From assembly GCF_027111355.2 (NCBI RefSeq), contig NZ_CP114291.2, forward strand, positions 1 to 64,000: 64,000 nucleotides of DNA, given 5' to 3'. The notes beneath the pieces were generated by a model, which ran no database searches, was not told the DNA's origin, and saw only the letters and a program-made list of their open reading frames with translations. This DNA comes from Flavobacterium eburneipallidum. GTDB lineage: Bacteria > Bacteroidota > Bacteroidia > Flavobacteriales > Flavobacteriaceae. Below are positions 1-64,000 of the stretch, piece by piece. Each line of letters opens with the position of its first letter. Position 1 is the stretch's first letter. The translations under genes and the position numbers were made by a program.

Positions 1-47
1 CTTATTTGAAGCAACTTTAGTCTTAAAAATAATTCAGAACCGAGCTT

Positions 48-1595
48 ATGACGAACGACTCAACTTTACCCAAAAATGATTTTCTAGGACAACCCAAAGC
101 ACTTTTTATTTTATTTTTTACCGAAATGTGGGAACGCTTTTCGTTCTATGGAATGAAAGCTTTGTTGATATTTTTTCTGACCAAATATTATTTATTTTCA
201 GATGATGCTGGAAATTTATTAATAGGTAGTTATGCCGCTTTGGTTTATGCCATGCCAGTTGTGGGTGGGTTTATTGCCGATCGGTATTTAGGATTCAGGA
301 AAGCCATTGTTTTTGGTGGAATATTACTAGTTCTAGGACATCTCGGAATGGCTTATGAGGGAAATGCCACCACAAAAACCCTAACAGGCGAAATAATAAG
401 AGATGAATTTGCGCTTCAAATATTTTATTTATCATTAGCATTTATCGTGATGGGCGTTGGTTTTTTGAAAGCCAATATTTCATCGCTAGTTGGCGAATTA
501 TACGAAGAAGGCGATAAAAGACGGGATTCAGGATTTACCATTTTTTATATGGGAATCAATTTAGGATCTTTCTTGGCAACTATAATTTGCGTTTGGTTAG
601 GTGAATCTTATGGTTGGAGCTATGGCTTCGGTGCTGCAGGAATTGGAATGCTTTTGGGATTAATCACTTTTATATCAGGAAGAAAATTATTATTAGGCAA
701 AGGCGAATCAAAAAATCAAGCCTTTTTAGAAAAACGAATTTTTGGTCTAAAAAATGAATGGCTCATTTATACCGTTTGTTCAGCTGCTGCATTTATCGTT
801 TGGCAAATGGTTCAAAGTCATAGTGTTGTTCAAAATTTACTCATCATTGCTGGAGCTATTTCCTTTATTTACATCATTTATTACGCTTTAACTCAATTAG
901 ACAAAATAGCCAGAGAACGCTTGTTTGCATTGACTATCTTGATTGTTTTTACGATTATCTTTTGGGCTTTGTTTGAACAAGCTTACACTTCCTTGAATTT
1001 GTTTGCCGATAGAGTTTTAGACCGAACTATATTTGGACACACTATTCCTGCTGGACAATTTTTAAGTTTAAATTCTTTGTTCATCATTTTATTAGCACCA
1101 GTTTTTGCTTGGTTTTGGATAAAATTAGAAAAATACAATCCGAACACGGCGGTGAAATTCTCTATCGCTTTATTATTAGTTGGTCTGGGGTTTGGTTCAT
1201 TAGTATTTGGAATCAATATTTCTGAAATGGGAAAAGTAGGAGTGATATGGATTATTTTATTAAACCTTCTTCACACTTGTGCAGAACTTTGTTTGTCGCC
1301 TGTTGGTTTATCGGCAGTTACGAAATTATCTCCTGTAAAGATTGTAGGTTTCATGATGGGCGTTTGGTTTTTGGCTACAGCCAGTTCTGAATTTATTGCG
1401 TCTATTTTAGCCAATATCGCTTCTGTTGATACTTCGAATGGAGAAGCACCTGATTTGAATTTAGCCAAACAGAGTTACCTCAAACTTTTTGAATATTTAT
1501 TTTACACCGGAATTGGTTTTGGAGTTTTGCTTTTGGCACTTTCTAAACCCATAAACAAATTAATGCACGGAGTGGACAAAGAATTAAACAACTAG
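48..1595 (+). CDS. POT/PTR-family proton-dependent peptide transporter
   Basis: Inner-membrane MFS transporter of the POT (PTR2) family, expected to import di- and tripeptides with protons. The 515-residue length fits the family. The N-terminal helix carries the family ExxER proton-coupling motif (E26, E29, R30 in TEMWERFSFYG), and the second PTR2 signature FYMGINLGS lies near residue 167. About 12-14 hydrophobic segments are visible. The ATG at 48 is the first in frame. A paralogue starts four bases after its stop, so the two are probably co-transcribed. Substrate is inferred from family only. Confidence 0.93.
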   Translation: MTNDSTLPKNDFLGQPKALFILFFTEMWERFSFYGMKALLIFFLTKYYLFSDDAGNLLIGSYAALVYAMPVVGGFIADRYLGFRKAIVFGGILLVLGHLGMAYEGNATTKTLTGEIIRDEFALQIFYLSLAFIVMGVGFLKANISSLVGELYEEGDKRRDSGFTIFYMGINLGSFLATIICVWLGESYGWSYGFGAAGIGMLLGLITFISGRKLLLGKGESKNQAFLEKRIFGLKNEWLIYTVCSAAAFIVWQMVQSHSVVQNLLIIAGAISFIYIIYYALTQLDKIARERLFALTILIVFTIIFWALFEQAYTSLNLFADRVLDRTIFGHTIPAGQFLSLNSLFIILLAPVFAWFWIKLEKYNPNTAVKFSIALLLVGLGFGSLVFGINISEMGKVGVIWIILLNLLHTCAELCLSPVGLSAVTKLSPVKIVGFMMGVWFLATASSEFIASILANIASVDTSNGEAPDLNLAKQSYLKLFEYLFYTGIGFGVLLLALSKPINKLMHGVDKELNN

Positions 1596-1599
1596 AATC

Positions 1600-3405
1600 A
1601 TGACTGAAAATACAACCGACCAATTTTTTAAAAATCCTGTTTTAGGACATCCAGCTGGATTATTTGTACTGTTTTTTACCGAAATGTGGGAACGGTTTTC
1701 TTTCTACGGAATGCGTTCTTTGCTGATTTTATTTTTAACAGCATCGGCTGTAGATGGCGGTTGGGAATGGACACGGGAAAATGCTTCTTCACTTTTTGGT
1801 TCTTATGTTGGTTTGGTGTATTTGTCCACCATGTTGGGCGGTTATTTTGCCGATAAAATAATTGGTTTCCGTTGGGCAGTTGTTGTTGGAGCTTTACTGA
1901 TGACTTTAGGACACGCCTCGATGGCTGTTGAAACAGAATTTTCTATTTATCTAGGATTGGTTTTACTGGTATTTGGAAATGGCTTTTTCAAACCGAATAT
2001 GACTTCGATTATTTCTGAAATGTACAAAGATCGTCCAGAGAAAAAAGATGGTGCTTACACTTTGTTTTACATGGGTGTCAATGCTGGAGCTTTCTTCGGG
2101 ATTTTGCTTTGTGGATATTTAGGCGAAAAAGTAGGTTGGAGTTACGGTTTTGGTTTGGCAGGAATTTTTATGTTCTTCGGGATGTTGCAATTTTGGTTGT
2201 CGCAAAATATTTTTGGCGAAATTGGTTTGAAACCCAGTGTAGAAAGTAAAGCAAAAGCCGAAGCTGCCGATACTGATAAAAGAAATCCATTCACGCCAAT
2301 ACAATTGGGGGTAATAGCCGTAAGTTGCCTATTAGGATTACTATGGATTTTGAACGATCCTGCCTCAAAAATATCAGGGGGAAAAGTAAATATCTTTGTA
2401 TTTTTGGGCGAAAACGGAAATTCGATTGCCATTGTTACTGCTCTGGTTTTATTCATCCTTTTACTAATTTACCGTTTTACTCAATATTCTCAAATCACAA
2501 AAGAGAAATTGATTGCAGTAACCTTTTTTGCTTTTTTAACGATTTTCTTTTGGGCAATATTCGAACAGTCTCCTAACAGTTTAACCATTTTTGCCAGCGA
2601 TTATACTAATCGCGTTTTAGAAGGCAATTGGAGTGTTACGTTTTTGGTCATCAATTCTTTAATGACCCTTTTACCATTGGCCATAATTACTTGGGTTTTG
2701 ACTTTATTATTCAAACAAACATTACAGAAATATACAGTTGCTTCCGTAATTTTGAGCAGTAGTTTTGTTATTATTTGGATTATTGCTTTATGGATGTTGG
2801 TCAAAGATTATTATTCTGCAGGTTATTTATCGTTGTCTGATGAAACGTTGAATTTATTAAAAATTGAAAAAGTTACCGAAGCCTTAACCGAAGTTCCTGC
2901 TACTTGGTTTTCTACATTAAACTCATTATTCATTATAACTTTAGCACCATTATTTTCTAAATTATGGGAAAGCAAATACAATCCGTCTGCCAATTTGAAA
3001 TACGGAATAGGGATGGGATTACTCGCTATCGGGATGTCTTGTGTGGCTTTTGGCGCAAGCGATATTGAAGCGGGAGCCAAAACTGCATCGGTAAGCATGA
3101 TTTGGTTGATTTTAGTTTATCTTTTCCACACCATGGCAGAATTGTGTATTTCTCCTGTGGGGTTGTCTTATGTGAGCAAATTAGTTCCCGCTAGAATGAT
3201 TGCTTTTATGTTTGGAGTTTGGTATCTTGCTGTCGCTATTGGAATGAAAGGTGCGGGTATGTTTGGAGAAAATATCGACAAAATTGCTAACGAACACGGA
3301 TTGAGTTATTTCTTCTGGATTCTGACGTCGATTTCTGTTGTTGTGGGACTATTTGCTGTTGTGATGTCGCCAGTGATAAAAAAATTAATGCACGGAGTAC
3401 GATAG
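1600..3405 (+). CDS. POT/PTR-family peptide transporter, long form
   Basis: Second POT-family transporter, 601 residues, clearly paralogous to the preceding gene. It shares the TEMWERFSFYG segment (E28, E31, R32), the FYMGVNAGAFFG signature and the C-terminal ending KKLMHGV. Compared with its neighbour it carries about 85 extra residues between the equivalent of TM helices 8 and 9 (roughly residues 365-445) with at least one additional hydrophobic stretch, plus a loop around residues 210-235. Proton-coupled oligopeptide uptake is likely; the insertion may alter specificity or topology. It follows the first transporter by four bases. Confidence 0.92.
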   Translation: MTENTTDQFFKNPVLGHPAGLFVLFFTEMWERFSFYGMRSLLILFLTASAVDGGWEWTRENASSLFGSYVGLVYLSTMLGGYFADKIIGFRWAVVVGALLMTLGHASMAVETEFSIYLGLVLLVFGNGFFKPNMTSIISEMYKDRPEKKDGAYTLFYMGVNAGAFFGILLCGYLGEKVGWSYGFGLAGIFMFFGMLQFWLSQNIFGEIGLKPSVESKAKAEAADTDKRNPFTPIQLGVIAVSCLLGLLWILNDPASKISGGKVNIFVFLGENGNSIAIVTALVLFILLLIYRFTQYSQITKEKLIAVTFFAFLTIFFWAIFEQSPNSLTIFASDYTNRVLEGNWSVTFLVINSLMTLLPLAIITWVLTLLFKQTLQKYTVASVILSSSFVIIWIIALWMLVKDYYSAGYLSLSDETLNLLKIEKVTEALTEVPATWFSTLNSLFIITLAPLFSKLWESKYNPSANLKYGIGMGLLAIGMSCVAFGASDIEAGAKTASVSMIWLILVYLFHTMAELCISPVGLSYVSKLVPARMIAFMFGVWYLAVAIGMKGAGMFGENIDKIANEHGLSYFFWILTSISVVVGLFAVVMSPVIKKLMHGVR

Positions 3406-3450
3406 CGGCACTGTTTTTGGAAAGATAAATTTTAAAAATTAGATATAAAA

Positions 3451-3912
3451 ATGAAAAAAATATTGATATGCTTATTAGTAGTAATGGCTTCTTTTACGGT
3501 TCAGGCACAGGAGCTAAAATGGGAAACAGATATTAACAAAGCCATAACAGTTTCTAATAAAACCAAAAAACCAATGTTACTATTTTTTACAGGAAGCGAC
3601 TGGTGTGGTTGGTGTATTCGTTTGCAAAAAGAAGTATTAAAAACCCCTGAATTTACCAAATGGGCTAAAGCCAATGTGGTGTTGGTAGAATTGGATTTTC
3701 CTAGAGCTGTTCCACAATCCAATGCTTTGAAAGCACAAAATAATGGTTTACAACAAGCTTTTGGAGTGCAAGGATTTCCAACGGTTTATTTTGCAACCGC
3801 CAAAATAATAAAAAACAAACCAAGCTTTACTGGTTTAGGAAGCACGGGTTATGTAGCTGGTGGACCTGCTGCTTGGCTGGATGTAGCCAATGGTATTATC
3901 AAAAAGAAATAA
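3451..3912 (+). CDS. exported thioredoxin-fold protein
   Basis: 153-residue protein with a clear N-terminal signal peptide (residues 1-20, ending VQAQ) and a thioredoxin fold. The redox motif is W51-C52-G-W-C55 and a cis-proline lies at P110 in GFPTVYF. It should act in the periplasm as a disulfide reductase or oxidoreductase; the partner is unknown. It belongs to the small thioredoxin_7-like group common in Bacteroidota. It lies 45 bases after the second peptide transporter, possibly in the same transcript, and is followed at once by a terminator that overlaps the end of the convergent comEC gene. Confidence 0.85.
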   Translation: MKKILICLLVVMASFTVQAQELKWETDINKAITVSNKTKKPMLLFFTGSDWCGWCIRLQKEVLKTPEFTKWAKANVVLVELDFPRAVPQSNALKAQNNGLQQAFGVQGFPTVYFATAKIIKNKPSFTGLGSTGYVAGGPAAWLDVANGIIKKK

Positions 3913-3914
3913 AT

Positions 3915-5951
3915 TTAGTTTAACCTAAAGAATCCCTTTTCGCCTGTTGCGTGAAAAGGGATTTTTTGTTTGAGGCAAGTCGCTTTCCATAGTTTCTGAA
4001 TGTTTTTAAAATTGGAAGCATCAGCAACAACAATTTTAGGCTTTGCATACTTTAAAAAACGTTCCAAATTTATTTTTGGCGATTGTGTCAAAACTAGAAT
4101 ATCGGGACGAATGTCTTTTGGATAAACACCCAGACTATCTACAATTAGGATTTTATTTCCATTAAAATACAGTAGGTTTTGCAATCTTTTTTTAGATTTC
4201 AAATTACTAAAATTCCCCATAGAATAAGATGAAAGTGTTTGATTTTTGGATACCACTTTCAAAAGACTGTCATTGGCATATAATGTAATATTTTCTCCGT
4301 TACGTTCTGCTATCAAAGTATTTTTATTCGAATTAAAAACAACTAATTCTCTTTGACTTTCCACATCATAATGCGTTTTGAAATAGGCGATTTGCAAAAC
4401 AATAACACTAATCAAAGTTAAAGCCAATCGATTAAAAATTGGTTTTTTGAACCAAAGAACGCTGGCAAAAATCAGTAAATAAATACTCAACAAAAACTGC
4501 CAATTAAACGGTATATCACTAATAACAAATTCTTTTAATGAAGCAATGGCGTTTATAATTTTATTCAAAAACCAAATACTCCATTCTAATGATTTGGAAA
4601 GAAAGATTGGAACAAAATCAAACGCTGCCAAAATCATTACCAAAACACCCAAGCCCATTATCACTGTCAAAAACGGAATTACCACTAAATTGGTCACAAA
4701 AAACAAGCCTGGAAATTGATGAAAATAATAAATACTCAATGGAAAAGCCCCAATTTGTGCTGCAATAGAAACGGTTAGAATTTCCCAAAAATAATTAGCA
4801 ATTTTGTTTTTCGGTAACCAAATTCCCGCCAATAAAGGCTGTAACCAAAGAATAAAAAATAAAGCCAAATAACTCAATTGAAAACCTACATCGAATAAAA
4901 AAGAGGGGTGAAATAACAAAATCAACAACATCGAAACCAATAAAGTGTGGAAGATATTAGTACTTCTTCTTAAATACATTCCGATAGCTACAAACGAGAA
5001 CATTGTAACCGAACGAATTACCGATGGAGCCAAACCTGCCAACAATCCAAAGGAAAATAACGAAAGTAAAATAATGATTAATTTGATTAACGAACCTCGT
5101 CGTGTATTAGGAAAAGGCTTTAAAATAAAAGTTACAAAAACTAGAATAAAGCCAATATGTAATCCCGAAACGGATAAAATGTGTACCGCTCCTGCGTATT
5201 GATAATCTTTTATAATGTCGGGAGAAATATCTTGTTGTTGCCCTAAAATTAGAGCAATAGCCACATTCAATTCTGCTTTATTGAAATTACTTTTTTCTAG
5301 ATTTCGAATAATTTTGTTCCGTAACTTCGATGTATAATACCAAGGGTCTTTTTCAATAATAGAGCCTACTTTAACATCAGAGCCATCGGTATAGATTTGG
5401 GCATAAATTTGTTTGTTTTCGAGGTATTTACTGTAATCAAATTGATTCGGATTTTTGGCTGGACTGTTTTGATACAAACTCCCATCGATTTGTAAATGAG
5501 TTCCAATTTCAAAAGAATGATTCAAACTGTCTTTTCGAACATTCAAAAGAATTTTACCCGTCTTTTCTACATTATCAATTTGATTGACTAAAACAATATA
5601 ACGATCATTGTAAACAGAACTTCGCAATTTTTCTCGAATAGTAACTCTAACTAAATGCGGTTTATCAAAAATAGTTTTGTGATGAGTATAATGACTTTTT
5701 TGAAATGAATCTGTATGGACAATTTGAGTAATAACACCCGTAACAAAAGCAATAAAGTAAGTAGCTATACCAAAACAGATAGCGTTATCTGTTTTTTTTC
5801 TTGACATCAAAAAAGCAATTATCAAAAAGAAAATTCCACCAAAAAGCAATCCCAACATTACTGGAATAGACATTTTAAAAAAATGCGTCAAAACAATTCC
5901 TGCTAAAAAACCAATTGTAATTCTCGCTAAAGGGAAGCCTAATACTTTCAT
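3915..5951 (-). CDS. comEC: ComEC/Rec2-family competence DNA channel protein
   Basis: 678-residue polytopic membrane protein of the ComEC/Rec2 family, the inner-membrane channel for single-stranded DNA uptake in natural transformation. Order: hydrophobic N-terminus (residues 1-80), a DUF4131-like soluble region (about 95-215), then the Competence domain with the diagnostic segment AGAVHILSVSGLHIGFI at about 253-269 and eight or so TM segments. The C-terminal 130 residues correspond in position to the metallo-beta-lactamase-like domain, but no HxHxDH metal motif is visible. Whether this strain is transformable cannot be judged here. Confidence 0.88.
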   Translation of the reverse strand: MKVLGFPLARITIGFLAGIVLTHFFKMSIPVMLGLLFGGIFFLIIAFLMSRKKTDNAICFGIATYFIAFVTGVITQIVHTDSFQKSHYTHHKTIFDKPHLVRVTIREKLRSSVYNDRYIVLVNQIDNVEKTGKILLNVRKDSLNHSFEIGTHLQIDGSLYQNSPAKNPNQFDYSKYLENKQIYAQIYTDGSDVKVGSIIEKDPWYYTSKLRNKIIRNLEKSNFNKAELNVAIALILGQQQDISPDIIKDYQYAGAVHILSVSGLHIGFILVFVTFILKPFPNTRRGSLIKLIIILLSLFSFGLLAGLAPSVIRSVTMFSFVAIGMYLRRSTNIFHTLLVSMLLILLFHPSFLFDVGFQLSYLALFFILWLQPLLAGIWLPKNKIANYFWEILTVSIAAQIGAFPLSIYYFHQFPGLFFVTNLVVIPFLTVIMGLGVLVMILAAFDFVPIFLSKSLEWSIWFLNKIINAIASLKEFVISDIPFNWQFLLSIYLLIFASVLWFKKPIFNRLALTLISVIVLQIAYFKTHYDVESQRELVVFNSNKNTLIAERNGENITLYANDSLLKVVSKNQTLSSYSMGNFSNLKSKKRLQNLLYFNGNKILIVDSLGVYPKDIRPDILVLTQSPKINLERFLKYAKPKIVVADASNFKNIQKLWKATCLKQKIPFHATGEKGFFRLN
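3930..3967 (+). terminator. rho-independent terminator inside the 3' end of comEC
   Basis: An 11-bp stem (AATCCCTTTTC at 3931-3941 pairs with GAAAAGGGATT at 3953-3963) with an 11-base loop, followed by a T-run. It ends plus-strand transcription from the thioredoxin-like gene and is itself part of the last codons of comEC on the minus strand. Confidence 0.8.
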
Positions 5952-6241
5952 AATGCTAAAAATACAATTTTTTTAGTACGAAATAACTTTGAATAAAAAT
6001 ATTACCTCATTTGGATAATAGCAATATTTCATTCATCGAAATTAAATAAGTCAAACTAACGAGATTGAAATTATTCCTCATTATTCTAACCTTAATTTAC
6101 GAGAAAGCAAGTACTTGCTCCATTTTTTACATCCGAAATAATGAAGAAAAATCAGAGTATTACGAATCTATTCTATCACAATAAAACAAAAATTATTTAC
6201 AATTTGAAATGATAGAAGCAAACTATTTTAGCAAAAGCATA
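5952..6241. other. AT-rich intergenic region with no recognised gene
   Basis: About 290 bases between lpxB and comEC, both minus strand. No coding frame, strong hairpin or convincing -33/-7 promoter was seen. It presumably holds the lpxB transcript end and the comEC promoter. Confidence 0.5.
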
Positions 6242-7354
6242 TTACCTCAAATCCTCAACAATCAATCTAGCGGTGTTTTCGCTAGCACCAATTCCACCTA
6301 GTTTTTGTTCCAAAACATCGTATTTTTCGAGGAGATTTTTGCGGTAATTGGGCTCTGTAATTTTTCTTAATTCTTCACAAATTCTTTTTTCATTGCAATC
6401 GTCTTGAATCAATTCGGTTACCACTTCTTCATCCATAATTAGATTGACCAACGAAATGTATTTCAACGTAATAATGCGTTTGGCAATTTGATACGAAATC
6501 CAACTTCCTTTATAACAAACCACTTCGGGAACTTTGAATAACGCCGTTTCTAATGTTGCCGTTCCAGAAGTGACCAATGCAGCGGAAGCATTTCGCAATA
6601 AATCATAGGTTTTATTCGAAACGAATTTGATATTTTCATTAGTTATAAAAGCTTCATAAAACGAAAATTCCTGACTTGGCGCACCCGCAATCACAAACTG
6701 ATAATCTGGAAAATCATTAACCACGCTTAACATCACCGATAGCATTTTAGTAATTTCCTGTTTGCGGCTGCCTGGCAAAATGGCAATAATGGGTTTTTCG
6801 TTGAGTTTATTTTCCTTTCTAAAAACAGAAGCTTCAATCGCTGGATGATTCTGAATCGCATCAATCAGCGGATGACCAACGAATTCAACAGGAAAATGAT
6901 GTTTCTTTTCGTAGAAATCTTTTTCGAAAGGCAAAATCACGTACATCTTATCTACATCGCGTTTGATTTCGGTGATTCTATTTTCTTTCCAAGCCCAGAT
7001 TTGGGGTGAAATATAATAATGTGTTTGGAATCCGAGTGGTTTTGCCCATTTAGCAATACGCAAATTGAAACCGGGATAATCAATAAAAATAAGTACATCA
7101 GGTTGAAATTCGCTAATGTCTTTTTTACAAATTTTGATATTATTCAAAATCGTTCGCAAATGAAAAAGCACTTCTACAAAACCCATAAAAGCCAAATCAC
7201 GGTAATGTTTGACCAATGTTCCGCCCACATTTTGCATCAAATCGCCACCCCAAAAACGGATATCCGCAGTTGGATCTTCTTTGTACAAAGCTTTCATCAA
7301 ATTAGCACCATGCAAATCTCCCGAGGCTTCTCCTGCTATTATGTAGTATTTCAT
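6242..7354 (-). CDS. lpxB: lipid-A-disaccharide synthase
   Basis: 370 residues from the chosen start. LpxB (glycosyltransferase family 19) condenses UDP-2,3-diacylglucosamine with lipid X to give lipid A disaccharide at the cytoplasmic face of the inner membrane. The N-terminus MKYYIIAGEASGDLHGA is the hallmark of the family, and HYYISPQIWAWKENR and ILPGSRKQEI are further conserved blocks. An in-frame ATG 18 codons upstream exists, but its extension has no family similarity, so the start at 7354 is preferred. The gene follows a small membrane-protein gene by 23 bases. Confidence 0.95.
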   Translation of the reverse strand: MKYYIIAGEASGDLHGANLMKALYKEDPTADIRFWGGDLMQNVGGTLVKHYRDLAFMGFVEVLFHLRTILNNIKICKKDISEFQPDVLIFIDYPGFNLRIAKWAKPLGFQTHYYISPQIWAWKENRITEIKRDVDKMYVILPFEKDFYEKKHHFPVEFVGHPLIDAIQNHPAIEASVFRKENKLNEKPIIAILPGSRKQEITKMLSVMLSVVNDFPDYQFVIAGAPSQEFSFYEAFITNENIKFVSNKTYDLLRNASAALVTSGTATLETALFKVPEVVCYKGSWISYQIAKRIITLKYISLVNLIMDEEVVTELIQDDCNEKRICEELRKITEPNYRKNLLEKYDVLEQKLGGIGASENTARLIVEDLR

Positions 7355-7377
7355 TTTACTGTTTTGTTTGTAAAAAT

Positions 7378-7650
7378 TTATGCAAATATCGTAAAAATGG
7401 CAATGCAAATCACCGCCAAAATAACGCCTCTAGCCATGGTTTCTTTGTTTAATTTTAGCAAAACGGCAAAAGCCACAAGATCTAAAATAGTTCCAATGGT
7501 GATGAGTTTACCCAACTTACCTTCGGCCTTCAAGATTTGAATTCCAGTCTTAAAATCAAAATCGGTAAAAAAAGTAACAAAGAGAAAACAGCCCAAAATA
7601 GACATCGTAATTCCTATCGTCCAGCCATAAAACAATTCTAGTTTATTCAT
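7378..7650 (-). CDS. small membrane protein between surE and lpxB
   Basis: 90-residue protein that I do not recognise as a named family. It starts at the ATG at 7650, overlapping the surE stop by eight bases. The alternative start at 7683 would put 11 more codons inside surE. Three hydrophobic segments are visible (about residues 8-28, 50-66 and 70-90) with a short charged linker between the first two. Tight placement between surE and lpxB suggests one transcript and perhaps an envelope role; that is inference only. Confidence 0.75.
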   Translation of the reverse strand: MNKLELFYGWTIGITMSILGCFLFVTFFTDFDFKTGIQILKAEGKLGKLITIGTILDLVAFAVLLKLNKETMARGVILAVICIAIFTIFA

Positions 7651-8422
7651 TCCAGTTCCAAGTATTAAGTTTTTGAATGGCATGATGCGCTGTCAAATCA
7701 AATTGCACGGGAACTATCGAAACATAACCATTTGCAAGTGCCCATTCATCGGTATCTTCGCCATTGTCTTGATTGACAAATTCGCCTGTTAACCAAAAAT
7801 AATCTCTTCCTTGAGGCGTTTTTCGTTTGTCGAATTTCTCTATCCAAAGTGCTTTTGCTTGACGACAAATCTTTATTCCTTTGATTTCTTTTTCGGCAAG
7901 TTTTGGAAAATTGACATTCAAAACCACACTTTCTGGAAGTCCTTTTTCCAAAACTTCTAAAGTTATTGATTTGATAAATGATTTTATAGGTTCGAAATCA
8001 GCATTCCAATCGTAATCCGATAACGAAAATCCAATGGCTGGAATTCCTTCAATTCCCGCTTCGACAGCAGCACTCATCGTTCCAGAATAAATCACATTGA
8101 TAGAAGAATTAGAACCGTGATTAACGCCCGACACACACAAATCTGGTTTTCGTTTTAGCACTTCATTCACCGCTAATTTCACACAATCTACTGGTGTTCC
8201 AGAGCAACTGTATTCCTGAATGACATCCGTATCTTTCGAAATTTTATTGATGTACAAAGTATCATTTATGGTAATCGAATGTCCTGTTGCACTTTGTGGG
8301 CTATCCGGAGCCACGACTACAACGGTTCCAATTTCTGCCATAACAGCAATCAAAGCTCGAATTCCAGGAGCGGAAATGCCATCGTCATTAGTGACTAACA
8401 GTAAAGGTTTATTTTTTTCCAT
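7643..8422 (-). CDS. surE: 5'/3'-nucleotidase SurE
   Basis: 259-residue metal-dependent phosphatase of the SurE family, which hydrolyses nucleoside monophosphates (and often short polyphosphate) in the cytosol. The N-terminal LLLVTNDDGISAPGI carries the metal-binding Asp-Asp pair (D13, D14), followed by VVAPDSPQSATGHSIT and a conserved SGVNHGSNSSINVIYSGTM block that completes the active site. Length is typical. First gene of the apparent surE-small membrane protein-lpxB unit. Confidence 0.94.
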   Translation of the reverse strand: MEKNKPLLLVTNDDGISAPGIRALIAVMAEIGTVVVVAPDSPQSATGHSITINDTLYINKISKDTDVIQEYSCSGTPVDCVKLAVNEVLKRKPDLCVSGVNHGSNSSINVIYSGTMSAAVEAGIEGIPAIGFSLSDYDWNADFEPIKSFIKSITLEVLEKGLPESVVLNVNFPKLAEKEIKGIKICRQAKALWIEKFDKRKTPQGRDYFWLTGEFVNQDNGEDTDEWALANGYVSIVPVQFDLTAHHAIQKLNTWNWNE

Positions 8423-8494
8423 TGGAGTTGTTTTTCAAATTATTGTATAGAAATTCGTGTAAAAAACAGTTGATTCTTCTAGTAAACAAAGTAA

Positions 8495-8502
8495 CAAAAT
8501 TA
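8495..8502 (-). promoter_or_regulatory. possible -7 element of the surE-lpxB transcript
   Basis: On the minus strand this reads TAATTTTG, matching the Bacteroidota TAnnTTTG -7 consensus. No well-spaced TTTG -33 was found, so the call is weak. It lies 73 bases before the surE start. Confidence 0.35.
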
Positions 8503-8580
8503 ATCCAGTTCAAATATTAAACACTAAACAAAAAAACAATTTTATATCTTTAACAAAAAATTATGCGAGTCCCGTATTTC

Positions 8581-8606
8581 TTGGCATAGTTTTTACCGTA
8601 ATTTAG
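8581..8606 (+). promoter_or_regulatory. possible promoter of the Tsp/Prc protease gene
   Basis: TTGG at 8581-8584 and TAATTTAG at 8599-8606 resemble a -33/-7 pair with one mismatch in the -7 element and a short spacer of 14 bases. The ATG at 8623 follows by 16 bases. Confidence 0.35.
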
Positions 8607-8622
8607 TTTTTTTAAAAAATAT

Positions 8623-10869
8623 ATGAATACTATTATCGCCTTTATGAAAAGAAATTATAAAATACTCATTGCTGTAGTTTTACTTTCGGTTTCCTTATTT
8701 GCCTTCAGAAAAAGTAGCAACACTATTGAAACTTCCGAAAAGGATAAAATGCTACTAGAATTATTGACCTTTGTAATCGAAAAAGGGCATTACAGCCCCA
8801 AAACTATTGACGATACTTTTTCGAAAGGTGTTTACAAAGATTACATTCAAGCATTGGATCCATCCAAAAGATTTTTCTTGCAAGCTGATATTGATGAGTT
8901 TGCCAAATACGAAACCGAATTGGATGATCAATTGATGAACCGAGATTTGACTTTTTTCAATCTTACTTACGACCGTTTGATTAAAAGAATGGACGAAGCC
9001 AAAGTTTTTTACAAAGGAATTTTAAGCACTCCTTTTGATTATTCGGTTGATGAAACTTTCAATACGGATTACGAAAAAGCGCCTTATGCTAGTAACGAGC
9101 AGGAATTAAAAGAAAGATGGCGCAAGCAAATCAAACTTTCTACTCTTTCGTCATTGACCGATCGTTTGAAAATACAAGAAAACAAAGAAAAAGGTATTAC
9201 TGAAAAAGATACTAAAAGCGATTTAGACACTACAAATCCCGTTGAGTTTTCAGAAAACACTGAAAAACCAAAAACCGACAAAACTGCGGATGAAAAGCCT
9301 AAAACATTAGCAGAATTAGAAAAAATCACTCGTGAAAGCTCATTAAAATCATTAGACGAATATTTTGGGTTCATGAAAGAATTAACTCGTGATGATTGGT
9401 TTTCTATCTACATTAACTCGATTACGGCTCGTTTTGATCCACACACGAATTATTTTCCACCAGAAGAAAAAGAACGTTTTGACGTAAGCATCAGTGGAAA
9501 ATTTGAAGGAATTGGAGCGCGTCTTCAAAAGAAAAATGACTTTACTGAAATAACCGAATTGATTTCTGGAGGACCTGCTTGGAGAGGAAAGCAACTAGAA
9601 TCGGGTGATGTGATTATGAAAGTGGCCCAAGGAAATGGCGAACCACTGGATATTGTTGGAATGCGTTTGGATGATGTGGTTAAAAAAATAAAAGGTCCAA
9701 AAGGATCGGAAGTTCGTCTTACAGTAAAAAAAGTTGATGGAACAATCAAAACGATATCTATTGTTAGAGATATAGTAGAAATTGAAGAAACTTACGCAAA
9801 ATCAAGCGTTGTAGAACGTAACGGAATGCGTTATGGTGTGATTTATTTACCAAAATTCTACATCGATTTTGAAAATGCTGATGGTCGTGATGCTGGAAAA
9901 GACATTGCTGCCGAAGTAGAATCTTTGAAAAAAGTAGGTGTAAACGGAATTGTATTGGACGTTCGTGATGATGGCGGTGGATCACTTTCGACAGTAGTGG
10001 ATATTGCTGGATTATTTATCGAACAAGGCCCAATTGTACAAATTAAATCGGCTGACAAACAAAAAGAAGTTTTATACGATCGTGATAAAAAAATCGAATG
10101 GGACGGCCCTTTAGTAATTATGGTGAACAGTTTTTCAGCTTCGGCTTCGGAGATTTTGGCAGCAGCCGTACAAGATTATAAAAGAGGAATTATCATCGGT
10201 AGCAAGCAAACTTATGGTAAAGGAACGGTTCAAAACGTAATTGATTTGAATAAATTTGTTCGCAGTAGCAGTTCTGGCGATTTGGGAGCATTGAAAACAA
10301 CGACTCAAAAATTTTATAGAATTAATGGAGGTTCTACCCAATTAGAAGGTGTAAGCAGTGATGTGGTAATGCCAGACAAATATGCTTACCTAAAAATGGG
10401 AGAACGTGATGTAGAAAATGCGATGCCTTGGGATAAAATTGATCCAGCACCTTATTCTGTTTGGAAAAACAATGCTAATTTCAATAAAGCGATTGCCAAC
10501 AGTAAGAAGAGAATTGCCACGAACCCACAGTTTAAATTGATTGAAGAAAACGCCAAATGGATTGACGAAAGAAGCAAAGAAAACTTGTATAGCCTGAAAA
10601 TGGACAACTTCAAAAAGAGCCAAAAAGCCATTGAAGAAACTAACAAAAAATTCAAAGCTATTGCCGATTACAATTATAATGTAAAATTTACTTCTTTGCC
10701 ACAAGAAGCTTTAGCGATGCAAAAAGACGCTTCGTTGAAAGAAAAAAGAGTAAGATGGCACGAAAGTTTATCGAAAGATATTTATGTGGAAGAAGCTTTG
10801 AATGTCTTGGATGATTTACAATCGAAACCGGTTGTAAAGAAAAACATTCCTGTGACCATGAAAAAATAA
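8623..10869 (+). CDS. prc: carboxy-terminal processing (tail-specific) protease, Tsp/Prc type
   Basis: 748-residue S41A peptidase that degrades periplasmic proteins from their C-termini. An N-terminal signal anchor (about residues 8-27) is followed by the Tsp N-terminal region, a PDZ domain (about 294-380), the S41 catalytic domain (about 395-575) and a DUF3340-like C-terminal region. The motif NSFSASASEILAAAVQDYK and the following QTYGKGTVQ give the predicted Ser507/Lys533 dyad by alignment with E. coli Tsp. Residues 180-225 form a charged, low-complexity insert. ATG at 8644 is an alternative start. Followed by a strong terminator. Confidence 0.95.
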   Translation: MNTIIAFMKRNYKILIAVVLLSVSLFAFRKSSNTIETSEKDKMLLELLTFVIEKGHYSPKTIDDTFSKGVYKDYIQALDPSKRFFLQADIDEFAKYETELDDQLMNRDLTFFNLTYDRLIKRMDEAKVFYKGILSTPFDYSVDETFNTDYEKAPYASNEQELKERWRKQIKLSTLSSLTDRLKIQENKEKGITEKDTKSDLDTTNPVEFSENTEKPKTDKTADEKPKTLAELEKITRESSLKSLDEYFGFMKELTRDDWFSIYINSITARFDPHTNYFPPEEKERFDVSISGKFEGIGARLQKKNDFTEITELISGGPAWRGKQLESGDVIMKVAQGNGEPLDIVGMRLDDVVKKIKGPKGSEVRLTVKKVDGTIKTISIVRDIVEIEETYAKSSVVERNGMRYGVIYLPKFYIDFENADGRDAGKDIAAEVESLKKVGVNGIVLDVRDDGGGSLSTVVDIAGLFIEQGPIVQIKSADKQKEVLYDRDKKIEWDGPLVIMVNSFSASASEILAAAVQDYKRGIIIGSKQTYGKGTVQNVIDLNKFVRSSSSGDLGALKTTTQKFYRINGGSTQLEGVSSDVVMPDKYAYLKMGERDVENAMPWDKIDPAPYSVWKNNANFNKAIANSKKRIATNPQFKLIEENAKWIDERSKENLYSLKMDNFKKSQKAIEETNKKFKAIADYNYNVKFTSLPQEALAMQKDASLKEKRVRWHESLSKDIYVEEALNVLDDLQSKPVVKKNIPVTMKK

Positions 10870-10896
10870 ATTTATTGAAGAGCAACATTTTTATTT

Positions 10897-11727
10897 ATGA
10901 GTAAATTAAATTCTTCATCAACATTTACGCTCCAGAAATTAAACAAAAATTTCTGGAGCGTTTTTGTTTTTAGTTTGGTTTTTATGGTTTTTTCGGCATT
11001 TGTTTTTGTACCAAAAGAGACTAAAACAAAAAACACCACATCCAAACAAACTTTTGATTTCTTACCGACATCGACTACCAACCAAATCGTAAAACACGCT
11101 TATTACACTTTATCGTATAGCGAAAAACACGAACAAGCAGAATGGGTAGCTTATGAATTGAAAAAGAATTATGTGAAAAATAACGATTTCAGAAGACCTT
11201 ATTTTATTGAAGATCCGAAAGTAAAAACAGGTTCAGCCGATTGGCGGAATTACAAAAAATCAGGCTTTGACAAAGGACATCTTTGTCCTGCTGGCGATAT
11301 GGAATTTGATAGCAATGCTTATACCGAAACTTTTTTTACTTCGAATATTTCGCCGCAACTACACGATTTCAATGGTGGAATTTGGAACAGATTGGAACAA
11401 AAAGTACGTTATTGGGCAACCAAATACGATGGCGTTTATGTTGTTACTGGTGGTGTTTTACAATCCTCCTTACCAAGCATTGGACAGGAAAAAGTTTCGA
11501 TTCCTAAATATTTCTACAAAGTTTTATTAGACAATTCCAATGGCAACTATCGAATGATTGCATTCTTGGTTCCCAATAAAAAAAGCGACCAACCGTTGTA
11601 TGAATTTGTAATTTCGGTAGATCAGCTTGAAAAAATGACAGGTATTGATTTCTTTCACAAATTAGAGGACAAAACAGAAAATCGGTTAGAGAAAGGTAGT
11701 GATTATAAGGGGTGGAGTTTTAATTAG
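10897..11727 (+). CDS. exported DNA/RNA non-specific endonuclease
   Basis: 276-residue member of the NUC1/Serratia-nuclease family, a beta-beta-alpha metal nuclease that cuts DNA and RNA without sequence preference. The active-site motif appears as D-K-G-H (in SGFDKGHLCPAGDM), followed by the conserved FNGGIWNRLE segment containing the Mg-binding Asn. A hydrophobic segment at about residues 19-40 acts as signal peptide or anchor, so the enzyme should work outside the cytoplasm. The ATG at 10897 keeps the whole hydrophobic segment; ATG at 10984 would remove most of it. The first 25 codons overlap a terminator hairpin. Confidence 0.85.
   Translation: MSKLNSSSTFTLQKLNKNFWSVFVFSLVFMVFSAFVFVPKETKTKNTTSKQTFDFLPTSTTNQIVKHAYYTLSYSEKHEQAEWVAYELKKNYVKNNDFRRPYFIEDPKVKTGSADWRNYKKSGFDKGHLCPAGDMEFDSNAYTETFFTSNISPQLHDFNGGIWNRLEQKVRYWATKYDGVYVVTGGVLQSSLPSIGQEKVSIPKYFYKVLLDNSNGNYRMIAFLVPNKKSDQPLYEFVISVDQLEKMTGIDFFHKLEDKTENRLEKGSDYKGWSFN
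10927..10970 (+). terminator. strong intrinsic terminator located inside the start of the next gene
   Basis: A perfect 14-bp stem (ACGCTCCAGAAATT at 10927-10940 with AATTTCTGGAGCGT at 10948-10961), a 7-base loop and a T-rich tail (TTTTGTTTTT). It lies 57 bases after the prc stop and falls within codons 11-25 of the endonuclease reading frame. Confidence 0.85.
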
Positions 11728-12001
11728 GTACGATTTCCAATTCCTAGAAGAGTTTTCAAAAATTAGAATATTACTTTAAGCTGACATAATCCGTACAGAA
11801 CATTATTATTTTGATACCATCTTATTTCAAAAAAAGCACTTACTGATGTAGTTTCAAACTTAAAATATTCAAAGAAAAGCAAACTTTTTTTTAAATAAAA
11901 ACACTAAATTTGATAGCATTTAATCGGGTCTAACCTAGCCAAACTTTGTTGAACTTGATACATATTCAAAATTAAATAGGAATTACTAAATAAAAATAAT
12001 T
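11728..12001. other. intergenic region before the toxin-antitoxin pair
   Basis: 274 bases with no coding frame seen. A TAAATTTG motif at 11907-11914 is the only regulatory-looking element. Confidence 0.5.
11907..11914 (+). promoter_or_regulatory. possible -7 element of the RelE/ParE-type toxin-antitoxin operon
   Basis: TAAATTTG is an exact match to the TAnnTTTG -7 consensus, 87 bases before the antitoxin ATG. A matching TTTG at -33 is absent. Confidence 0.4.
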
Positions 12002-12244
12002 ATGAATTTAAAATTTATACACGACAACAAAGGCAATAAAACGGGTGTTTTTATTCCTATAGAAGAATGGCAAACACTTAAAACAAAATATTCTGATTTG
12101 CAAAATGAAGAAGTGGAAAATAACATTGAACTAACTTCCTGGCAAAAAGAAATTCTTGATGAGCGTTTAGATGATTATTACAAAAATCCTAGTGATGTTG
12201 TAGATTTTGACACTACAATTGCTAGTATTAGAAAAAAAATATGA
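12002..12244 (+). CDS. antitoxin of a type II toxin-antitoxin pair
   Basis: 80-residue acidic protein. The N-terminal half (MNLKFIHDNKGNKTGVFIPI) looks like a short beta/alpha DNA-binding or dimerisation segment, and the C-terminal half is acidic and probably wraps the toxin. I recognise the type from the arrangement rather than from a named family. Its stop codon overlaps the toxin start as ATGA, a strong sign of translational coupling. It lies in the accessory patch between the endonuclease and rodA. Confidence 0.78.
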   Translation: MNLKFIHDNKGNKTGVFIPIEEWQTLKTKYSDLQNEEVENNIELTSWQKEILDERLDDYYKNPSDVVDFDTTIASIRKKI

Positions 12245-12540
12245 GCTATAATTTTGTAAACAAACCCAACGTAAATCAGGACATTGAGGACATTGTTGTC
12301 TATTACAAAAACATAAATCCCGAACTTGCCAATGCTATTTTAGACCGAGTGGAAGAAGCTAAAAAACACATTTCGGATTTTCCTCTCGCTTTTCAGATAA
12401 AATACAAGAATGTTAGAACCATACTTTTAGAACAATTTCCGTATCATATTCATTATATCGTGGACGATACCAACAAACAAATTGTTGTTCTTGCTATTAT
12501 ACACGCCTACCGAAACCCTAAAGATTATTCGAGGAGATAA
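12241..12540 (+). CDS. RelE/ParE-superfamily toxin
   Basis: 99-residue basic protein with the RelE/ParE layout: an N-terminal helix with QDIEDIVVYYKNINPELANAILDRVEEAKKHI, then strands with FPLAFQIKYKNVRTILLEQFPYHIHYIVDD and a C-terminal IIHAYRNPKDY. The AxRNPxxY ending is usual for the ParE branch. It either cleaves ribosome-bound mRNA (RelE-like) or inhibits gyrase (ParE-like); sequence alone does not decide. It overlaps the antitoxin gene by four bases. Confidence 0.85.
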   Translation: MSYNFVNKPNVNQDIEDIVVYYKNINPELANAILDRVEEAKKHISDFPLAFQIKYKNVRTILLEQFPYHIHYIVDDTNKQIVVLAIIHAYRNPKDYSRR

Positions 12541-12770
12541 CAAATAACCAAGCAAATTTGATGGTTTCTTTTTGTCTTAATTGTTTGCCTGCTCAACTGT
12601 TTTGGATGCACAGCAATCCGCTAGTTTATACAATGCTTTCATTTCATGGAACACTTTAGCAGGGAATCAAAGCTAGGCAAAGTCTACCGTTTATAACCGT
12701 GTTAGAACCGCGCTCATCTATTCCTTCAGTATCAGTAAGTATTCGATGCAAATGAGTTTTAAAAAATTTA

Positions 12771-12810
12771 GAAAAATAAATACTACTATAAAATAGTAAA
12801 GTTTATTTAA
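12771..12810 (-). terminator. possible weak terminator of the 207-residue lipoprotein gene
   Basis: On the minus strand TACTAT and ATAGTA form the core of an AT-only hairpin flanked by imperfectly pairing AAATAAA and TTTATTT, a few bases after the stop codon. Low stability makes it uncertain. Confidence 0.35.
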
Positions 12811-12818
12811 CCTTTACT

Positions 12819-13442
12819 TTATAGAAAATAATCACTTCCTTCTGATAAAATTTCACCTGTTGCTCCATCAACTTTAATATACTTGTAGGAACCATCATAT
12901 TTACTTATATTATATCTTATCAAATAAATGTAACTATCAGTTTCTTTATCCAAACCTCTATTAATTAAGAGATCTTTTTTTTCACTATTCAAGTCTAATT
13001 GATTTGTTGTTTTTATCTTTGTTATTAAATCATATACAGAAAAAGGAAAGTTTTCCTCCCAATTTTTTTCTTCCTCTATTTGCCCTTTTTCATTATATCG
13101 TCTAGAAATATCGATAGAAATAGTATAAAATTGTGTTCCTGATGTGATCATTAAATAATTATTTTTATCATAAGTGAAATAATTATAAATGGCATGATTT
13201 TTTTTTCTTCTGGTTTCAATATAAGTATTACCATTATCTACTAATTCTACAATAGAATCGTTTTCATCAAATTGAATTTTTTGATTTTTTTGATTTATTT
13301 CTTGAATTTTATTCAAGTAAATGTCATCTAATTTTTTCATAATAATTAAATTCTTTATTGGTTTAATTACATTTTCTTTTTTTTGCCTATTGCAACTTAT
13401 CAGCAAAGCACATATTAGAATTATTATAATTTTAGTTTTCAT
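12819..13442 (-). CDS. predicted lipoprotein of unknown function
   Basis: 207 residues, family not recognised. The N-terminus has a signal peptide and lipobox (ALLISC, Cys17), so the mature protein should be lipid-anchored in the envelope. The body is rich in Lys, Asn and Ile. The middle contains an antiparallel-strand pattern with NNYLMITSGTQFYTISIDISRRYNEKGQIEEEKNW, resembling secreted proteins whose repeats read like a report of variables, and the end DGATGEILSEGSDYF resembles a PepSY-like strand. No operon partner: the next gene upstream is 286 bases away. Confidence 0.72.
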   Translation of the reverse strand: MKTKIIIILICALLISCNRQKKENVIKPIKNLIIMKKLDDIYLNKIQEINQKNQKIQFDENDSIVELVDNGNTYIETRRKKNHAIYNYFTYDKNNYLMITSGTQFYTISIDISRRYNEKGQIEEEKNWEENFPFSVYDLITKIKTTNQLDLNSEKKDLLINRGLDKETDSYIYLIRYNISKYDGSYKYIKVDGATGEILSEGSDYFL

Positions 13443-13728
13443 TGATATTATTTTTAAGATGTTTATGCAATAGATTTCATTGCCAGTACCAACTAGATTT
13501 TTATTATAACTTATAATATTACCATGTCACCAAAGTTTTTCAAAAAAAGTTTCAAGTGGCTAGCTGTATAAAGCTCTCGCCTTCCTACCTTACATATGTA
13601 GTTACTAGTTCTTAAAACTCAATATTTATTGTGACTTGTAAAGTTTGTGGTTATTTTATTCAAATATAGCTGTTTTTACTATGAATAAACAGTGGATTGT
13701 TTTGCTAACTCAACTGTGTGGTTTATCG
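13443..13728. other. intergenic region between two exported-protein genes
   Basis: 286 bases with no recognisable gene, repeat or strong hairpin. Confidence 0.5.
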
Positions 13729-14844
13729 TTATTTTTTATAAGTATTTGAAAACCAATATTTTTTATTTGTGTTTTCAATTTCTAATTCATCTAAAGCCCC
13801 TAAACCGATGCTAGAATTTATGTCTTTTGAGATTACAAAAAAGAAACTATATATTGTATTGACATCTGTTGATGGCACAGAAGGATAGTAATTAGTTCTT
13901 TTAAAATTATAATAATCATTATTTTCCTTTTGAGTATCAAAAAAAGACATTCCAATCGATTGGTTTATAACTGGATTAGGTCTATTCGATTTTTCAAATT
14001 CATTTAACTTTCTTCCCATAAATTTTTCAGCATTATAGGTTTTGCTTGAAAAATATTCTAATGTTCGATAAGTAATCGCAGATACTATTAAGTTGTTTTG
14101 TCTTAATCTTTTAATTTCTGGACTATTAAATCTTTGAAATTTAGTACTGTCTTTTTTTTGAAGTAGATAAACAAAAGGGCTATAAGGCCAAAATGACAAA
14201 TGACCTTCTGAATTAAGAAATAAATTATAATATTGATATTTTCCCCAACTTACATCTTCAGGTGCTTCTTCAATAGATAAATTTTGCATTAGTTGTTTTA
14301 TGATATCATTATTAAATAACTGTTCTCTTCCATGTTTGCTTATAATAGCAATATGATAAGGATCTTCCTTGTAAATATACCTGAAAGTTTTTCTTGAAAT
14401 TTTTTTCTTTGAATGTTCTACTCTTTTTAAAAATTTAGGAGTTTTTAAATACGAAGTACGCTTTCCATTATCACAGCATGTTTCTATTGACAAAATAGGT
14501 TTCTCAAAACTATATGAAACATTAAACGGGTCATAAAGTCGTAACTTTAATTCTTTAGGCAATCCCTCAACATTTTGAAAACCTTTTTCATTGTATTCTT
14601 TATGATAAGCCATTATGGTGTTGTAACCAACAGGGATTTTTGTAAAATAATAACACTTCCCTGTTTTATCGTATTTTCCCGTTATAGCAGGAATTTCAAA
14701 ACCTTCAAGCATTACTTTGGCATCATCAATATTTTTGCCTGTTTCGGCATCTTCCAGATAAATTTTTATGGCAATTGTTTCTTTATCTTGGGCACAAACA
14801 ACAAGTGAAAAAAGGATAAAATAGAGTGTAAATATGTTTTTCAT
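13729..14844 (-). CDS. exported protein of unknown function with an N-terminal carboxypeptidase-regulatory-like domain
   Basis: 371 residues. A signal peptide (residues 1-18, ending VVCAQ) is followed at about 22-105 by a beta-sandwich of the CarboxypepD-regulatory type (IKIYLEDAETGKNIDDAKVMLEG, then a YHKEYNEKGFQNVEGLP turn). The remaining 260 residues match no family that I recognise and hold several Tyr/Phe-rich strands. A likely surface or periplasmic protein. A well-formed promoter lies just upstream and the upstream antitoxin unit is closed by a terminator, so it is probably transcribed alone. Confidence 0.7.
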   Translation of the reverse strand: MKNIFTLYFILFSLVVCAQDKETIAIKIYLEDAETGKNIDDAKVMLEGFEIPAITGKYDKTGKCYYFTKIPVGYNTIMAYHKEYNEKGFQNVEGLPKELKLRLYDPFNVSYSFEKPILSIETCCDNGKRTSYLKTPKFLKRVEHSKKKISRKTFRYIYKEDPYHIAIISKHGREQLFNNDIIKQLMQNLSIEEAPEDVSWGKYQYYNLFLNSEGHLSFWPYSPFVYLLQKKDSTKFQRFNSPEIKRLRQNNLIVSAITYRTLEYFSSKTYNAEKFMGRKLNEFEKSNRPNPVINQSIGMSFFDTQKENNDYYNFKRTNYYPSVPSTDVNTIYSFFFVISKDINSSIGLGALDELEIENTNKKYWFSNTYKK

Positions 14845-14896
14845 TATTTTGTTGGTTTAAAACTTTACTTACTAAATTTTATAACATTAATAATGC

Positions 14897-14927
14897 CAAA
14901 TTTATATTCAATTTCGGAGTATTCAAA
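14897..14927 (-). promoter_or_regulatory. promoter of the 371-residue exported-protein gene
   Basis: On the minus strand TTTG (14927-14924), a 19-base spacer and TAAATTTG (14904-14897) match the Bacteroidota -33/-7 consensus. The ATG follows about 50 bases later. The -33 element overlaps the T-tract of the neighbouring terminator. Confidence 0.6.
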
Positions 14928-14962
14928 AAAAATCCTGTAAACTTAATTGTTTTACAGGATTT
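14924..14962 (-). terminator. terminator of the antitoxin/truncated-toxin unit
   Basis: A 12-bp stem (AAATCCTGTAAA at 14930-14941 with TTTACAGGATTT at 14951-14962), 9-base loop, and on the minus strand a following run of eight T. Confidence 0.85.
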
Positions 14963-14963
14963 G

Positions 14964-15035
14964 TTATTCAATTTTATAAATTGCTTTTAACTGTGCTTTG
15001 GCTTTAATTGTCCAAACCTTTTTCAAATCCACCAT
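14964..15035 (-). pseudogene. truncated RelE/ParE toxin, N-terminal stump only
   Basis: Directly after the antitoxin stop codon, an ATG at 15035 opens a 23-codon frame that reads MVDLKKVWTIKAKAQLKAIY and then ends at a TAA. The segment VWTIKAKAQLKAIY matches the first strand and helix of RelE/ParE toxins, which normally continue to about 95 residues. The remainder is missing: the terminator follows two bases after the stop. Loss of the toxin body by deletion is the simplest reading. A much shortened peptide that is still translated cannot be excluded. Confidence 0.7.
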
Positions 15036-15281
15036 TTACCAGTTATTAGACTCTTTTTCTAAATCTTCTTGACTAATGTATTCGCCTCTTTTTATTTCTT
15101 CTTTTGCTTCCTGAAGTTCGGCTTTGTATGTTGTTCTGGTTAACGGTGTTCCATCGATGGCATAAGCTACAATGTCATTTTCTTGATAACTTTCTATAAC
15201 GGCTTTAACTACCTTCAACAAACGTTCGTCAGCTGTATTTATGTACTCTAAAACACTATCTCTCAATTCTAAAGCTCCCAT
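15036..15281 (-). CDS. antitoxin-like protein without an intact toxin
   Basis: 81 residues from the ATG at 15281. The sequence, with LEYINTADERLLKVVKAVIESYQ, then a DGTPLTRTTYKAELQEAKEEIKRGEYISQEDLEKE tail, is of the kind found upstream of RelE/ParE toxins in Bacteroidota. An ATG seven codons further upstream (15302) lies inside the predicted -7 element, so the shorter start is preferred. The partner toxin directly downstream is reduced to 23 codons. The protein could now be a relic or an anti-addiction antitoxin that neutralises related toxins. Confidence 0.75.
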   Translation of the reverse strand: MGALELRDSVLEYINTADERLLKVVKAVIESYQENDIVAYAIDGTPLTRTTYKAELQEAKEEIKRGEYISQEDLEKESNNW

Positions 15282-15299
15282 AATAATTGTTTTAATACT

Positions 15300-15307
15300 C
15301 AAAGATA
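15300..15307 (-). promoter_or_regulatory. -7 element of the antitoxin-like gene
   Basis: TATCTTTG on the minus strand, an exact TAnnTTTG match 19 bases before the preferred ATG at 15281. No TTTG -33 is seen. Confidence 0.45.
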
Positions 15308-15420
15308 ATTCTTTTGTTTCATTAATTATTTATCGAATGAAAATAATATGTAACCGAATTATGTTTAGTTTTATTCGTAAATAAAGCACAAAAACAAACA
15401 ATAAATTCAGTTCTATAACC

Positions 15421-16653
15421 CTACCACTCATTCACCTTATTGGCATCCATTTTAATAAAAATAAAAAGCAAAATAGTGAAGCCCCAAAGTCCGGAACCAC
15501 CATAAGAAAACAAAGGCAGGGGAACTCCAATGGTTGGAAAAATACCCAATACCATGGCAATATTCACGAAGAAGTGAATAAATAGAATACTGGCTACGCA
15601 ATAGCCATACACTCGGCTAAACTTTGTTTTTTGTCTTTCGGCTAAATAAATGATTCGCAGTAGCAAGCCAACAAACAAGGCTATCACAATCAGAGAACCG
15701 ACAAACCCCCATTCTTCTCCCACAGTAGTAAAGATGTAATCGGTGTGTTGTTCGGGTACAAATCCGCCTTTGGTTTGTGTTCCTTCAAGAAATCCTTTTC
15801 CGAACCAACCGCCCGATCCAATAGCAATTTCAGATTGATTAGTATTGTATCCAATCCCTTTCATATCCACCGATTTTCCTAATAAAATATTGAAACGATC
15901 GCGGTGGTGTTGTTTAAATACATTGTCAAAAACATAACTAACCGACAATACATATCCAGAAATCAGTATAAAAACAATACTACTCATGACTAAATTTCTA
16001 TCGCCCAATCTCGATTTGAGATACACCAATACAATACCAACGAGTGATAAAAGGATTACATATTGAGGTTCTAAAACCAGTGTCAAAACAAATAGAACAA
16101 TAGCAATAAATCCTGTCCAGATGTACCAAGCTGGCAATCCTTCACGGTACAGAACCACTATCAAAAAGCAATAAATTAAAGCACTTCCTGGGTCGTGAGG
16201 AACAATAAGCATAATAGGCAATCCCAATATACTCAATACCTGCCACTGTCGGTTGGTATCTTTTAAATTAATTTGAGTATCACTTAAATATTTGGCCAAA
16301 GCCAATGCTGTTGCAGATTTAACAAACTCCGAAGGTTGAATTCCAAAGGAACCAAAAGAATACCAGTTGGCTTGACCCTTAATTGTTTTTCCGAACACAA
16401 ATAAACCCGCCAAAGAAAGTAAACCGATGACATAAATTACACTGGCGTATTTTTCATAAAACTTTCCATCTACATACAGTAAAACAAAAATCAAAGGAAC
16501 AGTCAAAACAATAAACATCAATTGTTTGGTCGCTGTCGATTCCATAGACGACAAGGAGGAAGAATAGATATTCAACCACCCCATTATCACTAATAAACTA
16601 TAGATGATAATACAAATCCAGTCGATATTATTGGTTAAACTTTGATTTTTCAT
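15421..16653 (-). CDS. rodA: rod-shape-determining SEDS peptidoglycan polymerase RodA
   Basis: 410-residue integral membrane protein of the SEDS family (RodA/FtsW/SpoVE). With PBP2 it polymerises lipid II into glycan strands during elongation. Ten or so TM segments are visible, and the conserved blocks FGIQPSEFVKSATALALAKYLS, PHDPGSALIYC and PEQHTDYIFTTVGEEWGFVG, GIFPTIGVPLPLFSYGGSG are typical. It lies 17 bases after mrdA and closes the mreBCD-mrdA-rodA unit. RodA rather than FtsW is supported by this neighbourhood. Confidence 0.95.
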   Translation of the reverse strand: MKNQSLTNNIDWICIIIYSLLVIMGWLNIYSSSLSSMESTATKQLMFIVLTVPLIFVLLYVDGKFYEKYASVIYVIGLLSLAGLFVFGKTIKGQANWYSFGSFGIQPSEFVKSATALALAKYLSDTQINLKDTNRQWQVLSILGLPIMLIVPHDPGSALIYCFLIVVLYREGLPAWYIWTGFIAIVLFVLTLVLEPQYVILLSLVGIVLVYLKSRLGDRNLVMSSIVFILISGYVLSVSYVFDNVFKQHHRDRFNILLGKSVDMKGIGYNTNQSEIAIGSGGWFGKGFLEGTQTKGGFVPEQHTDYIFTTVGEEWGFVGSLIVIALFVGLLLRIIYLAERQKTKFSRVYGYCVASILFIHFFVNIAMVLGIFPTIGVPLPLFSYGGSGLWGFTILLFIFIKMDANKVNEW

Positions 16654-16670
16654 TGCAAATGAATGGCTTG

Positions 16671-18602
16671 TTAATTACTTTTAGTAGTATCTACTGTTAC
16701 TTTCGGAACTATAATTTTTGATTTTGCTATAGAATCTCTAATTCTCATTTCTTTCTTAACCGCTTCTGATAATCCGCCTAATTTAGCATAACGATCTTGC
16801 AAACTTCTGGCTAATGTTCTTTTCTCTAAATCGGTTCTAGTGATTTTTCCTTTAAGGTATTTTTCGATCATTAAACTAGCAATTGGCCCTGCAATGGTAG
16901 CTCCAAAACCTCCATTTTCGACCATAATCGCTATAGCAATTTTTGGATTGTCTTTTGGTGCAAAGGCAACAAATATAGAGTGATCTTCCAGCTTGGTTCT
17001 TTTACCATCAATTTTGGCAAAATTCTCGGCTGTTCCTGTTTTTCCACAAATATCAATCCCTTCAACCCGAAGTGCACTTGCAGTTCCTAGATTATACACA
17101 TCAAACAAACCACTAATCATGGGCTTGAAATATTTTTTATCAATAGAAGTAACGTGTTTTACTTTAAATTTAGGATCAATTTGTTCGCCTTTAATTTTTT
17201 TGATGATGTGAGGTGTGTAATAGTAACCTTCATTAGCCACAGCTGCCATCATATTAGCCAATTGAATAGGTGTCATCAAAACCTCTCCTTGCCCAATAGA
17301 ATTAGAAATAATGGTCTTGCCACTCCAACGCCAATCTGGATATATTTTTTTATAAGTTTTAGAAGTAGGCACTTTTCCTTTTCTACCCGTTGGTAAATCA
17401 TAACCCATGAATTGTCCGAGTCCAAAGGTCTTTAAATGATTACCCCATTGATCTACTGCATAAGGTGCACTGTTGTACTTTCCGATAATCCTCAAATAAA
17501 CATTAGCAAAATAAGCGTTGCACGAATTGTAAATTCCATTGTGCAATTGATGCGGACCAAATCCATGGCATTTCATAAATCGTCCAGGCGCATAAGCAAA
17601 ACCGTGGTGACACATATAAGTCGTTTGCTCATTGATTACTTGCTCCTGAAGACCAATAAGTCCTGTCAATATTTTAAAAGGAGAACCCGGCGGATATTCG
17701 GCTAGAAGTCCACGATCATAAAGTGGTTTGGCTATAGAATCACGATACAAAAGAGTGTAATTTTTAGAACGCTGACGTCCCACCAGAATTGCAGGGTCAT
17801 AAGAAGGGGCGGTTACCAATGCTAAAATCTCGCCTGTTTTGGGTTCGATAGCAACAATACCTCCTCTTTTATTGACCATTAATTCCTCGCCATATTTTTG
17901 AAGTTCGGCATCAATAGTTAGGTTTATATCTTCGCCTTGAACGGCAATGGTATCGTATTTTCCTTCTTTGAAAGAACCTATTTCACGATTGAATTTGTCT
18001 TTTTGAAAATATTTAACCCCTTTAATACCTCGTAATATTTCTTCATAACTTTCTTCAACTCCTTGTTTCCCTATTAAATCTCCACTCTTATAATACGGAT
18101 TTTTTTCTATTAGTTTGTCATTTACTTGGGTAATGAAACCAAAAATATTAGCTCCAAAAGTAACTTGATAATCACGAAGGGAACGCTTTTGAAAATAAAA
18201 GCCTTCAAACTTTCGAATTTTTTCCTGAAAAGCAGCAAACTCTAATTTATTCAATTGAGGTAAAAATACCGAAGGCAAACGAGGGCTATACACCTTGGCT
18301 TTTTCTATTTTTTCGAGAAAATCTTCTTTGGTAATATCTAGTAATTCGCAAAACTCTAAAGTATCCAATTTTTTGATTTCGCGTGGAATAACCATGATGT
18401 CATACGACGGCTGATTAGCAACCAACAACTTGCCATTTCGATCATATATATAACCTCTTTCGGGGTAATCGTATTTAATTTTGATGGCGTTATTGTCTGA
18501 CTTTAATTTTAAAGTATCGTCAATAATTTGCAAATAGAAAAGGCGCAACACAAGCAAACCTGCTACAACTATAATCAATGAAGGAAGCAGTAGTTTTCTC
18601 AT
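16671..18602 (-). CDS. mrdA: penicillin-binding protein 2 (elongation transpeptidase)
   Basis: 643-residue class B PBP. An N-terminal membrane anchor (about residues 4-26) leads to the PBP dimerisation domain and a transpeptidase domain with all three motifs: S307-P-F-K310 (SxxK), S360-C-N362 (SxN) and K521-T-G-T. It crosslinks peptidoglycan made by RodA along the cylinder. The start overlaps the mreD stop by four bases. The C-terminal 50 residues are basic and charged, probably disordered. Confidence 0.95.
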   Translation of the reverse strand: MRKLLLPSLIIVVAGLLVLRLFYLQIIDDTLKLKSDNNAIKIKYDYPERGYIYDRNGKLLVANQPSYDIMVIPREIKKLDTLEFCELLDITKEDFLEKIEKAKVYSPRLPSVFLPQLNKLEFAAFQEKIRKFEGFYFQKRSLRDYQVTFGANIFGFITQVNDKLIEKNPYYKSGDLIGKQGVEESYEEILRGIKGVKYFQKDKFNREIGSFKEGKYDTIAVQGEDINLTIDAELQKYGEELMVNKRGGIVAIEPKTGEILALVTAPSYDPAILVGRQRSKNYTLLYRDSIAKPLYDRGLLAEYPPGSPFKILTGLIGLQEQVINEQTTYMCHHGFAYAPGRFMKCHGFGPHQLHNGIYNSCNAYFANVYLRIIGKYNSAPYAVDQWGNHLKTFGLGQFMGYDLPTGRKGKVPTSKTYKKIYPDWRWSGKTIISNSIGQGEVLMTPIQLANMMAAVANEGYYYTPHIIKKIKGEQIDPKFKVKHVTSIDKKYFKPMISGLFDVYNLGTASALRVEGIDICGKTGTAENFAKIDGKRTKLEDHSIFVAFAPKDNPKIAIAIMVENGGFGATIAGPIASLMIEKYLKGKITRTDLEKRTLARSLQDRYAKLGGLSEAVKKEMRIRDSIAKSKIIVPKVTVDTTKSN

Positions 18603-19105
18603 CGTTTGTTCGGCTTAATAAGATATATAATTATGATGCAGAGAATAATAGTAAAAATGGTACTTAACAATGTTCGAATCAAAACATCCAAAACAAAGGT
18701 TATATCAAAAGCTTCTAGCACAAATAAAACTAAATGATGAATCACTACAGAAAGTAAAATGAACGAAAAACGTTCTGGTGTAAGTACATCATTCAATTTT
18801 ACGGTTTGATATTCATAACTTAACCCAAAAGAAAACCTGAAAAGATAAGGTCGGTAATAAGCCAAAACTATACAAGCTGTAGTATGAATTCCGCCTGAAT
18901 TACTGAACATATCCATAATTAATCCCAAGAAAAAACTAGCAATCAATAAGCCAAATTTATTGCTATTTACTGGGTATAAAATAATAAAAAGAAGATAAGG
19001 ATACGGACTGATATAGCCCCAGAAATTCATGTTATTAAAAATAATAATTTGAACCGCTAGTAACAACAGAAAACGAAAAATATTTACGAATAATATACTA
19101 TTCAT
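18599..19105 (-). CDS. mreD: rod shape-determining protein MreD
   Basis: 168-residue membrane protein with five or so hydrophobic helices. Sequence conservation in MreD is low; the call rests on size, topology, the FWGYISPYPYLLFIILYPV N-terminal block and position between mreC and mrdA. It overlaps mrdA by four bases and mreC by eight, so the three are translationally coupled. It anchors the elongasome in the inner membrane. Confidence 0.9.
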   Translation of the reverse strand: MNSILFVNIFRFLLLLAVQIIIFNNMNFWGYISPYPYLLFIILYPVNSNKFGLLIASFFLGLIMDMFSNSGGIHTTACIVLAYYRPYLFRFSFGLSYEYQTVKLNDVLTPERFSFILLSVVIHHLVLFVLEAFDITFVLDVLIRTLLSTIFTIILCIIIIYLIKPNKR

Positions 19106-19925
19106 CTTTTTCTTCCTTTTTTTCTAGATTGATAATTTCATCTCGATCTTTCCTTTTGATGACATACACATGACCTAAATTAGTCATATCATTAAAAAGT
19201 CTAATATTCAAAGTATAATAATTGGTTTCTTCATCAGTAAAAATATTATCAACCGTTCCAATATTGATATTCTCTGGAAAAATAACAGACTGTCCACCTG
19301 TTACAATAGTATCGCCTTTTCGAATGGCTGCCAATCTAGGAATATCGGTCAACTGAACAAAACCGGTGCTTTTCCCATTCCAACTCAAAGAACCAAAATG
19401 ATTCGACTTTTTCAGCTTGGCATTGATTTGAGATTTCTTATTCAAAATACTGATTACAGTAGCATAATTTGCCGAAGTATTATCTACAATCCCTACAATT
19501 CCTTGACTATTAATAACGCCCATATCTGTTTGAACGCCATCCAAATCTCCTGAATTTATAGTCAAATAATTTTCATGACCATTAAAGTTGTTGTGAATGA
19601 CTTTCGAAACCACAATATCAATAGCACGAACCCCTTTGATACTATCTATTTTAGGGATAGATGCAGAATCTTCTACCTGAAAAAGAAGGCTTCTTAATTT
19701 TGCATTTTCTTGAGCCAACGCATCGTTTTGAGTTCTTAAATTCAAATACTCACTAAAATCATTAATTTGCTCATAGACTCCACCGCTCAAAAAATTGGCA
19801 GAACTAATCACTTTGCTTCGATGATACGAATGAGATTGAATAGTAAGAAATAAGGAAATACCCAAAAGCAGCAAAAACAGCAACCTATTACTGTTTTTAT
19901 AAATAAAATTAAATATTTGCTGCAT
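19098..19925 (-). CDS. mreC: rod shape-determining protein MreC
   Basis: 275-residue bitopic protein with one N-terminal TM helix (about residues 12-30), a coiled-coil (about 62-92, containing LNLRTQNDALAQENAKLRSLL) and the periplasmic double beta-barrel (about 105-260). Conserved motifs include GVVDNTSANYATVISILN and GDTIVTGGQSVIFPENINIG. It bridges MreB filaments and PBP2. The C-terminal 20 residues are highly charged. It overlaps mreD by eight bases. Confidence 0.93.
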   Translation of the reverse strand: MQQIFNFIYKNSNRLLFLLLLGISLFLTIQSHSYHRSKVISSANFLSGGVYEQINDFSEYLNLRTQNDALAQENAKLRSLLFQVEDSASIPKIDSIKGVRAIDIVVSKVIHNNFNGHENYLTINSGDLDGVQTDMGVINSQGIVGIVDNTSANYATVISILNKKSQINAKLKKSNHFGSLSWNGKSTGFVQLTDIPRLAAIRKGDTIVTGGQSVIFPENINIGTVDNIFTDEETNYYTLNIRLFNDMTNLGHVYVIKRKDRDEIINLEKKEEKDE

Positions 19926-19987
19926 ATTATACCTGTATAATAGATGTGAAAACTATAACCCGAAACCTGTTACAAAAACCTTTTGTG

Positions 19988-21016
19988 TTATTTAATCAAA
20001 ACACTTTTGAATTTTCCAATATTTTTAAGCGCCATTCCTGTTCCACGAACAACTGCTCTTAATGGATCTTCGGCGATATAAACTGGTAAATCTGTTTTTT
20101 GAGAAATTCTCTTGTCCAATCCTCTCAACATCGATCCACCACCAGCAAGATAAATTCCGGTATTGTAAATATCCGCTGCTAATTCTGGAGGTGTTTGAGA
20201 CAAAGTTTCCATCACAGCATCTTCAATCCTTTGAATGGATTTATCCAATGCTTTTGCAATTTCTCTATAAGAAACGGCTACTTGTTTTGGTTTACCCGTC
20301 AATAAATCTCTACCTTGAACCGACATTTCTTCTGGAGGAGTTTCTAAATCTTCGATAGCTGCTCCTACTTGAATTTTTATTTTCTCTGCGGTACTTTCTC
20401 CAACAAAAAGGTTGTGTTGGGTACGCATGTAATATACGATGTCATTTGTGAAAACGTCACCTGCGATTTTAACAGATTTGTCGCAAACAATTCCACCTAA
20501 AGCGATAACGGCAATTTCTGTTGTTCCACCTCCGATATCAACAATCATATTTCCTTTTGGTTGCATGATATCAATACCAATACCAATTGCTGCTGCCATT
20601 GGTTCGTGAATCAAATAGACTTCTTTTCCATTTACTCTTTCACAGGATTCTTTTACCGCACGCATTTCTACTTCGGTAATTCCAGAAGGAATACAAACAA
20701 CCATTCTCAATGCTGGCGTAAACATTCTTTTTTTCAATGCTGGAATGCTTTTGATAAGCATACTAATCATTTTTTCAGAAGCATCAAAATCGGCAATTAC
20801 ACCATCTTTCAAAGGTCGTATTGTCTTAATGTTTTCATGGGTTTTCCCTTGCATCATATTGGCTTCTTTACCAACTGCAATAATTTTTCCTGATATTCTA
20901 TCACGAGCAACTATCGAAGGGCTGTCAATTACCACTTTGTCATTGTGTATGATTAAAGTGTTTGCGGTACCAAGGTCTATCGCAATATCCTCGGTCATGA
21001 AATCAAAAAATCCCAT
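19988..21016 (-). CDS. mreB: rod shape-determining actin homologue MreB
   Basis: 342-residue cytoplasmic actin-like ATPase that forms filaments under the membrane and guides cell-wall elongation. The nucleotide-binding motifs are visible: phosphate-1 AIDLGTANTLI (about 12-22), phosphate-2 IVDIGGGTTEIAVIALGG and the adenosine motif YLAGGGSMLRGLD near the C-terminus. Length is typical. The gene heads the mreB-mreC-mreD-mrdA-rodA set and has its own likely -7 element inside the 3' end of purH. Confidence 0.96.
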   Translation of the reverse strand: MGFFDFMTEDIAIDLGTANTLIIHNDKVVIDSPSIVARDRISGKIIAVGKEANMMQGKTHENIKTIRPLKDGVIADFDASEKMISMLIKSIPALKKRMFTPALRMVVCIPSGITEVEMRAVKESCERVNGKEVYLIHEPMAAAIGIGIDIMQPKGNMIVDIGGGTTEIAVIALGGIVCDKSVKIAGDVFTNDIVYYMRTQHNLFVGESTAEKIKIQVGAAIEDLETPPEEMSVQGRDLLTGKPKQVAVSYREIAKALDKSIQRIEDAVMETLSQTPPELAADIYNTGIYLAGGGSMLRGLDKRISQKTDLPVYIAEDPLRAVVRGTGMALKNIGKFKSVLIK

Positions 21017-21054
21017 AAATTTTTAGGGGTTAAGAGTTATAAATTTGTAACACA

Positions 21055-21062
21055 CAAAGCTA
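21055..21062 (-). promoter_or_regulatory. likely -7 element of mreB
   Basis: TAGCTTTG on the minus strand matches TAnnTTTG, 38 bases before the mreB ATG and just past the end of purH. No consensus -33 was found. Confidence 0.45.
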
Positions 21063-21068
21063 AACAAA

Positions 21069-22595
21069 TTAATGTTTAAAATGACGTGTTCCTGTAAATA
21101 CCATTGCTAAATTATTTTCATTGCAATAATCAATACTCAATTGGTCTTTTACCGAACCTCCTGGCTGAATTACAGCTGTTATCCCTGCTTCTTTTGCTAA
21201 TTGCACACAATCAGGAAAAGGGAAAAAAGCATCACTCGCCATTGAAGCTCCTTCTAAACTAAATCCAAATGCTTTGGCTTTTTCAACAGCCTGCATCAAA
21301 GCATCCACTCTTGAGGTTTGTCCTGTTCCAGACGAAATTAAAGTTCCGTTTTTAGCAAAAACAATAGTGTTTGATTTGGTGTTTTTACACACTTTAGAAG
21401 CAAAAATTAAATCCTCAATTTCTTGAGTTGTTGGCGCAGTAGTAGTAACGGTTTTTAAGTCTTCTTTAGTATCTGTGATGTTATTTCTTTCCTGAACTAA
21501 AACTCCGTTTAAGCAAGTTCTCACTTGTTTTTGAGGCAATTCAACTTCATTTTGAATCAAAATAATTCTATTTTTCTTCTCTTGTAAAATGGCAATAGCT
21601 GCATCATCATATCCTGGAGCAATGACTACTTCACAGAATAATTTATTGATTTCTGTTGCTGTTTCAACATCTATTTTTGAGTTTGCAATCAATACTCCGC
21701 CAAAAGCAGAAGTTGGATCACAAGCCAATGCTACATTATAAGCTTCAGCAATAGTTGGTCTTGTTGCCAATCCGCAAGCGTTATTGTGTTTTAAAATAGC
21801 GAACGTTGGGCCGTCATTTTTGAATTCATTAATCAAATTTACGGCTGCATCAACATCTAATAAATTATTATATGACAATTCTTTTCCGTGTACTTTGTTG
21901 AACATGGCGTCAAAATCACCAAAGAAGAATCCTTTTTGGTGTGGATTTTCTCCATAACGCAACACTTGTCCATTTTCAATACTTGTTTTTAAAATAGTTT
22001 CGTCTGTATTGAAATAATTAAAAATAGCGCCATCATAATGAGAAGAAACGTGGAATGCTTTTGTAGCAAATAATTTTCTATCTTCCAATGTTGTAGCTCC
22101 GTTTTGTTTTGTAATAATATCCAAGAACAAACCATATTCAGCCATGGAAGGAATAATTACGGTATCCTTGAAATTTTTTGCACCAGCACGAATTAACGAA
22201 ATCCCACCAATATCTATTTTTTCGATAATATCACTTTCGCTAGCTCCCGAAGCAACCGTTTTTTCGAAAGGATACAAGTCAACAATCACCAAATCAATTT
22301 GAGGAATATCGTATTCCTGCATTTGTTGCACATCAGATTCGTTGTCCTGACGATTCAAAATTCCACCAAAAACTTTTGGATGCAACGTTTTCACTCTTCC
22401 TCCAAGAATAGATGGATAAGAAGTCACATCTTCAACTGGAACAACTGGAATTCCTAGGTTTTTGATAAATTCTTCGGTACCACCAGTAGAATAAAAGATT
22501 ACATTTTGTTCGTGTAATTTTTTAATAATTGGTTCCAAACCTTCTTTTGAAAAGACAGAAACTAATGCTGATTTGATTGTTTTTGTTGTGCTCAT
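21069..22595 (-). CDS. purH: bifunctional AICAR transformylase/IMP cyclohydrolase
   Basis: 508 residues from the chosen ATG. PurH performs the last two steps of de novo IMP synthesis: formyl transfer to AICAR and ring closure. The MGS-like IMP cyclohydrolase domain is N-terminal (about 5-150, with YSTGGTEEFI and GGRVKTLHPKVFGGIL). The AICARFT domain follows, with RYGENPHQKG, ILKHNNACGLA and the C-terminal SDAFFPFPDCV and VIQPGGSVKD blocks. An upstream in-frame ATG (22649) would lie before the promoter, so 22595 is preferred. Confidence 0.97.
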   Translation of the reverse strand: MSTTKTIKSALVSVFSKEGLEPIIKKLHEQNVIFYSTGGTEEFIKNLGIPVVPVEDVTSYPSILGGRVKTLHPKVFGGILNRQDNESDVQQMQEYDIPQIDLVIVDLYPFEKTVASGASESDIIEKIDIGGISLIRAGAKNFKDTVIIPSMAEYGLFLDIITKQNGATTLEDRKLFATKAFHVSSHYDGAIFNYFNTDETILKTSIENGQVLRYGENPHQKGFFFGDFDAMFNKVHGKELSYNNLLDVDAAVNLINEFKNDGPTFAILKHNNACGLATRPTIAEAYNVALACDPTSAFGGVLIANSKIDVETATEINKLFCEVVIAPGYDDAAIAILQEKKNRIILIQNEVELPQKQVRTCLNGVLVQERNNITDTKEDLKTVTTTAPTTQEIEDLIFASKVCKNTKSNTIVFAKNGTLISSGTGQTSRVDALMQAVEKAKAFGFSLEGASMASDAFFPFPDCVQLAKEAGITAVIQPGGSVKDQLSIDYCNENNLAMVFTGTRHFKH

Positions 22596-22618
22596 CGTGT
22601 AGTTAAAATTTTGTGGTG

Positions 22619-22650
22619 CAAAAGTAGTTTTTTTACAGATAAAATTCAAA
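22619..22650 (-). promoter_or_regulatory. purH promoter
   Basis: On the minus strand TTTG (22650-22647), a 20-base spacer and TACTTTTG (22626-22619). This is a full match to the Bacteroidota -33/-7 pattern, leaving a leader of roughly 17 bases before the ATG at 22595. Confidence 0.65.
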
Positions 22651-22727
22651 TCTATTTCTGTAACAATATTTTAAAAAATAAGACCAATGAAGAAGCCAAT
22701 TTCAAAAATCAAAACTTCAAAAAAAAG

Positions 22728-22857
22728 AGCCACGAATTGCACAAATTAACACTAATTTATAGTCCCTTTGAATTACACTAATTCCCAAATTAGGTAAAAT
22801 TTGTGTAATTGAATTTTAAATTGATATAATTTGTGACAATTTGTGCAATTCGTGGCT
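22728..22857. repeat. 130-bp palindromic intergenic repeat
   Basis: A perfect 20-bp inverted repeat (22728-22747 and 22838-22857, outer arms reading AGCCACGAATTGCACAAATT and its complement) encloses nested shorter inverted repeats such as AATTACAC/GTGTAATT. No coding frame inside. It occupies most of the purH-permease gap and belongs with the related element at 24218-24310. Confidence 0.8.
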
Positions 22858-22945
22858 AAAAAACTGAAGCAAACTTACCCTATAAGTTTCATTAGGTTTT
22901 CGAATTATTTTTTTGGAATTTTACCCTAACACAAAATACGGTTTT

Positions 22946-24196
22946 ATGCTAGTTTACCTTCGACTGTTATCCGAGAGTTTTCGTTTTGCCACAAATGCTT
23001 TGCGCAACAATAAACTACGCACCTTATTATCGTTGCTTGGTGTTACCATTGGAATTTTTTCGATCATTGCAGTACTTGCCGCAGTAGATTCGTTGAACAG
23101 AAAAATTACCAAAGATTTAAGCACTTTAGACAAAAATACTATTTACTTATTCAATCAATCCTTTGGTCCATCAGAGATTCCAAAATGGAAAAGAGAGCAA
23201 TTTCCGAATGTAAAATACGACGAATACCTTTATATGAAAGGCGTAATGACCAATACCGATCAATTGGGCTACCAAATATTTACAAAAACCGAATCCATAA
23301 AATATGAATCCAAAACCGTTAGCGATGTAAACATTGTTCCTGTTTCGCAGGAGTTTATCGACATTCAAGGATTGGAATTTGAAGACGGACGTTTTTACAC
23401 CGAATCCGAAGCCAATTCGGCTGCTCCAGTTGTTGTCATTGGAAAAGAAATTGCTACTTCTTTGTTTGAAGATTTCAATCCCATTGGCAAAAAAGTCCGT
23501 TTGTATGGACAACGTTTTACCGTTATTGGTGTTTTAAAAAAACAAGGAGCCGGAATGTTTGGCGACAGCGATGATACTTCGGCTTATCTCCCTGTAAATT
23601 TTATAAGACAAAAATTTGGAGATAACAATAAAGGATTGGTAAATGTAATTGTTTTCAAACCTGTAAACGGAGTTGATATGGAAGCTTACAAAGCCGAAAT
23701 TAGTCAAAAATTAAGAAGTTTTCGTGGCATAAAAGCAGGGGAAATTGACAATTTTTTTATCAATGTTTTTTCTGGCTTTACAGATTTAGTAGATGGACTT
23801 ATATCTGATATGCAATTTTACGGTTGGTGGATTTGTGGATTTTCTTTATTGGTAGGTGGTTTTGGGATTGCTAATATTATGTTTGTTTCCGTAAAAGAAC
23901 GAACCAATCTCATAGGAATTCAGAAATCTTTGGGAGCCAAAAACCGATTTATATTATTCCAATTCTTGTTCGAAGCCATTATACTTTCTGTAATTGGCGG
24001 AATGATTGGTTTGTTTCTCGTTTGGATTATTGCCTTTGGCTTGACCAAAGCATTGGATTTTGAATTTGTTTTAGGAACAGGCAATATCCTTTTAGGAACT
24101 GGTCTCGCAGCTTTAATTGGATTGATTTCTGGAATTCTTCCCGCCATTTCAGCTTCTAAATTAGATCCTGTGGAAGCGATTAGGACTGGTATATAG
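22946..24196 (+). CDS. MacB/FtsX-type ABC transporter permease
   Basis: 416-residue permease with the MacB periplasmic core domain and FtsX domain. One TM helix follows the N-terminal ALRNNKLRTLLSLLGVTIGIF segment (about 25-50). A periplasmic domain spans about 55-280, and three TM helices lie in the C-terminal 130 residues around VKERTNLIGIQKSLGAKNRFI. The family moves lipids, peptides or lipoproteins or acts in mechanotransmission. No ATP-binding partner is adjacent, so its ATPase must be encoded elsewhere. A TTG 11 codons upstream gives no extra similarity; the ATG at 22946 is preferred. Confidence 0.9.
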   Translation: MLVYLRLLSESFRFATNALRNNKLRTLLSLLGVTIGIFSIIAVLAAVDSLNRKITKDLSTLDKNTIYLFNQSFGPSEIPKWKREQFPNVKYDEYLYMKGVMTNTDQLGYQIFTKTESIKYESKTVSDVNIVPVSQEFIDIQGLEFEDGRFYTESEANSAAPVVVIGKEIATSLFEDFNPIGKKVRLYGQRFTVIGVLKKQGAGMFGDSDDTSAYLPVNFIRQKFGDNNKGLVNVIVFKPVNGVDMEAYKAEISQKLRSFRGIKAGEIDNFFINVFSGFTDLVDGLISDMQFYGWWICGFSLLVGGFGIANIMFVSVKERTNLIGIQKSLGAKNRFILFQFLFEAIILSVIGGMIGLFLVWIIAFGLTKALDFEFVLGTGNILLGTGLAALIGLISGILPAISASKLDPVEAIRTGI

Positions 24197-24217
24197 TTTC
24201 AATTAAATAAAAAATTG

Positions 24218-24310
24218 ACCACAAATTATACAAATTTTCACAAATCATTAAACCAACTCTATTCATTTTAAATAGCAATTAAATTTGTGAAAATTTGCGC
24301 AATTTGTGGT
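24218..24310. repeat. 93-bp palindromic intergenic repeat
   Basis: 28-bp arms at 24218-24245 and 24283-24310 pair with 25 of 28 matches (ACCACAAATTATACAAATTT on the left). Same type of CACAAATT/AATTTGTG palindrome as the element at 22728, but with different internal sequence. Confidence 0.75.
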
Positions 24311-24375
24311 TAGAATTAAAAACACAATACTCCTTTCAATTTTCAAAGAAAACTATTTCAATAAAATGGAAACTG

Positions 24376-24383
24376 TATCTTTG
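24376..24383 (+). promoter_or_regulatory. -7 element of the HMG-CoA reductase gene
   Basis: TATCTTTG is an exact TAnnTTTG match, 29 bases before the ATG at 24413. No clear -33 is seen at the usual spacing. Confidence 0.5.
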
Positions 24384-24412
24384 CTCCCTCAATAAACCGT
24401 TATTTAAAAAAT

Positions 24413-25729
24413 ATGAGCAACGCTGTCGCTGGATTTTCAAAATTATCCAAAGAAGAAAAGATAAACTGGATCGCCAAAGAATATTTTTCTAATCCTCAAG
24501 AAGCTATTTCAATTATCAAAAACTATTGGAATGCTGACGAAAAACTTCAAAAACTACACGATGAATTCATAGAAAATACGATTAGTAATTTCTATATTCC
24601 ACTTGGAGTGGCTCCCAATTTTTTGATTAATGGAAAGTATAATAGTATTCCGATGGCGATCGAGGAAAGTTCTGTGGTTGCTGCAGCATCAAAATCAGCC
24701 AAGTTTTGGGCTACCCGTGGCGGATTTAAAGCCACTGTTATCAATACTGAAAAAATAGGTCAGGTTCATTTTATTTTCAATGGAGACGCATCGAAACTAG
24801 AAAATTTTTTCACCCAAATCAAAGACAAATTCTTCAACAACACCGAAAGCATTACCAAAAACATGCAAAAACGTGGTGGTGGAATTCTGGATATAGTTCT
24901 AAAAGACAAAACCGATTTACTGCCTAATTATTTTCAACTGCATGCTACTTTTGACACTAAAGATAGCATGGGAGCGAATTTTATCAATTCGTGTTTGGAG
25001 CAATTTGCCAAAACATTGAAAGAAGAAGCTCAAGAATATAATTCATTTTCCGAAGCAGAAAAAGGCATCGAAGTCGTGATGAGCATTCTATCGAATTATG
25101 TTCCCAATTGTATTGTTCGTGCGGAAGTTTCTTGTCCTATTGAAGATTTAGAAGAAAAACACATCCCGAATCCAAAAGCTTTTGCCGAAAGATTTGTTCG
25201 TGCCGTTCAAATTGCCGAAGTAGAACCTTTTCGAGCGGTTACGCACAACAAAGGAATTATGAACGGAATTGACGCAGTAGTTTTGGCAACAGGAAATGAT
25301 TTCCGCGCAGTCGAAGCTGGAGTTCACGCTTACGCTTCCCGAAACGGAAACTATACCAGTTTGTCTCACGCCAAAATCGAAAATGGAATTTTTAGTTTTT
25401 GGCTGGAAGTTCCGTTGGCCTTAGGAACAGTTGGCGGTTTGACATCGTTACATCCTTTGGTTAAATTATCTTTGCAAATGTTAGAAAATCCATCAGCTTC
25501 AGCATTGATGCAGTTTGTAGCAGTTGCTGGTTTGGCACAAAATTTTGCTGCTTTGCGTTCGCTAACCACCACAGGAATTCAAGATGGGCACATGAAAATG
25601 CACTTGAACAATATTCTAAATCAATTTGAAGCCAATGATGAGGAACGCACTTTGATTCGCAAACATTTTAAAAATCAGGTAGTTTCGCATAGTGGTGTGG
25701 TGGAATTTATTGAAAATTTAAGAAAATAA
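24413..25729 (+). CDS. hydroxymethylglutaryl-CoA reductase, class II
   Basis: 438-residue HMG-CoA reductase. Alignment by eye to the Pseudomonas mevalonii type gives catalytic Glu84/85 (EESSVVAAASK), Lys280 (HNKGIMNG), Asp296 (TGNDFRAVEAG) and His393 (GIQDGHM), all present. Flavobacteria make isoprenoids through mevalonate, so a biosynthetic role (HMG-CoA to mevalonate) is more likely than degradation, although the class was first described as degradative. The next gene, a GHMP kinase 85 bases on, supports the pathway assignment. Confidence 0.93.
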   Translation: MSNAVAGFSKLSKEEKINWIAKEYFSNPQEAISIIKNYWNADEKLQKLHDEFIENTISNFYIPLGVAPNFLINGKYNSIPMAIEESSVVAAASKSAKFWATRGGFKATVINTEKIGQVHFIFNGDASKLENFFTQIKDKFFNNTESITKNMQKRGGGILDIVLKDKTDLLPNYFQLHATFDTKDSMGANFINSCLEQFAKTLKEEAQEYNSFSEAEKGIEVVMSILSNYVPNCIVRAEVSCPIEDLEEKHIPNPKAFAERFVRAVQIAEVEPFRAVTHNKGIMNGIDAVVLATGNDFRAVEAGVHAYASRNGNYTSLSHAKIENGIFSFWLEVPLALGTVGGLTSLHPLVKLSLQMLENPSASALMQFVAVAGLAQNFAALRSLTTTGIQDGHMKMHLNNILNQFEANDEERTLIRKHFKNQVVSHSGVVEFIENLRK

Positions 25730-25734
25730 TATAA

Positions 25735-25807
25735 GCCACAGATTAAACGGATCTAACGGATTGACACAGATTTAAAAAAAAAATTGCGCCTTCGCGCCTT
25801 TGCGGTG
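25735..25807. repeat. short intergenic repeat with CACAGATT and ACGGAT motifs
   Basis: The 85-base gap between HMG-CoA reductase and the GHMP kinase contains CACAGATTAAACGGAT, TAACGGATT and CACAGATTT spaced at about ten bases, then GCGCCTTCGCGCCTTTGCGG with internal repeats of CGCCTT. Such sequences recur between genes in flavobacterial genomes; here they sit between two pathway genes and so within the presumed operon. Confidence 0.55.
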
Positions 25808-25814
25808 AAAAAAC

Positions 25815-26732
25815 ATGAAGAAAGAATTTTACAGTAACGGAAAACTATTAATCACGGGAGAATATTTGGTTCTTGACGGAGCCAAAGCTTTTGCTTTACC
25901 TACCAAATTTGGACAAAACCTGATGGTAGAAAAAGGAAAAAACCAAGAAATAAAATGGACGAGTTACGATTCAGACGGAAGTATTTGGTTTGAAGATACT
26001 TTTTCATTTGCTGATATTATCAATAAAAACATATCTGAAGAAGAATCATCCAAAAGAAATACTTTAATCGAAATTCTGCACGAAAGCTATTTGTTAAATA
26101 CCGATTTTATTACTAATTCCGAAGGTTATTTGGTTACAACAACGCTCACTTTTCCACGGAATTGGGGACTGGGAACTTCCTCTACTTTGATTAATAATAT
26201 TGCACAATGGTTAGAAATAGATGCTTTTGTATTGCTAAACAATAGTTTTGGCGGTAGCGGTTATGATATTGCTTGCGCTCAAAACAACAGTCCTATCTTG
26301 TATCATTTAGAAAACGGAAAACCAATTGTCGAAAAAGTGACTTTCGAACCTGAATTCCATGAAAATTTGTATTTTGTTTATCTCGACAAAAAACAAAGTA
26401 GCAAAACTGCCATCGCTTCCTATTACAACAACAAAAACGAAAATCTACCCGATAATATCCTCACCATTAATTCGCTAACAAAGGAAGTTTTAAACGCAAA
26501 AACGCTTCGGGAATTTGCCACAGCATTAGAAGAACATGAAGCTGAAATGAGCAGCATACTGGAACTGCAAACTATCAAAGAATCTTTGTTTCCTGATTTT
26601 GATGGCATAATTAAAAGTCTTGGTGCTTGGGGAGGTGATTTTGTATTGGTAATCTCAAAAGAAAATCCAACTGATTATTTTAAGGAAAGAGGTTTTGAAA
26701 CTATCGTTTCTTATCAGGATATGATTTTGTAA
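25815..26732 (+). CDS. GYDIA-family GHMP kinase (mevalonate-pathway kinase)
   Basis: 305-residue member of the GHMP kinase superfamily. The N-terminal KLLITGEYLVLDGAKAFALPT matches the first GHMP motif. The phosphate-binding loop is unusual in form, N-W-G-L-G-T-S-S at 116-123, and the G149-Y-D-I-A153 motif names the family. Next to HMG-CoA reductase it most likely phosphorylates mevalonate or phosphomevalonate; which of the two cannot be read from sequence. It ends 30 bases before a bidirectional terminator. Confidence 0.85.
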   Translation: MKKEFYSNGKLLITGEYLVLDGAKAFALPTKFGQNLMVEKGKNQEIKWTSYDSDGSIWFEDTFSFADIINKNISEEESSKRNTLIEILHESYLLNTDFITNSEGYLVTTTLTFPRNWGLGTSSTLINNIAQWLEIDAFVLLNNSFGGSGYDIACAQNNSPILYHLENGKPIVEKVTFEPEFHENLYFVYLDKKQSSKTAIASYYNNKNENLPDNILTINSLTKEVLNAKTLREFATALEEHEAEMSSILELQTIKESLFPDFDGIIKSLGAWGGDFVLVISKENPTDYFKERGFETIVSYQDMIL

Positions 26733-26757
26733 ATCTTATCAATATTCATAAAACAAA

Positions 26758-26783
26758 AAAAATCCCGATTGCTCGGGATTTTT
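26758..26783. terminator. bidirectional terminator between convergent genes
   Basis: An 11-bp stem (AAAAATCCCGA at 26758-26768 with TCGGGATTTTT at 26773-26783) and a TTGC loop, with A-run and T-run on the two sides, between the GHMP kinase and the PpiD-like gene. Confidence 0.9.
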
Positions 26784-26803
26784 ATATTTCAAGAAGTTTG
26801 AAT

Positions 26804-28903
26804 TTAGTAATTAAATTGACTTCTATTGTCTTCGATTTTAGCATTTGCTTTTAATGCTGGGATAACTCTGTTTACATCTCCTGCAGATTGCGCTTTTACT
26901 TTAGCAACATAAGCAGAATGATTTTTTATTGCCGGTGCTTTTACTGTGCTTTTGTTCAATACTACATAAACTCCTGTACTACCTTCGATTGGCGCAGAAA
27001 GTTTTCCTGTTGCCAATGCAAAAGCATTTCCAACTACTTTAGGCTCTTGACCTACTCCACCTGCCAAAACAGGATTGTCTAATGTAACATTAACCGCTTG
27101 TTGTATTGGTGATGCAACAGCTTTCGAAATGGCTTCTAATGAACTTCCTGACATTTTAGCTTTGATTAGTTCCGCTTTTTTCTTGTTTTTAAGAATTGGT
27201 TCTACAAAAGATCGTACTAAATCAACAGCCATTAATCCTTCTGGATTCACTTTAGTCATTTTAGCAATTACATGACCTAAATTAGCCACTTCAAATCTTT
27301 TTACAGCACCAACGTCTGTTCCTGATTCGAAAGCCCATCTTACAATATTTCTTTGATTTCCTAGAGGACCAAAAGATTCGTCCATTGCTTTTACAGTAAC
27401 TGGTGATGCCACAGTCAATTTCATAGCAGCTGCAGTTTTAGCAAAGTCTTTTTCAGCTGTATCCATTTCAAATTGAGTTGCTTTAGTATATACGTCATTT
27501 GAAGTTGCTTCTGAAGCTTCTATTTTTTGAGCTATAGTTGCTAAACGAACTCCGTCTTGCTTGTCGGTTACTTTAATGATATGAAAACCAAAAGGTGTTT
27601 CTACTAATCCAACTTTTCCAATAGGACTGTTGAATACAAAATCATTGAATGGTTTTACCATTTGATTTGGTCCAAAAAAACCTAAATCACCACCTTGTTG
27701 TGAAGAAGAATCATCTGATGCTGTAAAAGCTAACATCAAGAAACTATCTGGATTAGCCGTTACTTGAGCCAAGATTGATTCCGCTTTTGCTTTTGCTTCT
27801 TCTTTGGTTCTTTTCTCTTTTTTGTTTGGTACTTGAGTTCCTTCGTAGCTAATTAAGATGTGACTTGCTTTTGCATTTACACCTACTTTTCTACCCAATG
27901 ATTTAGAAATACAGTAGTATTTCCCGAACATATAAGGCCCATAAATTTCTCCTGGAGCCAAGTTGTACAATTTATCAGCATCTACAGCTGGTAAATCTTT
28001 TTTGGCAACATAAGTAGAATCATAAGGAATATCAGAATTTGAATTTACAAATTCAACAACATTTGCTGCTGATTTGAATCCTGGTAAAGTATCGTTTTTT
28101 CCTGTGGCTTGGTTGTAAACTACACTTCCTTTTAACAGTGCGTTGATTTTAGCTTTCACTTCTGCTTCATCAGCTGGAGATGCTTTGTCTTCAATCAATA
28201 CGTATTCAACGGCACGAGTTTCGTCAGCTTTGTACTTTTTCTCGTTTTTCTTCATGAATTCTACGATTTCTTCATCTGAAACTTTAACTTGACTATCTTT
28301 AACAGAAGAATACAATCCAGCAACATAAGCAAAATTTACTTTGTTGGATTCCATTTCGTATTTCAATTTTCCTTCACTTTCAGTTGTGTACAATCCTGCT
28401 TTTACTAAATTGCTATAAATTTGAAATTTAGAATTCAATTCAGCATCTTTCTCTCTGGATTTGATATATTCAGCAATTTGTGGATTACTTTTAGCGGCTT
28501 CTTTAAATTTGGCTTCATCAAATTTTCCAGCGGCATTCAAGAACATTGGGTTTTGTCCAATATTTTGATCCGCTTTTAAAACTTCCATAATATGTTTTGC
28601 TCCTACTTTCAATCCTAATTTTTCGAATTGAGCCGTTAGCAAAGCAATGGTAACTTCTTGATCCCAAACGGTATTTGCAGCTGCAGTTGGCGTAATTCCT
28701 TGTTGACTTTTCTCAACATTACTTACTTTTAGTCGAAAGTCTTCAAATGCAATATCTTTTCCATCTATACTTCCTACGTCTTTAGAATTACCACCAAAAC
28801 CTCCTTGATCGAAAAGGCTTGGTACTATAAATGCAAATAACGCGAATGCAATAATTACTATAGTTAAAGCCGAGCGTTGTCTAATTTTTTCTAAAACTGC
28901 CAT
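26804..28903 (-). CDS. PpiD/SurA-like periplasmic peptidyl-prolyl isomerase
   Basis: 699-residue envelope foldase. An N-terminal signal anchor (residues 14-30) follows a short cytoplasmic KIRQRSAL segment as in PpiD. A SurA-N-like chaperone region (about 45-330) leads to a parvulin domain at about 343-448 (ASHILISYEG ... GGDLGFFGPNQMVKPFNDFVF ... TPFGFHIIKVTD). The remaining 250 residues form a second chaperone region. It should assist outer-membrane protein folding. It sits downstream of the CNNM/LptC cluster, so the region is devoted to the envelope. Confidence 0.92.
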   Translation of the reverse strand: MAVLEKIRQRSALTIVIIAFALFAFIVPSLFDQGGFGGNSKDVGSIDGKDIAFEDFRLKVSNVEKSQQGITPTAAANTVWDQEVTIALLTAQFEKLGLKVGAKHIMEVLKADQNIGQNPMFLNAAGKFDEAKFKEAAKSNPQIAEYIKSREKDAELNSKFQIYSNLVKAGLYTTESEGKLKYEMESNKVNFAYVAGLYSSVKDSQVKVSDEEIVEFMKKNEKKYKADETRAVEYVLIEDKASPADEAEVKAKINALLKGSVVYNQATGKNDTLPGFKSAANVVEFVNSNSDIPYDSTYVAKKDLPAVDADKLYNLAPGEIYGPYMFGKYYCISKSLGRKVGVNAKASHILISYEGTQVPNKKEKRTKEEAKAKAESILAQVTANPDSFLMLAFTASDDSSSQQGGDLGFFGPNQMVKPFNDFVFNSPIGKVGLVETPFGFHIIKVTDKQDGVRLATIAQKIEASEATSNDVYTKATQFEMDTAEKDFAKTAAAMKLTVASPVTVKAMDESFGPLGNQRNIVRWAFESGTDVGAVKRFEVANLGHVIAKMTKVNPEGLMAVDLVRSFVEPILKNKKKAELIKAKMSGSSLEAISKAVASPIQQAVNVTLDNPVLAGGVGQEPKVVGNAFALATGKLSAPIEGSTGVYVVLNKSTVKAPAIKNHSAYVAKVKAQSAGDVNRVIPALKANAKIEDNRSQFNY

Positions 28904-28935
28904 TTTTATTGTTGTTAATTTTTAAATTCAGTTTG

Positions 28936-28943
28936 CGAAAATA
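28936..28943 (-). promoter_or_regulatory. possible -7 element of the PpiD-like gene
   Basis: TATTTTCG on the minus strand, one mismatch from TAnnTTTG, 33 bases before the ATG. Confidence 0.3.
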
Positions 28944-29012
28944 CAATTATCTAATTAATAATTATACTACTACCGCTATATTTTACAAGAAAATTTGATT
29001 TATCAAAAAAAA

Positions 29013-30272
29013 TCATTCTTTTATTGTCATTTTAACCAATTCGATTTTCTTGTTTGTTGCTTCCTCAATGCTAAAATGGTAGTTATCAATACCGATTTCT
29101 GCTCCTTTTTGAGGAATTTCTTTTGTGAAATCAACAATAAAACCACCAAGAGTTCCATAAGAATCACTCTCCGGAATAGCTGTTTTATAGGTCTGATTGA
29201 TATATTCTACATCCAATCGCGCAGAGAAAAGATAAATTCTTGTATCTAATTCTTGTTCGATTAATTCTTCCTGTAAATCGTGTTCGTCTTCGATTTCGCC
29301 AAAAAGTTCTTCGATAATATCTTCTATGGTAATAATCCCCGAAGTTCCTCCATATTCGTCTAAAACTACAGCTACACTTTTTCGCTTTTTGGTCAACAAA
29401 TTCATAGCATCCTTGATATAAATAGTTTCAGGAACAAATTCGACTGGGATGATGATCGATTTGATATGTGTTGGTTTTTTGAATAAATCAAAAGAGTGAA
29501 CATAACCCAAAATATCGTCCAACGAATTTTGATAGACTACAATTTTAGAATAACCCGTTGTAATAAACAATTCTTTCAATGTAGCAATAGAATCGAATAC
29601 ATCAATGGCAACAATTTCTGTCCTTGGAGTCATAACATCTCTAGCTTTTACACCTGAAAAGTCTAACGCATTCTGAAAAATCTGTATTTCGGAATCCATT
29701 TCTTCTTTATCTTCTAGAGTGCTTATTTGTTCGCTAATGTAATCGCCCAACTCTGCTTTACTGAAATACAAAGAAGCTTGACTGCCAGCTGCCTTTGAAA
29801 AATTCTTTAGAACAAAGTCAGAAATCCAAATAAAAAAAGTAGAGATAAAAAAAAAGAGAATATAGAAAAAATAGGCTGGAAGTGCAAAAACCTTGATTAA
29901 AGTATTGGCATAAATTTGAAAAAAAACCTTAGGAAAAAATTTTGAAGTCAGCAAAACTACTGTTGTAGTTAGTAGCATCTGAATTAGAACACTCATCAAT
30001 TCCGAGAAGTAAAACCCAAAAGCATTGAATCCTTTTACTAACAATTCACTCATAAAGAGTGCATAAATCACAAGCGCAATACTATTTCCTATGAGCATTG
30101 CTGCAATAAACTTGGAAGGTTCTTGGGTAAGCTTGGTTAAAATAGTAGCAATAAACCCAGTTTGCTTTTTTTCTAATTCAAGGTAAATTTTATTGGATGA
30201 AATGAATGCGATTTCCATTCCTGAAAAAAAGGCACTACATAACAAACAAACTATTATTATACCTATTTCCAT
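29013..30272 (-). CDS. CNNM/CorC-family (HlyC-type) transporter or regulator
   Basis: 419 residues. DUF21/CNNM membrane domain with four hydrophobic segments (about 1-175), a CBS-domain pair (about 190-320, with RDVMTPRTEIVAIDV and VLDEYGGTSGIITIEDIIEELFGEIEDEHD) and a CorC_HlyC-type C-terminal domain (about 335-415). The family handles Mg or Co, or acts as a magnesium exporter; the older name hemolysin is misleading. Flavobacterial GldE has the same architecture, but no gliding gene is nearby, so the gld name is not used. It follows a 64-residue membrane protein gene by three bases. Confidence 0.88.
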   Translation of the reverse strand: MEIGIIIVCLLCSAFFSGMEIAFISSNKIYLELEKKQTGFIATILTKLTQEPSKFIAAMLIGNSIALVIYALFMSELLVKGFNAFGFYFSELMSVLIQMLLTTTVVLLTSKFFPKVFFQIYANTLIKVFALPAYFFYILFFFISTFFIWISDFVLKNFSKAAGSQASLYFSKAELGDYISEQISTLEDKEEMDSEIQIFQNALDFSGVKARDVMTPRTEIVAIDVFDSIATLKELFITTGYSKIVVYQNSLDDILGYVHSFDLFKKPTHIKSIIIPVEFVPETIYIKDAMNLLTKKRKSVAVVLDEYGGTSGIITIEDIIEELFGEIEDEHDLQEELIEQELDTRIYLFSARLDVEYINQTYKTAIPESDSYGTLGGFIVDFTKEIPQKGAEIGIDNYHFSIEEATNKKIELVKMTIKE

Positions 30273-30275
30273 GAA

Positions 30276-30470
30276 TTAAGGCTTCTTGTTTCTGTCTTCA
30301 AATTTGTTAGCAAATCTTCTTCTAAAGAAAAACATAAAAATAGAAAGGATAGCAATTCCAAGAAAAAGAAAATGCTGATCATTAGGCTCATCCCAAATTT
30401 CAACGGCTTTTACAATAAAAAAAACAGCTGCCACAAGATAAACGTATTGGGTATATTTTAGATAATTCAT
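30276..30470 (-). CDS. small two-helix membrane protein
   Basis: 64 residues, not a named family that I recognise. Two hydrophobic segments (about 9-25 and 31-50) separated by a short acidic loop (EIWDEPNDQ), then a basic tail with RRRFANKFEDRNKKP. It lies between lptC (18 bases) and the CNNM/CorC gene (3 bases), as part of one transcript. Confidence 0.75.
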   Translation of the reverse strand: MNYLKYTQYVYLVAAVFFIVKAVEIWDEPNDQHFLFLGIAILSIFMFFFRRRFANKFEDRNKKP

Positions 30471-30488
30471 GATTAAAATGTATTGAAA

Positions 30489-31043
30489 TTATTCGGATGA
30501 TTCTACTTCTCCTACGATGCTTTGCGAATTGATAATTTTGAAATCTTTACTGAAATCAATTCCTTTGCCATAAGATACTCCTTTTGGGTCGGTAAAAGTG
30601 AAGCGTTTGTTGGTGAAAAACCATTCGTTTTTTTGATCAAAATATAGCTGATTGGTTTCTAGCATTTGTCCATCTTCCGATTGAATAACCACATCGCCTT
30701 CTAAATCGATAATATTTGTCAATTTATAAGAAGTGGCGTAATCGGATTTGATAAAGGTTCGCTTTCCCTTTTTGTCGTACAAAGTAACATCGATTCCTTT
30801 TGGAAATTCAGTAAAAGGAAAGTCCACGCTGGCGTATTCTTTCATTTTCGGGCTTATTAATATGGCCGTAATCCTGCCTGAATCAGTGTATTTTAAGTTA
30901 ATTTTATCAGCCTCGCCACTGGGAACAAATTCCGAAAAATTACTTTTTTGCACTTCTTTAAAATTACTTTCACAACCTAAAATCAGTGTCAGAACAAGCA
31001 TCAGAACCAAGTATTTTTTATATGGAATCATACGTCTGACCAT
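30489..31043 (-). CDS. lptC: LPS export protein LptC
   Basis: 184 residues. The signal peptide ends with a lipobox LILGC (Cys24 from the first Met, Cys20 from the second at 31031). The body has the LptC/OstA-like beta-jellyroll pattern with strands around TDSGRITAILISPKMKEYASVDFP, YATSYKLTNIIDLEGDVVIQSEDGQMLETNQLYFD and SYGKGIDFSKDFKIINSQSIVGEV. LptC receives LPS from LptFGB in the periplasm; a lipid-anchored form is a Bacteroidota variant rather than the TM-anchored E. coli form. Start uncertain between 31043 and 31031. Confidence 0.85.
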   Translation of the reverse strand: MVRRMIPYKKYLVLMLVLTLILGCESNFKEVQKSNFSEFVPSGEADKINLKYTDSGRITAILISPKMKEYASVDFPFTEFPKGIDVTLYDKKGKRTFIKSDYATSYKLTNIIDLEGDVVIQSEDGQMLETNQLYFDQKNEWFFTNKRFTFTDPKGVSYGKGIDFSKDFKIINSQSIVGEVESSE

Positions 31044-31080
31044 GAGAAACTGTTAGTGTAATTAGAAAAAGTAACTGATT

Positions 31081-32334
31081 TTAATAAAACTTACGTTTCA
31101 CAAACCACTTGTCATTTAATGAAAAACTCAAACTTACTGTAAAATAATTTTCTTGAACCAAGTTATCCGAAGTAGTTCCTTTTTTTCCGTATTCTAAACC
31201 TAAATTAAAATTAGACAAAGAACCCGTTATTGGCAATCCCATACCGAATGTCACAGCTGCATCATTAATAGAATTAGAATTAATCACAAGGCCTGTTTTT
31301 TCATATCTTAAACCTCCTCTGTAAGTAATTCTCTGAAAATAACTCGCAAAAGGATTTGAATTAGGAATATAATAACCTCCAATGCTGTATTTTTGACCAC
31401 GCTCGTAACTCAAATTTGCAATAGTATTGTAATTGCTATTCAATTGACCAATGCCTTGAACAGCAACTTCTGCACCCAAAAGCCATTTTTTAGAATCTCC
31501 AATTCCTGCACCAAAAGATAATTTTTTTGGCAACTTCAATTCGTTATTCGAAAGCTCATCCTCTGAAATATCTATTATTGACAAATCAAATTGAGAGTTG
31601 TAATCAACAATAGCTACGTTTCTTGTATTTTCTGATTTCAGAGTACTTCCTGGTGAATAATATAAACTAGTAAAAACTGATAGTTTTTCGTTAAACTTGG
31701 CTTTATAAGTCATACCGAAATTAAAATTCATGCCCGACAAATTAGAAACATTCAGTTCACGAGAACCAATTCCTTGATCTTCGATATATTCTAAACTATT
31801 GCTTTGAATTTGTCCAAAGTTGTAAAAAGCATTTACACCGACATTCAAGTTAGGAAGCACTTTATAACCAAACCCCAAGAAAACTCTATTCAGACCTCCC
31901 CAACCGTTAAAACGTTTACTAACTTCGGAAGAAATAGGATTTTCATTCGAAATTCTATACCCTACAGAAGAGTAAGGAATCAGACCAAAAGCTCCTCCAA
32001 ATTTTTTGCTCAAAGGGATTCCTAGTGCCAGATAATCTAATGTTACCTTTTTTGCAGAACCTTTTTCATCACCTGATTTTAGATTAGTAAAATTACTGCT
32101 ACCACCAATGGTAAAAGAAGTCCAAGTTAAATTAGCATATCCTGCTGGGTTTTGTAAATTGATATGAGTACTATCTTGAGCTATGGACAAGCCAGCCATA
32201 GACCTATTTTCGAGTGTTCCGTTAAATTTCACATCTCCAATTCCATAAAAAGAGTAAGGCGATGAAGTTCCTTCTTGAGCAAAAGAAACAAGTGACAAAA
32301 ACAAGCAAGCACTTATTATTATTTTTTTAATCAT
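31081..32334 (-). CDS. outer-membrane beta-barrel protein (FadL/PorV-like)
   Basis: 417 residues with a signal peptide ending LVSFAQ (about 19-20) and many alternating strands typical of a 14-stranded outer-membrane barrel, ending in an aromatic-rich strand (FTVSLSFSLNDKWFVKRKFY). The N-terminal SSPYSFYGIGDVKFNGTLENRSMAGLSIAQ resembles FadL-type barrels of Bacteroidota. Ligand unknown. The gene overlaps coaX by eight bases and is followed by lptC, so co-transcription is likely. Confidence 0.75.
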   Translation of the reverse strand: MIKKIIISACLFLSLVSFAQEGTSSPYSFYGIGDVKFNGTLENRSMAGLSIAQDSTHINLQNPAGYANLTWTSFTIGGSSNFTNLKSGDEKGSAKKVTLDYLALGIPLSKKFGGAFGLIPYSSVGYRISNENPISSEVSKRFNGWGGLNRVFLGFGYKVLPNLNVGVNAFYNFGQIQSNSLEYIEDQGIGSRELNVSNLSGMNFNFGMTYKAKFNEKLSVFTSLYYSPGSTLKSENTRNVAIVDYNSQFDLSIIDISEDELSNNELKLPKKLSFGAGIGDSKKWLLGAEVAVQGIGQLNSNYNTIANLSYERGQKYSIGGYYIPNSNPFASYFQRITYRGGLRYEKTGLVINSNSINDAAVTFGMGLPITGSLSNFNLGLEYGKKGTTSDNLVQENYFTVSLSFSLNDKWFVKRKFY

Positions 32335-33061
32335 TGTTGATTTTATATTGAAATGTTTGGTTCAAACTTTCGAGAAGGAAATTTGAATTGGCAAATATGG
32401 TATTTTTTAATCGTTTAGCCAAAAAAACTGTATCTCCACCCGTTAAAATTATGATAAAGTTTGAATACTTTGCCTTATATTCATCTATAAAACCGTCGAT
32501 TTCATAGACCAATCCGTTGACCACACCCGAATGAATGGATTCTGAAGTAGATTGCCCGATATACTGTTTTGGATTTTCTAATTCGAGCAAAGGCAATTTT
32601 GCAGTATAATCATGTAAAGCTTTGTATCTCATTCCTAAACCTGGAGCAATTGCTCCTCCAAGATAATGGTTGGACTCATCGACAAAATCATAAGTCACAC
32701 AAGTTCCTGCATCAATAACCAGTCTGTTCTGATTCGGAAACTGAAGTGTTGCCCCTGCTGCCAGTACCATTCTGTCGATTCCTAAAGTTTGTGGTGTTTT
32801 ATAATCATTAGTAAATGGGAAAACATCATTATGGGAAACAAAATGAACTTTTACAATATTTTCAAAGGCAGAAAAAGCCAGTTTTTCCAGATCTGAAACC
32901 GAAGAAATAACCAAATGAGTTGTCTTTTGATATTTTTTTAAAATATTTTTGATGTTTTTTTGAAGTTCTATTTTCAAAAAAACAAAGTCTTCCAAAACGA
33001 TAGAACCCTCAAAGACAGCTGCTTTAATTCTAGTATTTCCCGCATCGATGGCTAAAATCAT
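32327..33061 (-). CDS. coaX: type III pantothenate kinase
   Basis: 244-residue ASKHA-fold kinase that phosphorylates pantothenate in the first step of CoA synthesis. Motifs: MILAIDAGNTRIKAAVFEG (phosphate-1, D6, G8-N-T10), GIDRMVLAAGA (pantothenate site), VIDAGTCVTYDFVD (phosphate-2, D-A-G-T-C) and GGAIAPGLGMR. Type III enzymes are typical of Bacteroidota. The start at 33061 is the first Met and fits family alignments. Overlaps the outer-membrane protein gene by eight bases. Confidence 0.95.
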   Translation of the reverse strand: MILAIDAGNTRIKAAVFEGSIVLEDFVFLKIELQKNIKNILKKYQKTTHLVISSVSDLEKLAFSAFENIVKVHFVSHNDVFPFTNDYKTPQTLGIDRMVLAAGATLQFPNQNRLVIDAGTCVTYDFVDESNHYLGGAIAPGLGMRYKALHDYTAKLPLLELENPKQYIGQSTSESIHSGVVNGLVYEIDGFIDEYKAKYSNFIIILTGGDTVFLAKRLKNTIFANSNFLLESLNQTFQYKINND

Positions 33062-33111
33062 AATTTATATTTAGTAGCACGAAGATACGAATTGATTTTT
33101 TTTAAAATTTG

Positions 33112-33143
33112 TTTTGGATAAATTAAAAATGGTTCTATATTTG
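33112..33143 (+). promoter_or_regulatory. tRNA-Phe promoter
   Basis: TTTTG at 33112-33116, a 19-base spacer and TATATTTG at 33136-33143, an exact match to the Bacteroidota consensus, about 60 bases before the mature tRNA 5' end. Confidence 0.7.
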
Positions 33144-33203
33144 CACCCGCAAACAAGTTCATCCAACTCTTAATAAAATAAGAACGAAACGAATTTAAAG
33201 CAT

Positions 33204-33276
33204 GGTGCCTTAGCTCAGATGGTAGAGCAATGGACTGAAAATCCATGTGTCCCTGGTTCGATCCCTGGAGGCACCA
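33204..33276 (+). tRNA. tRNA-Phe (GAA)
   Basis: 73-base cloverleaf read by hand: acceptor GGTGCCT/AGGCACC, D stem GCTC/GAGC, anticodon stem ATGGA/TCCAT with loop CTGAAAA (anticodon GAA, phenylalanine), T loop TTCGATC, discriminator A. CCA is not encoded. The T stem is CCTGG/CCTGG, giving a U-U mismatch at the third pair. Promoter and terminator are both visible. Confidence 0.93.
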
Positions 33277-33280
33277 CAAC

Positions 33281-33317
33281 AAAACCCGAATAGTTACTAT
33301 TCGGGTTTTTTGTTTTT
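33281..33317 (+). terminator. terminator of tRNA-Phe
   Basis: AAAACCCGAATAG pairs with CTATTCGGGTTTT around a TTA loop, followed by TTTGTTTTTT. Confidence 0.9.
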
Positions 33318-33471
33318 TATTATTTTCTGGATTTTTTGAAAACAAAAAAACCGAGAAATTGACCATCGGCGAAGAAGAGAAAAAAAAATAAACTCTCCTT
33401 AACTGATCAGTCAAATCTCGGCTTCAAGACTATAAATTGAATCATAGAAAACCTTTTAGGCTATTGGAATC

Positions 33472-35160
33472 CTACCAGAAGATAGAATAAAGTGCTACTA
33501 ATATTCCGCAAATGATTAATGAACCTACAGCAAAACCATTGCTCACTTTAAACATTTTAGAATCAATCTCCAATCCTTTTGATTCAACACCTCTTTTAGC
33601 GTCAAACAAACTGATAATAATCATCAAGATAACGCAAATTACAAATACAAATCCCATTCTGTCCAAAAATGGAATTTCATATAATTTACTTCCATTTTCT
33701 TGAAGTACTTGTGTAGCAAAACCCGAACTATACAAGAATTCTAAATTCACGTGTTCTGGAAGGAATTTTAATATTACTGATAATATAAAACCACCGATTG
33801 TTGCAAACATAGCTGCATTCGAACTTGTTTTTTTCCAAAAGAATCCTAGAATAAACATCGCAAAAATCCCTGGACTTACAAATCCTGTGTATTCTTGAAT
33901 GAATTCAAATCCTCCTTTTTTGTCAATCCCCAACATTGGCGCAATCACAACCGCCAAAAGCATAGCGGCAACTACTGTGATTTTACCAACTTGTACCATT
34001 TTCTTTTCAGAAGCATCTACATCAATTTTTTTCTTAAAAATATCCAAAGTAAAAATAGTGGAGATACTATTTACTTTTCCAGCTAACGAAGCTACTACAG
34101 CTGCTGTTAAAGCCGCAAAAGACAATCCTTTTAATCCTACTGGCAATAAGTTTAATAATACCGGATAAGAACGGTCTGGATTTAGAATTCCATCAGGCCC
34201 TAACATCTCCGTTTGCAATTGTCCTTTAGTATAAATTACATAAGCCGCAATTCCAGGTAAAACCACAATAACTGGCATTAATAATTTCAAAAATGCAGCA
34301 AACAAAATTCCTGTTCTAGCGGTTTTCAAATCAGCTCCTAAAGCTCTTTGAGTAATGTATTGATTACATCCCCAATAGTTCAAATTCACAATCCACATTC
34401 CTCCTAGCAATACCGTTAATCCCGGTAAACTCGGGAAATTTTCATTCTCTTTTTTGAAAATCATGTGAAAATGATCTCCTGATTGATTATACATATAATT
34501 AAATCCATCAACAACACCACTTTGTCCGTTCAATTCAGCTACTTTATCTAAAGCTAAATAAGTAGTTACTAAACCTCCAAATATTAAAAACACTACCTGA
34601 ACAACATCCGTGTATCCAATTACTTTCATTCCCCCTAATGCAATGATAATGGCAAAAAACGCCAAACCGTACATACACAGATTAATTTCAATTCCAGAAA
34701 TTCCGTTGATAGCCAAAGCTCCCAAATAAAGAATAGAAGTTAAATTCACGATTACATACAGCAACAACCAGAATACAGCCATAATCATCGCTACATTTCC
34801 GTTGTATCTTTCGCTCAAAAATTGAGGCATGGTATAAATTTTATTCTTTAAATAAACTGGAATAAAAAATACAGCTACAATAATTAATGTTAATGCAGCC
34901 ATCCATTCGTAAGTCGCAATGGCTAAACCCATTTTGAAACCGTTTCCAGACATGGCTATAAATTGCTCCGAAGAAATATTAGAAGCAATCAAGGAAGTTC
35001 CAATTGCCCACCAAGTCAAAGAACCCTCGGCTAAAAAGTAATCATGTGAAGCTGATGTGGATTGTGTTTTTTTGCGTATGTAAACAGAATAACCGTATCC
35101 AGCTACGATAAAGAAATACACTAGGAATACTAGGTAATCTGCTAATTGTAATGTGTTCAT
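33472..35160 (-). CDS. sodium/sugar symporter, SSS family (vSGLT-like)
   Basis: 562 residues, 14 predicted TM helices. Sodium:solute symporter family, sugar branch, with the SGLT-type motifs SLIASNISSEQFIAMSGNGF in TM2, NLNYWGCNQYITQRALGADLKTARTGI and SLAGKVNSISTIFTLDIF. Placed after xylA with its own likely promoter, it is a good candidate for xylose import, though SGLT-type porters also take glucose or galactose. About 65% identical by eye in conserved segments to the second symporter at 56451. A terminator lies between it and xylA. Confidence 0.9.
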   Translation of the reverse strand: MNTLQLADYLVFLVYFFIVAGYGYSVYIRKKTQSTSASHDYFLAEGSLTWWAIGTSLIASNISSEQFIAMSGNGFKMGLAIATYEWMAALTLIIVAVFFIPVYLKNKIYTMPQFLSERYNGNVAMIMAVFWLLLYVIVNLTSILYLGALAINGISGIEINLCMYGLAFFAIIIALGGMKVIGYTDVVQVVFLIFGGLVTTYLALDKVAELNGQSGVVDGFNYMYNQSGDHFHMIFKKENENFPSLPGLTVLLGGMWIVNLNYWGCNQYITQRALGADLKTARTGILFAAFLKLLMPVIVVLPGIAAYVIYTKGQLQTEMLGPDGILNPDRSYPVLLNLLPVGLKGLSFAALTAAVVASLAGKVNSISTIFTLDIFKKKIDVDASEKKMVQVGKITVVAAMLLAVVIAPMLGIDKKGGFEFIQEYTGFVSPGIFAMFILGFFWKKTSSNAAMFATIGGFILSVILKFLPEHVNLEFLYSSGFATQVLQENGSKLYEIPFLDRMGFVFVICVILMIIISLFDAKRGVESKGLEIDSKMFKVSNGFAVGSLIICGILVALYSIFW

Positions 35161-35230
35161 AAAGATGTTTTGGTTTTAAATTAATATGTTAGTTAAAAAT
35201 TATGCTTTTTATTTCAAAAAAAACGCTGCC

Positions 35231-35265
35231 CAAAAATAGTATATTTATATCGAAAATTGGTCAAA
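35231..35265 (-). promoter_or_regulatory. likely promoter of the xylose-module symporter
   Basis: On the minus strand TTTG (35265-35262), a 23-base spacer and TATTTTTG (35238-35231). The ATG at 35160 follows by about 70 bases. AATAGTATA overlaps this region and resembles motifs in the GntR/LacI intergenic region. Confidence 0.5.
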
Positions 35266-35268
35266 TAA

Positions 35269-35327
35269 AAAAAGGTGTTCGAAAGTATCTTATTTCTATA
35301 AAAAATAAACACTTCCAACACCTTTTT
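35269..35327 (-). terminator. terminator between xylA and the symporter gene
   Basis: AAAAAGGTGTT (35269-35279) pairs with AACACCTTTTT (35317-35327), with a partial inner extension around GAAAGT/ACTTCC. On the minus strand the T-run follows the stem. It probably ends or attenuates the regulator-xylB-xylA transcript. Confidence 0.7.
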
Positions 35328-35345
35328 GAAAACTAATTCAAAATA

Positions 35346-36671
35346 TTAAATATATTGATTAATAATATTTTCGAACAATTCTTGTTTGCCACTTTGAAGC
35401 GAAAGTTCTCCGTTTTCTTGGGCAATTTTGTATAATTCAGTAAGACCTAATTTTCCTTCTTCGAAAGCTTTTCCGTTTCCAGAATCAAATGAACTGTAAC
35501 GCTCTTTTCTCAATTTTTCATAAGGAGAAGAAGTAATGATTTTATCAGCTGTCAATAAAGCTCTTGCAAAAGTATCTGCTCCGCCAATGTGTGCTAAGAA
35601 AACATCTTCCATATCAGTAGAGTTTCTTCTGATTTTAGCATCAAAATTAATTCCTCCGCCTTGCAAACCTCCAGCTTTCAAGAATACTAACATTGCTTCG
35701 GTAGTTTCCTGAATGTTGTTTGGAAATTGATCTGTATCCCATCCGTTTTGGTAATCTCCACGGTTGGCATCCAAACTTCCTAGCATTCCAGCTTTGGCGG
35801 CCACTTCAATTTCGTGTTGAAAAGTGTGTTGAGCCAAGGTTGCGTGGTTTACCTCGATGTTCATTTTAAAATCATTCTCCAAACCATATTGACGTAAAAA
35901 TCCAATAGCAGTAGCGCAATCAAAATCATATTGGTGTTTGGATGGCTCCATAGGTTTTGGCTCAATGAAGAAATTTCCTTTGAAACCTTGTGCTCTTGCG
36001 TAATCTCTGGCTTTTACTAAAAACATTCCCATGTGATCCAATTCTCTTCCCATATCGGTATTCAACAACGTCATATATCCTTCACGACCTCCCCAAAACA
36101 CATAATTTTCTCCACCTAAAGCAATCGTAGCATCCAAAGCCAATTTTACTTGACCACCAGCCCTAGCCACAACATTAAAATCAGGATTCGTAGCCGCACC
36201 GTTCATATAACGTGGGTTCGAAAAAGCATTAGCGGTTCCCCAAAGCAATTTCACTCCAGAAGCCGCTTGTTTTTCTTTCAAATATTCGGTGATAGTTGCT
36301 AATCTACTTTCTGATTCTGCGAAAGTTGCTCCTTCTCTCACCAAGTCGTAATCGTGAAAACAATAGTGACCAAAACCCATTTTAGTAATGAATTCGAAAG
36401 CTGCATCGGCTTTTTCTTTAGCAGCATCAATAGCATCTGCTGGCTGATCCCAAGCAAAATTTTGTGTTCCTGGTCCGAATGGATCGGAACCTTGCCCACA
36501 GAAGGTGTGCCAATAGGCAATTGCAAATCTAAAGTGCTCTTTCATTGTTTTTCCTGCAACCACTTGGTCTGGGTTGTAGTATTTAAACGCCAATGGATTG
36601 TCAGATTCCTTTCCTTCGAATTGGATTTGACCAATTCCTTTGTAATACTCTTTGTTCCCTAAAACTATCAT
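35346..36671 (-). CDS. xylA: D-xylose isomerase
   Basis: 441-residue class II xylose isomerase that converts D-xylose to D-xylulose with two divalent metals in a TIM barrel. Motifs: [12 protein letters not shown] (catalytic His), [36 protein letters not shown] (metal-binding Glu and catalytic Lys) and [19 protein letters not shown]. It follows xylB by eight bases. ATG at 36671 is the usual start. Confidence 0.97.
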
Positions 36672-36679
36672 TTTGTAAA

Positions 36680-38164
36680 TTATTTATTTGTTATTATTTT
36701 TTCTAATGCTGTTTTCCAATTTTGATAGGCTTCTAAATAATGTTCTGCATTTTTTAAAGGCATATACGTCATAACGTGATCGTTATTCATAATGTTTTGA
36801 CCAAATTTTTCATAATCGCCATCTACTAATCCGACAGCTCTTGCTGCTCCTACTGAACCTGTAGTGTTGTAAATTTCAATTTCATGTCCAATCAATGTGG
36901 CGACGGTATTCGAAAATATTTCTGAACGAAACAAATTGTCATTTCCAGCACGAATTACTTTAATTTCGGCATTGTCATTCTTCATAATTTCCATTCCATA
37001 TACAAAGGAGAAAGCAATTCCTTCTAATGCGGCTCTGTATAAATGACCGTGGCTGTGTTTGTTGAAATTCAAATTTAGAATATGACTGTCTATATTTTTA
37101 TTGTTCAACATGCGTTCGGCTCCATTTCCAAAAGGAATTACAACCACACCATCTGACCCAACTGGTACTTCTGATGCTAGGTTGTTCATGTTTTCATACG
37201 AATCCAAACCTCCTATATTTCGCATCCATCGGTACTGAATTCCTGCTCCGTTGATGCACAATAATTTTCCAACTGTTGGATTTTCATTGGTATAATTCAC
37301 ATGAACAAAACTATTTATTCGGGATGTTTCTTTGGATTTTAATTGGTCGGTAACTGCATAAATTACTCCCGAAGTTCCGCCTGTGGCAGCTATTTCTCCG
37401 GGTTTTAATATATTTAACGACAAAGCATTGTTGGGTTGATCTCCAGCTCTATAAACGACAGGAATTCCTATTGGCAATCCAGTTTCTTGAGAACCTTTGT
37501 CGTTCAATTCGCCTTGATTGGTAAAATTTTCGACAATAGCTGGTGTCAAAGATTGGTCAATTTCGTAGTAATCTAATAGCCAAGTGGCCACTTTGTTTTC
37601 TTTGTAATCCCAAAGCATTCCCTCGGACAAACCGTTTTTGGTAGTGGTTATTTGTCCCGTTAACTTAAAGGCAATAAAATCGCCAGGTAACATGTATTTA
37701 TAAATGTTCTTGTAAATTTCGGGTTCGTTTTCTTTGACCCATTTCAATTTCGAAGCGGTAAAATTCCCTGGCGAATTCAATAAATGTTCGGAGCATTTTT
37801 GTTCGCCGATTTCAGCAAATGCTTTGTCTCCAATTGTTACTGCACGACTGTCACACCAAATGATTGAGTTACGTAACGATTTTCCAGCTACATCAACTAC
37901 TACTAAACCGTGCATTTGATACGAAATTCCAATACCTGTTATTTTTGAAGCATCAATATTGGCTTCCTTAATAGCTCTTTTGGTACCGACACAAATGTGT
38001 TGCCACCAAATTTCAGGATCTTGTTCTGCCCAATCTTTGTGATGCGCCATAATTTCCATTTCATCTTGTGGCTCGTGGAGTGCAATAATTTTTTCTCCTG
38101 TAGCTGCTTCAACCAAGGCTATCTTGACTGAAGAACTTCCTATATCATAACCTATATAATACAT
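36680..38164 (-). CDS. xylB: xylulokinase
   Basis: 494-residue FGGY-family kinase that phosphorylates D-xylulose. N-terminal ATPase motif [15 protein letters not shown], then [13 protein letters not shown] and [10 protein letters not shown], substrate region [10 protein letters not shown], and the C-terminal phosphate-2 [11 protein letters not shown]. Assignment to xylulose rests on the FGGY motifs and the adjacent xylA. It starts three bases after the GntR-type regulator and ends eight bases before xylA, so the three form one transcript. Confidence 0.94.
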
Positions 38165-38167
38165 ACT

Positions 38168-39169
38168 TTATAATGATTCTCTTAATATTAAATTGGTTGA
38201 CACATAAAACTGCATCGGTTCATCTCTGGTAATAAATTCAGCTCCTTTTGTTCCTAATTCTTTAAAATCAGTAGAAATTACAGAAATACCTTTGTAAATG
38301 AATTTTTTCATTGGAGTATCATTATACGATAGTAAACCCACATCAACTCCTGGTTCAAAATCTTTCTCTCGACATTGCTCTAAAAACACACCCAAAATTC
38401 TATCGCTCACACTAATATAAGCTTTGTTCTTCTCTACATTAAACTCTTTTGGATTGGTAATCACATTAAAATCAAAACCATACTCTTTGCAAAATTTCTT
38501 AAAAAAAGTAACAGTCTCCAATGGATGATTGGTGTAATTTGGATATAAAAAATCGATTCCGTTGTACTTTTTAAACAAATCAACAGCACCAATTAAAGAT
38601 TCATAAAATGCTTTTCCAAAATCTTGAAAAACATAATTATTCTTGGTTTTAGAATGAACATTCCAATCAATTAATAAGAGTTTATCATTGGAAATATTAT
38701 TCAATACTGAAACTACATCTTTGTGATCAAAATTCATCACAACATACTTATAGTATTTCCCTACACTATTATTGATTATAGTTTTGAAATTATCAATATT
38801 ATAGTGATGAAATTGTACATCGGTAATGATATTATCCGGCAAGTTATTTACGAACGAGTGATACAAAACCTCTTTGTAAGCTTTAAAAGTATCTAGAACC
38901 AAAAGTACTTTCCTAGTTTCGCCTGCTACATAATAGCCCTTATTAGGAACCGATTCTATAACTTTTTGATCTTTCAAAATAGAATAAGCTTTAAAAACAG
39001 TATCTCGAGAAAGTTTATTATCTTTACAGATAGTATTTACAGAAGGTAGTAAATCTCCCTTATTCAAAAGGTTTTCCGCTATAGCATTATTAATAGAATT
39101 TACTAATTGCTGGTATTTTGGGATATCACTCTCATGATTGATGCTAAAAGCAAAATTCTTTTCATTCAT
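38168..39169 (-). CDS. GntR-HTH regulator with a sugar-binding C-terminal domain (xylose module)
   Basis: 333 residues. Residues 10-85 form a GntR-type winged helix (KGDLLPSVNTICKDNKLSRDTVFKAY, then wing VIESVPNKGYYV). The rest is a periplasmic-binding-protein-like sensor of the kind found in LacI (and AraR). It should bind an operator and release it on sugar binding. As first gene of regulator-xylB-xylA it probably senses xylose or xylulose. It is paralogous to the regulator at 60761. Its start lies 142 bases from the divergent LacI gene. Confidence 0.88.
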   Translation of the reverse strand: MNEKNFAFSINHESDIPKYQQLVNSINNAIAENLLNKGDLLPSVNTICKDNKLSRDTVFKAYSILKDQKVIESVPNKGYYVAGETRKVLLVLDTFKAYKEVLYHSFVNNLPDNIITDVQFHHYNIDNFKTIINNSVGKYYKYVVMNFDHKDVVSVLNNISNDKLLLIDWNVHSKTKNNYVFQDFGKAFYESLIGAVDLFKKYNGIDFLYPNYTNHPLETVTFFKKFCKEYGFDFNVITNPKEFNVEKNKAYISVSDRILGVFLEQCREKDFEPGVDVGLLSYNDTPMKKFIYKGISVISTDFKELGTKGAEFITRDEPMQFYVSTNLILRESL

Positions 39170-39177
39170 AATTATTG

Positions 39178-39285
39178 TACTGTTCTGTTCCGTTATGCTA
39201 AATTAGTTATTTTTTTGAAATAAAAAATTTTAACAGTATAAATTTCAAAACTTTTTCAATTTTTCGACTATTTCAAAAAACAGTA
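39178..39285. promoter_or_regulatory. candidate operators in the divergent regulator-LacI region
   Basis: TACTGTT at 39178-39184 is the inverted copy of AACAGTA found at 39232-39238 and again at 39279-39285; both direct copies extend to AACAGTATA. The third overlaps the LacI -7 element. A related AATAGTATA lies before the symporter gene (35235-35243). Confidence 0.35.
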
Positions 39286-39291
39286 TATTTG
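39284..39291 (+). promoter_or_regulatory. -7 element of the LacI-family regulator gene
   Basis: TATATTTG, exact match to TAnnTTTG, 20 bases before the ATG at 39312; the -33 region has only a TTTTCG. Confidence 0.5.
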
Positions 39292-39311
39292 TATTCATTA
39301 TTTTTAATGCT

Positions 39312-40343
39312 ATGGAAGAAAATAAAGACGTTACGATATACGATATTGCTGAAAAACTAAATCTTGCCACCTCTACCATTTCAAGAGCGTTGAAAGACCA
39401 CCCTACCATAAGCAGTAAAACAATAAAAAAAGTCAAAAAGACAGCCGAAGAAATGGGTTATGTCCCTAATACTTTGGCGGCAGGATTGCGAGGAAACAAA
39501 ACCAATACTATTGGAGTTTTGATACCAACAGTTACCCAACCCTTCCTTTCTTCCTTGATTAGTGGTATTGAAATCACAGCTCAAAAATCAGGATATAATG
39601 TTATTATTATGCAATCTCACGATTCTTATGACGAAGAAGTGAGTATGGCAAAGTCATTATACAGTAGTAGAGTCAGCGGCATAATTTGTTCACTGGCGAT
39701 GGAAACCCGAGATACTTCACATTTTCAACAATTTGTCGCCAACAACATTCCATTGGTTTTTGTGGATCGGGTTCCTAAAGATTTTAATACTTTTCGAGTA
39801 ATTATTGACAATTATTCTGCTGGATACAAAGCCACAACTCATCTAATTGAACAAGGCTGCAAGCGTATTGCTCACATTACTGCTGGATCAGAATTTGGAA
39901 ATTTATACAACGAAAGAAAAAGAGGTTATCTCGATGCCTTAAAAGAAAACAATTTACCTATTGACGAAGAACTAATTGTAAATTTAAAAGCTGTTACTTA
40001 TGAAGAAGGCGTTAGAGCTAGTAATTTACTACTTGATTTAGAGAATCGCCCTGATGGAGTTTTTTCTTCAGGAGATATTATGGCAGTTAGTGCTATTCAG
40101 TCTGCAAAAAAAAGAGGCCTAAAAATCCCAGAAGAACTAGCGGTAATAGGATTTAATAACGATCCTATTTCTCAAATTGTAGATCCAAATTTATCTACTA
40201 TCACGCATCCTGCTGCAAAAATGGGCAAAATGTCGGCTGAAATTATTTTGAAAAACATCAAATCATTAAAAAAAGACGATGTGAAAGAAATCACTTTTTT
40301 GAATACGGAAGTACTGGTTCGGGAATCTTCGAGTAAAATATAG
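39312..40343 (+). CDS. LacI-family transcriptional regulator
   Basis: 343 residues. The N-terminal HTH (VTIYDIAEKLNLATSTISRALKDHPTISSKTIKKV, about 6-40) and hinge helix (NTLAAGLRGNKTN) are typical, followed by the type I periplasmic-binding sensor domain. It lies between the divergent xylose regulator and, convergently, the end of the fasciclin-SusCD unit. It is the best local candidate to control that unit or the symporter; effector unknown. Confidence 0.93.
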   Translation: MEENKDVTIYDIAEKLNLATSTISRALKDHPTISSKTIKKVKKTAEEMGYVPNTLAAGLRGNKTNTIGVLIPTVTQPFLSSLISGIEITAQKSGYNVIIMQSHDSYDEEVSMAKSLYSSRVSGIICSLAMETRDTSHFQQFVANNIPLVFVDRVPKDFNTFRVIIDNYSAGYKATTHLIEQGCKRIAHITAGSEFGNLYNERKRGYLDALKENNLPIDEELIVNLKAVTYEEGVRASNLLLDLENRPDGVFSSGDIMAVSAIQSAKKRGLKIPEELAVIGFNNDPISQIVDPNLSTITHPAAKMGKMSAEIILKNIKSLKKDDVKEITFLNTEVLVRESSSKI

Positions 40344-40382
40344 AATCAAAATATTATTCATAAAGCAATTAAAATAAACCTA

Positions 40383-40430
40383 CCAAACAAAAAACTCCTT
40401 GTGTAATATACACAAGGAGTTTTTGTTTGG
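40383..40430. terminator. long bidirectional terminator between LacI and susD
   Basis: CCAAACAAAAAACTCCTTGT (from 40383) pairs along its whole length with ACAAGGAGTTTTTGTTTGG (to 40430) with a single A bulge and a short ATA loop. It serves both the LacI gene and the 15-kb minus-strand SusCD unit. Confidence 0.9.
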
Positions 40431-40448
40431 TGCAATTAATTGTACTTT

Positions 40449-42197
40449 TTACCAAGAAAAAGGCAAATACCAATTATTGACATTCATTAATTTTTCACGT
40501 ACTGAACTTGCTTGGGTGTTTCCTTCTTTACTCAATTTGTCATACACTTTATCTGCTAAAAAGGCTGGATCATTACGACGTAATGCCACACGCACTAAAT
40601 CTTCCCAACGGTTACCTTCATAAGCTAATTCTAAAGCATCTTCTCTGATAATGTTATTTTCTGTAGTAATCATATCATCGCCAATTGCTCCCGCTGCTCT
40701 TAATCTAGCACGACCACGAACACCTGTATTACGGTGCCAATTGGCTCTAAAGTTAGGGAAGTCACCATTTCTAGCATCGAAATCATAAGGGAATGGCAAC
40801 ATCGTTTGTTGTATATTAGTAACATCTGAAGGCACAGGATTTACGTTGTATGCCGATTGTATTCCATTATTCAATATAGCATAAGCTACTTTTTGCTGAT
40901 TGTCTCTGTTAGCTGCTTCGGCATAACGCAAATGTAATTTTGCAGCACGGTACAAAAACCATTGTCCTTTAGTATTAGGTACTCCAGCAGTTGTTGCTAC
41001 AGCCTCACTACTGTATAAATATTTCATAATCACTGGATCTCCATTTACTATATTATAAGAGAATTTCGAACCTCTAGCATCATAAGGAAAGTCATTTGCT
41101 TGTGTTTGACTATTCCACAAATCCATAGCTGATTGTGATGGCTTAACTAAATAAGAACCATTTCTATTCGAAAACAAATTGATGAATGGATTTTTAGGAG
41201 CAAAATTATTATCAAAAGGTAACGACCAAATCCATTCACTATGCCACAATGCATCTCTATCTCTTGCAAAAATAGAACGCCAACCTTGAGTATTATTATT
41301 AACTAAAGTTGTGGCATCTTGTTCAGCATATCTTAAATACCCAACTGCTAAATCTTCGTTAGTAATAACTTCAGCATATTTTACACGGTAGGTATCATAT
41401 AATGCTGTATTATCTCCACCTCTAGTTCCGGTTTCCATTACGTATTTGTAATGATTAGCTGCTTCAAGATAATTCCCTTTCCAAAGATGCAAATCACCTA
41501 ATAAACATTCTTTGTTAATAAAAAATTTACCTGTATTAAAACCATCAACGGTAATTACCATCGAACTGCCCGAAGCATATAAATCTTTGTATGGTAAAGC
41601 ATCAGCAAAGATTATTAATTTATCTAACAATTCATTAAAAGATATTCTAGGATACTTTGAAATATTTTTTACATCTTCTAATGTTTCAATAGGTTCTGTA
41701 ATGTAAGGTACACTTCCGTAATGAATTCCTAATTGTAAATAAACCCATGTACGAATGGCTCCAATATCAGAATAACGCTGATTGTATTGATCTACAGTAA
41801 AACGCTTCTTTTCGAGCATAATATCGAAGTTTTTAAGCACATCATTACAGTTTTGAATCACGGCATAAAACTCTTTTGGGCTAGCATAAGGGTTATTAGC
41901 AGAAACATTGTGTTCTGAAATTTCTTTCAAAAAAGGGCTTGAGTTACGAGTTGTGGTCATCAAGTCAGCACGCATTTCATTAAGAATTACATTTTTTTCT
42001 GCAAGAGCCATAAATTTACCATAAACTCCGAATACGGCTGCATCGGCATCATATACATTTCGATATACTTGCTCTCCAACCAATTTATCTTCTGGCTCCA
42101 CATCAAGAAAATCCGAACAAGAGCTAAAAGTAAAGACTAATGTCATTACTAATAATAAGCTGCTCTTTTTTGTTTTTGTATTAATTGTTGTTATCAT
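40449..42197 (-). CDS. SusD-family outer-membrane glycan-binding lipoprotein (second pair)
   Basis: 582 residues. Signal peptide with lipobox FSSC (Cys27), followed by SDFLDVEPEDKL as in SusD proteins, then TPR-like helices and the RagB/SusD C-terminal region, with REDALELAYEGNRWEDLVRVALRR near 535-560. It caps the SusC barrel and binds oligosaccharide at the cell surface. It is the last gene of the fasciclin-SusCD unit, 28 bases after its SusC partner; a strong terminator follows. The ligand is unknown. Confidence 0.93.
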   Translation of the reverse strand: MITTINTKTKKSSLLLVMTLVFTFSSCSDFLDVEPEDKLVGEQVYRNVYDADAAVFGVYGKFMALAEKNVILNEMRADLMTTTRNSSPFLKEISEHNVSANNPYASPKEFYAVIQNCNDVLKNFDIMLEKKRFTVDQYNQRYSDIGAIRTWVYLQLGIHYGSVPYITEPIETLEDVKNISKYPRISFNELLDKLIIFADALPYKDLYASGSSMVITVDGFNTGKFFINKECLLGDLHLWKGNYLEAANHYKYVMETGTRGGDNTALYDTYRVKYAEVITNEDLAVGYLRYAEQDATTLVNNNTQGWRSIFARDRDALWHSEWIWSLPFDNNFAPKNPFINLFSNRNGSYLVKPSQSAMDLWNSQTQANDFPYDARGSKFSYNIVNGDPVIMKYLYSSEAVATTAGVPNTKGQWFLYRAAKLHLRYAEAANRDNQQKVAYAILNNGIQSAYNVNPVPSDVTNIQQTMLPFPYDFDARNGDFPNFRANWHRNTGVRGRARLRAAGAIGDDMITTENNIIREDALELAYEGNRWEDLVRVALRRNDPAFLADKVYDKLSKEGNTQASSVREKLMNVNNWYLPFSW

Positions 42198-42225
42198 TTG
42201 TATTTTTCTATATTGTGTAAAATAA

Positions 42226-45200
42226 TTAAAGACCTAAACGCAATCCTAACTGAAAAGTTCTAAACTGTGGAGTCAATCCTACATCAGCTCCTTGTCCAAA
42301 TATAGAAGAAGAGCCACTAAATTCAGGATCAAAACCTAAATAATCAGTTAAGGTAAATAAATTATTGGCTGTTGCATAAATTTTAATAGCTTTGATATAA
42401 TTCATTTTTTCTACATTAAAATCATATCCAATTACTAAAGTTTTAAGTCTTAAGTAGGATCCATCTTCAATCCATCTATCAGAGAAACTGGCATTCCCCA
42501 TTGGATCTCCCCAAACTGCTTTAGGCATGTTTGTAATTTGTCCTTCGGCTCTCCAACGATTTTCTACCGCTACACTTTGATTTTCGTAACCACTCATTTT
42601 CTCTAAATTGTAACGTACTCCGTTATACAAATCGTTTCCTATAGAGAAATTGAACAATCCTTGAAGACTAAAACGCTTGTAAGTAAAGTTAGTCGTAAAA
42701 CTTCCCATCAAATCAGGATTTGGATTTCCAATTTCCATACGGTCGTTATCATCAATAACTTTGTCTCCATTTCTGTCTGTAAAACGCATATCTCCACCTT
42801 TGAAAGGAACTAATTCTCCGTTTGTTAAACGTCTAGATAAGCCATCAGCTTGTGCCTCTGTAGTTGTTGAATATACACCATTGGCTTTCAAACCATAAAA
42901 CATGTTAGCATCACTTCCTACAGCTGTTCTGTATGTAGCTCCAGCAAATTGTGTAAAGATTTCACCATTTGGCAATCCTTGTACTTTATTTTTATAATGT
43001 GATAAGTTCACTCCAAAATCAAAAGTAAAATCTGGCGAATTGATTACACGGGCATTCAAAGACAATTCAGCACCAAGAGTTTGCATAGCTCCACTATTAG
43101 AAACTACATAATCAAAACCACTCAAATTTGAAATAGTTTCATACACAATCATATTAGCGGTTTTCTTTCCGTAAACATCCATCGTAAGATTAAGACGCTC
43201 GTTGAACATACCAAAGTCTGCTCCTAGATTAATTTTTTTAACTCTTTCCCATTGTAAATTTGGATTTCCAATATTGCCACGAACTAATCCTTGAACACCT
43301 AATAAGTTTTGAGAAACATAGTATTTTTGAGCAGTAAAATTACCTATATCATCATTTCCGCTTTCACTTAATGTTCCTCTTAATTTTAAGTAATCAAAAG
43401 TTTTAGAATCTTTCATGAAATCTTCTGCAGAAACTAGCCATGCTCCAGTAATAGAAGTCATTAAGGATAATCTATCTTTTCCATTCAATTTATCACCAAA
43501 TCTACTAGATCCATCTACAGCATAACTTGTAGTTAAAAAATATTTATCTCGATAATTATAATTACCACTAGCATAAATATTCAACCATGTCCATTCGCCT
43601 AAAGCTCCACCTACTTGACGTAGCAAATTAGAACCTGCACCAACACTGATAAAATCGTCTGTAGCTGAATTGAATCCTAATCCTAAATCACTTTCTGAAT
43701 GACTTTTTTGAGTTCTAAATCCAAAACGCACGTCTAGTTTGTGATCTTCTTTAAATTTCTTAAAGTAGTTGGCATAAGTATCAGTATAAATACTATTCAT
43801 GATTTGTACTTCGCTACCTGAACGATTCGTTCCTATAGCTGTAGGAAGAATAATATCAGCAACTCCAAGATCCGGAATAAAGAAAGATTCACGCTCTTTG
43901 TTATAAGTTAAACCAAAAAGAGTATTTACATTCCAAGCCTTATTGATTACATATTTAAAATTCATATTTCCGAAGAAACGGTAATTCTTATTTATTCCAA
44001 TTCCGTTATCCAAGATAGCTCTTGGATTACTGATATTAAAATCATCAGTATCGGCTAAATTAGGCGATACATTACCTAGTGCATCAAAAGCATTTGAAGC
44101 CAAAAATGGTGCTTTAGTTAAAGCCAAATACAGCGGACTAGTTTTGTATGCAAACCCTTGATCTCTTTGGTCTTGAAGATTATTGATAAATGACATATTA
44201 GCATCTACAGAAAGTTTATTGGTCAAACGCAAAGCAGCATTCAAACGAGTACTGTAACGTGTAGATTGACTACCCTCAATAATTCCTTCGTTATTAAGAT
44301 AACCAACAGATAAACCATACTTTGCAATTTCATCACCTCCACGAACTTTAAGGAAATAATTTTGACTTATACTAGATTTGAATACTTTATCTTGCCAATT
44401 GGTTTGGTTATGATACCTGTAATATCCTGAATAAGCAGGATTGTCAATCATATAAGGTAGATTACCAATTTGATCTTGCGTAAGACCACGAGTGGTTTCT
44501 AATTGTGAAATATGAGTTCGGTAGGCATCAGCCTCCATAACAGGTAATTGCTCTGGAGTTTGATTGGCACTTCCGTACATTGTAAAATCAATTTTAGTTG
44601 TAACTTCGGTAGCGCGAGTAGTGTTGATAATAAGAACACCATTAGCACCTTTAGTTCCATAAAGAGCGCTATCGTCTTTGAGAACTGTAATGTTTTCAAT
44701 ATCTTTTACATCTAAATTCTCTAGCGGAGAAGAGCTATTATTTTGAATAATTCCTGAACCATAATCTTCATCATCATAGATCATTCCATCTACAATAATC
44801 AAAGGTTTATTTGATCCGTAAAGTGAAGTAAAACCTCGTAAATTTAAGTAGGCTCCAGAACCAGGAACACCTGATCTTCTGATACTATTTAGTCCAGCAA
44901 CTCTACCTTGAAGAAAGTCTCCTACTGATTCTTTGATAGGACTAGACCATTGATTGGTTTTGAAGTTGACTACATTTACAGCTTTAGTTGTTCCGTATTG
45001 CATTTCTTGTCCATTTGGCAAATTTCCAACTTGGTAAGTAGGGGCATAATACGCTTCATACAAGAAAATTTCTAAACTTGAATCTCTATTTTTTAGAGGA
45101 TACACTTTGGTTTGAAATTCTTGACCACCCACAGTGAGCAGCGACTCTAAATGAGGAACATTGATTTCAAAGGTTCCATCATCTTTAGTAATTGAAGCAG

Positions 45201-45414
45201 AAAAATCTTTAACAACCACATTTATTCCTGATAATACTTTTTTGGTTTTTGCGTCTTTAACAATCCCTTTAACTACAATCCCTTTTTTAATTTTTGGAGC
45301 TGTAGTAATTACGGTTGATGTTGAATCCTGCTCGGTTTGAGCGTACACTTGTACACTAAAGCTTCCTGCTAAAAAGATGCTCATCGCACAGGTTAGTTGT
45401 AAATTTTTTAACAT
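42226..45414 (-). CDS. SusC-type TonB-dependent outer-membrane transporter (second pair)
   Basis: 1062 residues. Signal peptide (about 1-25, VYAQ), an N-terminal CarboxypepD-regulatory-like domain (about 45-115: VVKGIVKDAKTKKVLSGINVVVKD), plug domain with LNLRGFTSLYGSNKPLIIVDGM (near 190-215) and KDDSALYGTKGANGVLIINT, then a 22-strand barrel to the C-terminus (FRTFQLGLRLGL). The N-terminal extension of 40 residues before the regulatory domain is Thr/Ser rich. The TonB box is not clear. It pairs with the SusD at 40449. Confidence 0.93.
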   Translation of the reverse strand: MLKNLQLTCAMSIFLAGSFSVQVYAQTEQDSTSTVITTAPKIKKGIVVKGIVKDAKTKKVLSGINVVVKDFSASITKDDGTFEINVPHLESLLTVGGQEFQTKVYPLKNRDSSLEIFLYEAYYAPTYQVGNLPNGQEMQYGTTKAVNVVNFKTNQWSSPIKESVGDFLQGRVAGLNSIRRSGVPGSGAYLNLRGFTSLYGSNKPLIIVDGMIYDDEDYGSGIIQNNSSSPLENLDVKDIENITVLKDDSALYGTKGANGVLIINTTRATEVTTKIDFTMYGSANQTPEQLPVMEADAYRTHISQLETTRGLTQDQIGNLPYMIDNPAYSGYYRYHNQTNWQDKVFKSSISQNYFLKVRGGDEIAKYGLSVGYLNNEGIIEGSQSTRYSTRLNAALRLTNKLSVDANMSFINNLQDQRDQGFAYKTSPLYLALTKAPFLASNAFDALGNVSPNLADTDDFNISNPRAILDNGIGINKNYRFFGNMNFKYVINKAWNVNTLFGLTYNKERESFFIPDLGVADIILPTAIGTNRSGSEVQIMNSIYTDTYANYFKKFKEDHKLDVRFGFRTQKSHSESDLGLGFNSATDDFISVGAGSNLLRQVGGALGEWTWLNIYASGNYNYRDKYFLTTSYAVDGSSRFGDKLNGKDRLSLMTSITGAWLVSAEDFMKDSKTFDYLKLRGTLSESGNDDIGNFTAQKYYVSQNLLGVQGLVRGNIGNPNLQWERVKKINLGADFGMFNERLNLTMDVYGKKTANMIVYETISNLSGFDYVVSNSGAMQTLGAELSLNARVINSPDFTFDFGVNLSHYKNKVQGLPNGEIFTQFAGATYRTAVGSDANMFYGLKANGVYSTTTEAQADGLSRRLTNGELVPFKGGDMRFTDRNGDKVIDDNDRMEIGNPNPDLMGSFTTNFTYKRFSLQGLFNFSIGNDLYNGVRYNLEKMSGYENQSVAVENRWRAEGQITNMPKAVWGDPMGNASFSDRWIEDGSYLRLKTLVIGYDFNVEKMNYIKAIKIYATANNLFTLTDYLGFDPEFSGSSSIFGQGADVGLTPQFRTFQLGLRLGL

Positions 45415-45432
45415 ATCTATTTTTATAAAATA

Positions 45433-46905
45433 TTATTTAACGACAGGAACAAATTTTAAATAATCTAGGGTAAGGGAATTGTTACCAATTGTTGAAGATG
45501 CTGCTGCAACCAAAGAAATTCTATTGATATCTCCTGCTTGCGGCAAAGTAAATTCACCTATGTAAACTTCATCATAAAATCTTAAATCTACATTTGTATA
45601 GGGTAAAGCCATAAGAGAAGTGGTCAAATCAATAGTACCATCTAGCTTAAAAGCAGTTCCTATTACTAAACGTTGGCTGATAACATTAGCTTGAGAATCG
45701 TTAATAGCTCTCCAATACACTTTATAAGTTGTACTATACATATTAGATGCCGTATAATTGATAAAGAAATTAGGTCCTTCTGTTACTCTATGATATTGAT
45801 AAATATCATTAAAAACAACCCCTGAAGGGTCTTTCTTATCTCGGTAAAAAATAGTAGCTCTATTTCCACCCGTAGAAGGAAAATAGGAAAGGTTTTTCTC
45901 ACCTTCAATTTTTGTAGTTACCAATCGTTTTTCTAATGGTACATCTACTTTTTTCATGATGTAAACAATTCCGTTACTCAAAACAATAGGTTCTCCTACG
46001 ATTTGAGTCTTGTCAATTGGCACTTCAACACCAAAACGAGTTGTCAAAACTGCTGGTAATTCATTAGGCAAATACGCTTTAGGAAAAACCATATCTCTTG
46101 TCGTAAAATATCTAGAATAAGTATCGGTTCTATCTGCACTATTTTTTGTCAAATACGGCTTTAGTTTTGTTACTTCATCGTTATATCCAGCATCCTCCAT
46201 TAAGAATAAAGTGTATGAATTTTTTTCATTGTTCAAATTATACACATTTCTTAAATAAGAATTGGTCAAAGAATCTGAATAAATACCTGGAACTGGATTA
46301 ATTTTTCCAATACTATCAGCTGGATAAATATTCAATTCTGTTAAGCTTACTAAATACTGACTCATTGCAGAGCTAGAAGCCATCCCTTTTACGTACTGCC
46401 AAATATTTTGTTTTGGTGTTAATGCTTTGCTCACAATGTGAAAAACACCATTAGCGGCGTATTTATCCGCCGATGCAATTGTTACATCACCTATTAAAGC
46501 CGTTCCATTAAATAATAAATACTTGTTATTAAGCATTTTAATTTTTTCTGAAGCTTTATCTCTTACTGAAGAATAAGCCGTAAGTGCAATATGGTTTTGC
46601 ACAAAAGCCGTAACCTCTTCTGGTGTATCAAGAACTGAAGCGTCAACTTGATCCATTGCTTGATTTGTTGGAGCAAAGACAGTATAGGTTTTAGATTCGG
46701 ACAAAATTTTGTCATAACCCGATTGGACTAACAAACTAGCAAACTTGGAAGTTTCAGTAGTATTGGCAATAGCTTCACTCAAACTAAGATTTAGATTGTC
46801 GTCGCCATTGTTTTCGCGCTCTGACCATGGGTCAGAACACGAAACTAATGCTATTGTCAGAATACCAACAAAAAGTTTTTTATTAATTAATTTTAATGCG
46901 ATCAT
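45433..46905 (-). CDS. fasciclin-domain surface lipoprotein with C-terminal beta domain
   Basis: 490 residues. Lipobox ALVSC (Cys23). First fasciclin (FAS1) domain at about 42-170 (KFASLLVQSGYDKILSES, TYTVFAPTNQAMDQV, NGVFHIVSKAL). A second, more divergent one spans about 170-340 (NSYTLFLMEDAGYNDEV, then SNGIVYIMKKVDVPLEKR). The final 145 residues look like a beta-sandwich ending LTLDYLKFVPVVK, as in carbohydrate-binding-like modules; that is inference. Encoded 18 bases before the second susC. A probable surface ligand-binding subunit. Confidence 0.8.
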   Translation of the reverse strand: MIALKLINKKLFVGILTIALVSCSDPWSERENNGDDNLNLSLSEAIANTTETSKFASLLVQSGYDKILSESKTYTVFAPTNQAMDQVDASVLDTPEEVTAFVQNHIALTAYSSVRDKASEKIKMLNNKYLLFNGTALIGDVTIASADKYAANGVFHIVSKALTPKQNIWQYVKGMASSSAMSQYLVSLTELNIYPADSIGKINPVPGIYSDSLTNSYLRNVYNLNNEKNSYTLFLMEDAGYNDEVTKLKPYLTKNSADRTDTYSRYFTTRDMVFPKAYLPNELPAVLTTRFGVEVPIDKTQIVGEPIVLSNGIVYIMKKVDVPLEKRLVTTKIEGEKNLSYFPSTGGNRATIFYRDKKDPSGVVFNDIYQYHRVTEGPNFFINYTASNMYSTTYKVYWRAINDSQANVISQRLVIGTAFKLDGTIDLTTSLMALPYTNVDLRFYDEVYIGEFTLPQAGDINRISLVAAASSTIGNNSLTLDYLKFVPVVK

Positions 46906-46959
46906 TTTTAGGTGATTAAGTTTTTTTTATTAGAATGCTTTTTGATTTAAGGATGAAAA

Positions 46960-48675
46960 TTATGGCACAAAACCTTCTCCACCTGATTGTAATCTTGGAT
47001 ACAACTGATCCATATCAATAGGGCGGAATTCTACAGTATCCATCCAAGCTGTATCTCCAGGATTAGAAAGAGATTCAAAAGAGATAGTATGCCTTCCTGT
47101 AGTTGGCACATCAATAATACCGCAAAGTCTTGCGTTAAACCTGTTAGTAAATGGTGCAATATGACTTTTGTAACCTTGAGATTCTAACACTCTTTCGTTA
47201 ATAGAGTTTGTGCCTTGCTCTTGAAAGTTAATCAATCTTGGCAATGCTACCCCATTAAAATATGCTCTGACCGTTGGGTTTTTAGTCCCTTTCCATCTGT
47301 AAGACACCCATACTTTATATTTACCTTTAATGATTACTGGTGTTTTAAAAGCTAAATTTTGTGTATTTCCGTTTCTAAAACGGAATATCTCAATAATATC
47401 TCCATTCCAAGCACGGTCTTGATAACTTGAACTTCCTTTGGTAGCACAAACATAAGTCAAAGCATCGTTACCATCCCAAGTAACATCTTTGAATTGAGCT
47501 TTAGGAAGTGATGCGTATTGACCTGGCTTTCTAAAAACAGCACTCAATTGTCTGAATTCTGGTTGATCTCCAAGGTCAAAATAAACAGGTGCCGGTACTC
47601 TCTTTTTGATAAAGAAGTTGGTATCAACTCCATGAATTACACCGTTTGAAGCCACAGCATCACTTGCTGCACGGTTTACTAGAATACCTGGCTCTAAAAC
47701 TCCATTGAAGGTTTCTTCATTTAATAAAATATTTCCTGTTGCTAATTTTACACTAATTACTTCTAGTGGCGCTTTAGTTTCTAAAGATGAAGAAACAGCC
47801 AAATCAGCTAAAAATTGAAGTCTTGGTAAAATACGGTAACTTACAAAAAGATTCAAACTATCTGCAGGATTCAAAGGATCGTTTAAGTGGCTGTATTTTG
47901 CTTTCAAATCAGCAAGGCTATTAAAACCAGCGGCTTTAAACACCTCATCCGTTTGGGCTAACACTGTTAAATGTCCACTTTTAGTAACTGTTGTGGTAGT
48001 AGTTCCATTTGAAGTTGTTGTAGTTGTAGTAGAAATTAAAGGTTGATTTAATTTATCATACCAACCTGTAGCTTTTAAGGCTTCAGTAAACAATGAAAAT
48101 GTTTGATCCGCTTCGATAGTTTGTGCTAATGTCTTGTCGGCTACACGCAATACTTTATCAATTTGATGTATCACACCATTTCCTACTTCAACATTGGAAG
48201 CAGTAATTAAAGCTGTTTTATTAACCGTAATACTTGAAACACCATCAACATTCGCAGCACCAGTAATTATAAACTGTCCTTGTTGGCTAGGTGTTGCTAT
48301 TTTACCATCTGTAAAAGAGGTTGTAGGTACTTCTTGATCTAATATATGTAGTTTTACTAATTCTTTTAAATCCTCTAAAGGAACATCTTTTAAAGATGCT
48401 GCACCTACATCGGCTAAATACTTTTTAACTGCCTCATTATCTGGTAAAAACAAAGTATAAGTACCATAAGTATTCATGAATGATGCGTAGTTAGTAATTT
48501 CTAACATTTCTAAAAACATAGAATAGTCATCATTTTGTCTCAAAAAATCAGTAATATTTACTGTTTCGTCAGTTCGTTCGTAAATCTTTTCCGAAGTACA
48601 ATTAAGAAATGCTAGGGTTAAAACAACCACTAAACTAAGTCTCATCAATCTAGGTAACATAAGAAATCTTTTCAT
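46960..48675 (-). CDS. fasciclin-domain surface lipoprotein with Thr-rich insert and C-terminal beta domain
   Basis: 571 residues. Lipobox AFLNC (Cys26). FAS1 domain 1 at about 45-185 (TYTLFLPDNEAVKKYL, GNGVIHQIDKVLRV) and domain 2 at about 188-355 (LTVLAQTDEVFKAAGF, SNGVIHGVDTNFFI). Domain 2 contains a Thr-rich low-complexity insert near residue 215-230. The last 200 residues form a beta-rich module (RPAYFNG-like KNPTVRAYFNGVALPRLINF; RHTISFESLSNPGDTAWMDTVEFRP), resembling a CBM-type jelly roll (DUF5108-like). Follows the first SusD gene by 15 bases. Confidence 0.8.
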   Translation of the reverse strand: MKRFLMLPRLMRLSLVVVLTLAFLNCTSEKIYERTDETVNITDFLRQNDDYSMFLEMLEITNYASFMNTYGTYTLFLPDNEAVKKYLADVGAASLKDVPLEDLKELVKLHILDQEVPTTSFTDGKIATPSQQGQFIITGAANVDGVSSITVNKTALITASNVEVGNGVIHQIDKVLRVADKTLAQTIEADQTFSLFTEALKATGWYDKLNQPLISTTTTTTSNGTTTTTVTKSGHLTVLAQTDEVFKAAGFNSLADLKAKYSHLNDPLNPADSLNLFVSYRILPRLQFLADLAVSSSLETKAPLEVISVKLATGNILLNEETFNGVLEPGILVNRAASDAVASNGVIHGVDTNFFIKKRVPAPVYFDLGDQPEFRQLSAVFRKPGQYASLPKAQFKDVTWDGNDALTYVCATKGSSSYQDRAWNGDIIEIFRFRNGNTQNLAFKTPVIIKGKYKVWVSYRWKGTKNPTVRAYFNGVALPRLINFQEQGTNSINERVLESQGYKSHIAPFTNRFNARLCGIIDVPTTGRHTISFESLSNPGDTAWMDTVEFRPIDMDQLYPRLQSGGEGFVP

Positions 48676-48690
48676 GACTTTAGTATTTAA

Positions 48691-50211
48691 TTATTTATAA
48701 AATGGATTTTGAACAAGTGCTTTATTCGTATATAATTCATATATATTGATTGGCAAGTAATGGCTATTTGGATCTTGCAATTTAGCTAAAATGGATTGCT
48801 GCTGATCAGCAGGAGCACTAATCAAAGCCATAGCTCTCAAAAGATCTAACCGCTCATAATTATTTCTTCTTGCGTTTCTTAACACATCATACCAACGTTT
48901 TCCTTCGAAAGCAAATTCACGAGCACGCTCTGCCAAAAGATAATCAGTCATCTCTGATTTATTATCTGGATTAACTATTTGAGTAGTTGCTGCGATAGCT
49001 TTACGTTTCAATCTTAAATCTTCAATAATAGGCAATGCTTCGGCTCCACGACCTAACTGGATTAAGGCTTCGGCTTTCAATAGCAATACATCTGAATATC
49101 TGTAAACAAACCAGTGTGTATCACATTCTTGTAATGCTTTACGGTCGTTATTATTAAGTCCAGTATATTTATATATCTCATTACTCCCTGCTATCAATGC
49201 GCATCTTTCACCACGAACGTCTCTATTGTTTGCATCCGCAAAATCAACTCCAAATACATCTTCTAAAACTGTTGGTGCAGCAACAAATTCTGGTCTTCCA
49301 TTTGCAAAAAACATATCGTAAAATGGGTTCAAATTTTGAGGGTTATATTGAAATTCAAAAATACCCTCTGATGAATTTCCTACAGCGAAAACTCTGTTAA
49401 ACCAGCTGTTATTTCCTTCAATCAATGCAAATTTACCTGAATTTTCTACTTTGGTCGCTGCTGCAAGTGCTGCTTCATAATTGTCCATCCATAGATAAAC
49501 ATCGGCTTGCATAGCGTTAATGGTGTAAACAGTAATTCTTCCTTTATTTGATGCGTTATTTCCGTAATCCTCTACTGCATATTCTTCTGCCAAAGTAAGA
49601 TCTTTAATTACTTGTGCAAAAACTTCACTTTGTGGTGTTTTGGCCAACTGAAAATTATCCAAATCTGAAAGAGTAGCATTCAATTTAAGTGGTACATCTT
49701 TAAAAGTACGAGCTAATGTAAAATACATGTAAGCTCTGATTGCTAAAACTTCAGACAAGTAATTATTCAACTGTGTTCTTGTCAAGGTAGGATCACTATC
49801 CAATACTGCAGGTGCTAAATCAATAACTGTATTACAGTAATTGATTGTACGATAAAATGCAGACCAACTAGTCAAATCGTTTGATGGTAAAATATTTGAG
49901 GTAGTAATATCTCTTTGTTCTTGAGTTATATTCCCTCCAGGAAAGATCATATCGGCTCTAAGTTCTCCAAACATGAATAAATACTCACTGATGTTATAGT
50001 CAGTTCCATCTGTAGGCACTTGGGCTCCTGGTGGTCTTTTTAGCAAAGAAGAATAAGTCCCCATAACGGCGGCTTGAATATCTTCTTTGGTTTTCCAAAA
50101 TTCTTCTCTTACGATTCCATCTTCTGGTCGTAAATCCAAATAACTGTCACACGAAACAACGCTGATAACAATTAGTAGGAAGGCTAGTATAGCTTTTATT
50201 TTAGTTTGCAT
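48691..50211 (-). CDS. SusD-family outer-membrane glycan-binding lipoprotein (first pair)
   Basis: 506 residues. Lipobox SVVSC (Cys21), then DSYLDLRPEDGIVREEFW, TPR-like helical N-terminal region (LRADMIFPGGN) and the SusD/RagB C-terminal domain with ERAREFAFEGKRWYDVLRNARR near residue 430. Different in length and detail from the other SusD in this unit, so the two pairs probably bind different ligands or parts of one ligand. 17 bases after its SusC partner. Confidence 0.93.
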   Translation of the reverse strand: MQTKIKAILAFLLIVISVVSCDSYLDLRPEDGIVREEFWKTKEDIQAAVMGTYSSLLKRPPGAQVPTDGTDYNISEYLFMFGELRADMIFPGGNITQEQRDITTSNILPSNDLTSWSAFYRTINYCNTVIDLAPAVLDSDPTLTRTQLNNYLSEVLAIRAYMYFTLARTFKDVPLKLNATLSDLDNFQLAKTPQSEVFAQVIKDLTLAEEYAVEDYGNNASNKGRITVYTINAMQADVYLWMDNYEAALAAATKVENSGKFALIEGNNSWFNRVFAVGNSSEGIFEFQYNPQNLNPFYDMFFANGRPEFVAAPTVLEDVFGVDFADANNRDVRGERCALIAGSNEIYKYTGLNNNDRKALQECDTHWFVYRYSDVLLLKAEALIQLGRGAEALPIIEDLRLKRKAIAATTQIVNPDNKSEMTDYLLAERAREFAFEGKRWYDVLRNARRNNYERLDLLRAMALISAPADQQQSILAKLQDPNSHYLPINIYELYTNKALVQNPFYK

Positions 50212-50228
50212 AAAATCAATTTTTATAT

Positions 50229-53200
50229 TTAGAAACGTGTTACAAGACCTATTGATACACGGCTGGTTGGAGGAGTTCTTGAGTTGTCAATTGCCATTCC
50301 GAAAACACCACCTGACATATTAACTTCTGGATCTTGACCTCTATAGTTTGTCCATGTGTATAAGTTATCAGCGGTGATGTAAGTTCTTATTTCATCCATT
50401 TTTAAAGCTTTTAGTAATTTTTTACTTAAAGTATAACTAAATGTAATAGAACGAAGACGAACAAATGAAGCATCTTCTACATAGCGATCAGATCCTAACC
50501 AGTTGTATCCTGCACCGAATATACCTCTAGGCATATTAGTTACATCTCCTGGATTACGCCATCTGGATAAAGTAGCAGTACTTTGATTTGCATATCCAGA
50601 CATGTTGGTTGTGTACATATCTGTTCCATTAACTAAATCATAGTTCAAACGATAGTTAAAGAAAAGCAATAACCTAAATTGATTATTAAAGGTAATGGTT
50701 GGACCAAATCCTCCTGTTAGTTTTGGGTTACTATTCCCTAAATACACTACATCACGACTATCTATGTTACCATCTTTATTAATATCCTCATAGATTGCGT
50801 CTCCAGGTTGAAAAACATAATCTGTATTAGGAAAATTAAAACGCATGTAAACTGTTTGTCCATTTGGACCAGTTATAACATTTCCGTTACCATCTCTAGC
50901 TAAAGTTGCGTCTTTATCAACATAAACACCTTTGAAACGGTATCCGTAGAAAGATCCAAAAGGGTTGTCTTTTTGAAGGAAACGTTTGTACTGTCCATTT
51001 ACATCTGTATTACCTTCCTCATTTTTAAAAAATGGTGAAATTTCACGAATCATATTTTCATTGCTCGCCATATTAAAGTTGAAATCTACTTTCCACTTAT
51101 CTGTTTTTACAGGTGTTGTATTAAGAGCAATTTCCCATCCTTGATTTTCCATTGTACCCGCATTTTGATCTAACTTACTATATCCTGAAACTGTGGTTAT
51201 ATCAAGATTATTGAAAATCAAATCTTTAGTAGTATTTTGATAGACATCGATATCTAAACTAACGCGTTTTTTAAACAATTGAAGGTTGAAACCTAAATTT
51301 TTCCCTATTAATGTTTCCCAACGGAAGTTACTTAATTGAATATTTTGAGGATATACTCCATTTAGACCTAAATATTCAGTACCTGAATTAGCATAAACGT
51401 TGAAGAAACGGTAATCTGACCTTGGTGCTCTTCCTGATTGACCATAACTAAATCTGAAACTTAAGTCATCAATAAAAGTCAATTTCTTCATAAAAGGCTC
51501 CCCTGAAACCCTCCATCTACCTCCTGCAGAAGGGAAAAGTCCGTATCTGTTTTCTTGACCAAATCTTGAGTTTCCATCAGCACGCAAACCAACATTAACG
51601 ATATAACGATCTAATAATCCATATTGTGCATTCAATAAACTACCTACAGTTCTGGTTTGACTACTATTGGTGTATAAATTCAATCCTGCATTTTGAGTTC
51701 TAGAAGGATTCGATGGATCAGTCAGCAACGAAGATGCTGTATTTGAGGTGATAACTTGATGAGACTCATAACGAGAATCATTTGATTGTAAAGACAAAAG
51801 TACGGATAAATCATGTTTTTCACCTAAATCTGGTGTGAAAATAAAATTGGTTTTAGTAGTTATATTAGCCTGATCTACATCTACATCCGAAGCACGATTT
51901 ACTACTGTTTCAGTAATTGGACGACCTGTTGCGTTTTGTGGTAAGAAAGACTTGGCTTTTGTACTGTTAAAATCAAACAACAAATCAAATGTTGAGATCA
52001 ATCTTTTTGGAATAATTTGCACATTCAAATTAAAGTGAGGAACAATTCTATTACCTACTTGGTTATTAGTTGCAAATTCAGCCATGGCTACAGGATTATA
52101 TGTCCCTGGATATCCACCTTGAATATTTTGAGCTGGCGAGAAATAATTAGGAGTAAGTACTCCGGCTGCGTCAAATTCAAAAATACCCATATTAGGCATT
52201 TTACCATAAGAAACTGCTCTCAATAAATCTCTATCATTACCTGAAAAGTTATTTACATAATTACGATCTGTACTTGAGAAAGTATAAGCTATATCGGTTC
52301 TGAATTTAATACGGTCAGAAACTTCATAATCAAGATTCAAACGAGCACTTACACGCTCAAAACCAGTTCCAATTGTAACCCCTTTAGAGTTATAATACCC
52401 TACAGAAGTATAGTAACGAGCTCTTTGTCCACCACCTTGTAATGACAAGGTATGATCTCCAATTAAACCTACTTGAGAAATCGCTTTAGTCCAATCTGTA
52501 TTATTGCTATAGTTTTTATAGAAATATACTTCTTGTGGATCGTATGAAAACTCTTTTACGAACAATGTATTCAAAGGAACACCATTTCTGTTCATAAATA
52601 TTTCTGGTATCAAAGAGGAGTACTGATCCCCGTTAAGCATTGGAATTGGGTCTGGAATTTTAGAATAAGTACCTACAAAAGTATATCCAATTTTTGGTGC
52701 ACTAACTCCTCCACGCTTGGTATTGATAATAATTACACCTCCTGCTGCTGCAGAACCCCACAAAGCGGTTGCTGAAGCATCTTTATCAATAGTAATGGTT
52801 TCAATATCCGAAGGAGCAATGTTTAACAAAGCCGCATACCCCTCGTCGTCTGCAGTACCAAAATTAAAATCGGCTGGAATAGATGTTTCATAAGGCATAC
52901 CATCTACAACAATCAATGGAGTTGAAGTACCAGAAATAGAAGACGCTCCTCTAATTCTAATTTGCATTCCAGCTCCTGGATCACCACTTGAAGCGATGAT
53001 ATCAACACCTGCAATACGTCCTTGCAATTGTTCATCAATAGAAGCTGCTTGTGAATTAGCTAAATCAGCTGCTTTAATAGTCACCGAACTAGTCGTTTTA
53101 TTTCTATCAGCAATATTTAGCAATCCATTTTCTACTCTTTTTTGACCTGTAATCTCAACAGCTTTCAAAGATTCGATAGTAGATACTAAAGCAATTTTAA

Positions 53201-53510
53201 TATTAGTTTTACCATTAATAGCTACTACTTTGGATTTGTATCCAATGGTTGAAATTAATAATTTATTGTTTGGATTTTTTATCTGTATTGCAAAATTTCC
53301 ATCTGCATCAGACATTACGCCTCCAACGGTACGGTTTTCAGCATCCTGTTCTACAACCGTTGCTGCTGGTATAGGCAAATTATCACCTGAATCGACAACC
53401 TGACCACGTACTATAGTGCCTTTTGCTGCTTGAGCAAAAGAGGGTAGCGCTGCCAAGAAAATTAAGGCAAATGAAAAACAGTAAAGTAAATTGTTTATTT
53501 TTTGTTTCAT
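50229..53510 (-). CDS. SusC-type TonB-dependent outer-membrane transporter (first pair)
   Basis: 1093 residues from the ATG at 53510, one base after the upstream fasciclin stop; an in-frame start 10 codons earlier lacks a signal peptide N-region. Signal peptide to about residue 27 (PSFAQAA), CarboxypepD-regulatory-like domain (about 33-115, RGQVVDSGDNLPIPAATVVEQD), plug domain with QLQGRIAGVDIIASSGDPGAGMQIRIRGASS, then the barrel, ending SRVSIGLVTRF. It imports oligosaccharides with TonB energy, in partnership with the SusD at 48691. Confidence 0.94.
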   Translation of the reverse strand: MKQKINNLLYCFSFALIFLAALPSFAQAAKGTIVRGQVVDSGDNLPIPAATVVEQDAENRTVGGVMSDADGNFAIQIKNPNNKLLISTIGYKSKVVAINGKTNIKIALVSTIESLKAVEITGQKRVENGLLNIADRNKTTSSVTIKAADLANSQAASIDEQLQGRIAGVDIIASSGDPGAGMQIRIRGASSISGTSTPLIVVDGMPYETSIPADFNFGTADDEGYAALLNIAPSDIETITIDKDASATALWGSAAAGGVIIINTKRGGVSAPKIGYTFVGTYSKIPDPIPMLNGDQYSSLIPEIFMNRNGVPLNTLFVKEFSYDPQEVYFYKNYSNNTDWTKAISQVGLIGDHTLSLQGGGQRARYYTSVGYYNSKGVTIGTGFERVSARLNLDYEVSDRIKFRTDIAYTFSSTDRNYVNNFSGNDRDLLRAVSYGKMPNMGIFEFDAAGVLTPNYFSPAQNIQGGYPGTYNPVAMAEFATNNQVGNRIVPHFNLNVQIIPKRLISTFDLLFDFNSTKAKSFLPQNATGRPITETVVNRASDVDVDQANITTKTNFIFTPDLGEKHDLSVLLSLQSNDSRYESHQVITSNTASSLLTDPSNPSRTQNAGLNLYTNSSQTRTVGSLLNAQYGLLDRYIVNVGLRADGNSRFGQENRYGLFPSAGGRWRVSGEPFMKKLTFIDDLSFRFSYGQSGRAPRSDYRFFNVYANSGTEYLGLNGVYPQNIQLSNFRWETLIGKNLGFNLQLFKKRVSLDIDVYQNTTKDLIFNNLDITTVSGYSKLDQNAGTMENQGWEIALNTTPVKTDKWKVDFNFNMASNENMIREISPFFKNEEGNTDVNGQYKRFLQKDNPFGSFYGYRFKGVYVDKDATLARDGNGNVITGPNGQTVYMRFNFPNTDYVFQPGDAIYEDINKDGNIDSRDVVYLGNSNPKLTGGFGPTITFNNQFRLLLFFNYRLNYDLVNGTDMYTTNMSGYANQSTATLSRWRNPGDVTNMPRGIFGAGYNWLGSDRYVEDASFVRLRSITFSYTLSKKLLKALKMDEIRTYITADNLYTWTNYRGQDPEVNMSGGVFGMAIDNSRTPPTSRVSIGLVTRF

Positions 53511-53511
53511 T

Positions 53512-55752
53512 TTATTCCGTATATAAAAGATAATTATCAACTAAATGGATCAAGGTTCTGTCTGCAAGATTATTACTTTGAGCAGGGATAAAGTTTGCCG
53601 ATTTTTTGGCCGCATCAATAAAAGTCAGTACACCTTTATCACTTAAAACACCTACATATGTTTTTTCATCACGACTACTTTTTCTTAATGTCTCTATCTG
53701 ACCTCCTAAAAGACCATCATCCGAAACCGTTTTAGTAACTAAAATATGGTAACGAATAAAATCCGCAACTAAATCTTGTTCTCCTAAAGTAGCTGGGGTA
53801 AAATTTGGCACACCTGTAGTACGATTTCCTGGCAAAACTCCATCTTTGACAGCCTGAACTATAGCAGCATTATTTGGTACTACAAACGTGTAAGAAGTTC
53901 CAAGATCAACTCCTGTTATCTTGTCTCCTGTAGCAGTGAAAATGTTAGAATTTTTCAAATAACTGTAGAAATTAAAAAATTGAGAGCCAGCTGGTGCTGC
54001 TAGATTCTTAAGATCTACCCCTGGCGACTCTTCACTAAATTCAAGCAATTTATCAATATAATAAGTACGACCGTTTTGTTGATCTTCAAAACCAAGAATA
54101 TTAACCGTATTACCTAAAACTTCATTACCTGCAGCAAATACTTTATTATTGCTCCATTTAATATATTCACCAGGTAAATCTAAATCTCCAGTACGAATGA
54201 TTCCTGATCCTGATAAATCATTCAACTCATTTTCTGGTGTAGGGACGATACAATTGTATAAAACGCGTAATAAACGTAATCTAGCATTAGCTCCAGAAAT
54301 AGCTGCCCCATTTACTGGTGATGTATAATTCCATTCTGATCGAGCAACATTATAATCGTATCCAAGACCACGTAATACTTGATCTGATGGAAGAAATAAA
54401 GTATATTTATTATTAATATTACTTATAATTTCTCTATAAGAAGAACCATCGTTAAACAATCGAGTAGCCAAAGTGAATTTTGGATCTAAATAAGCTGAAG
54501 TATAGACACTATAAAACAAGTTAGATGCTTGTACTTTATTCGTTCCATAGAAAAATCCATTACTCAATACTTTAGCTTCTTTTACATCGGTTGCTAAATT
54601 AAATCTTAAATCTTCATCTAATCCATTGTTAAAAGAAATTAATTTAGAAGGCCAAACGGCACCAATTACCATGTGTGCTTTAAATAAATCCTGATAAACG
54701 TATTTTGGTAGTGTTTCTAGAGTAAAGTGTTTTAATAAAACTTCATTGATAAATTTTTGTAAAGAAGCATTATCAGGAGCAAACATAGTGTAAGCATCAC
54801 TTTGCCCATCATTATCGGCTTGTTTTAAGAAATTCTCGTTATTTGGAGAAAAAGGCAAGGTAGCGTCATAATATTTAATAAATACCCTATCTGTTTTACC
54901 TGTAAAATTACGATACACATCTGTTGCTGCCTGAAGAAATTGATAATTAACCAAATTCTTTTGAAGCAATTCATTAAACAAACTATATTCAGTACTCACT
55001 TTTAAATGTTCATCAATACTTGGTAACGGAAGTGAAACTTGGCTCACTTCTTGAATAATTCCATTTTCGGCAACTATATTCGCTTCTTTTATAGATCCTT
55101 CAAATAAATTAAAATCAGTAAAAGTTGAATTTGGGTAGAAAAAATTATAATCACTCGCATTCAATGCTTGAGCTGCAAAATATTCTTTTTCAAAATAAGA
55201 TAAATACTTATTATTATTGTCTGTAGTAATGTTTGAAGCACTAACTCCCCATGAATAGCCTCCATTTCTATTTGAATCTAGAAATACAATAGAAGTCCCA
55301 TCAACTGTTACATTTTGAAATCCAACATAATAAGCAGTTCTCCTTCTAAAAGCTTGATCAACAACCCAGCCAGTGCCTGATTGATAATCTGAAAGCTGCT
55401 CGGTACGGAAAGCGTTATACACAAGAGCGTATTTTACAATTTTAGATGCAGTGATAGAATCTACCTTTGTAACATCAGAAATTCCTTTCTCTTGAAAAAA
55501 CTTGGTAAATGCCTCGTCATTTGGAGCAAACATTGTCCAATAACCTGCTTTACTCAAAATGTCTTTGTAACCTGCTTTAGTAATTAATGCTGTCAGGTTT
55601 TTGAAATTACCACGCTCTTCCAATTGTTGGTAAATTGGATCTTCCAGATAACCTGGTCTTGCATAGTAATCATCAAACACGTCTTGGCTACAACTGGCTA
55701 AAAGAGCCAGAAATGGTAGGACAAATAAATAGTAGTGAATTTTTTTCTTCAT
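53512..55752 (-). CDS. large four-domain fasciclin surface lipoprotein
   Basis: 746 residues. Lipobox LLASC (Cys21). Four FAS1-like domains can be read: about 40-250 (YWTMFAPNDEAFTKFF, NGIIQEVSQVSLP), 255-420 (AYTMFAPDNASLQKFI), 420-590 (NKYTLFLPSDQVLRGL, RTYYIDKLLEF) and 600-745 (SYTFVVPNNAAIVQAV, DRTLIHLVDNYLLYTE). FAS1 domains mediate surface adhesion and ligand binding. First gene of the seven-gene unit, and separated from susC by one base, so it is tightly coupled to the transporter. The exact role is unknown. Confidence 0.82.
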   Translation of the reverse strand: MKKKIHYYLFVLPFLALLASCSQDVFDDYYARPGYLEDPIYQQLEERGNFKNLTALITKAGYKDILSKAGYWTMFAPNDEAFTKFFQEKGISDVTKVDSITASKIVKYALVYNAFRTEQLSDYQSGTGWVVDQAFRRRTAYYVGFQNVTVDGTSIVFLDSNRNGGYSWGVSASNITTDNNNKYLSYFEKEYFAAQALNASDYNFFYPNSTFTDFNLFEGSIKEANIVAENGIIQEVSQVSLPLPSIDEHLKVSTEYSLFNELLQKNLVNYQFLQAATDVYRNFTGKTDRVFIKYYDATLPFSPNNENFLKQADNDGQSDAYTMFAPDNASLQKFINEVLLKHFTLETLPKYVYQDLFKAHMVIGAVWPSKLISFNNGLDEDLRFNLATDVKEAKVLSNGFFYGTNKVQASNLFYSVYTSAYLDPKFTLATRLFNDGSSYREIISNINNKYTLFLPSDQVLRGLGYDYNVARSEWNYTSPVNGAAISGANARLRLLRVLYNCIVPTPENELNDLSGSGIIRTGDLDLPGEYIKWSNNKVFAAGNEVLGNTVNILGFEDQQNGRTYYIDKLLEFSEESPGVDLKNLAAPAGSQFFNFYSYLKNSNIFTATGDKITGVDLGTSYTFVVPNNAAIVQAVKDGVLPGNRTTGVPNFTPATLGEQDLVADFIRYHILVTKTVSDDGLLGGQIETLRKSSRDEKTYVGVLSDKGVLTFIDAAKKSANFIPAQSNNLADRTLIHLVDNYLLYTE

Positions 55753-55826
55753 TATAGATAACTTATAAAGTTGGTAACAAATATTTATACTTTTTTTAAC
55801 GGTTATTATTCATTCTTTAACATTTC

Positions 55827-55871
55827 CAAATTTATGGGATAGTTATACTACCTCTATCCTGCTGTATCCTG
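55827..55871 (-). promoter_or_regulatory. likely promoter of the fasciclin-SusCD unit with tandem operator repeats
   Basis: TAAATTTG on the minus strand (55834-55827) matches the -7 consensus, 75 bases before the ATG. The -33 region lacks TTTG but holds two direct copies of CAGGATA (55871-55865 and 55861-55855) spaced ten bases apart, one helical turn. The arrangement suggests an activator-dependent promoter. Confidence 0.45.
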
Positions 55872-56118
55872 TTTTTTTGTATTATATAAAAAAAAAACAA
55901 AAATTTTAAATTAATACCATAATCTATTAACGATTAATATTGCAATATAAAATTATTAGAGCTTAATAGCCTATATAAAAGTAAACATTTTTTTTAGAAA
56001 ATCAGAACACAAAAAGTTAATTATATAAAAGCCAATTTTATAAATCACAATTTTATATTAAAAAAATAAAACATCAACTCATACAAAATACATCCTTTGT
56101 TATTATTGAAATATAGCA

Positions 56119-56150
56119 TAAAAAAAACCGCCTCTAGTTCAGAGACGGTT
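56119..56150 (-). terminator. minus-strand terminator
   Basis: AACCGCCTCT (56126-56135) pairs with AGAGACGGTT (56141-56150) with one mismatch and a 5-base loop, followed on the minus strand by seven T. Which transcript it ends is unclear; the symporter gene at 56451 already has its own terminator. Confidence 0.65.
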
Positions 56151-56190
56151 CCTTTTAGACGACAACTCTTGTTTGTATATAACATGCTGA

Positions 56191-56370
56191 AAATGGTCTA
56201 ACTCTGTTTGGGCAAAAGCCAAAATAATCGGTAACAAAGTCGAAGTTTGGAATGAAAAAATCAACAATTATACGGTAGTTCTTTATGCTTGGGACAATAA
56301 TCCAGCGGCTGCTAATTTGTTTTCAAAAGACGGATTGCCAGTTACTCCTTTTGAGGTTAAAAAGAAATAA
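56191..56370 (+). pseudogene. C-terminal remnant of a sialate O-acetylesterase
   Basis: After an in-frame TGA at 56188 a 59-codon frame reads to a TAA at 56368. Its sequence WAKAKIIGNKVEVWNEKINN, then VVLYAWDNNPAAANLFSKDGLPVTPF, matches the conserved C-terminus of sialate O-acetylesterases (SASA family, typically ending YAW..NP..ANLYN.EGLPA.PF). No start codon and no catalytic SGNH domain are present. The fragment lies on the plus strand between two minus-strand genes and just before a strong terminator. A decayed carbohydrate esterase gene is the likely explanation. Confidence 0.75.
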
Positions 56371-56392
56371 TTTCAAGAAGTTCAATCAAACA

Positions 56393-56429
56393 AAAAAGGG
56401 TAAAACTAAAATTTAGTTTTACCCTTTTT
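56393..56429. terminator. bidirectional terminator
   Basis: An 18-bp perfect stem (arms 56393-56410 and 56412-56429, cores AGGGTAAAAC and GTTTTACCCT) with A-run and T-run. It ends the minus-strand symporter gene and originally the plus-strand esterase. Confidence 0.88.
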
Positions 56430-56450
56430 GCATTAAAATAAAGATTATTG

Positions 56451-58136
56451 CTACCAGAATTTAGCGTACAATGCAAAAATAACCAACAACGTAATTACAA
56501 TTAAAACGGTAGTTTGAGGTTTGATTTTGAACATTTCAGTATCCAATTCGAATGCTTTTGGATTCACTTTTGGCCCAGCAAAACTGATTACAATCATCAA
56601 CAACATCGTGAAGAAGAATGACAATCCCATACAGATATGGAATGGTATTTCGAAACCACCTTTTCCGTTATTGTAAGCTGTGTATAACAATGTTTCGTTT
56701 CCGAATAATGCTGGTGCAAACTCGTTGAATAAAACTGACAATAGAAATCCAGCAATTACACCCACTATCGCAGCAGTTCCAGTTGTTCTTTTCCAGAACA
56801 TACCTAAAATAAACATAGCAAATACTCCAGGACTAATAAAACCAGTATATTTTTGGATAAATGTAAATCCACCTTCACCACCAATACCTAGAGTATCGTT
56901 CCAAGTAAAGAAAACAGCCAAAAGCATAGAGGCAAAAATAGCGTATCTTCCGATGTTTACTTGTGTTTGATCACTAGCGTCTTTTTGAATGTATTTCTTG
57001 TGAACATCAAGCGTATAAATAGTGGAAATACTGTTTACTTTTCCAGCCAAAGAAGCCACAATAGCTGCCGTTAAAGCCGCCACAGAAAGCCCTTTTAAAC
57101 CAGTTGGCAAGAACGTCAAGATTGCGGAATACGCTCCGTCTTTTCCACCCACTAATTGTGGCAAATGTCCGTTTTCGTATAAAACATAAGCAGCAATACC
57201 AGGAACCATTACGATAAGTGGCATCAATAATTTTAAGAATCCAGCAAATAAAATACCCGTTCTAGCGGTTTGCAAATCAGCACCCAAAGCTCTTTGAGTA
57301 ATATATTGGTTACAACCCCAATAGTTCAGGTTAATAATCCAAATACCCGCCAAATATGACATCATTCCTGGGAAAGTAAGGTATTTATTAATATCATTTT
57401 GAGAAGAAGTAGCCGTTGGTTCTGGAATAATCATCTTGAAATGATCGGGTGCTTTCTCCATTAACACTTGGAAACCAGCGATAGCATCTTGACCTACACC
57501 AAAATATTCTCCAACAGTTGTCAACGCAATATATGTGGTAACCAAACCACCAATAATCAAAACTGCCACCTGAATTACATCGGTATAAGCCACTACTTTC
57601 ATCCCTCCTAAAGAGATTAAAAGCGCAAAAACAGAAAGACCAATCATGATAACGTGCAAATATTCTCCACCCGCTAAACCATTAATAGCAACTGCTCCTA
57701 AATATAGAATAGAAGTTAAATTCACAAAAACATACAAAAACAACCAAAAAACAGCCATAATCAAAGCGGTAGATTCGTTGTAACGTGTTTTCAAGAATTG
57801 TGGCATCGTGTAAATCTTGTTTTTTAGATAAACAGGAATAAACCAGATTGCAATAATAATCAAGGCAATAGCAGCAATCCACTCATAAGCTGCAACGGCA
57901 ACTCCCAAGAAGAATCCTTCTCCACTCATTCCGATAAATTGCTCTGCCGAAATATTAGAAGCAATCAAAGACGCTCCAATAGCCCACCAAGTCAGTGTTC
58001 CTTCTGCTAAAAAGTATGCTTTTGCATCGTTTTCGTTTTTTTCACGTTTACGATAAATGGTATATCCATAAACGGACACCACGATAAAATAGATAATAAA
58101 TACTGCATAATCTGCAAATGCAAGGTTCTGGTTCAT
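56451..58136 (-). CDS. sodium/sugar symporter, SSS family (galactose module)
   Basis: 561 residues, vSGLT-like, 14 predicted TM helices, close paralogue of the symporter at 33472, sharing NLNYWGCNQYITQRALGADL, GTLTWWAIGASLIASNISAEQF and SLAGKVNSISTIYTLDVHKKYIQKD. Placed downstream of galK-galT, it is probably a sodium-coupled galactose importer. A 275-base gap with inverted repeats separates it from galT, so it may have its own promoter and operator. Substrate is inferred from context. Confidence 0.9.
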   Translation of the reverse strand: MNQNLAFADYAVFIIYFIVVSVYGYTIYRKREKNENDAKAYFLAEGTLTWWAIGASLIASNISAEQFIGMSGEGFFLGVAVAAYEWIAAIALIIIAIWFIPVYLKNKIYTMPQFLKTRYNESTALIMAVFWLFLYVFVNLTSILYLGAVAINGLAGGEYLHVIMIGLSVFALLISLGGMKVVAYTDVIQVAVLIIGGLVTTYIALTTVGEYFGVGQDAIAGFQVLMEKAPDHFKMIIPEPTATSSQNDINKYLTFPGMMSYLAGIWIINLNYWGCNQYITQRALGADLQTARTGILFAGFLKLLMPLIVMVPGIAAYVLYENGHLPQLVGGKDGAYSAILTFLPTGLKGLSVAALTAAIVASLAGKVNSISTIYTLDVHKKYIQKDASDQTQVNIGRYAIFASMLLAVFFTWNDTLGIGGEGGFTFIQKYTGFISPGVFAMFILGMFWKRTTGTAAIVGVIAGFLLSVLFNEFAPALFGNETLLYTAYNNGKGGFEIPFHICMGLSFFFTMLLMIVISFAGPKVNPKAFELDTEMFKIKPQTTVLIVITLLVIFALYAKFW

Positions 58137-58318
58137 AAGTAATTCAGTTTTTTAGTAATTAATATAACAAAGAGTACAATTGAAATTTTTCATTCTTGAA
58201 TAAGAAAACATTAGTCTAAAAAAATAGCAACACAACTCTAAAATTAACTTTAAAATGCAAGATGTGTTTTATTTCAATAGTTTTATTATGAAAAACGAAA
58301 GCCAAATGTAAAATAAAA

Positions 58319-58385
58319 AAATGTATTAACCTCGTTTACAAATGTATTTTTTACATTTATTATAAATTCAAAGGTTAATACATTT
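58319..58385. promoter_or_regulatory. nested inverted repeats upstream of the galactose-module symporter
   Basis: Outer 14-bp arms AAATGTATTAACCT (58319-58332) and AGGTTAATACATTT (58372-58385) pair perfectly. Between them lies AAATGTA (58340-58346) with TACATTT (58352-58358). AATGTA/TACATT half-sites occur four times. A likely operator cluster for the GntR-type regulator, or a structured leader. Confidence 0.45.
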
Positions 58386-58402
58386 AAAAATAGTATTTCA
58401 AC

Positions 58403-58429
58403 CATTACAAACTATCGCTGTTTGTAATG
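58403..58429. promoter_or_regulatory. inverted repeat at the galT stop codon
   Basis: CATTACAAAC (58403-58412) and GTTTGTAATG (58420-58429), perfect, 7-base spacer, straddling the galT stop codon. No T-run follows, so an operator or an mRNA-stabilising hairpin is more likely than a terminator. Confidence 0.45.
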
Positions 58430-59461
58430 AATATCGGATTGATTTCTCAAGACTTCAGCACTTTTTTCGGGTGTAATATCTCTTTGGGATTCACCCATCA
58501 TTTCATATCCAACCATAAATTTTTTCACAGTAGCCGAACGCAACAATGGCGGATAAAAGTGCATGTGAAAATGCCATTCCGGATGCAATTCACCATCCGT
58601 TGGCGATTGATGAATTCCTGACGAATACGGAAATGAAGTTTGAAAAACATTATCATATTTAGTGGTCAATTGTTTCAAAGTCAAAGCAAAATCAGTTACT
58701 TCTTCTTTTGTAAAATCAGTAATTCTAGCGATATTTCTTTTGCTAACAATCATGGTTTCAAAAGGCCAAATTGCCCAAAAGGGAACCAATGCCACAAAAT
58801 GCTCGTTTTCGACCACAATACGCTCTCCTAATTTTATTTCTTCTTTCACATAATCTTGTAAAAGTGTTCTTCCGTGTTTTCCGAAATAGGCTTTCAAACT
58901 GATTTGGGTTTTCTCTACTTGGGTTGGCAATGAAGATTGCGCCCAAATTTGTCCGTGTGGATGCGGGTTGCTACAACCCATCACGCTTCCTTTATTCTCA
59001 AAAATCTGTACGTGATTGATGTAATCTACAGCACCTAAATCGGTATATTCTTTTTGCCAAGTTTCAATGATATTTTCAATTCCCGAAACCTCCATTTGTG
59101 GCAAAGTCAAATCGTGACGAGGCGAAAAACAAACCACCCTCGAAATACCTCTTTCTGGTTTTGCCTTGAAGAAAGTCTCTTTTATATCTTCTTCGAAAGT
59201 AATTTCTTCTTGTTTCAAAGCCGCAAAATCATTTTCGAAAACAAAAGCATTTTCATACTGTGGATTGATTTCTCCGTTAATACGAACATTGCCTGCACAC
59301 AAATAACAAGTTGGGTCGTATTGTGGCAACTCATCAGTAACTACCGCTTCATTTTGCCCTTGCCAAGGACGTTTCGAACGGTGTGGTGAAACCAAAACCC
59401 ATTCGTTGATTAAGGGATTAAAACGTCTGTGTGGATCTTCGTTTATGTCAAAATTTTTCAT
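58412..59461 (-). CDS. galT: galactose-1-phosphate uridylyltransferase
   Basis: 349-residue Leloir-pathway enzyme that exchanges UMP between UDP-glucose and galactose-1-phosphate. The HIT-like active site N166-P-H-P-H-G-Q has nucleophile His169, zinc ligands are C52 and C55 (TCYLCAGN), and the second zinc/iron site HPEWHFHMHFYPP lies near 275-290. Length and start are standard. It follows galK by three bases. Confidence 0.96.
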   Translation of the reverse strand: MKNFDINEDPHRRFNPLINEWVLVSPHRSKRPWQGQNEAVVTDELPQYDPTCYLCAGNVRINGEINPQYENAFVFENDFAALKQEEITFEEDIKETFFKAKPERGISRVVCFSPRHDLTLPQMEVSGIENIIETWQKEYTDLGAVDYINHVQIFENKGSVMGCSNPHPHGQIWAQSSLPTQVEKTQISLKAYFGKHGRTLLQDYVKEEIKLGERIVVENEHFVALVPFWAIWPFETMIVSKRNIARITDFTKEEVTDFALTLKQLTTKYDNVFQTSFPYSSGIHQSPTDGELHPEWHFHMHFYPPLLRSATVKKFMVGYEMMGESQRDITPEKSAEVLRNQSDIHYKQR

Positions 59462-59464
59462 TTC

Positions 59465-60631
59465 TTAAGCAGTATAAAGTGATGTTCCGTTTGAGATTTT
59501 AACATCATAAATTTTTAATTCTATTCCAAAAGTATCAAAATAAAGGCCCGCAAGCTGCGATTTGATACGCTCTTCTTCGCCTTTTTTAATCAAGTTGATA
59601 GTACAACCGCCAAAACCGCCACCCATTAATCGAGCACCCACTACGGCTTCTTCTTTTTTCAAAGTATCGACAATCATGTCCAATTCAGCACAACTTACTT
59701 CATAGTCTTTCGATAATCCTTCGTGCGTTTCGAACATTAGTTTTCCCAAAGCTGGAATATCACCATTGTCTAAAGCTTCGCAAGCCAAAGCCACACGCTT
59801 GATTTCTTTCACTGCAAAAAGGCTTCTTTTAAAAACGTCTTTGCTCATTTTGTCCTTCAAGCTAATTACTTGATTTTCGGTGCAATCTCTAAAACTAGTG
59901 ATTTTTGGAAAATTCTTTTTTATAGTAGCAATTCCTTCTTCGCATTGTTGTCTTCTCTCGTTATAAGCCGATGTCATCAAGGAGTGTTTCACATTCGAAT
60001 CGAATAAAATCAAAGAATAATCCGTGAAATTAGCATCGTGATAGGTGTATTCTAATGTGCGGCAATCAATTTTTATCACTTTATCTTCCTTCCCCATCAC
60101 ACTCGAAAACTGATCCATAATTCCGCAATTAATACCTACCCAATGTTCAGCACTTTGACCCATTAAAGCAATATCAACTGGTTTTATGTTCAAATCAAAA
60201 AGTTCATTCATTCCGAACAAAAACCCACATTCCAAAGCTGCCGAAGAAGACAATCCAGAACCGGTAGGGATGTTACTACTGAAAACACAATTCACACCTT
60301 CGAACTCAAATCCTTTTAATTTCAATTGATGAATAACTCCACGAATGTAATTCGTCCAAACATTATCGGTCAATTCCATCGAACTATTCATCTCAATTTC
60401 AAAAGAATCGTCTAAATCGATTGCAATTATTTTCGAAGTATTGCTATTACTTTTTTCGAAAGCAAAACAAATAATTTTGTCAATTGCTGCTGGCAAAACA
60501 TAACCATCGTTGTAATCGATATGCTCGCCAATGATGTTAATTCTTCCCGGAGAAAGCACTACTCTTTCGGGCTTTGAACCAAAAGTCTTTTCGAAGAAGT
60601 CAGTCGTTTTTTGTATTAAAATAGCATTCAT
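59465..60631 (-). CDS. galK: galactokinase
   Basis: 388 residues from the preferred ATG. GHMP kinase that phosphorylates galactose at C1. Motifs: GRINIIGEHIDYNDG (sugar-binding, about 28-42), PTGSGLSSSAALE (ATP loop) and RLMGGGFGGCTI. An upstream in-frame ATG at 60811 would add 60 residues without similarity and lie inside the divergent regulator gene, so 60631 is preferred. First gene of the galK-galT unit. Confidence 0.96.
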   Translation of the reverse strand: MNAILIQKTTDFFEKTFGSKPERVVLSPGRINIIGEHIDYNDGYVLPAAIDKIICFAFEKSNSNTSKIIAIDLDDSFEIEMNSSMELTDNVWTNYIRGVIHQLKLKGFEFEGVNCVFSSNIPTGSGLSSSAALECGFLFGMNELFDLNIKPVDIALMGQSAEHWVGINCGIMDQFSSVMGKEDKVIKIDCRTLEYTYHDANFTDYSLILFDSNVKHSLMTSAYNERRQQCEEGIATIKKNFPKITSFRDCTENQVISLKDKMSKDVFKRSLFAVKEIKRVALACEALDNGDIPALGKLMFETHEGLSKDYEVSCAELDMIVDTLKKEEAVVGARLMGGGFGGCTINLIKKGEEERIKSQLAGLYFDTFGIELKIYDVKISNGTSLYTA

Positions 60632-60680
60632 GGTTGTTGGTATTAAGCTGTTTTTTATTAAAAATTTAAAATCAGTGAAC

Positions 60681-60709
60681 CAAAAATAATTCAATCGTTG
60701 TAAATTACA
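60681..60709 (-). promoter_or_regulatory. galK promoter and possible operator
   Basis: TATTTTTG on the minus strand (60688-60681) is a -7 match 50 bases before the galK ATG. Just upstream, TGTAAATTACA (60699-60709) is an odd-length palindrome. Two ACCAGT direct repeats (60711-60716, 60721-60726) follow, ten bases apart, in the shared 129-base gap with the regulator gene. Confidence 0.45.
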
Positions 60710-60760
60710 TACCAGTACCCACCAGTTTTTTAGTATCTTGCCAAAAATTAGTGTTTTCTC

Positions 60761-61759
60761 ATGAAAATTATCCAAATCCAAAACAATCAAGGCATTCCTA
60801 AATACAAACAAATCATTTCTTCTATTGAAAAAACCATAGAAGAAGGTTTGTTAAAAAAAGACGAGAGATTGCCCTCTATCAACAAAGTTTGCTTGGAACA
60901 TTCGTTGTCCCGCGATACCGTTTTGCAAGCCTATGAAGATCTCAAAAAAAGAGGAATTATCTATGCTATTTTAGGCAAAGGCTATTACGTAAAAAGCACT
61001 GAAATCAGCATCAAGCAAAGGATTTTTCTACTTTTCGAAGAGCTGAATATTTTCAAAGAAGACCTCTACAATTCGTTCCTAAAAAACATTGGAAAAGACG
61101 TAGAAGTGGATATTTTTTTCCATCATTTTAATCTGAAAGTTTTTCAAAAACTGATTAACGACAGTAATGGAAATTACACCAAATACATCATCATGCCAGC
61201 TAATTTGGTTGGCACTGCCGCTATTGTTAAAACCCTACCAGTAAATGAGGTTTATATTCTGGATCAAACTAATCCGGAATTGAAATCTTTTCCTGCCGTG
61301 TATCAAAATCACTTAACGGATATTTACAATGGTTTGCAAAAAGGAAAATCCAGACTCAACAAATACCAAAAATTAATCCTGATTTTTCCAGGTTCGAAAG
61401 AGCCGCTGGGAATGAAAATGGGTTTCGAAAGTTTTTGCCAAGATTTTGCTTTCGAACACGAAATCATCACCGAATTCAACACTAGAGAAATCAAAAAAGG
61501 CGAAGTTTATATTATTCCGAACGACCGAGATTTGGTTCAGGTTATCGAAAAAGCAAAACTCCAAAACTTAAAACTAGGGAGCGATTTTGGCATTATTTCC
61601 TATAACGAAACGCCTTTAAAAAAAATTGTCGAAAACGGAATTACCACCATTTCAACGAATTTTGAAGACATGGGAAAAATTCTAGCCCAAATGATCCTGA
61701 AAGGAAAAAACGAACAAATAGAAAACAAAAGTAATTTGATTATTCGAAATTCTTTATGA
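60761..61759 (+). CDS. GntR-HTH regulator with a sugar-binding C-terminal domain (galactose module)
   Basis: 332 residues, same architecture as the regulator at 38168: GntR winged helix (about 10-85; KDERLPSINKVCLEHSLSRDTVLQAYEDL, wing IYAILGKGYYVKS), then a LacI-type periplasmic-binding-protein-like sensor. Divergent from galK, it is the obvious candidate galactose regulator. Both regulators share RDTV and NKGYYV/GKGYYV signatures and LSYNDTPMKK / ISYNETPLKK. Confidence 0.88.
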   Translation: MKIIQIQNNQGIPKYKQIISSIEKTIEEGLLKKDERLPSINKVCLEHSLSRDTVLQAYEDLKKRGIIYAILGKGYYVKSTEISIKQRIFLLFEELNIFKEDLYNSFLKNIGKDVEVDIFFHHFNLKVFQKLINDSNGNYTKYIIMPANLVGTAAIVKTLPVNEVYILDQTNPELKSFPAVYQNHLTDIYNGLQKGKSRLNKYQKLILIFPGSKEPLGMKMGFESFCQDFAFEHEIITEFNTREIKKGEVYIIPNDRDLVQVIEKAKLQNLKLGSDFGIISYNETPLKKIVENGITTISTNFEDMGKILAQMILKGKNEQIENKSNLIIRNSL

Positions 61760-61777
61760 GGATTTCGATATTTGTAA

Positions 61778-61812
61778 TTTTGTTTTATTTATCGAAATTA
61801 TTAATATATTTG
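61778..61812 (+). promoter_or_regulatory. promoter of the higBA operon
   Basis: TTTTG at 61778-61782, a 22-base spacer and TATATTTG at 61805-61812, an exact consensus -7, 18 bases before the toxin ATG. Confidence 0.6.
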
Positions 61813-61829
61813 CAATAGATTATAAGCCA

Positions 61830-62123
61830 ATGAGAATAGTAACTTTTACCAAAATTAAAGACTTTACAGAAAAACATTCCAGTTCGGATGTTGCTTTGAG
61901 AGATTGGTATTTTAAAACCAAAAGAAGTGAATGGAATACTTTAATGGATATTAAACAAACTTTCAACTCTGTTGATTACATTGGCAATAATCGATATGTT
62001 TTCAACATCAAAGGCAATGATTATCGACTTGTTGCCATTATTATTTTTGCTTCCAGCAAAGTATATATTCGGTTTATTGGAACCCATGCAGAATATGACA
62101 AAATAGACTGTTCAAACATTTAG
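61830..62123 (+). CDS. higB: HigB-type toxin
   Basis: 97 residues, RelE-like HigB family (toxin gene first). The N-terminal MRIVTFTKIKDFTEKHSSSDVALRDWYFKTKRSEWNTLMDIKQTF, then NRYVFNIKGNDYRLVAIIIFASSKVYIRFIGTHAEYDKID, matches the HigB fold, with a terminal IGTHAEYDK that is typical. It cleaves ribosome-bound mRNA. The antitoxin follows after five bases. Confidence 0.9.
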   Translation: MRIVTFTKIKDFTEKHSSSDVALRDWYFKTKRSEWNTLMDIKQTFNSVDYIGNNRYVFNIKGNDYRLVAIIIFASSKVYIRFIGTHAEYDKIDCSNI

Positions 62124-62128
62124 AAACT

Positions 62129-62494
62129 ATGAGAACAATAGAAACAAAAAAAGAATACACCGCTATAATCAACCGTATCGAGGAATTATTAATCCTCGTA
62201 GATAACACCACGCCTACTACCGATAAAAACTTCATCGAATTGGATTTGCTTTCTGACTTAGTTGCTGATTATGAAGAAGTAAGCGACCCCATAAAAGCGC
62301 CAACACTTGTAGAAGCTATGAAATTGCGTATGTATGAACGAGGTTTAAATCAAAAACGGCTGTCGGAATTACTAGGTGTTAGCACTTCAAGAGTCAGTGA
62401 ATATTTAACTGGCAAAAGTGAACCGCCGCTAAAAATAGCAAGAGAAATTAGCCAAAAACTAGATATTGACCCTATGATTGTTTTGGGTATTTGA
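62129..62494 (+). CDS. higA: HigA-type antitoxin (XRE HTH)
   Basis: 121 residues. The N-terminal 70 residues are acidic helices with IEELLILVDNTTPTTDK; the C-terminal part is an XRE helix-turn-helix (about 75-121, LNQKRLSELLGVSTSRVSEYLTGKSEPPLKIAREISQKLDID). It should bind HigB and autorepress the promoter. A terminator follows 17 bases after the stop. Confidence 0.9.
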   Translation: MRTIETKKEYTAIINRIEELLILVDNTTPTTDKNFIELDLLSDLVADYEEVSDPIKAPTLVEAMKLRMYERGLNQKRLSELLGVSTSRVSEYLTGKSEPPLKIAREISQKLDIDPMIVLGI

Positions 62495-62511
62495 TTTAAA
62501 GATCTCTATGC

Positions 62512-62546
62512 AAAAAACTACAACCCTAAAAAAGTTGTAGTTTTTT
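62512..62546. terminator. bidirectional terminator after higA
   Basis: 13-bp stem (AAAAAACTACAAC at 62512-62524 with GTTGTAGTTTTTT at 62534-62546), 9-base loop. Confidence 0.9.
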
Positions 62547-62600
62547 GTTTGCTCAACTTTATGTGAACATAATGTAATTATACCTAATCATAAGTGGAAA

Positions 62601-62909
62601 TTAATTCATATTCGATCGATTGGGTCTTTTCTGCGAATTAAAAATTTCGTTGAATAAGTTATTACAATCTGTTTGAACATTAATATCTAAATCATTATCC
62701 TTCGTAAAACCGAAAGTTACACCATCTGAATTAGTAATTATAAGATAATGATTATGTAATCGATCGTTTTTATCGAAACTAATCTTTGACACGCGATTTT
62801 CAAAATATTTAGAATTTTTCTGCTCAATATTAAGAAGTTCTGCTTTAAATTGATCTAATTTATGAGCTGCTTCATTACCAAAGAACAGCTCGTTCAAATT
62901 TTCTTTCAT
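62601..62909 (-). CDS. hypothetical protein
   Basis: 102 residues, family not recognised. A helical N-terminus (NEAAHKLDQFKAELLNIEQKNSKYFENRV) is followed by three beta-strand-like stretches (HNHYLIITNSDGVTFGFT) and a basic Asn/Arg-rich tail. No signal peptide. A TATATTTG match lies 29 bases upstream on the minus strand (62945-62938). It has no operon partner. Confidence 0.6.
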   Translation of the reverse strand: MKENLNELFFGNEAAHKLDQFKAELLNIEQKNSKYFENRVSKISFDKNDRLHNHYLIITNSDGVTFGFTKDNDLDINVQTDCNNLFNEIFNSQKRPNRSNMN

Positions 62910-62937
62910 TACGTTATATTTAAATAATTAATAATAA

Positions 62938-62945
62938 CAAATATA
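62938..62945 (-). promoter_or_regulatory. possible -7 element of the hypothetical gene at 62601
   Basis: TATATTTG on the minus strand matches the consensus, without a well-spaced -33. Confidence 0.4.
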
Positions 62946-63446
62946 GAAAATTACAATCAAAAAAAAATAATTCATAGTTTTTACTTATAAACATTTTATT
63001 AACTATTTGCAACAGTAATTAAAAAGCTTGTATGAAACTAATTCATGAAAACACCAAACCATTAACTCTTCTTAAAAACCGACAGTTCGGATATATTAAA
63101 TATTGCTTCTATGGTTAGCACAGAATTAAATTCTATACTACTCCAAAAGACGCCAAAACAAATCTGAAGAAATTACTTTCGTATAATAAACTAAATCCTA
63201 AAAAATTAAAAACAACCAAAACCCCTCAATAATTCGAAATTATTTACAAAATAATACAACGCACCATTTTATAACAATAAACTAAAGAACTAAATGATTT
63301 GTTTTGAAAAAAATGTCTATTTTTGGCACTGTTTTTTTTGCATCAAATTTTGTGATGCAATACAATCACAATCAATTAGCTACCAAATAAAATTCACTAC
63401 ACTATAATCACACTTTACAAGCATACTTAATTTTTACACTTTAAAC
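62946..63446. other. AT-rich intergenic region with one interrupted short frame
   Basis: 500 bases with no intact gene seen. A 66-codon frame from ATG 63032 to TAA 63230 is broken by an in-frame TAG at 63116. Its second half is Lys-rich (KFYTTPKDAKTNLKKLL). It may be a decayed small gene. The last 150 bases probably hold the transketolase promoter; TATTTTG at 63319-63325 is a near-match to the -7 element. Confidence 0.4.
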
Positions 63447-64000
63447 ATGAATCAAAAAATTGACAATTTAGCCGCAGATAACATAAGAGCATTAGCCATT
63501 TCGATGGTAGAAAAGGCAAATTCAGGACATCCTGGAGGCGCTATGGGAGGTGCTGATTTCTTGCACATTCTATACACCGAATATTTGAATTTTGACCCAA
63601 CTGAAATGGATTGGCCATTTAGAGATCGTTTCTTTATGGATGCGGGTCACTTATCGGCTTTGATGTATGCGCAATACAATTTATTAGGAAATTATAAAAA
63701 AGAAGATCTTCAAAGTTTCAGACAATGGGGTTCAATCACGCCAGGCCACCCTGAAGTAGATGTGTTAAGAGGAATCGAAAACACTTCTGGACCATTAGGA
63801 CAAGGTCACGCTATGGGAGCTGGAGCTGCTATTGCTGCGAAATTCCTTGACGCTAGATTCAACGGTCTTTTCGAACACAAAATCTACGGTTTTATCACGG
63901 ATGGTGGTGTTCAGGAAGAAATCTCTCAAGGTGTGGGTCGTATTGCAGGACATTTAGGTTTGAACAACTTTATCATGTTTTATGATTCGAATGATGTGCA
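63447..64000 (+). CDS. transketolase, N-terminal part (runs off the window)
   Basis: The first 184 codons are present. The ThDP-binding N-terminus is clear: ANSGHPGGAMGGADFLH, MDAGHLSALMYAQYNLLG, GPLGQGHAMGAGAAIAAK and the ThDP-binding ITDGGVQEEISQGVGRIAGHLGL. It transfers two-carbon units in the pentose phosphate pathway, where it would receive xylulose-5-phosphate from xylAB. Whether it is a full-length enzyme (about 680 residues) or a separate N-terminal subunit cannot be seen. Confidence 0.93.
   Translation, partial: MNQKIDNLAADNIRALAISMVEKANSGHPGGAMGGADFLHILYTEYLNFDPTEMDWPFRDRFFMDAGHLSALMYAQYNLLGNYKKEDLQSFRQWGSITPGHPEVDVLRGIENTSGPLGQGHAMGAGAAIAAKFLDARFNGLFEHKIYGFITDGGVQEEISQGVGRIAGHLGLNNFIMFYDSNDV

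Follow-up and report, generated by a model that had tools for sequence, protein, structure and literature searches.

A block of seven minus-strand genes at positions 40449-55752 of the window, which is the whole 64,000-nucleotide stretch of Flavobacterium eburneipallidum DNA analysed here, probably encodes a self-contained outer-membrane system that handles pectin, most likely rhamnogalacturonan I, with FAS1 (fasciclin) lipoproteins as surface binding proteins. We put the probability of this reading at about 70%. The promoter of the first gene, FASC, shares a control site with many pectin-degradation genes, and the most likely role of the block is therefore to capture fragments of pectin and import them. 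Its two SusC/SusD transporters would bring oligosaccharides, presumably rhamnogalacturonan fragments, across the outer membrane in a TonB-driven manner. The lipoproteins FASA, FASB and FASC would lie at the cell surface and act like surface glycan-binding proteins, with FAS1 domains as scaffolds or contact modules; glycan binding itself would probably reside in the C-terminal parts of FASA and FASB. The putative feeder enzymes (pectin lyases, hydrolases and esterases) map elsewhere in the window genome, and the direct-repeat site precedes many of them.

Assigning a SusCD locus that lacks enzymes is difficult. In this case, a conserved promoter site links the block to a pectin regulon dispersed along the chromosome, which provides a testable substrate and a route to the enzyme partners. 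Should the FAS1 lipoproteins prove to bind pectin, a domain best known from adhesion and matrix would become a glycan-capture module in a major group of plant-polymer degraders, and the C-terminal parts would represent binding domains of a new kind.

Gene content and organization of the block

The gene order is FASC-SusC2-SusD2-FASB-FASA-SusC1-SusD1 (Table 1). The ORF list, Pfam and TIGR04056 (NCBIfam OMP_RagA_SusC) bear out the earlier description of this fasciclin/SusCD unit as devoid of enzymes. Pfam placed Fasciclin domains in three ORFs (PF02469 scores of 65.2, 89.2 and 84.4 bits, cut-off 22), SusD domains in two, and plug or TonB domains in the remaining two, and among the seven proteins it detected no CAZyme, sulfatase, SusE/F, HTCS or sigma/anti-sigma protein. 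The adjacent SusC/SusD pair by which a PUL is recognized is thus present twice. Degradative enzymes within the cluster were found in several relatives, and in the window the block is accompanied by an esterase remnant only. From SusC2 onwards the intergenic gaps are 17, 15, 54, 18 and 28 bases; FASC and SusC2 are separated by 1 base if an internal ATG start of SusC2 is used, or overlap by 29 bases with the called TTG.

Table 1. Features of the FAS1/SusCD block and its surroundings (positions in the window).
Feature	Position	Strand	Description
Terminator-like stem after SusD1	40390..40424	-	16-bp stem, then T-rich tail; scan not above chance
SusD1	40449..42197	-	Second SusD-type lipoprotein; Pfam SusD_RagB 1.5e-10, SusD-like_3 7e-8
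SusC1	42226..45414	-	Second SusC/RagA transporter; TIGR04056 618 bits
FASA	45433..46905	-	490-aa lipoprotein, N-terminal FAS1 and C-terminal part of ~165 aa; Pfam Fasciclin 8.3e-18
FASB	46960..48675	-	571-aa lipoprotein, two FAS1 stretches and C-terminal part of ~210 aa; Pfam Fasciclin 3.2e-25
SusD2	48691..50211	-	SusD-type lipoprotein, partner of SusC2; Pfam SusD_RagB 5.3e-26
SusC2	50229..53510	-	SusC/RagA TonB-dependent outer-membrane transporter; TIGR04056 677.5 bits; Pfam plug and barrel
FASC	53512..55752	-	First gene; 746-aa lipoprotein containing several FAS1 domains; Pfam Fasciclin 9.5e-24
TAnnTTTG promoter element	55827..55834	-	20 nt downstream of the repeat; spacing identical in 20/20 Flavobacterium blocks
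Direct-repeat control site CAGGATACAGCAGGATA before FASC	55855..55871	-	Exact or 1 mismatch in 20/20 Flavobacterium blocks
Terminator-like stem upstream of block promoter	56119..56157	-	Separates the unit from the SSF-galT-galK side; stem scan, not above chance
SASA-type carbohydrate esterase remnant	56203..56370	+	Truncated, not a working gene; just upstream of the block
Second terminator-like stem, upstream side	56393-56429		Stem scan, not above chance

All stems in Table 1 come from a scan that found eight in the region against a shuffle mean of 8.2.

The lipoprotein assignment of the FAS proteins is based on lipobox cysteines placed by eye, and in alignments these proved invariant: Cys23 of FASA and Cys21 of FASC in 17 rows each, and Cys26 of FASB in 13 rows. 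FASC contains two Fasciclin stretches in Pfam and three at a relaxed threshold; in FASA and FASB, FAS1 spans just part of the protein. The C-terminal part of FASA had no Pfam match and at best E 1.1 in a PDB search, and that of FASB had DUF5108 as its best Pfam match (E 0.0046, below the cut-off of that family) and none in the PDB; the two parts did not match each other significantly. Going by their sequence pattern, we would guess that both may be carbohydrate-binding beta-sandwiches. SusD2 matched a SusD homolog (9sje, 3.6e-22) and NanU (4l7t, 8e-22) in the PDB, and SusD1 had no PDB match at E <= 0.001.

SusE/SusF-kind proteins are lipoproteins encoded beside SusCD, and their proposed role is to retain glycan on the cell surface. 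The FAS proteins resemble them in being predicted lipoproteins encoded with SusCD, but the seven proteins lack a SusE/F Pfam match, and the FAS proteins are built on FAS1 together with C-terminal parts of no assigned family. Two tandem SusCD pairs are also a feature of xylan Xus-type systems, a likeness of gene layout; we know of no Xus-type system with interleaved FAS1 genes.

Conservation across Bacteroidota

The complete seven-gene order was found in 20 of 22 Flavobacterium loci; of the other two, one is truncated by a contig end and one consists of a lone FASB. Among loci from named genomes it is complete in 37 of 43, including Leeuwenhoekiella, Salegentibacter, Segetibacter and Mucilaginibacter. 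F. pectinovorum (L109) is one of the species with the block. All seven genes are under purifying selection (omega 0.03-0.25 in five pairs of loci), and distance correlations with FASB of 0.78-0.92 (20 loci) point to co-evolution. The tight coupling of FAS1 to SusCD proposed in the earlier note is thereby corroborated: the order recurs in Bacteroidota, and the objection that FAS1 genes might rarely lie near SusCD in relatives does not apply to this block. Of the FAS1 genes outside the block, 27 of 32 in a phylum sample were not near SusCD.

FAS1 is an adhesion domain in other settings. It is therefore conceivable that the three lipoproteins are adhesins by which the cell attaches to surfaces of plants or algae, the SusCD genes being no more than linked neighbours, and a FAS1 gene of a mussel symbiont has been read in this way in the part of that report considered here (PMC10199937). 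We regard this as very improbable in view of the fixed interleaving with two SusCD pairs, the short gaps, the correlated distances and the control site held in common with pectin genes. A FAS1 domain protein has also been listed with SusD-like proteins in a Gramella portivictoriae PUL (PMC4891872), so that its presence among Flavobacteriaceae PUL genes has a parallel. That PUL, unlike the present block, is described with the cellulase/hemicellulase families GH5 and GH9 and not with pectin enzymes, and the passages describing it do not contain the fixed seven-gene unit.

A wider proposal, which we consider rather less likely than not, is that FAS1 lipoproteins form a general, unrecognised class of Bacteroidota surface glycan-binding proteins, with a FAS1 stalk and exchangeable C-terminal glycan-binding domains of new fold. 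The unit would then be a rhamnogalacturonan machine of ancient origin with tandem transporters, its two SusCD complexes bridged by the FAS1 proteins.

Promoter control site

The direct repeat before FASC is followed by TAnnTTTG, which we take to be the Bacteroidetes -7 element. The combination of CAGGATAnnnCAGGATA and TAnnTTTG 20 nt on occurs eight times in the window genome, against none for a reversed-pattern control. These copies precede the block, one secreted protein and six pectin-cluster promoters, namely those of PL11, rhaM-GH2-PKD-GH88, an operon of a 791-aa protein and SASA adjoining PL11, GH106-GH88, and two pectin-cluster SusCD pairs. The rhamnose operon also carries the direct repeat. 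Across 21 block-bearing genomes there were 255 matches to site and element versus 13 control matches. In nine of these genomes, 69 of 108 matches had a PL11, GH28, GH88 or block gene no more than 20 kb away, against an expectation of 8.7; nine of the 69 are the block promoters themselves. Upstream of FASC in L112, L132, L136 and L138 no site was recognisable (six mismatches at best). The common repeat and promoter site in the DNA suggest that enzymes and transporter may be under shared control, and a protein bound to the repeat would then activate them together.

The secreted protein behind the site (1000 aa, 1605864-1608866) was considered as a pectate lyase, but its Pfam matches were limited to Laminin_G_3, fn3 and a sorting tail, and it is therefore counted as belonging to no assigned family.

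As for the regulator, no HTCS gene lies beside the block in the window. An HTCS gene adjoins it in genome G189, divergent from FASC, and others stand beside a lone FASB in G332 and L121. Orthologs with at least 56% identity occur in 12 of 21 block-bearing genomes (the copy in G031 being partial, with stops) and in none of nine block-lacking genomes searched. The other nine block-bearing genomes have no ortholog at 55% identity or above and all carry the site, which makes the HTCS an unlikely general regulator of the repeat. A 1121-aa neighbour of the block in G201 proved to be a histidine kinase lacking the HTH end of an HTCS.

Pectin context and choice of polymer

Several relatives have pectin genes flanking the block, comprising PL11, PL4, GH28, GH88, GH106, KduI, UxaC and RhaT. 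The block is accompanied by PL11 and a rhamnulokinase-like gene in Salegentibacter, by RhaT and a rhamnose-isomerase-like gene in Segetibacter, and by GH106 and a pectinesterase in Aestuariibaculum; in G243, PL11 lies immediately upstream of FASC. Leeuwenhoekiella blocks are flanked by KduI, KduD-like, UxaC, tagaturonate reductase and GH28 genes, and also by GH88, which recalls the kduI-kduD-uxaC-kdgK-uxaB-uxaA set reported for Gramella flava (PMC5306329). Many Flavobacterium loci had no recognisable pectin gene among the flanking ORFs scanned, which were part of those within ~12 kb per side. PL11 is present in 21 of 21 block-bearing versus 5 of 27 block-lacking genomes, and GH28 in 21 of 21 versus 11 of 27, among genomes that are related and not independent. 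The window genome itself combines rhamnogalacturonan lyases (six PL11 matches, encoded away from the block) with rhamnose catabolism (RhaT, an Aldolase_II-SDR fusion, an FGGY kinase and rhaM).

In the sections consulted on the pectin PULs of G. flava (PMC5306329) and Bacteroides xylanisolvens (PULs 49 and 50; PMC4769552), SusCD genes are linked to pectin enzymes, in G. flava together with galacturonate catabolism. The present block differs from both as described there in its tandem SusCD pairs, interleaved in fixed order with three FAS1 lipoproteins, and in the separation of the window-genome enzymes from the transporter unit. The word fasciclin does not occur in the main text of either report.

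These results change the earlier interpretation in two respects. The idea that FAS1 proteins replace enzymes finds no support, since the same block stands among pectin enzymes in several relatives, and the enzymes of the window genome lie elsewhere behind the same site. Nor is a xylose/galactose-containing glycan indicated, as the control site is absent from the xylose and galactose modules of the window and the extended loci read in other genera show rhamnose or galacturonate genes. The coupling of FAS1 to SusCD stands, and a dedicated capture-and-import system is the reading that fits best.

The block might also serve homogalacturonan, or pectin generally, instead of rhamnogalacturonan I, which we consider unlikely, at perhaps one chance in four. 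This is suggested by the galacturonate pathway, GH88 and GH28 at the Leeuwenhoekiella loci, by a pectinesterase in the 0.91-Mb cluster of the window genome, and by a repeat with two mismatches, lacking TAnnTTTG at +20, before a PL9-type gene of that genome. The site also occurs in the five PL11-bearing genomes without the block (39 matches); it is thus a general pectin site in the genus and cannot separate rhamnogalacturonan I from homogalacturonan. Rhamnogalacturonan I is nevertheless favoured by the site plus element or the repeat at PL11, rhaM and GH106, by the repeat of the rhamnose operon, and by the position of PL11 in G243 and its occurrence in all 21 block-bearing genomes.

Xylose signals and esterase remnant

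Xylose genes provide the signal that the pectin reading does not fully explain. In 7 of 22 Flavobacterium loci, xylA and xylB adjoin the block, in three different arrangements; in G178, the neighbours of FASC include GH3, GH67, two GH10, GH43 and SASA genes; and GH10 occurs in 19 of 21 block-bearing versus 10 of 27 block-lacking genomes. The block could accordingly import a xylose-containing glycan, xylan or pectic xylogalacturonan, the neighbouring xylAB using the released xylose inside the cell. We judge this improbable. Past the xylan genes of G178, a further GH10-like gene comes with its own SusD- and SusC-like ORFs (the latter ending at the end of the stretch), and the extended loci of other genera hold rhamnose or galacturonate genes instead. 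Within the window, the site (up to two mismatches) has only two occurrences, one in the block promoter and one within SusC2, and none near xylAB. GH10 is less strongly associated with the block than PL11 is, and xylogalacturonan would itself still count as pectin. Xylan, suggested by the GH10 and GH67 genes of G178 and the adjacency of xylAB, was rejected as the substrate on account of the separate SusCD-like ORFs in G178, the pectin genes in other genera and the control site shared with pectin genes.

The esterase remnant upstream of the block suggests that this site may once have carried an enzyme. Its DNA had no match in plasmid records. Over 52 aa, its translation shares 50% identity with the SASA protein of G178 (residues 590-641, behind the SASA domain), and a second fragment match (64% over 25 aa) lies ~600 bases upstream of FASC in G178.

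Conservation of the seven-gene unit

The window genome of F. eburneipallidum is one contig of 3,845,436 bases, and the window covers its first 64 kb. ORF calls, Pfam and NCBIfam bore out the seven ORFs, and their families, that the earlier note had read in the minus-strand block FASC-SusC2-SusD2-FASB-FASA-SusC1-SusD1. By Pfam, the FAS1 (fasciclin) lipoprotein FASA has one, N-terminal FAS1 stretch, FASB two and FASC two (three at a relaxed threshold). Neither the C-terminal part of FASA (~165 aa) nor that of FASB (~210 aa) matched a family above cut-off, the latter giving a weak DUF5108 match. Both parts are more variable, with a mean pairwise identity of 0.52 versus 0.65 for the rest of FASA (136 pairs) and 0.52 versus 0.69 for the rest of FASB (78 pairs). 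Each of the seven genes shows purifying selection, with distances that track those of FASB (correlation 0.78–0.92, 20 loci).

FASB orthologs (E ≤ 1e-30) were found in 21 of 398 genomes of the genus, window genome counted, giving 22 loci. The full seven genes occur in identical order in 20 of these; of the other two, that of G031 is cut by a contig end, and one in G332 consists of FASB alone, amid GH2, HTCS and SASA genes. A scan of named genomes, which shares species with the genus set, yielded 43 loci, 37 with seven intact ORFs. SusC2 is broken into two ORFs in Leeuwenhoekiella parthenopeia (L106), a different 564-aa FAS1 protein holds the FASA position in an Odoribacteraceae locus (L138), contig ends cut the block in L131 and L139, and FASB stands alone in L121 and L122. 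Genera beyond Flavobacterium include Leeuwenhoekiella, Aestuariibaculum, Tamlana, Salegentibacter, Paraflavitalea, Segetibacter and Mucilaginibacter.

FAS1 genes were present in 18 of 46 Bacteroidota genomes sampled from the whole phylum (window genome included), in which SusC and SusD were recognised solely by block-derived profiles. Of the 46 FAS1 genes counted, 14 belong to the block or a close version of it, present in five copies (the G455 copy has no FASA), four adjoin other SusCD pairs (L181, L182, L183, L201), one is doubtful (L198) and 27, mostly shorter than 330 aa, lie away from SusCD. By these counts, FAS1-SusCD linkage is recurrent but concentrated in the seven-gene unit. The pairs outside it, in G455 (L181, L182, L183) and G483 (L201), suggest that FAS1 proteins are a wider accessory kind.

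Lone FASB homologs without the block SusCD pairs, in F. palustre (L121), F. fluvii (L122) and G332 (L085/L086), are surrounded by HTCS, PL4-, GH2-, GH28-, GH106-like or SASA genes. An HTCS of the window genome (G000:C1:1684481-1688122), 78% identical to that beside the lone FASB of G332 and ~14 kb from a PL11 gene, is perhaps a second rhamnogalacturonan regulator.

A shared control site

Comparison of the DNA upstream of FASC revealed a direct repeat, CAGGATAnnnCAGGATA, followed by a TAnnTTTG element. All 20 Flavobacterium blocks with FASC have the repeat with at most one mismatch and the element exactly 20 nt downstream. Among 40 named-genome loci, which share species with this set, 30 carry the element at +20 and a repeat with no more than three mismatches. 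The repeat has one mismatch in Aestuariibaculum (L108, L110, L116, L134), but TTAATTTG; it has two without the element in Segetibacter (L137) and four with it in Salegentibacter (L120). No control site was recognisable upstream of FASC in L112, L132, L136 and L138. In mononucleotide shuffles of the upstream DNA, two mismatches arose in 2 of 1000 and fewer never. The repeat lies directly ahead of the promoter, placed as an activator site would be.

In the window genome the repeat occurs at 28 places with at most two mismatches (reversed control, 9), and many of the two-mismatch places are probably chance. Of the three exact copies, one is at the block, one at a SusCD pair (0.91 Mb) with pectinesterase, GH28, GH127 and GDSL genes around it, and one at a 791-aa-protein/SASA operon (2.82 Mb) adjoining PL11. 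One mismatch is found before a 1000-aa secreted protein (1.61 Mb) and the rhamnose operon (2.76 Mb); the latter and a PL9-type gene (2.52 Mb) have the repeat without the element at +20. Repeat and element together, with at most one mismatch, gave eight matches (control, 0), and additionally precede PL11 and rhaM-GH2-PKD-GH88 at 2.81 Mb and, at 1.81 Mb, a SusCD/GH106-GH88 pair in divergent orientation. The window block stands alone because its enzymes lie elsewhere in the genome.

Across 21 block-bearing genomes, repeat plus element gave 255 matches versus 13 controls; 27 genomes without the block gave 83 versus 19, 39 of the 83 coming from five genomes with PL11. In nine mapped block-bearing genomes, at least 69 of 108 matches are no more than 20 kb away from the block or a pectin marker (expected, 8.7), nine of the 69 being the block promoters themselves.

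In the window genome, a pectin/rhamnogalacturonan region of ~80 kb (G000:C1:2742000-2826000; L239, L240, L168, L140, L141) holds rhamnose genes, pectinesterase, GH28-like, SusCD, sulfatase-, GH35- and GH88-like genes, a GH78-type rhamnosidase and PL11.

Association with pectin enzymes

The 21 genomes carrying the block, G031 at 90% completeness among them, were compared with 27 same-genus genomes without the block, drawn from G001–G060 (≥3.5 Mb, completeness ≥98%). With kinship ignored in the Fisher tests, PL11 (PF21348) occurred in 21/21 versus 5/27 (p = 3e-9), GH28 in 21/21 versus 11/27 (p = 6e-6) and GH10 in 19/21 versus 10/27 (p = 2.5e-4). GH88 was present in 38 of 38 genomes in a search confined to those with a block locus, the L121 genome left out.

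Pectin genes also lie beside the block in relatives (Table). Within Flavobacterium, a 1204-aa PL11 is immediately upstream of FASC in G243, PL4, PL22, GH106 and a PL11 are near the block in G273, and a full or partial set of GH88, sulfatase, GH28 and DUF4450 genes, identified by Pfam in the G430 copies, occurs in G051, G005, G359, G380 and G430, where a PL11 lies 23–27 kb from FASB. No pectin gene was recognised among the scanned flank ORFs of other Flavobacterium loci, such as G105, G151, G321 and G335.

Table. Features flanking the block in the window and in relatives
Genome	Position	Strand	Feature	Basis or remark
Window	33472-39169		Xylose operon (GntR, xylB, xylA, SSF)	LacI divergent at 39312-40343
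Window	56203-56370	+	Truncated SASA-type esterase remnant	Between block and SSF-galT-galK genes
Leeuwenhoekiella blandensis	Upstream		GH88-like gene	29% by BLAST
Leeuwenhoekiella blandensis	Upstream		334-aa gene	Leeuwenhoekiella nanhaiensis counterpart matches DUF4861
Leeuwenhoekiella blandensis	Upstream		KduI, UxaC, tagaturonate reductase	Above NCBIfam cut-offs
Leeuwenhoekiella blandensis	Upstream		KduD-like, KDG-kinase-like, galactarate/altronate-dehydratase-like genes	Below NCBIfam cut-offs
Leeuwenhoekiella blandensis	Upstream		TRAP-like genes	By eye
Leeuwenhoekiella blandensis	Upstream		GH28	
Salegentibacter	Beside		PL11, GDSL esterase	Pfam
Salegentibacter	Beside		GH28-like, GH88-like genes	BLAST
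Salegentibacter	Beside		Rhamnulokinase-like gene	
Aestuariibaculum M13	Beside		GH106, pectinesterase, GDSL esterase	Pfam
Aestuariibaculum M13	Beside		GH28-like genes	BLAST
Segetibacter	Beside		RhaT	Above cut-off
Segetibacter	Beside		Rhamnose-isomerase-like gene, GH88-like gene	
Paraflavitalea	Beside		GH106-like, GH88-like genes	BLAST
Paraflavitalea	Beside		GDSL esterase, rhamnulokinase-like gene	
G460 (phylum sample)	Beside		PL4-, GH28-, GH88-like genes	BLAST

Proposed role and flanking genes

The block is real and conserved, and is better explained as a module for transport and binding within a dispersed pectin regulon than, as the earlier note suggested, as a system for a xylose/galactose-containing glycan in which FAS1 lipoproteins replace enzymes. 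Most simply, products of pectin breakdown would act through one activator to switch on the block together with enzymes at several loci. Extracellular lyases and hydrolases would set free rhamnogalacturonan oligosaccharides, which we infer to be the ligand; FASA, FASB and FASC, presumably anchored as lipoproteins, may concentrate or present these for uptake by SusC1D1 and SusC2D2.

The seven-gene FAS1-SusCD unit was recognised in none of the open-access papers listed in literature searches (most subscription papers and PULDB lie outside this scope). A Gramella PUL of another kind includes a FAS1 protein (PMC4891872), pectin PULs are described without the word fasciclin in the main text (PMC5306329, PMC4769552), and a FAS1 review treats plant FAS1 proteins and pectin (PMC6032426). 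What makes the block moderately interesting is its FAS1 proteins and an assignment that rests on a regulon.

As to the flanking sugar genes, 7 of the 22 Flavobacterium loci have xylAB next to the block, arranged in three different ways, and the GntR-xylB-xylA-SSF/LacI set is also downstream of the block in G178. No copy of the control site was found at the xyl operon or the SSF-galT-galK genes of the window. Xylogalacturonan could possibly reconcile the xylAB adjacency with the pectin reading. The esterase remnant of the window is consistent with the trace of a lost former enzyme neighbour.

In G178, a GH3 gene beside FASC is broken into two ORFs (L090:7917-10154), with a further small SASA-like fragment separating it from FASC. 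A DUF4998-DUF5013 gene immediately upstream of FASC in Aestuariibaculum marinum (L134:1463-2635) is a candidate further binding protein.
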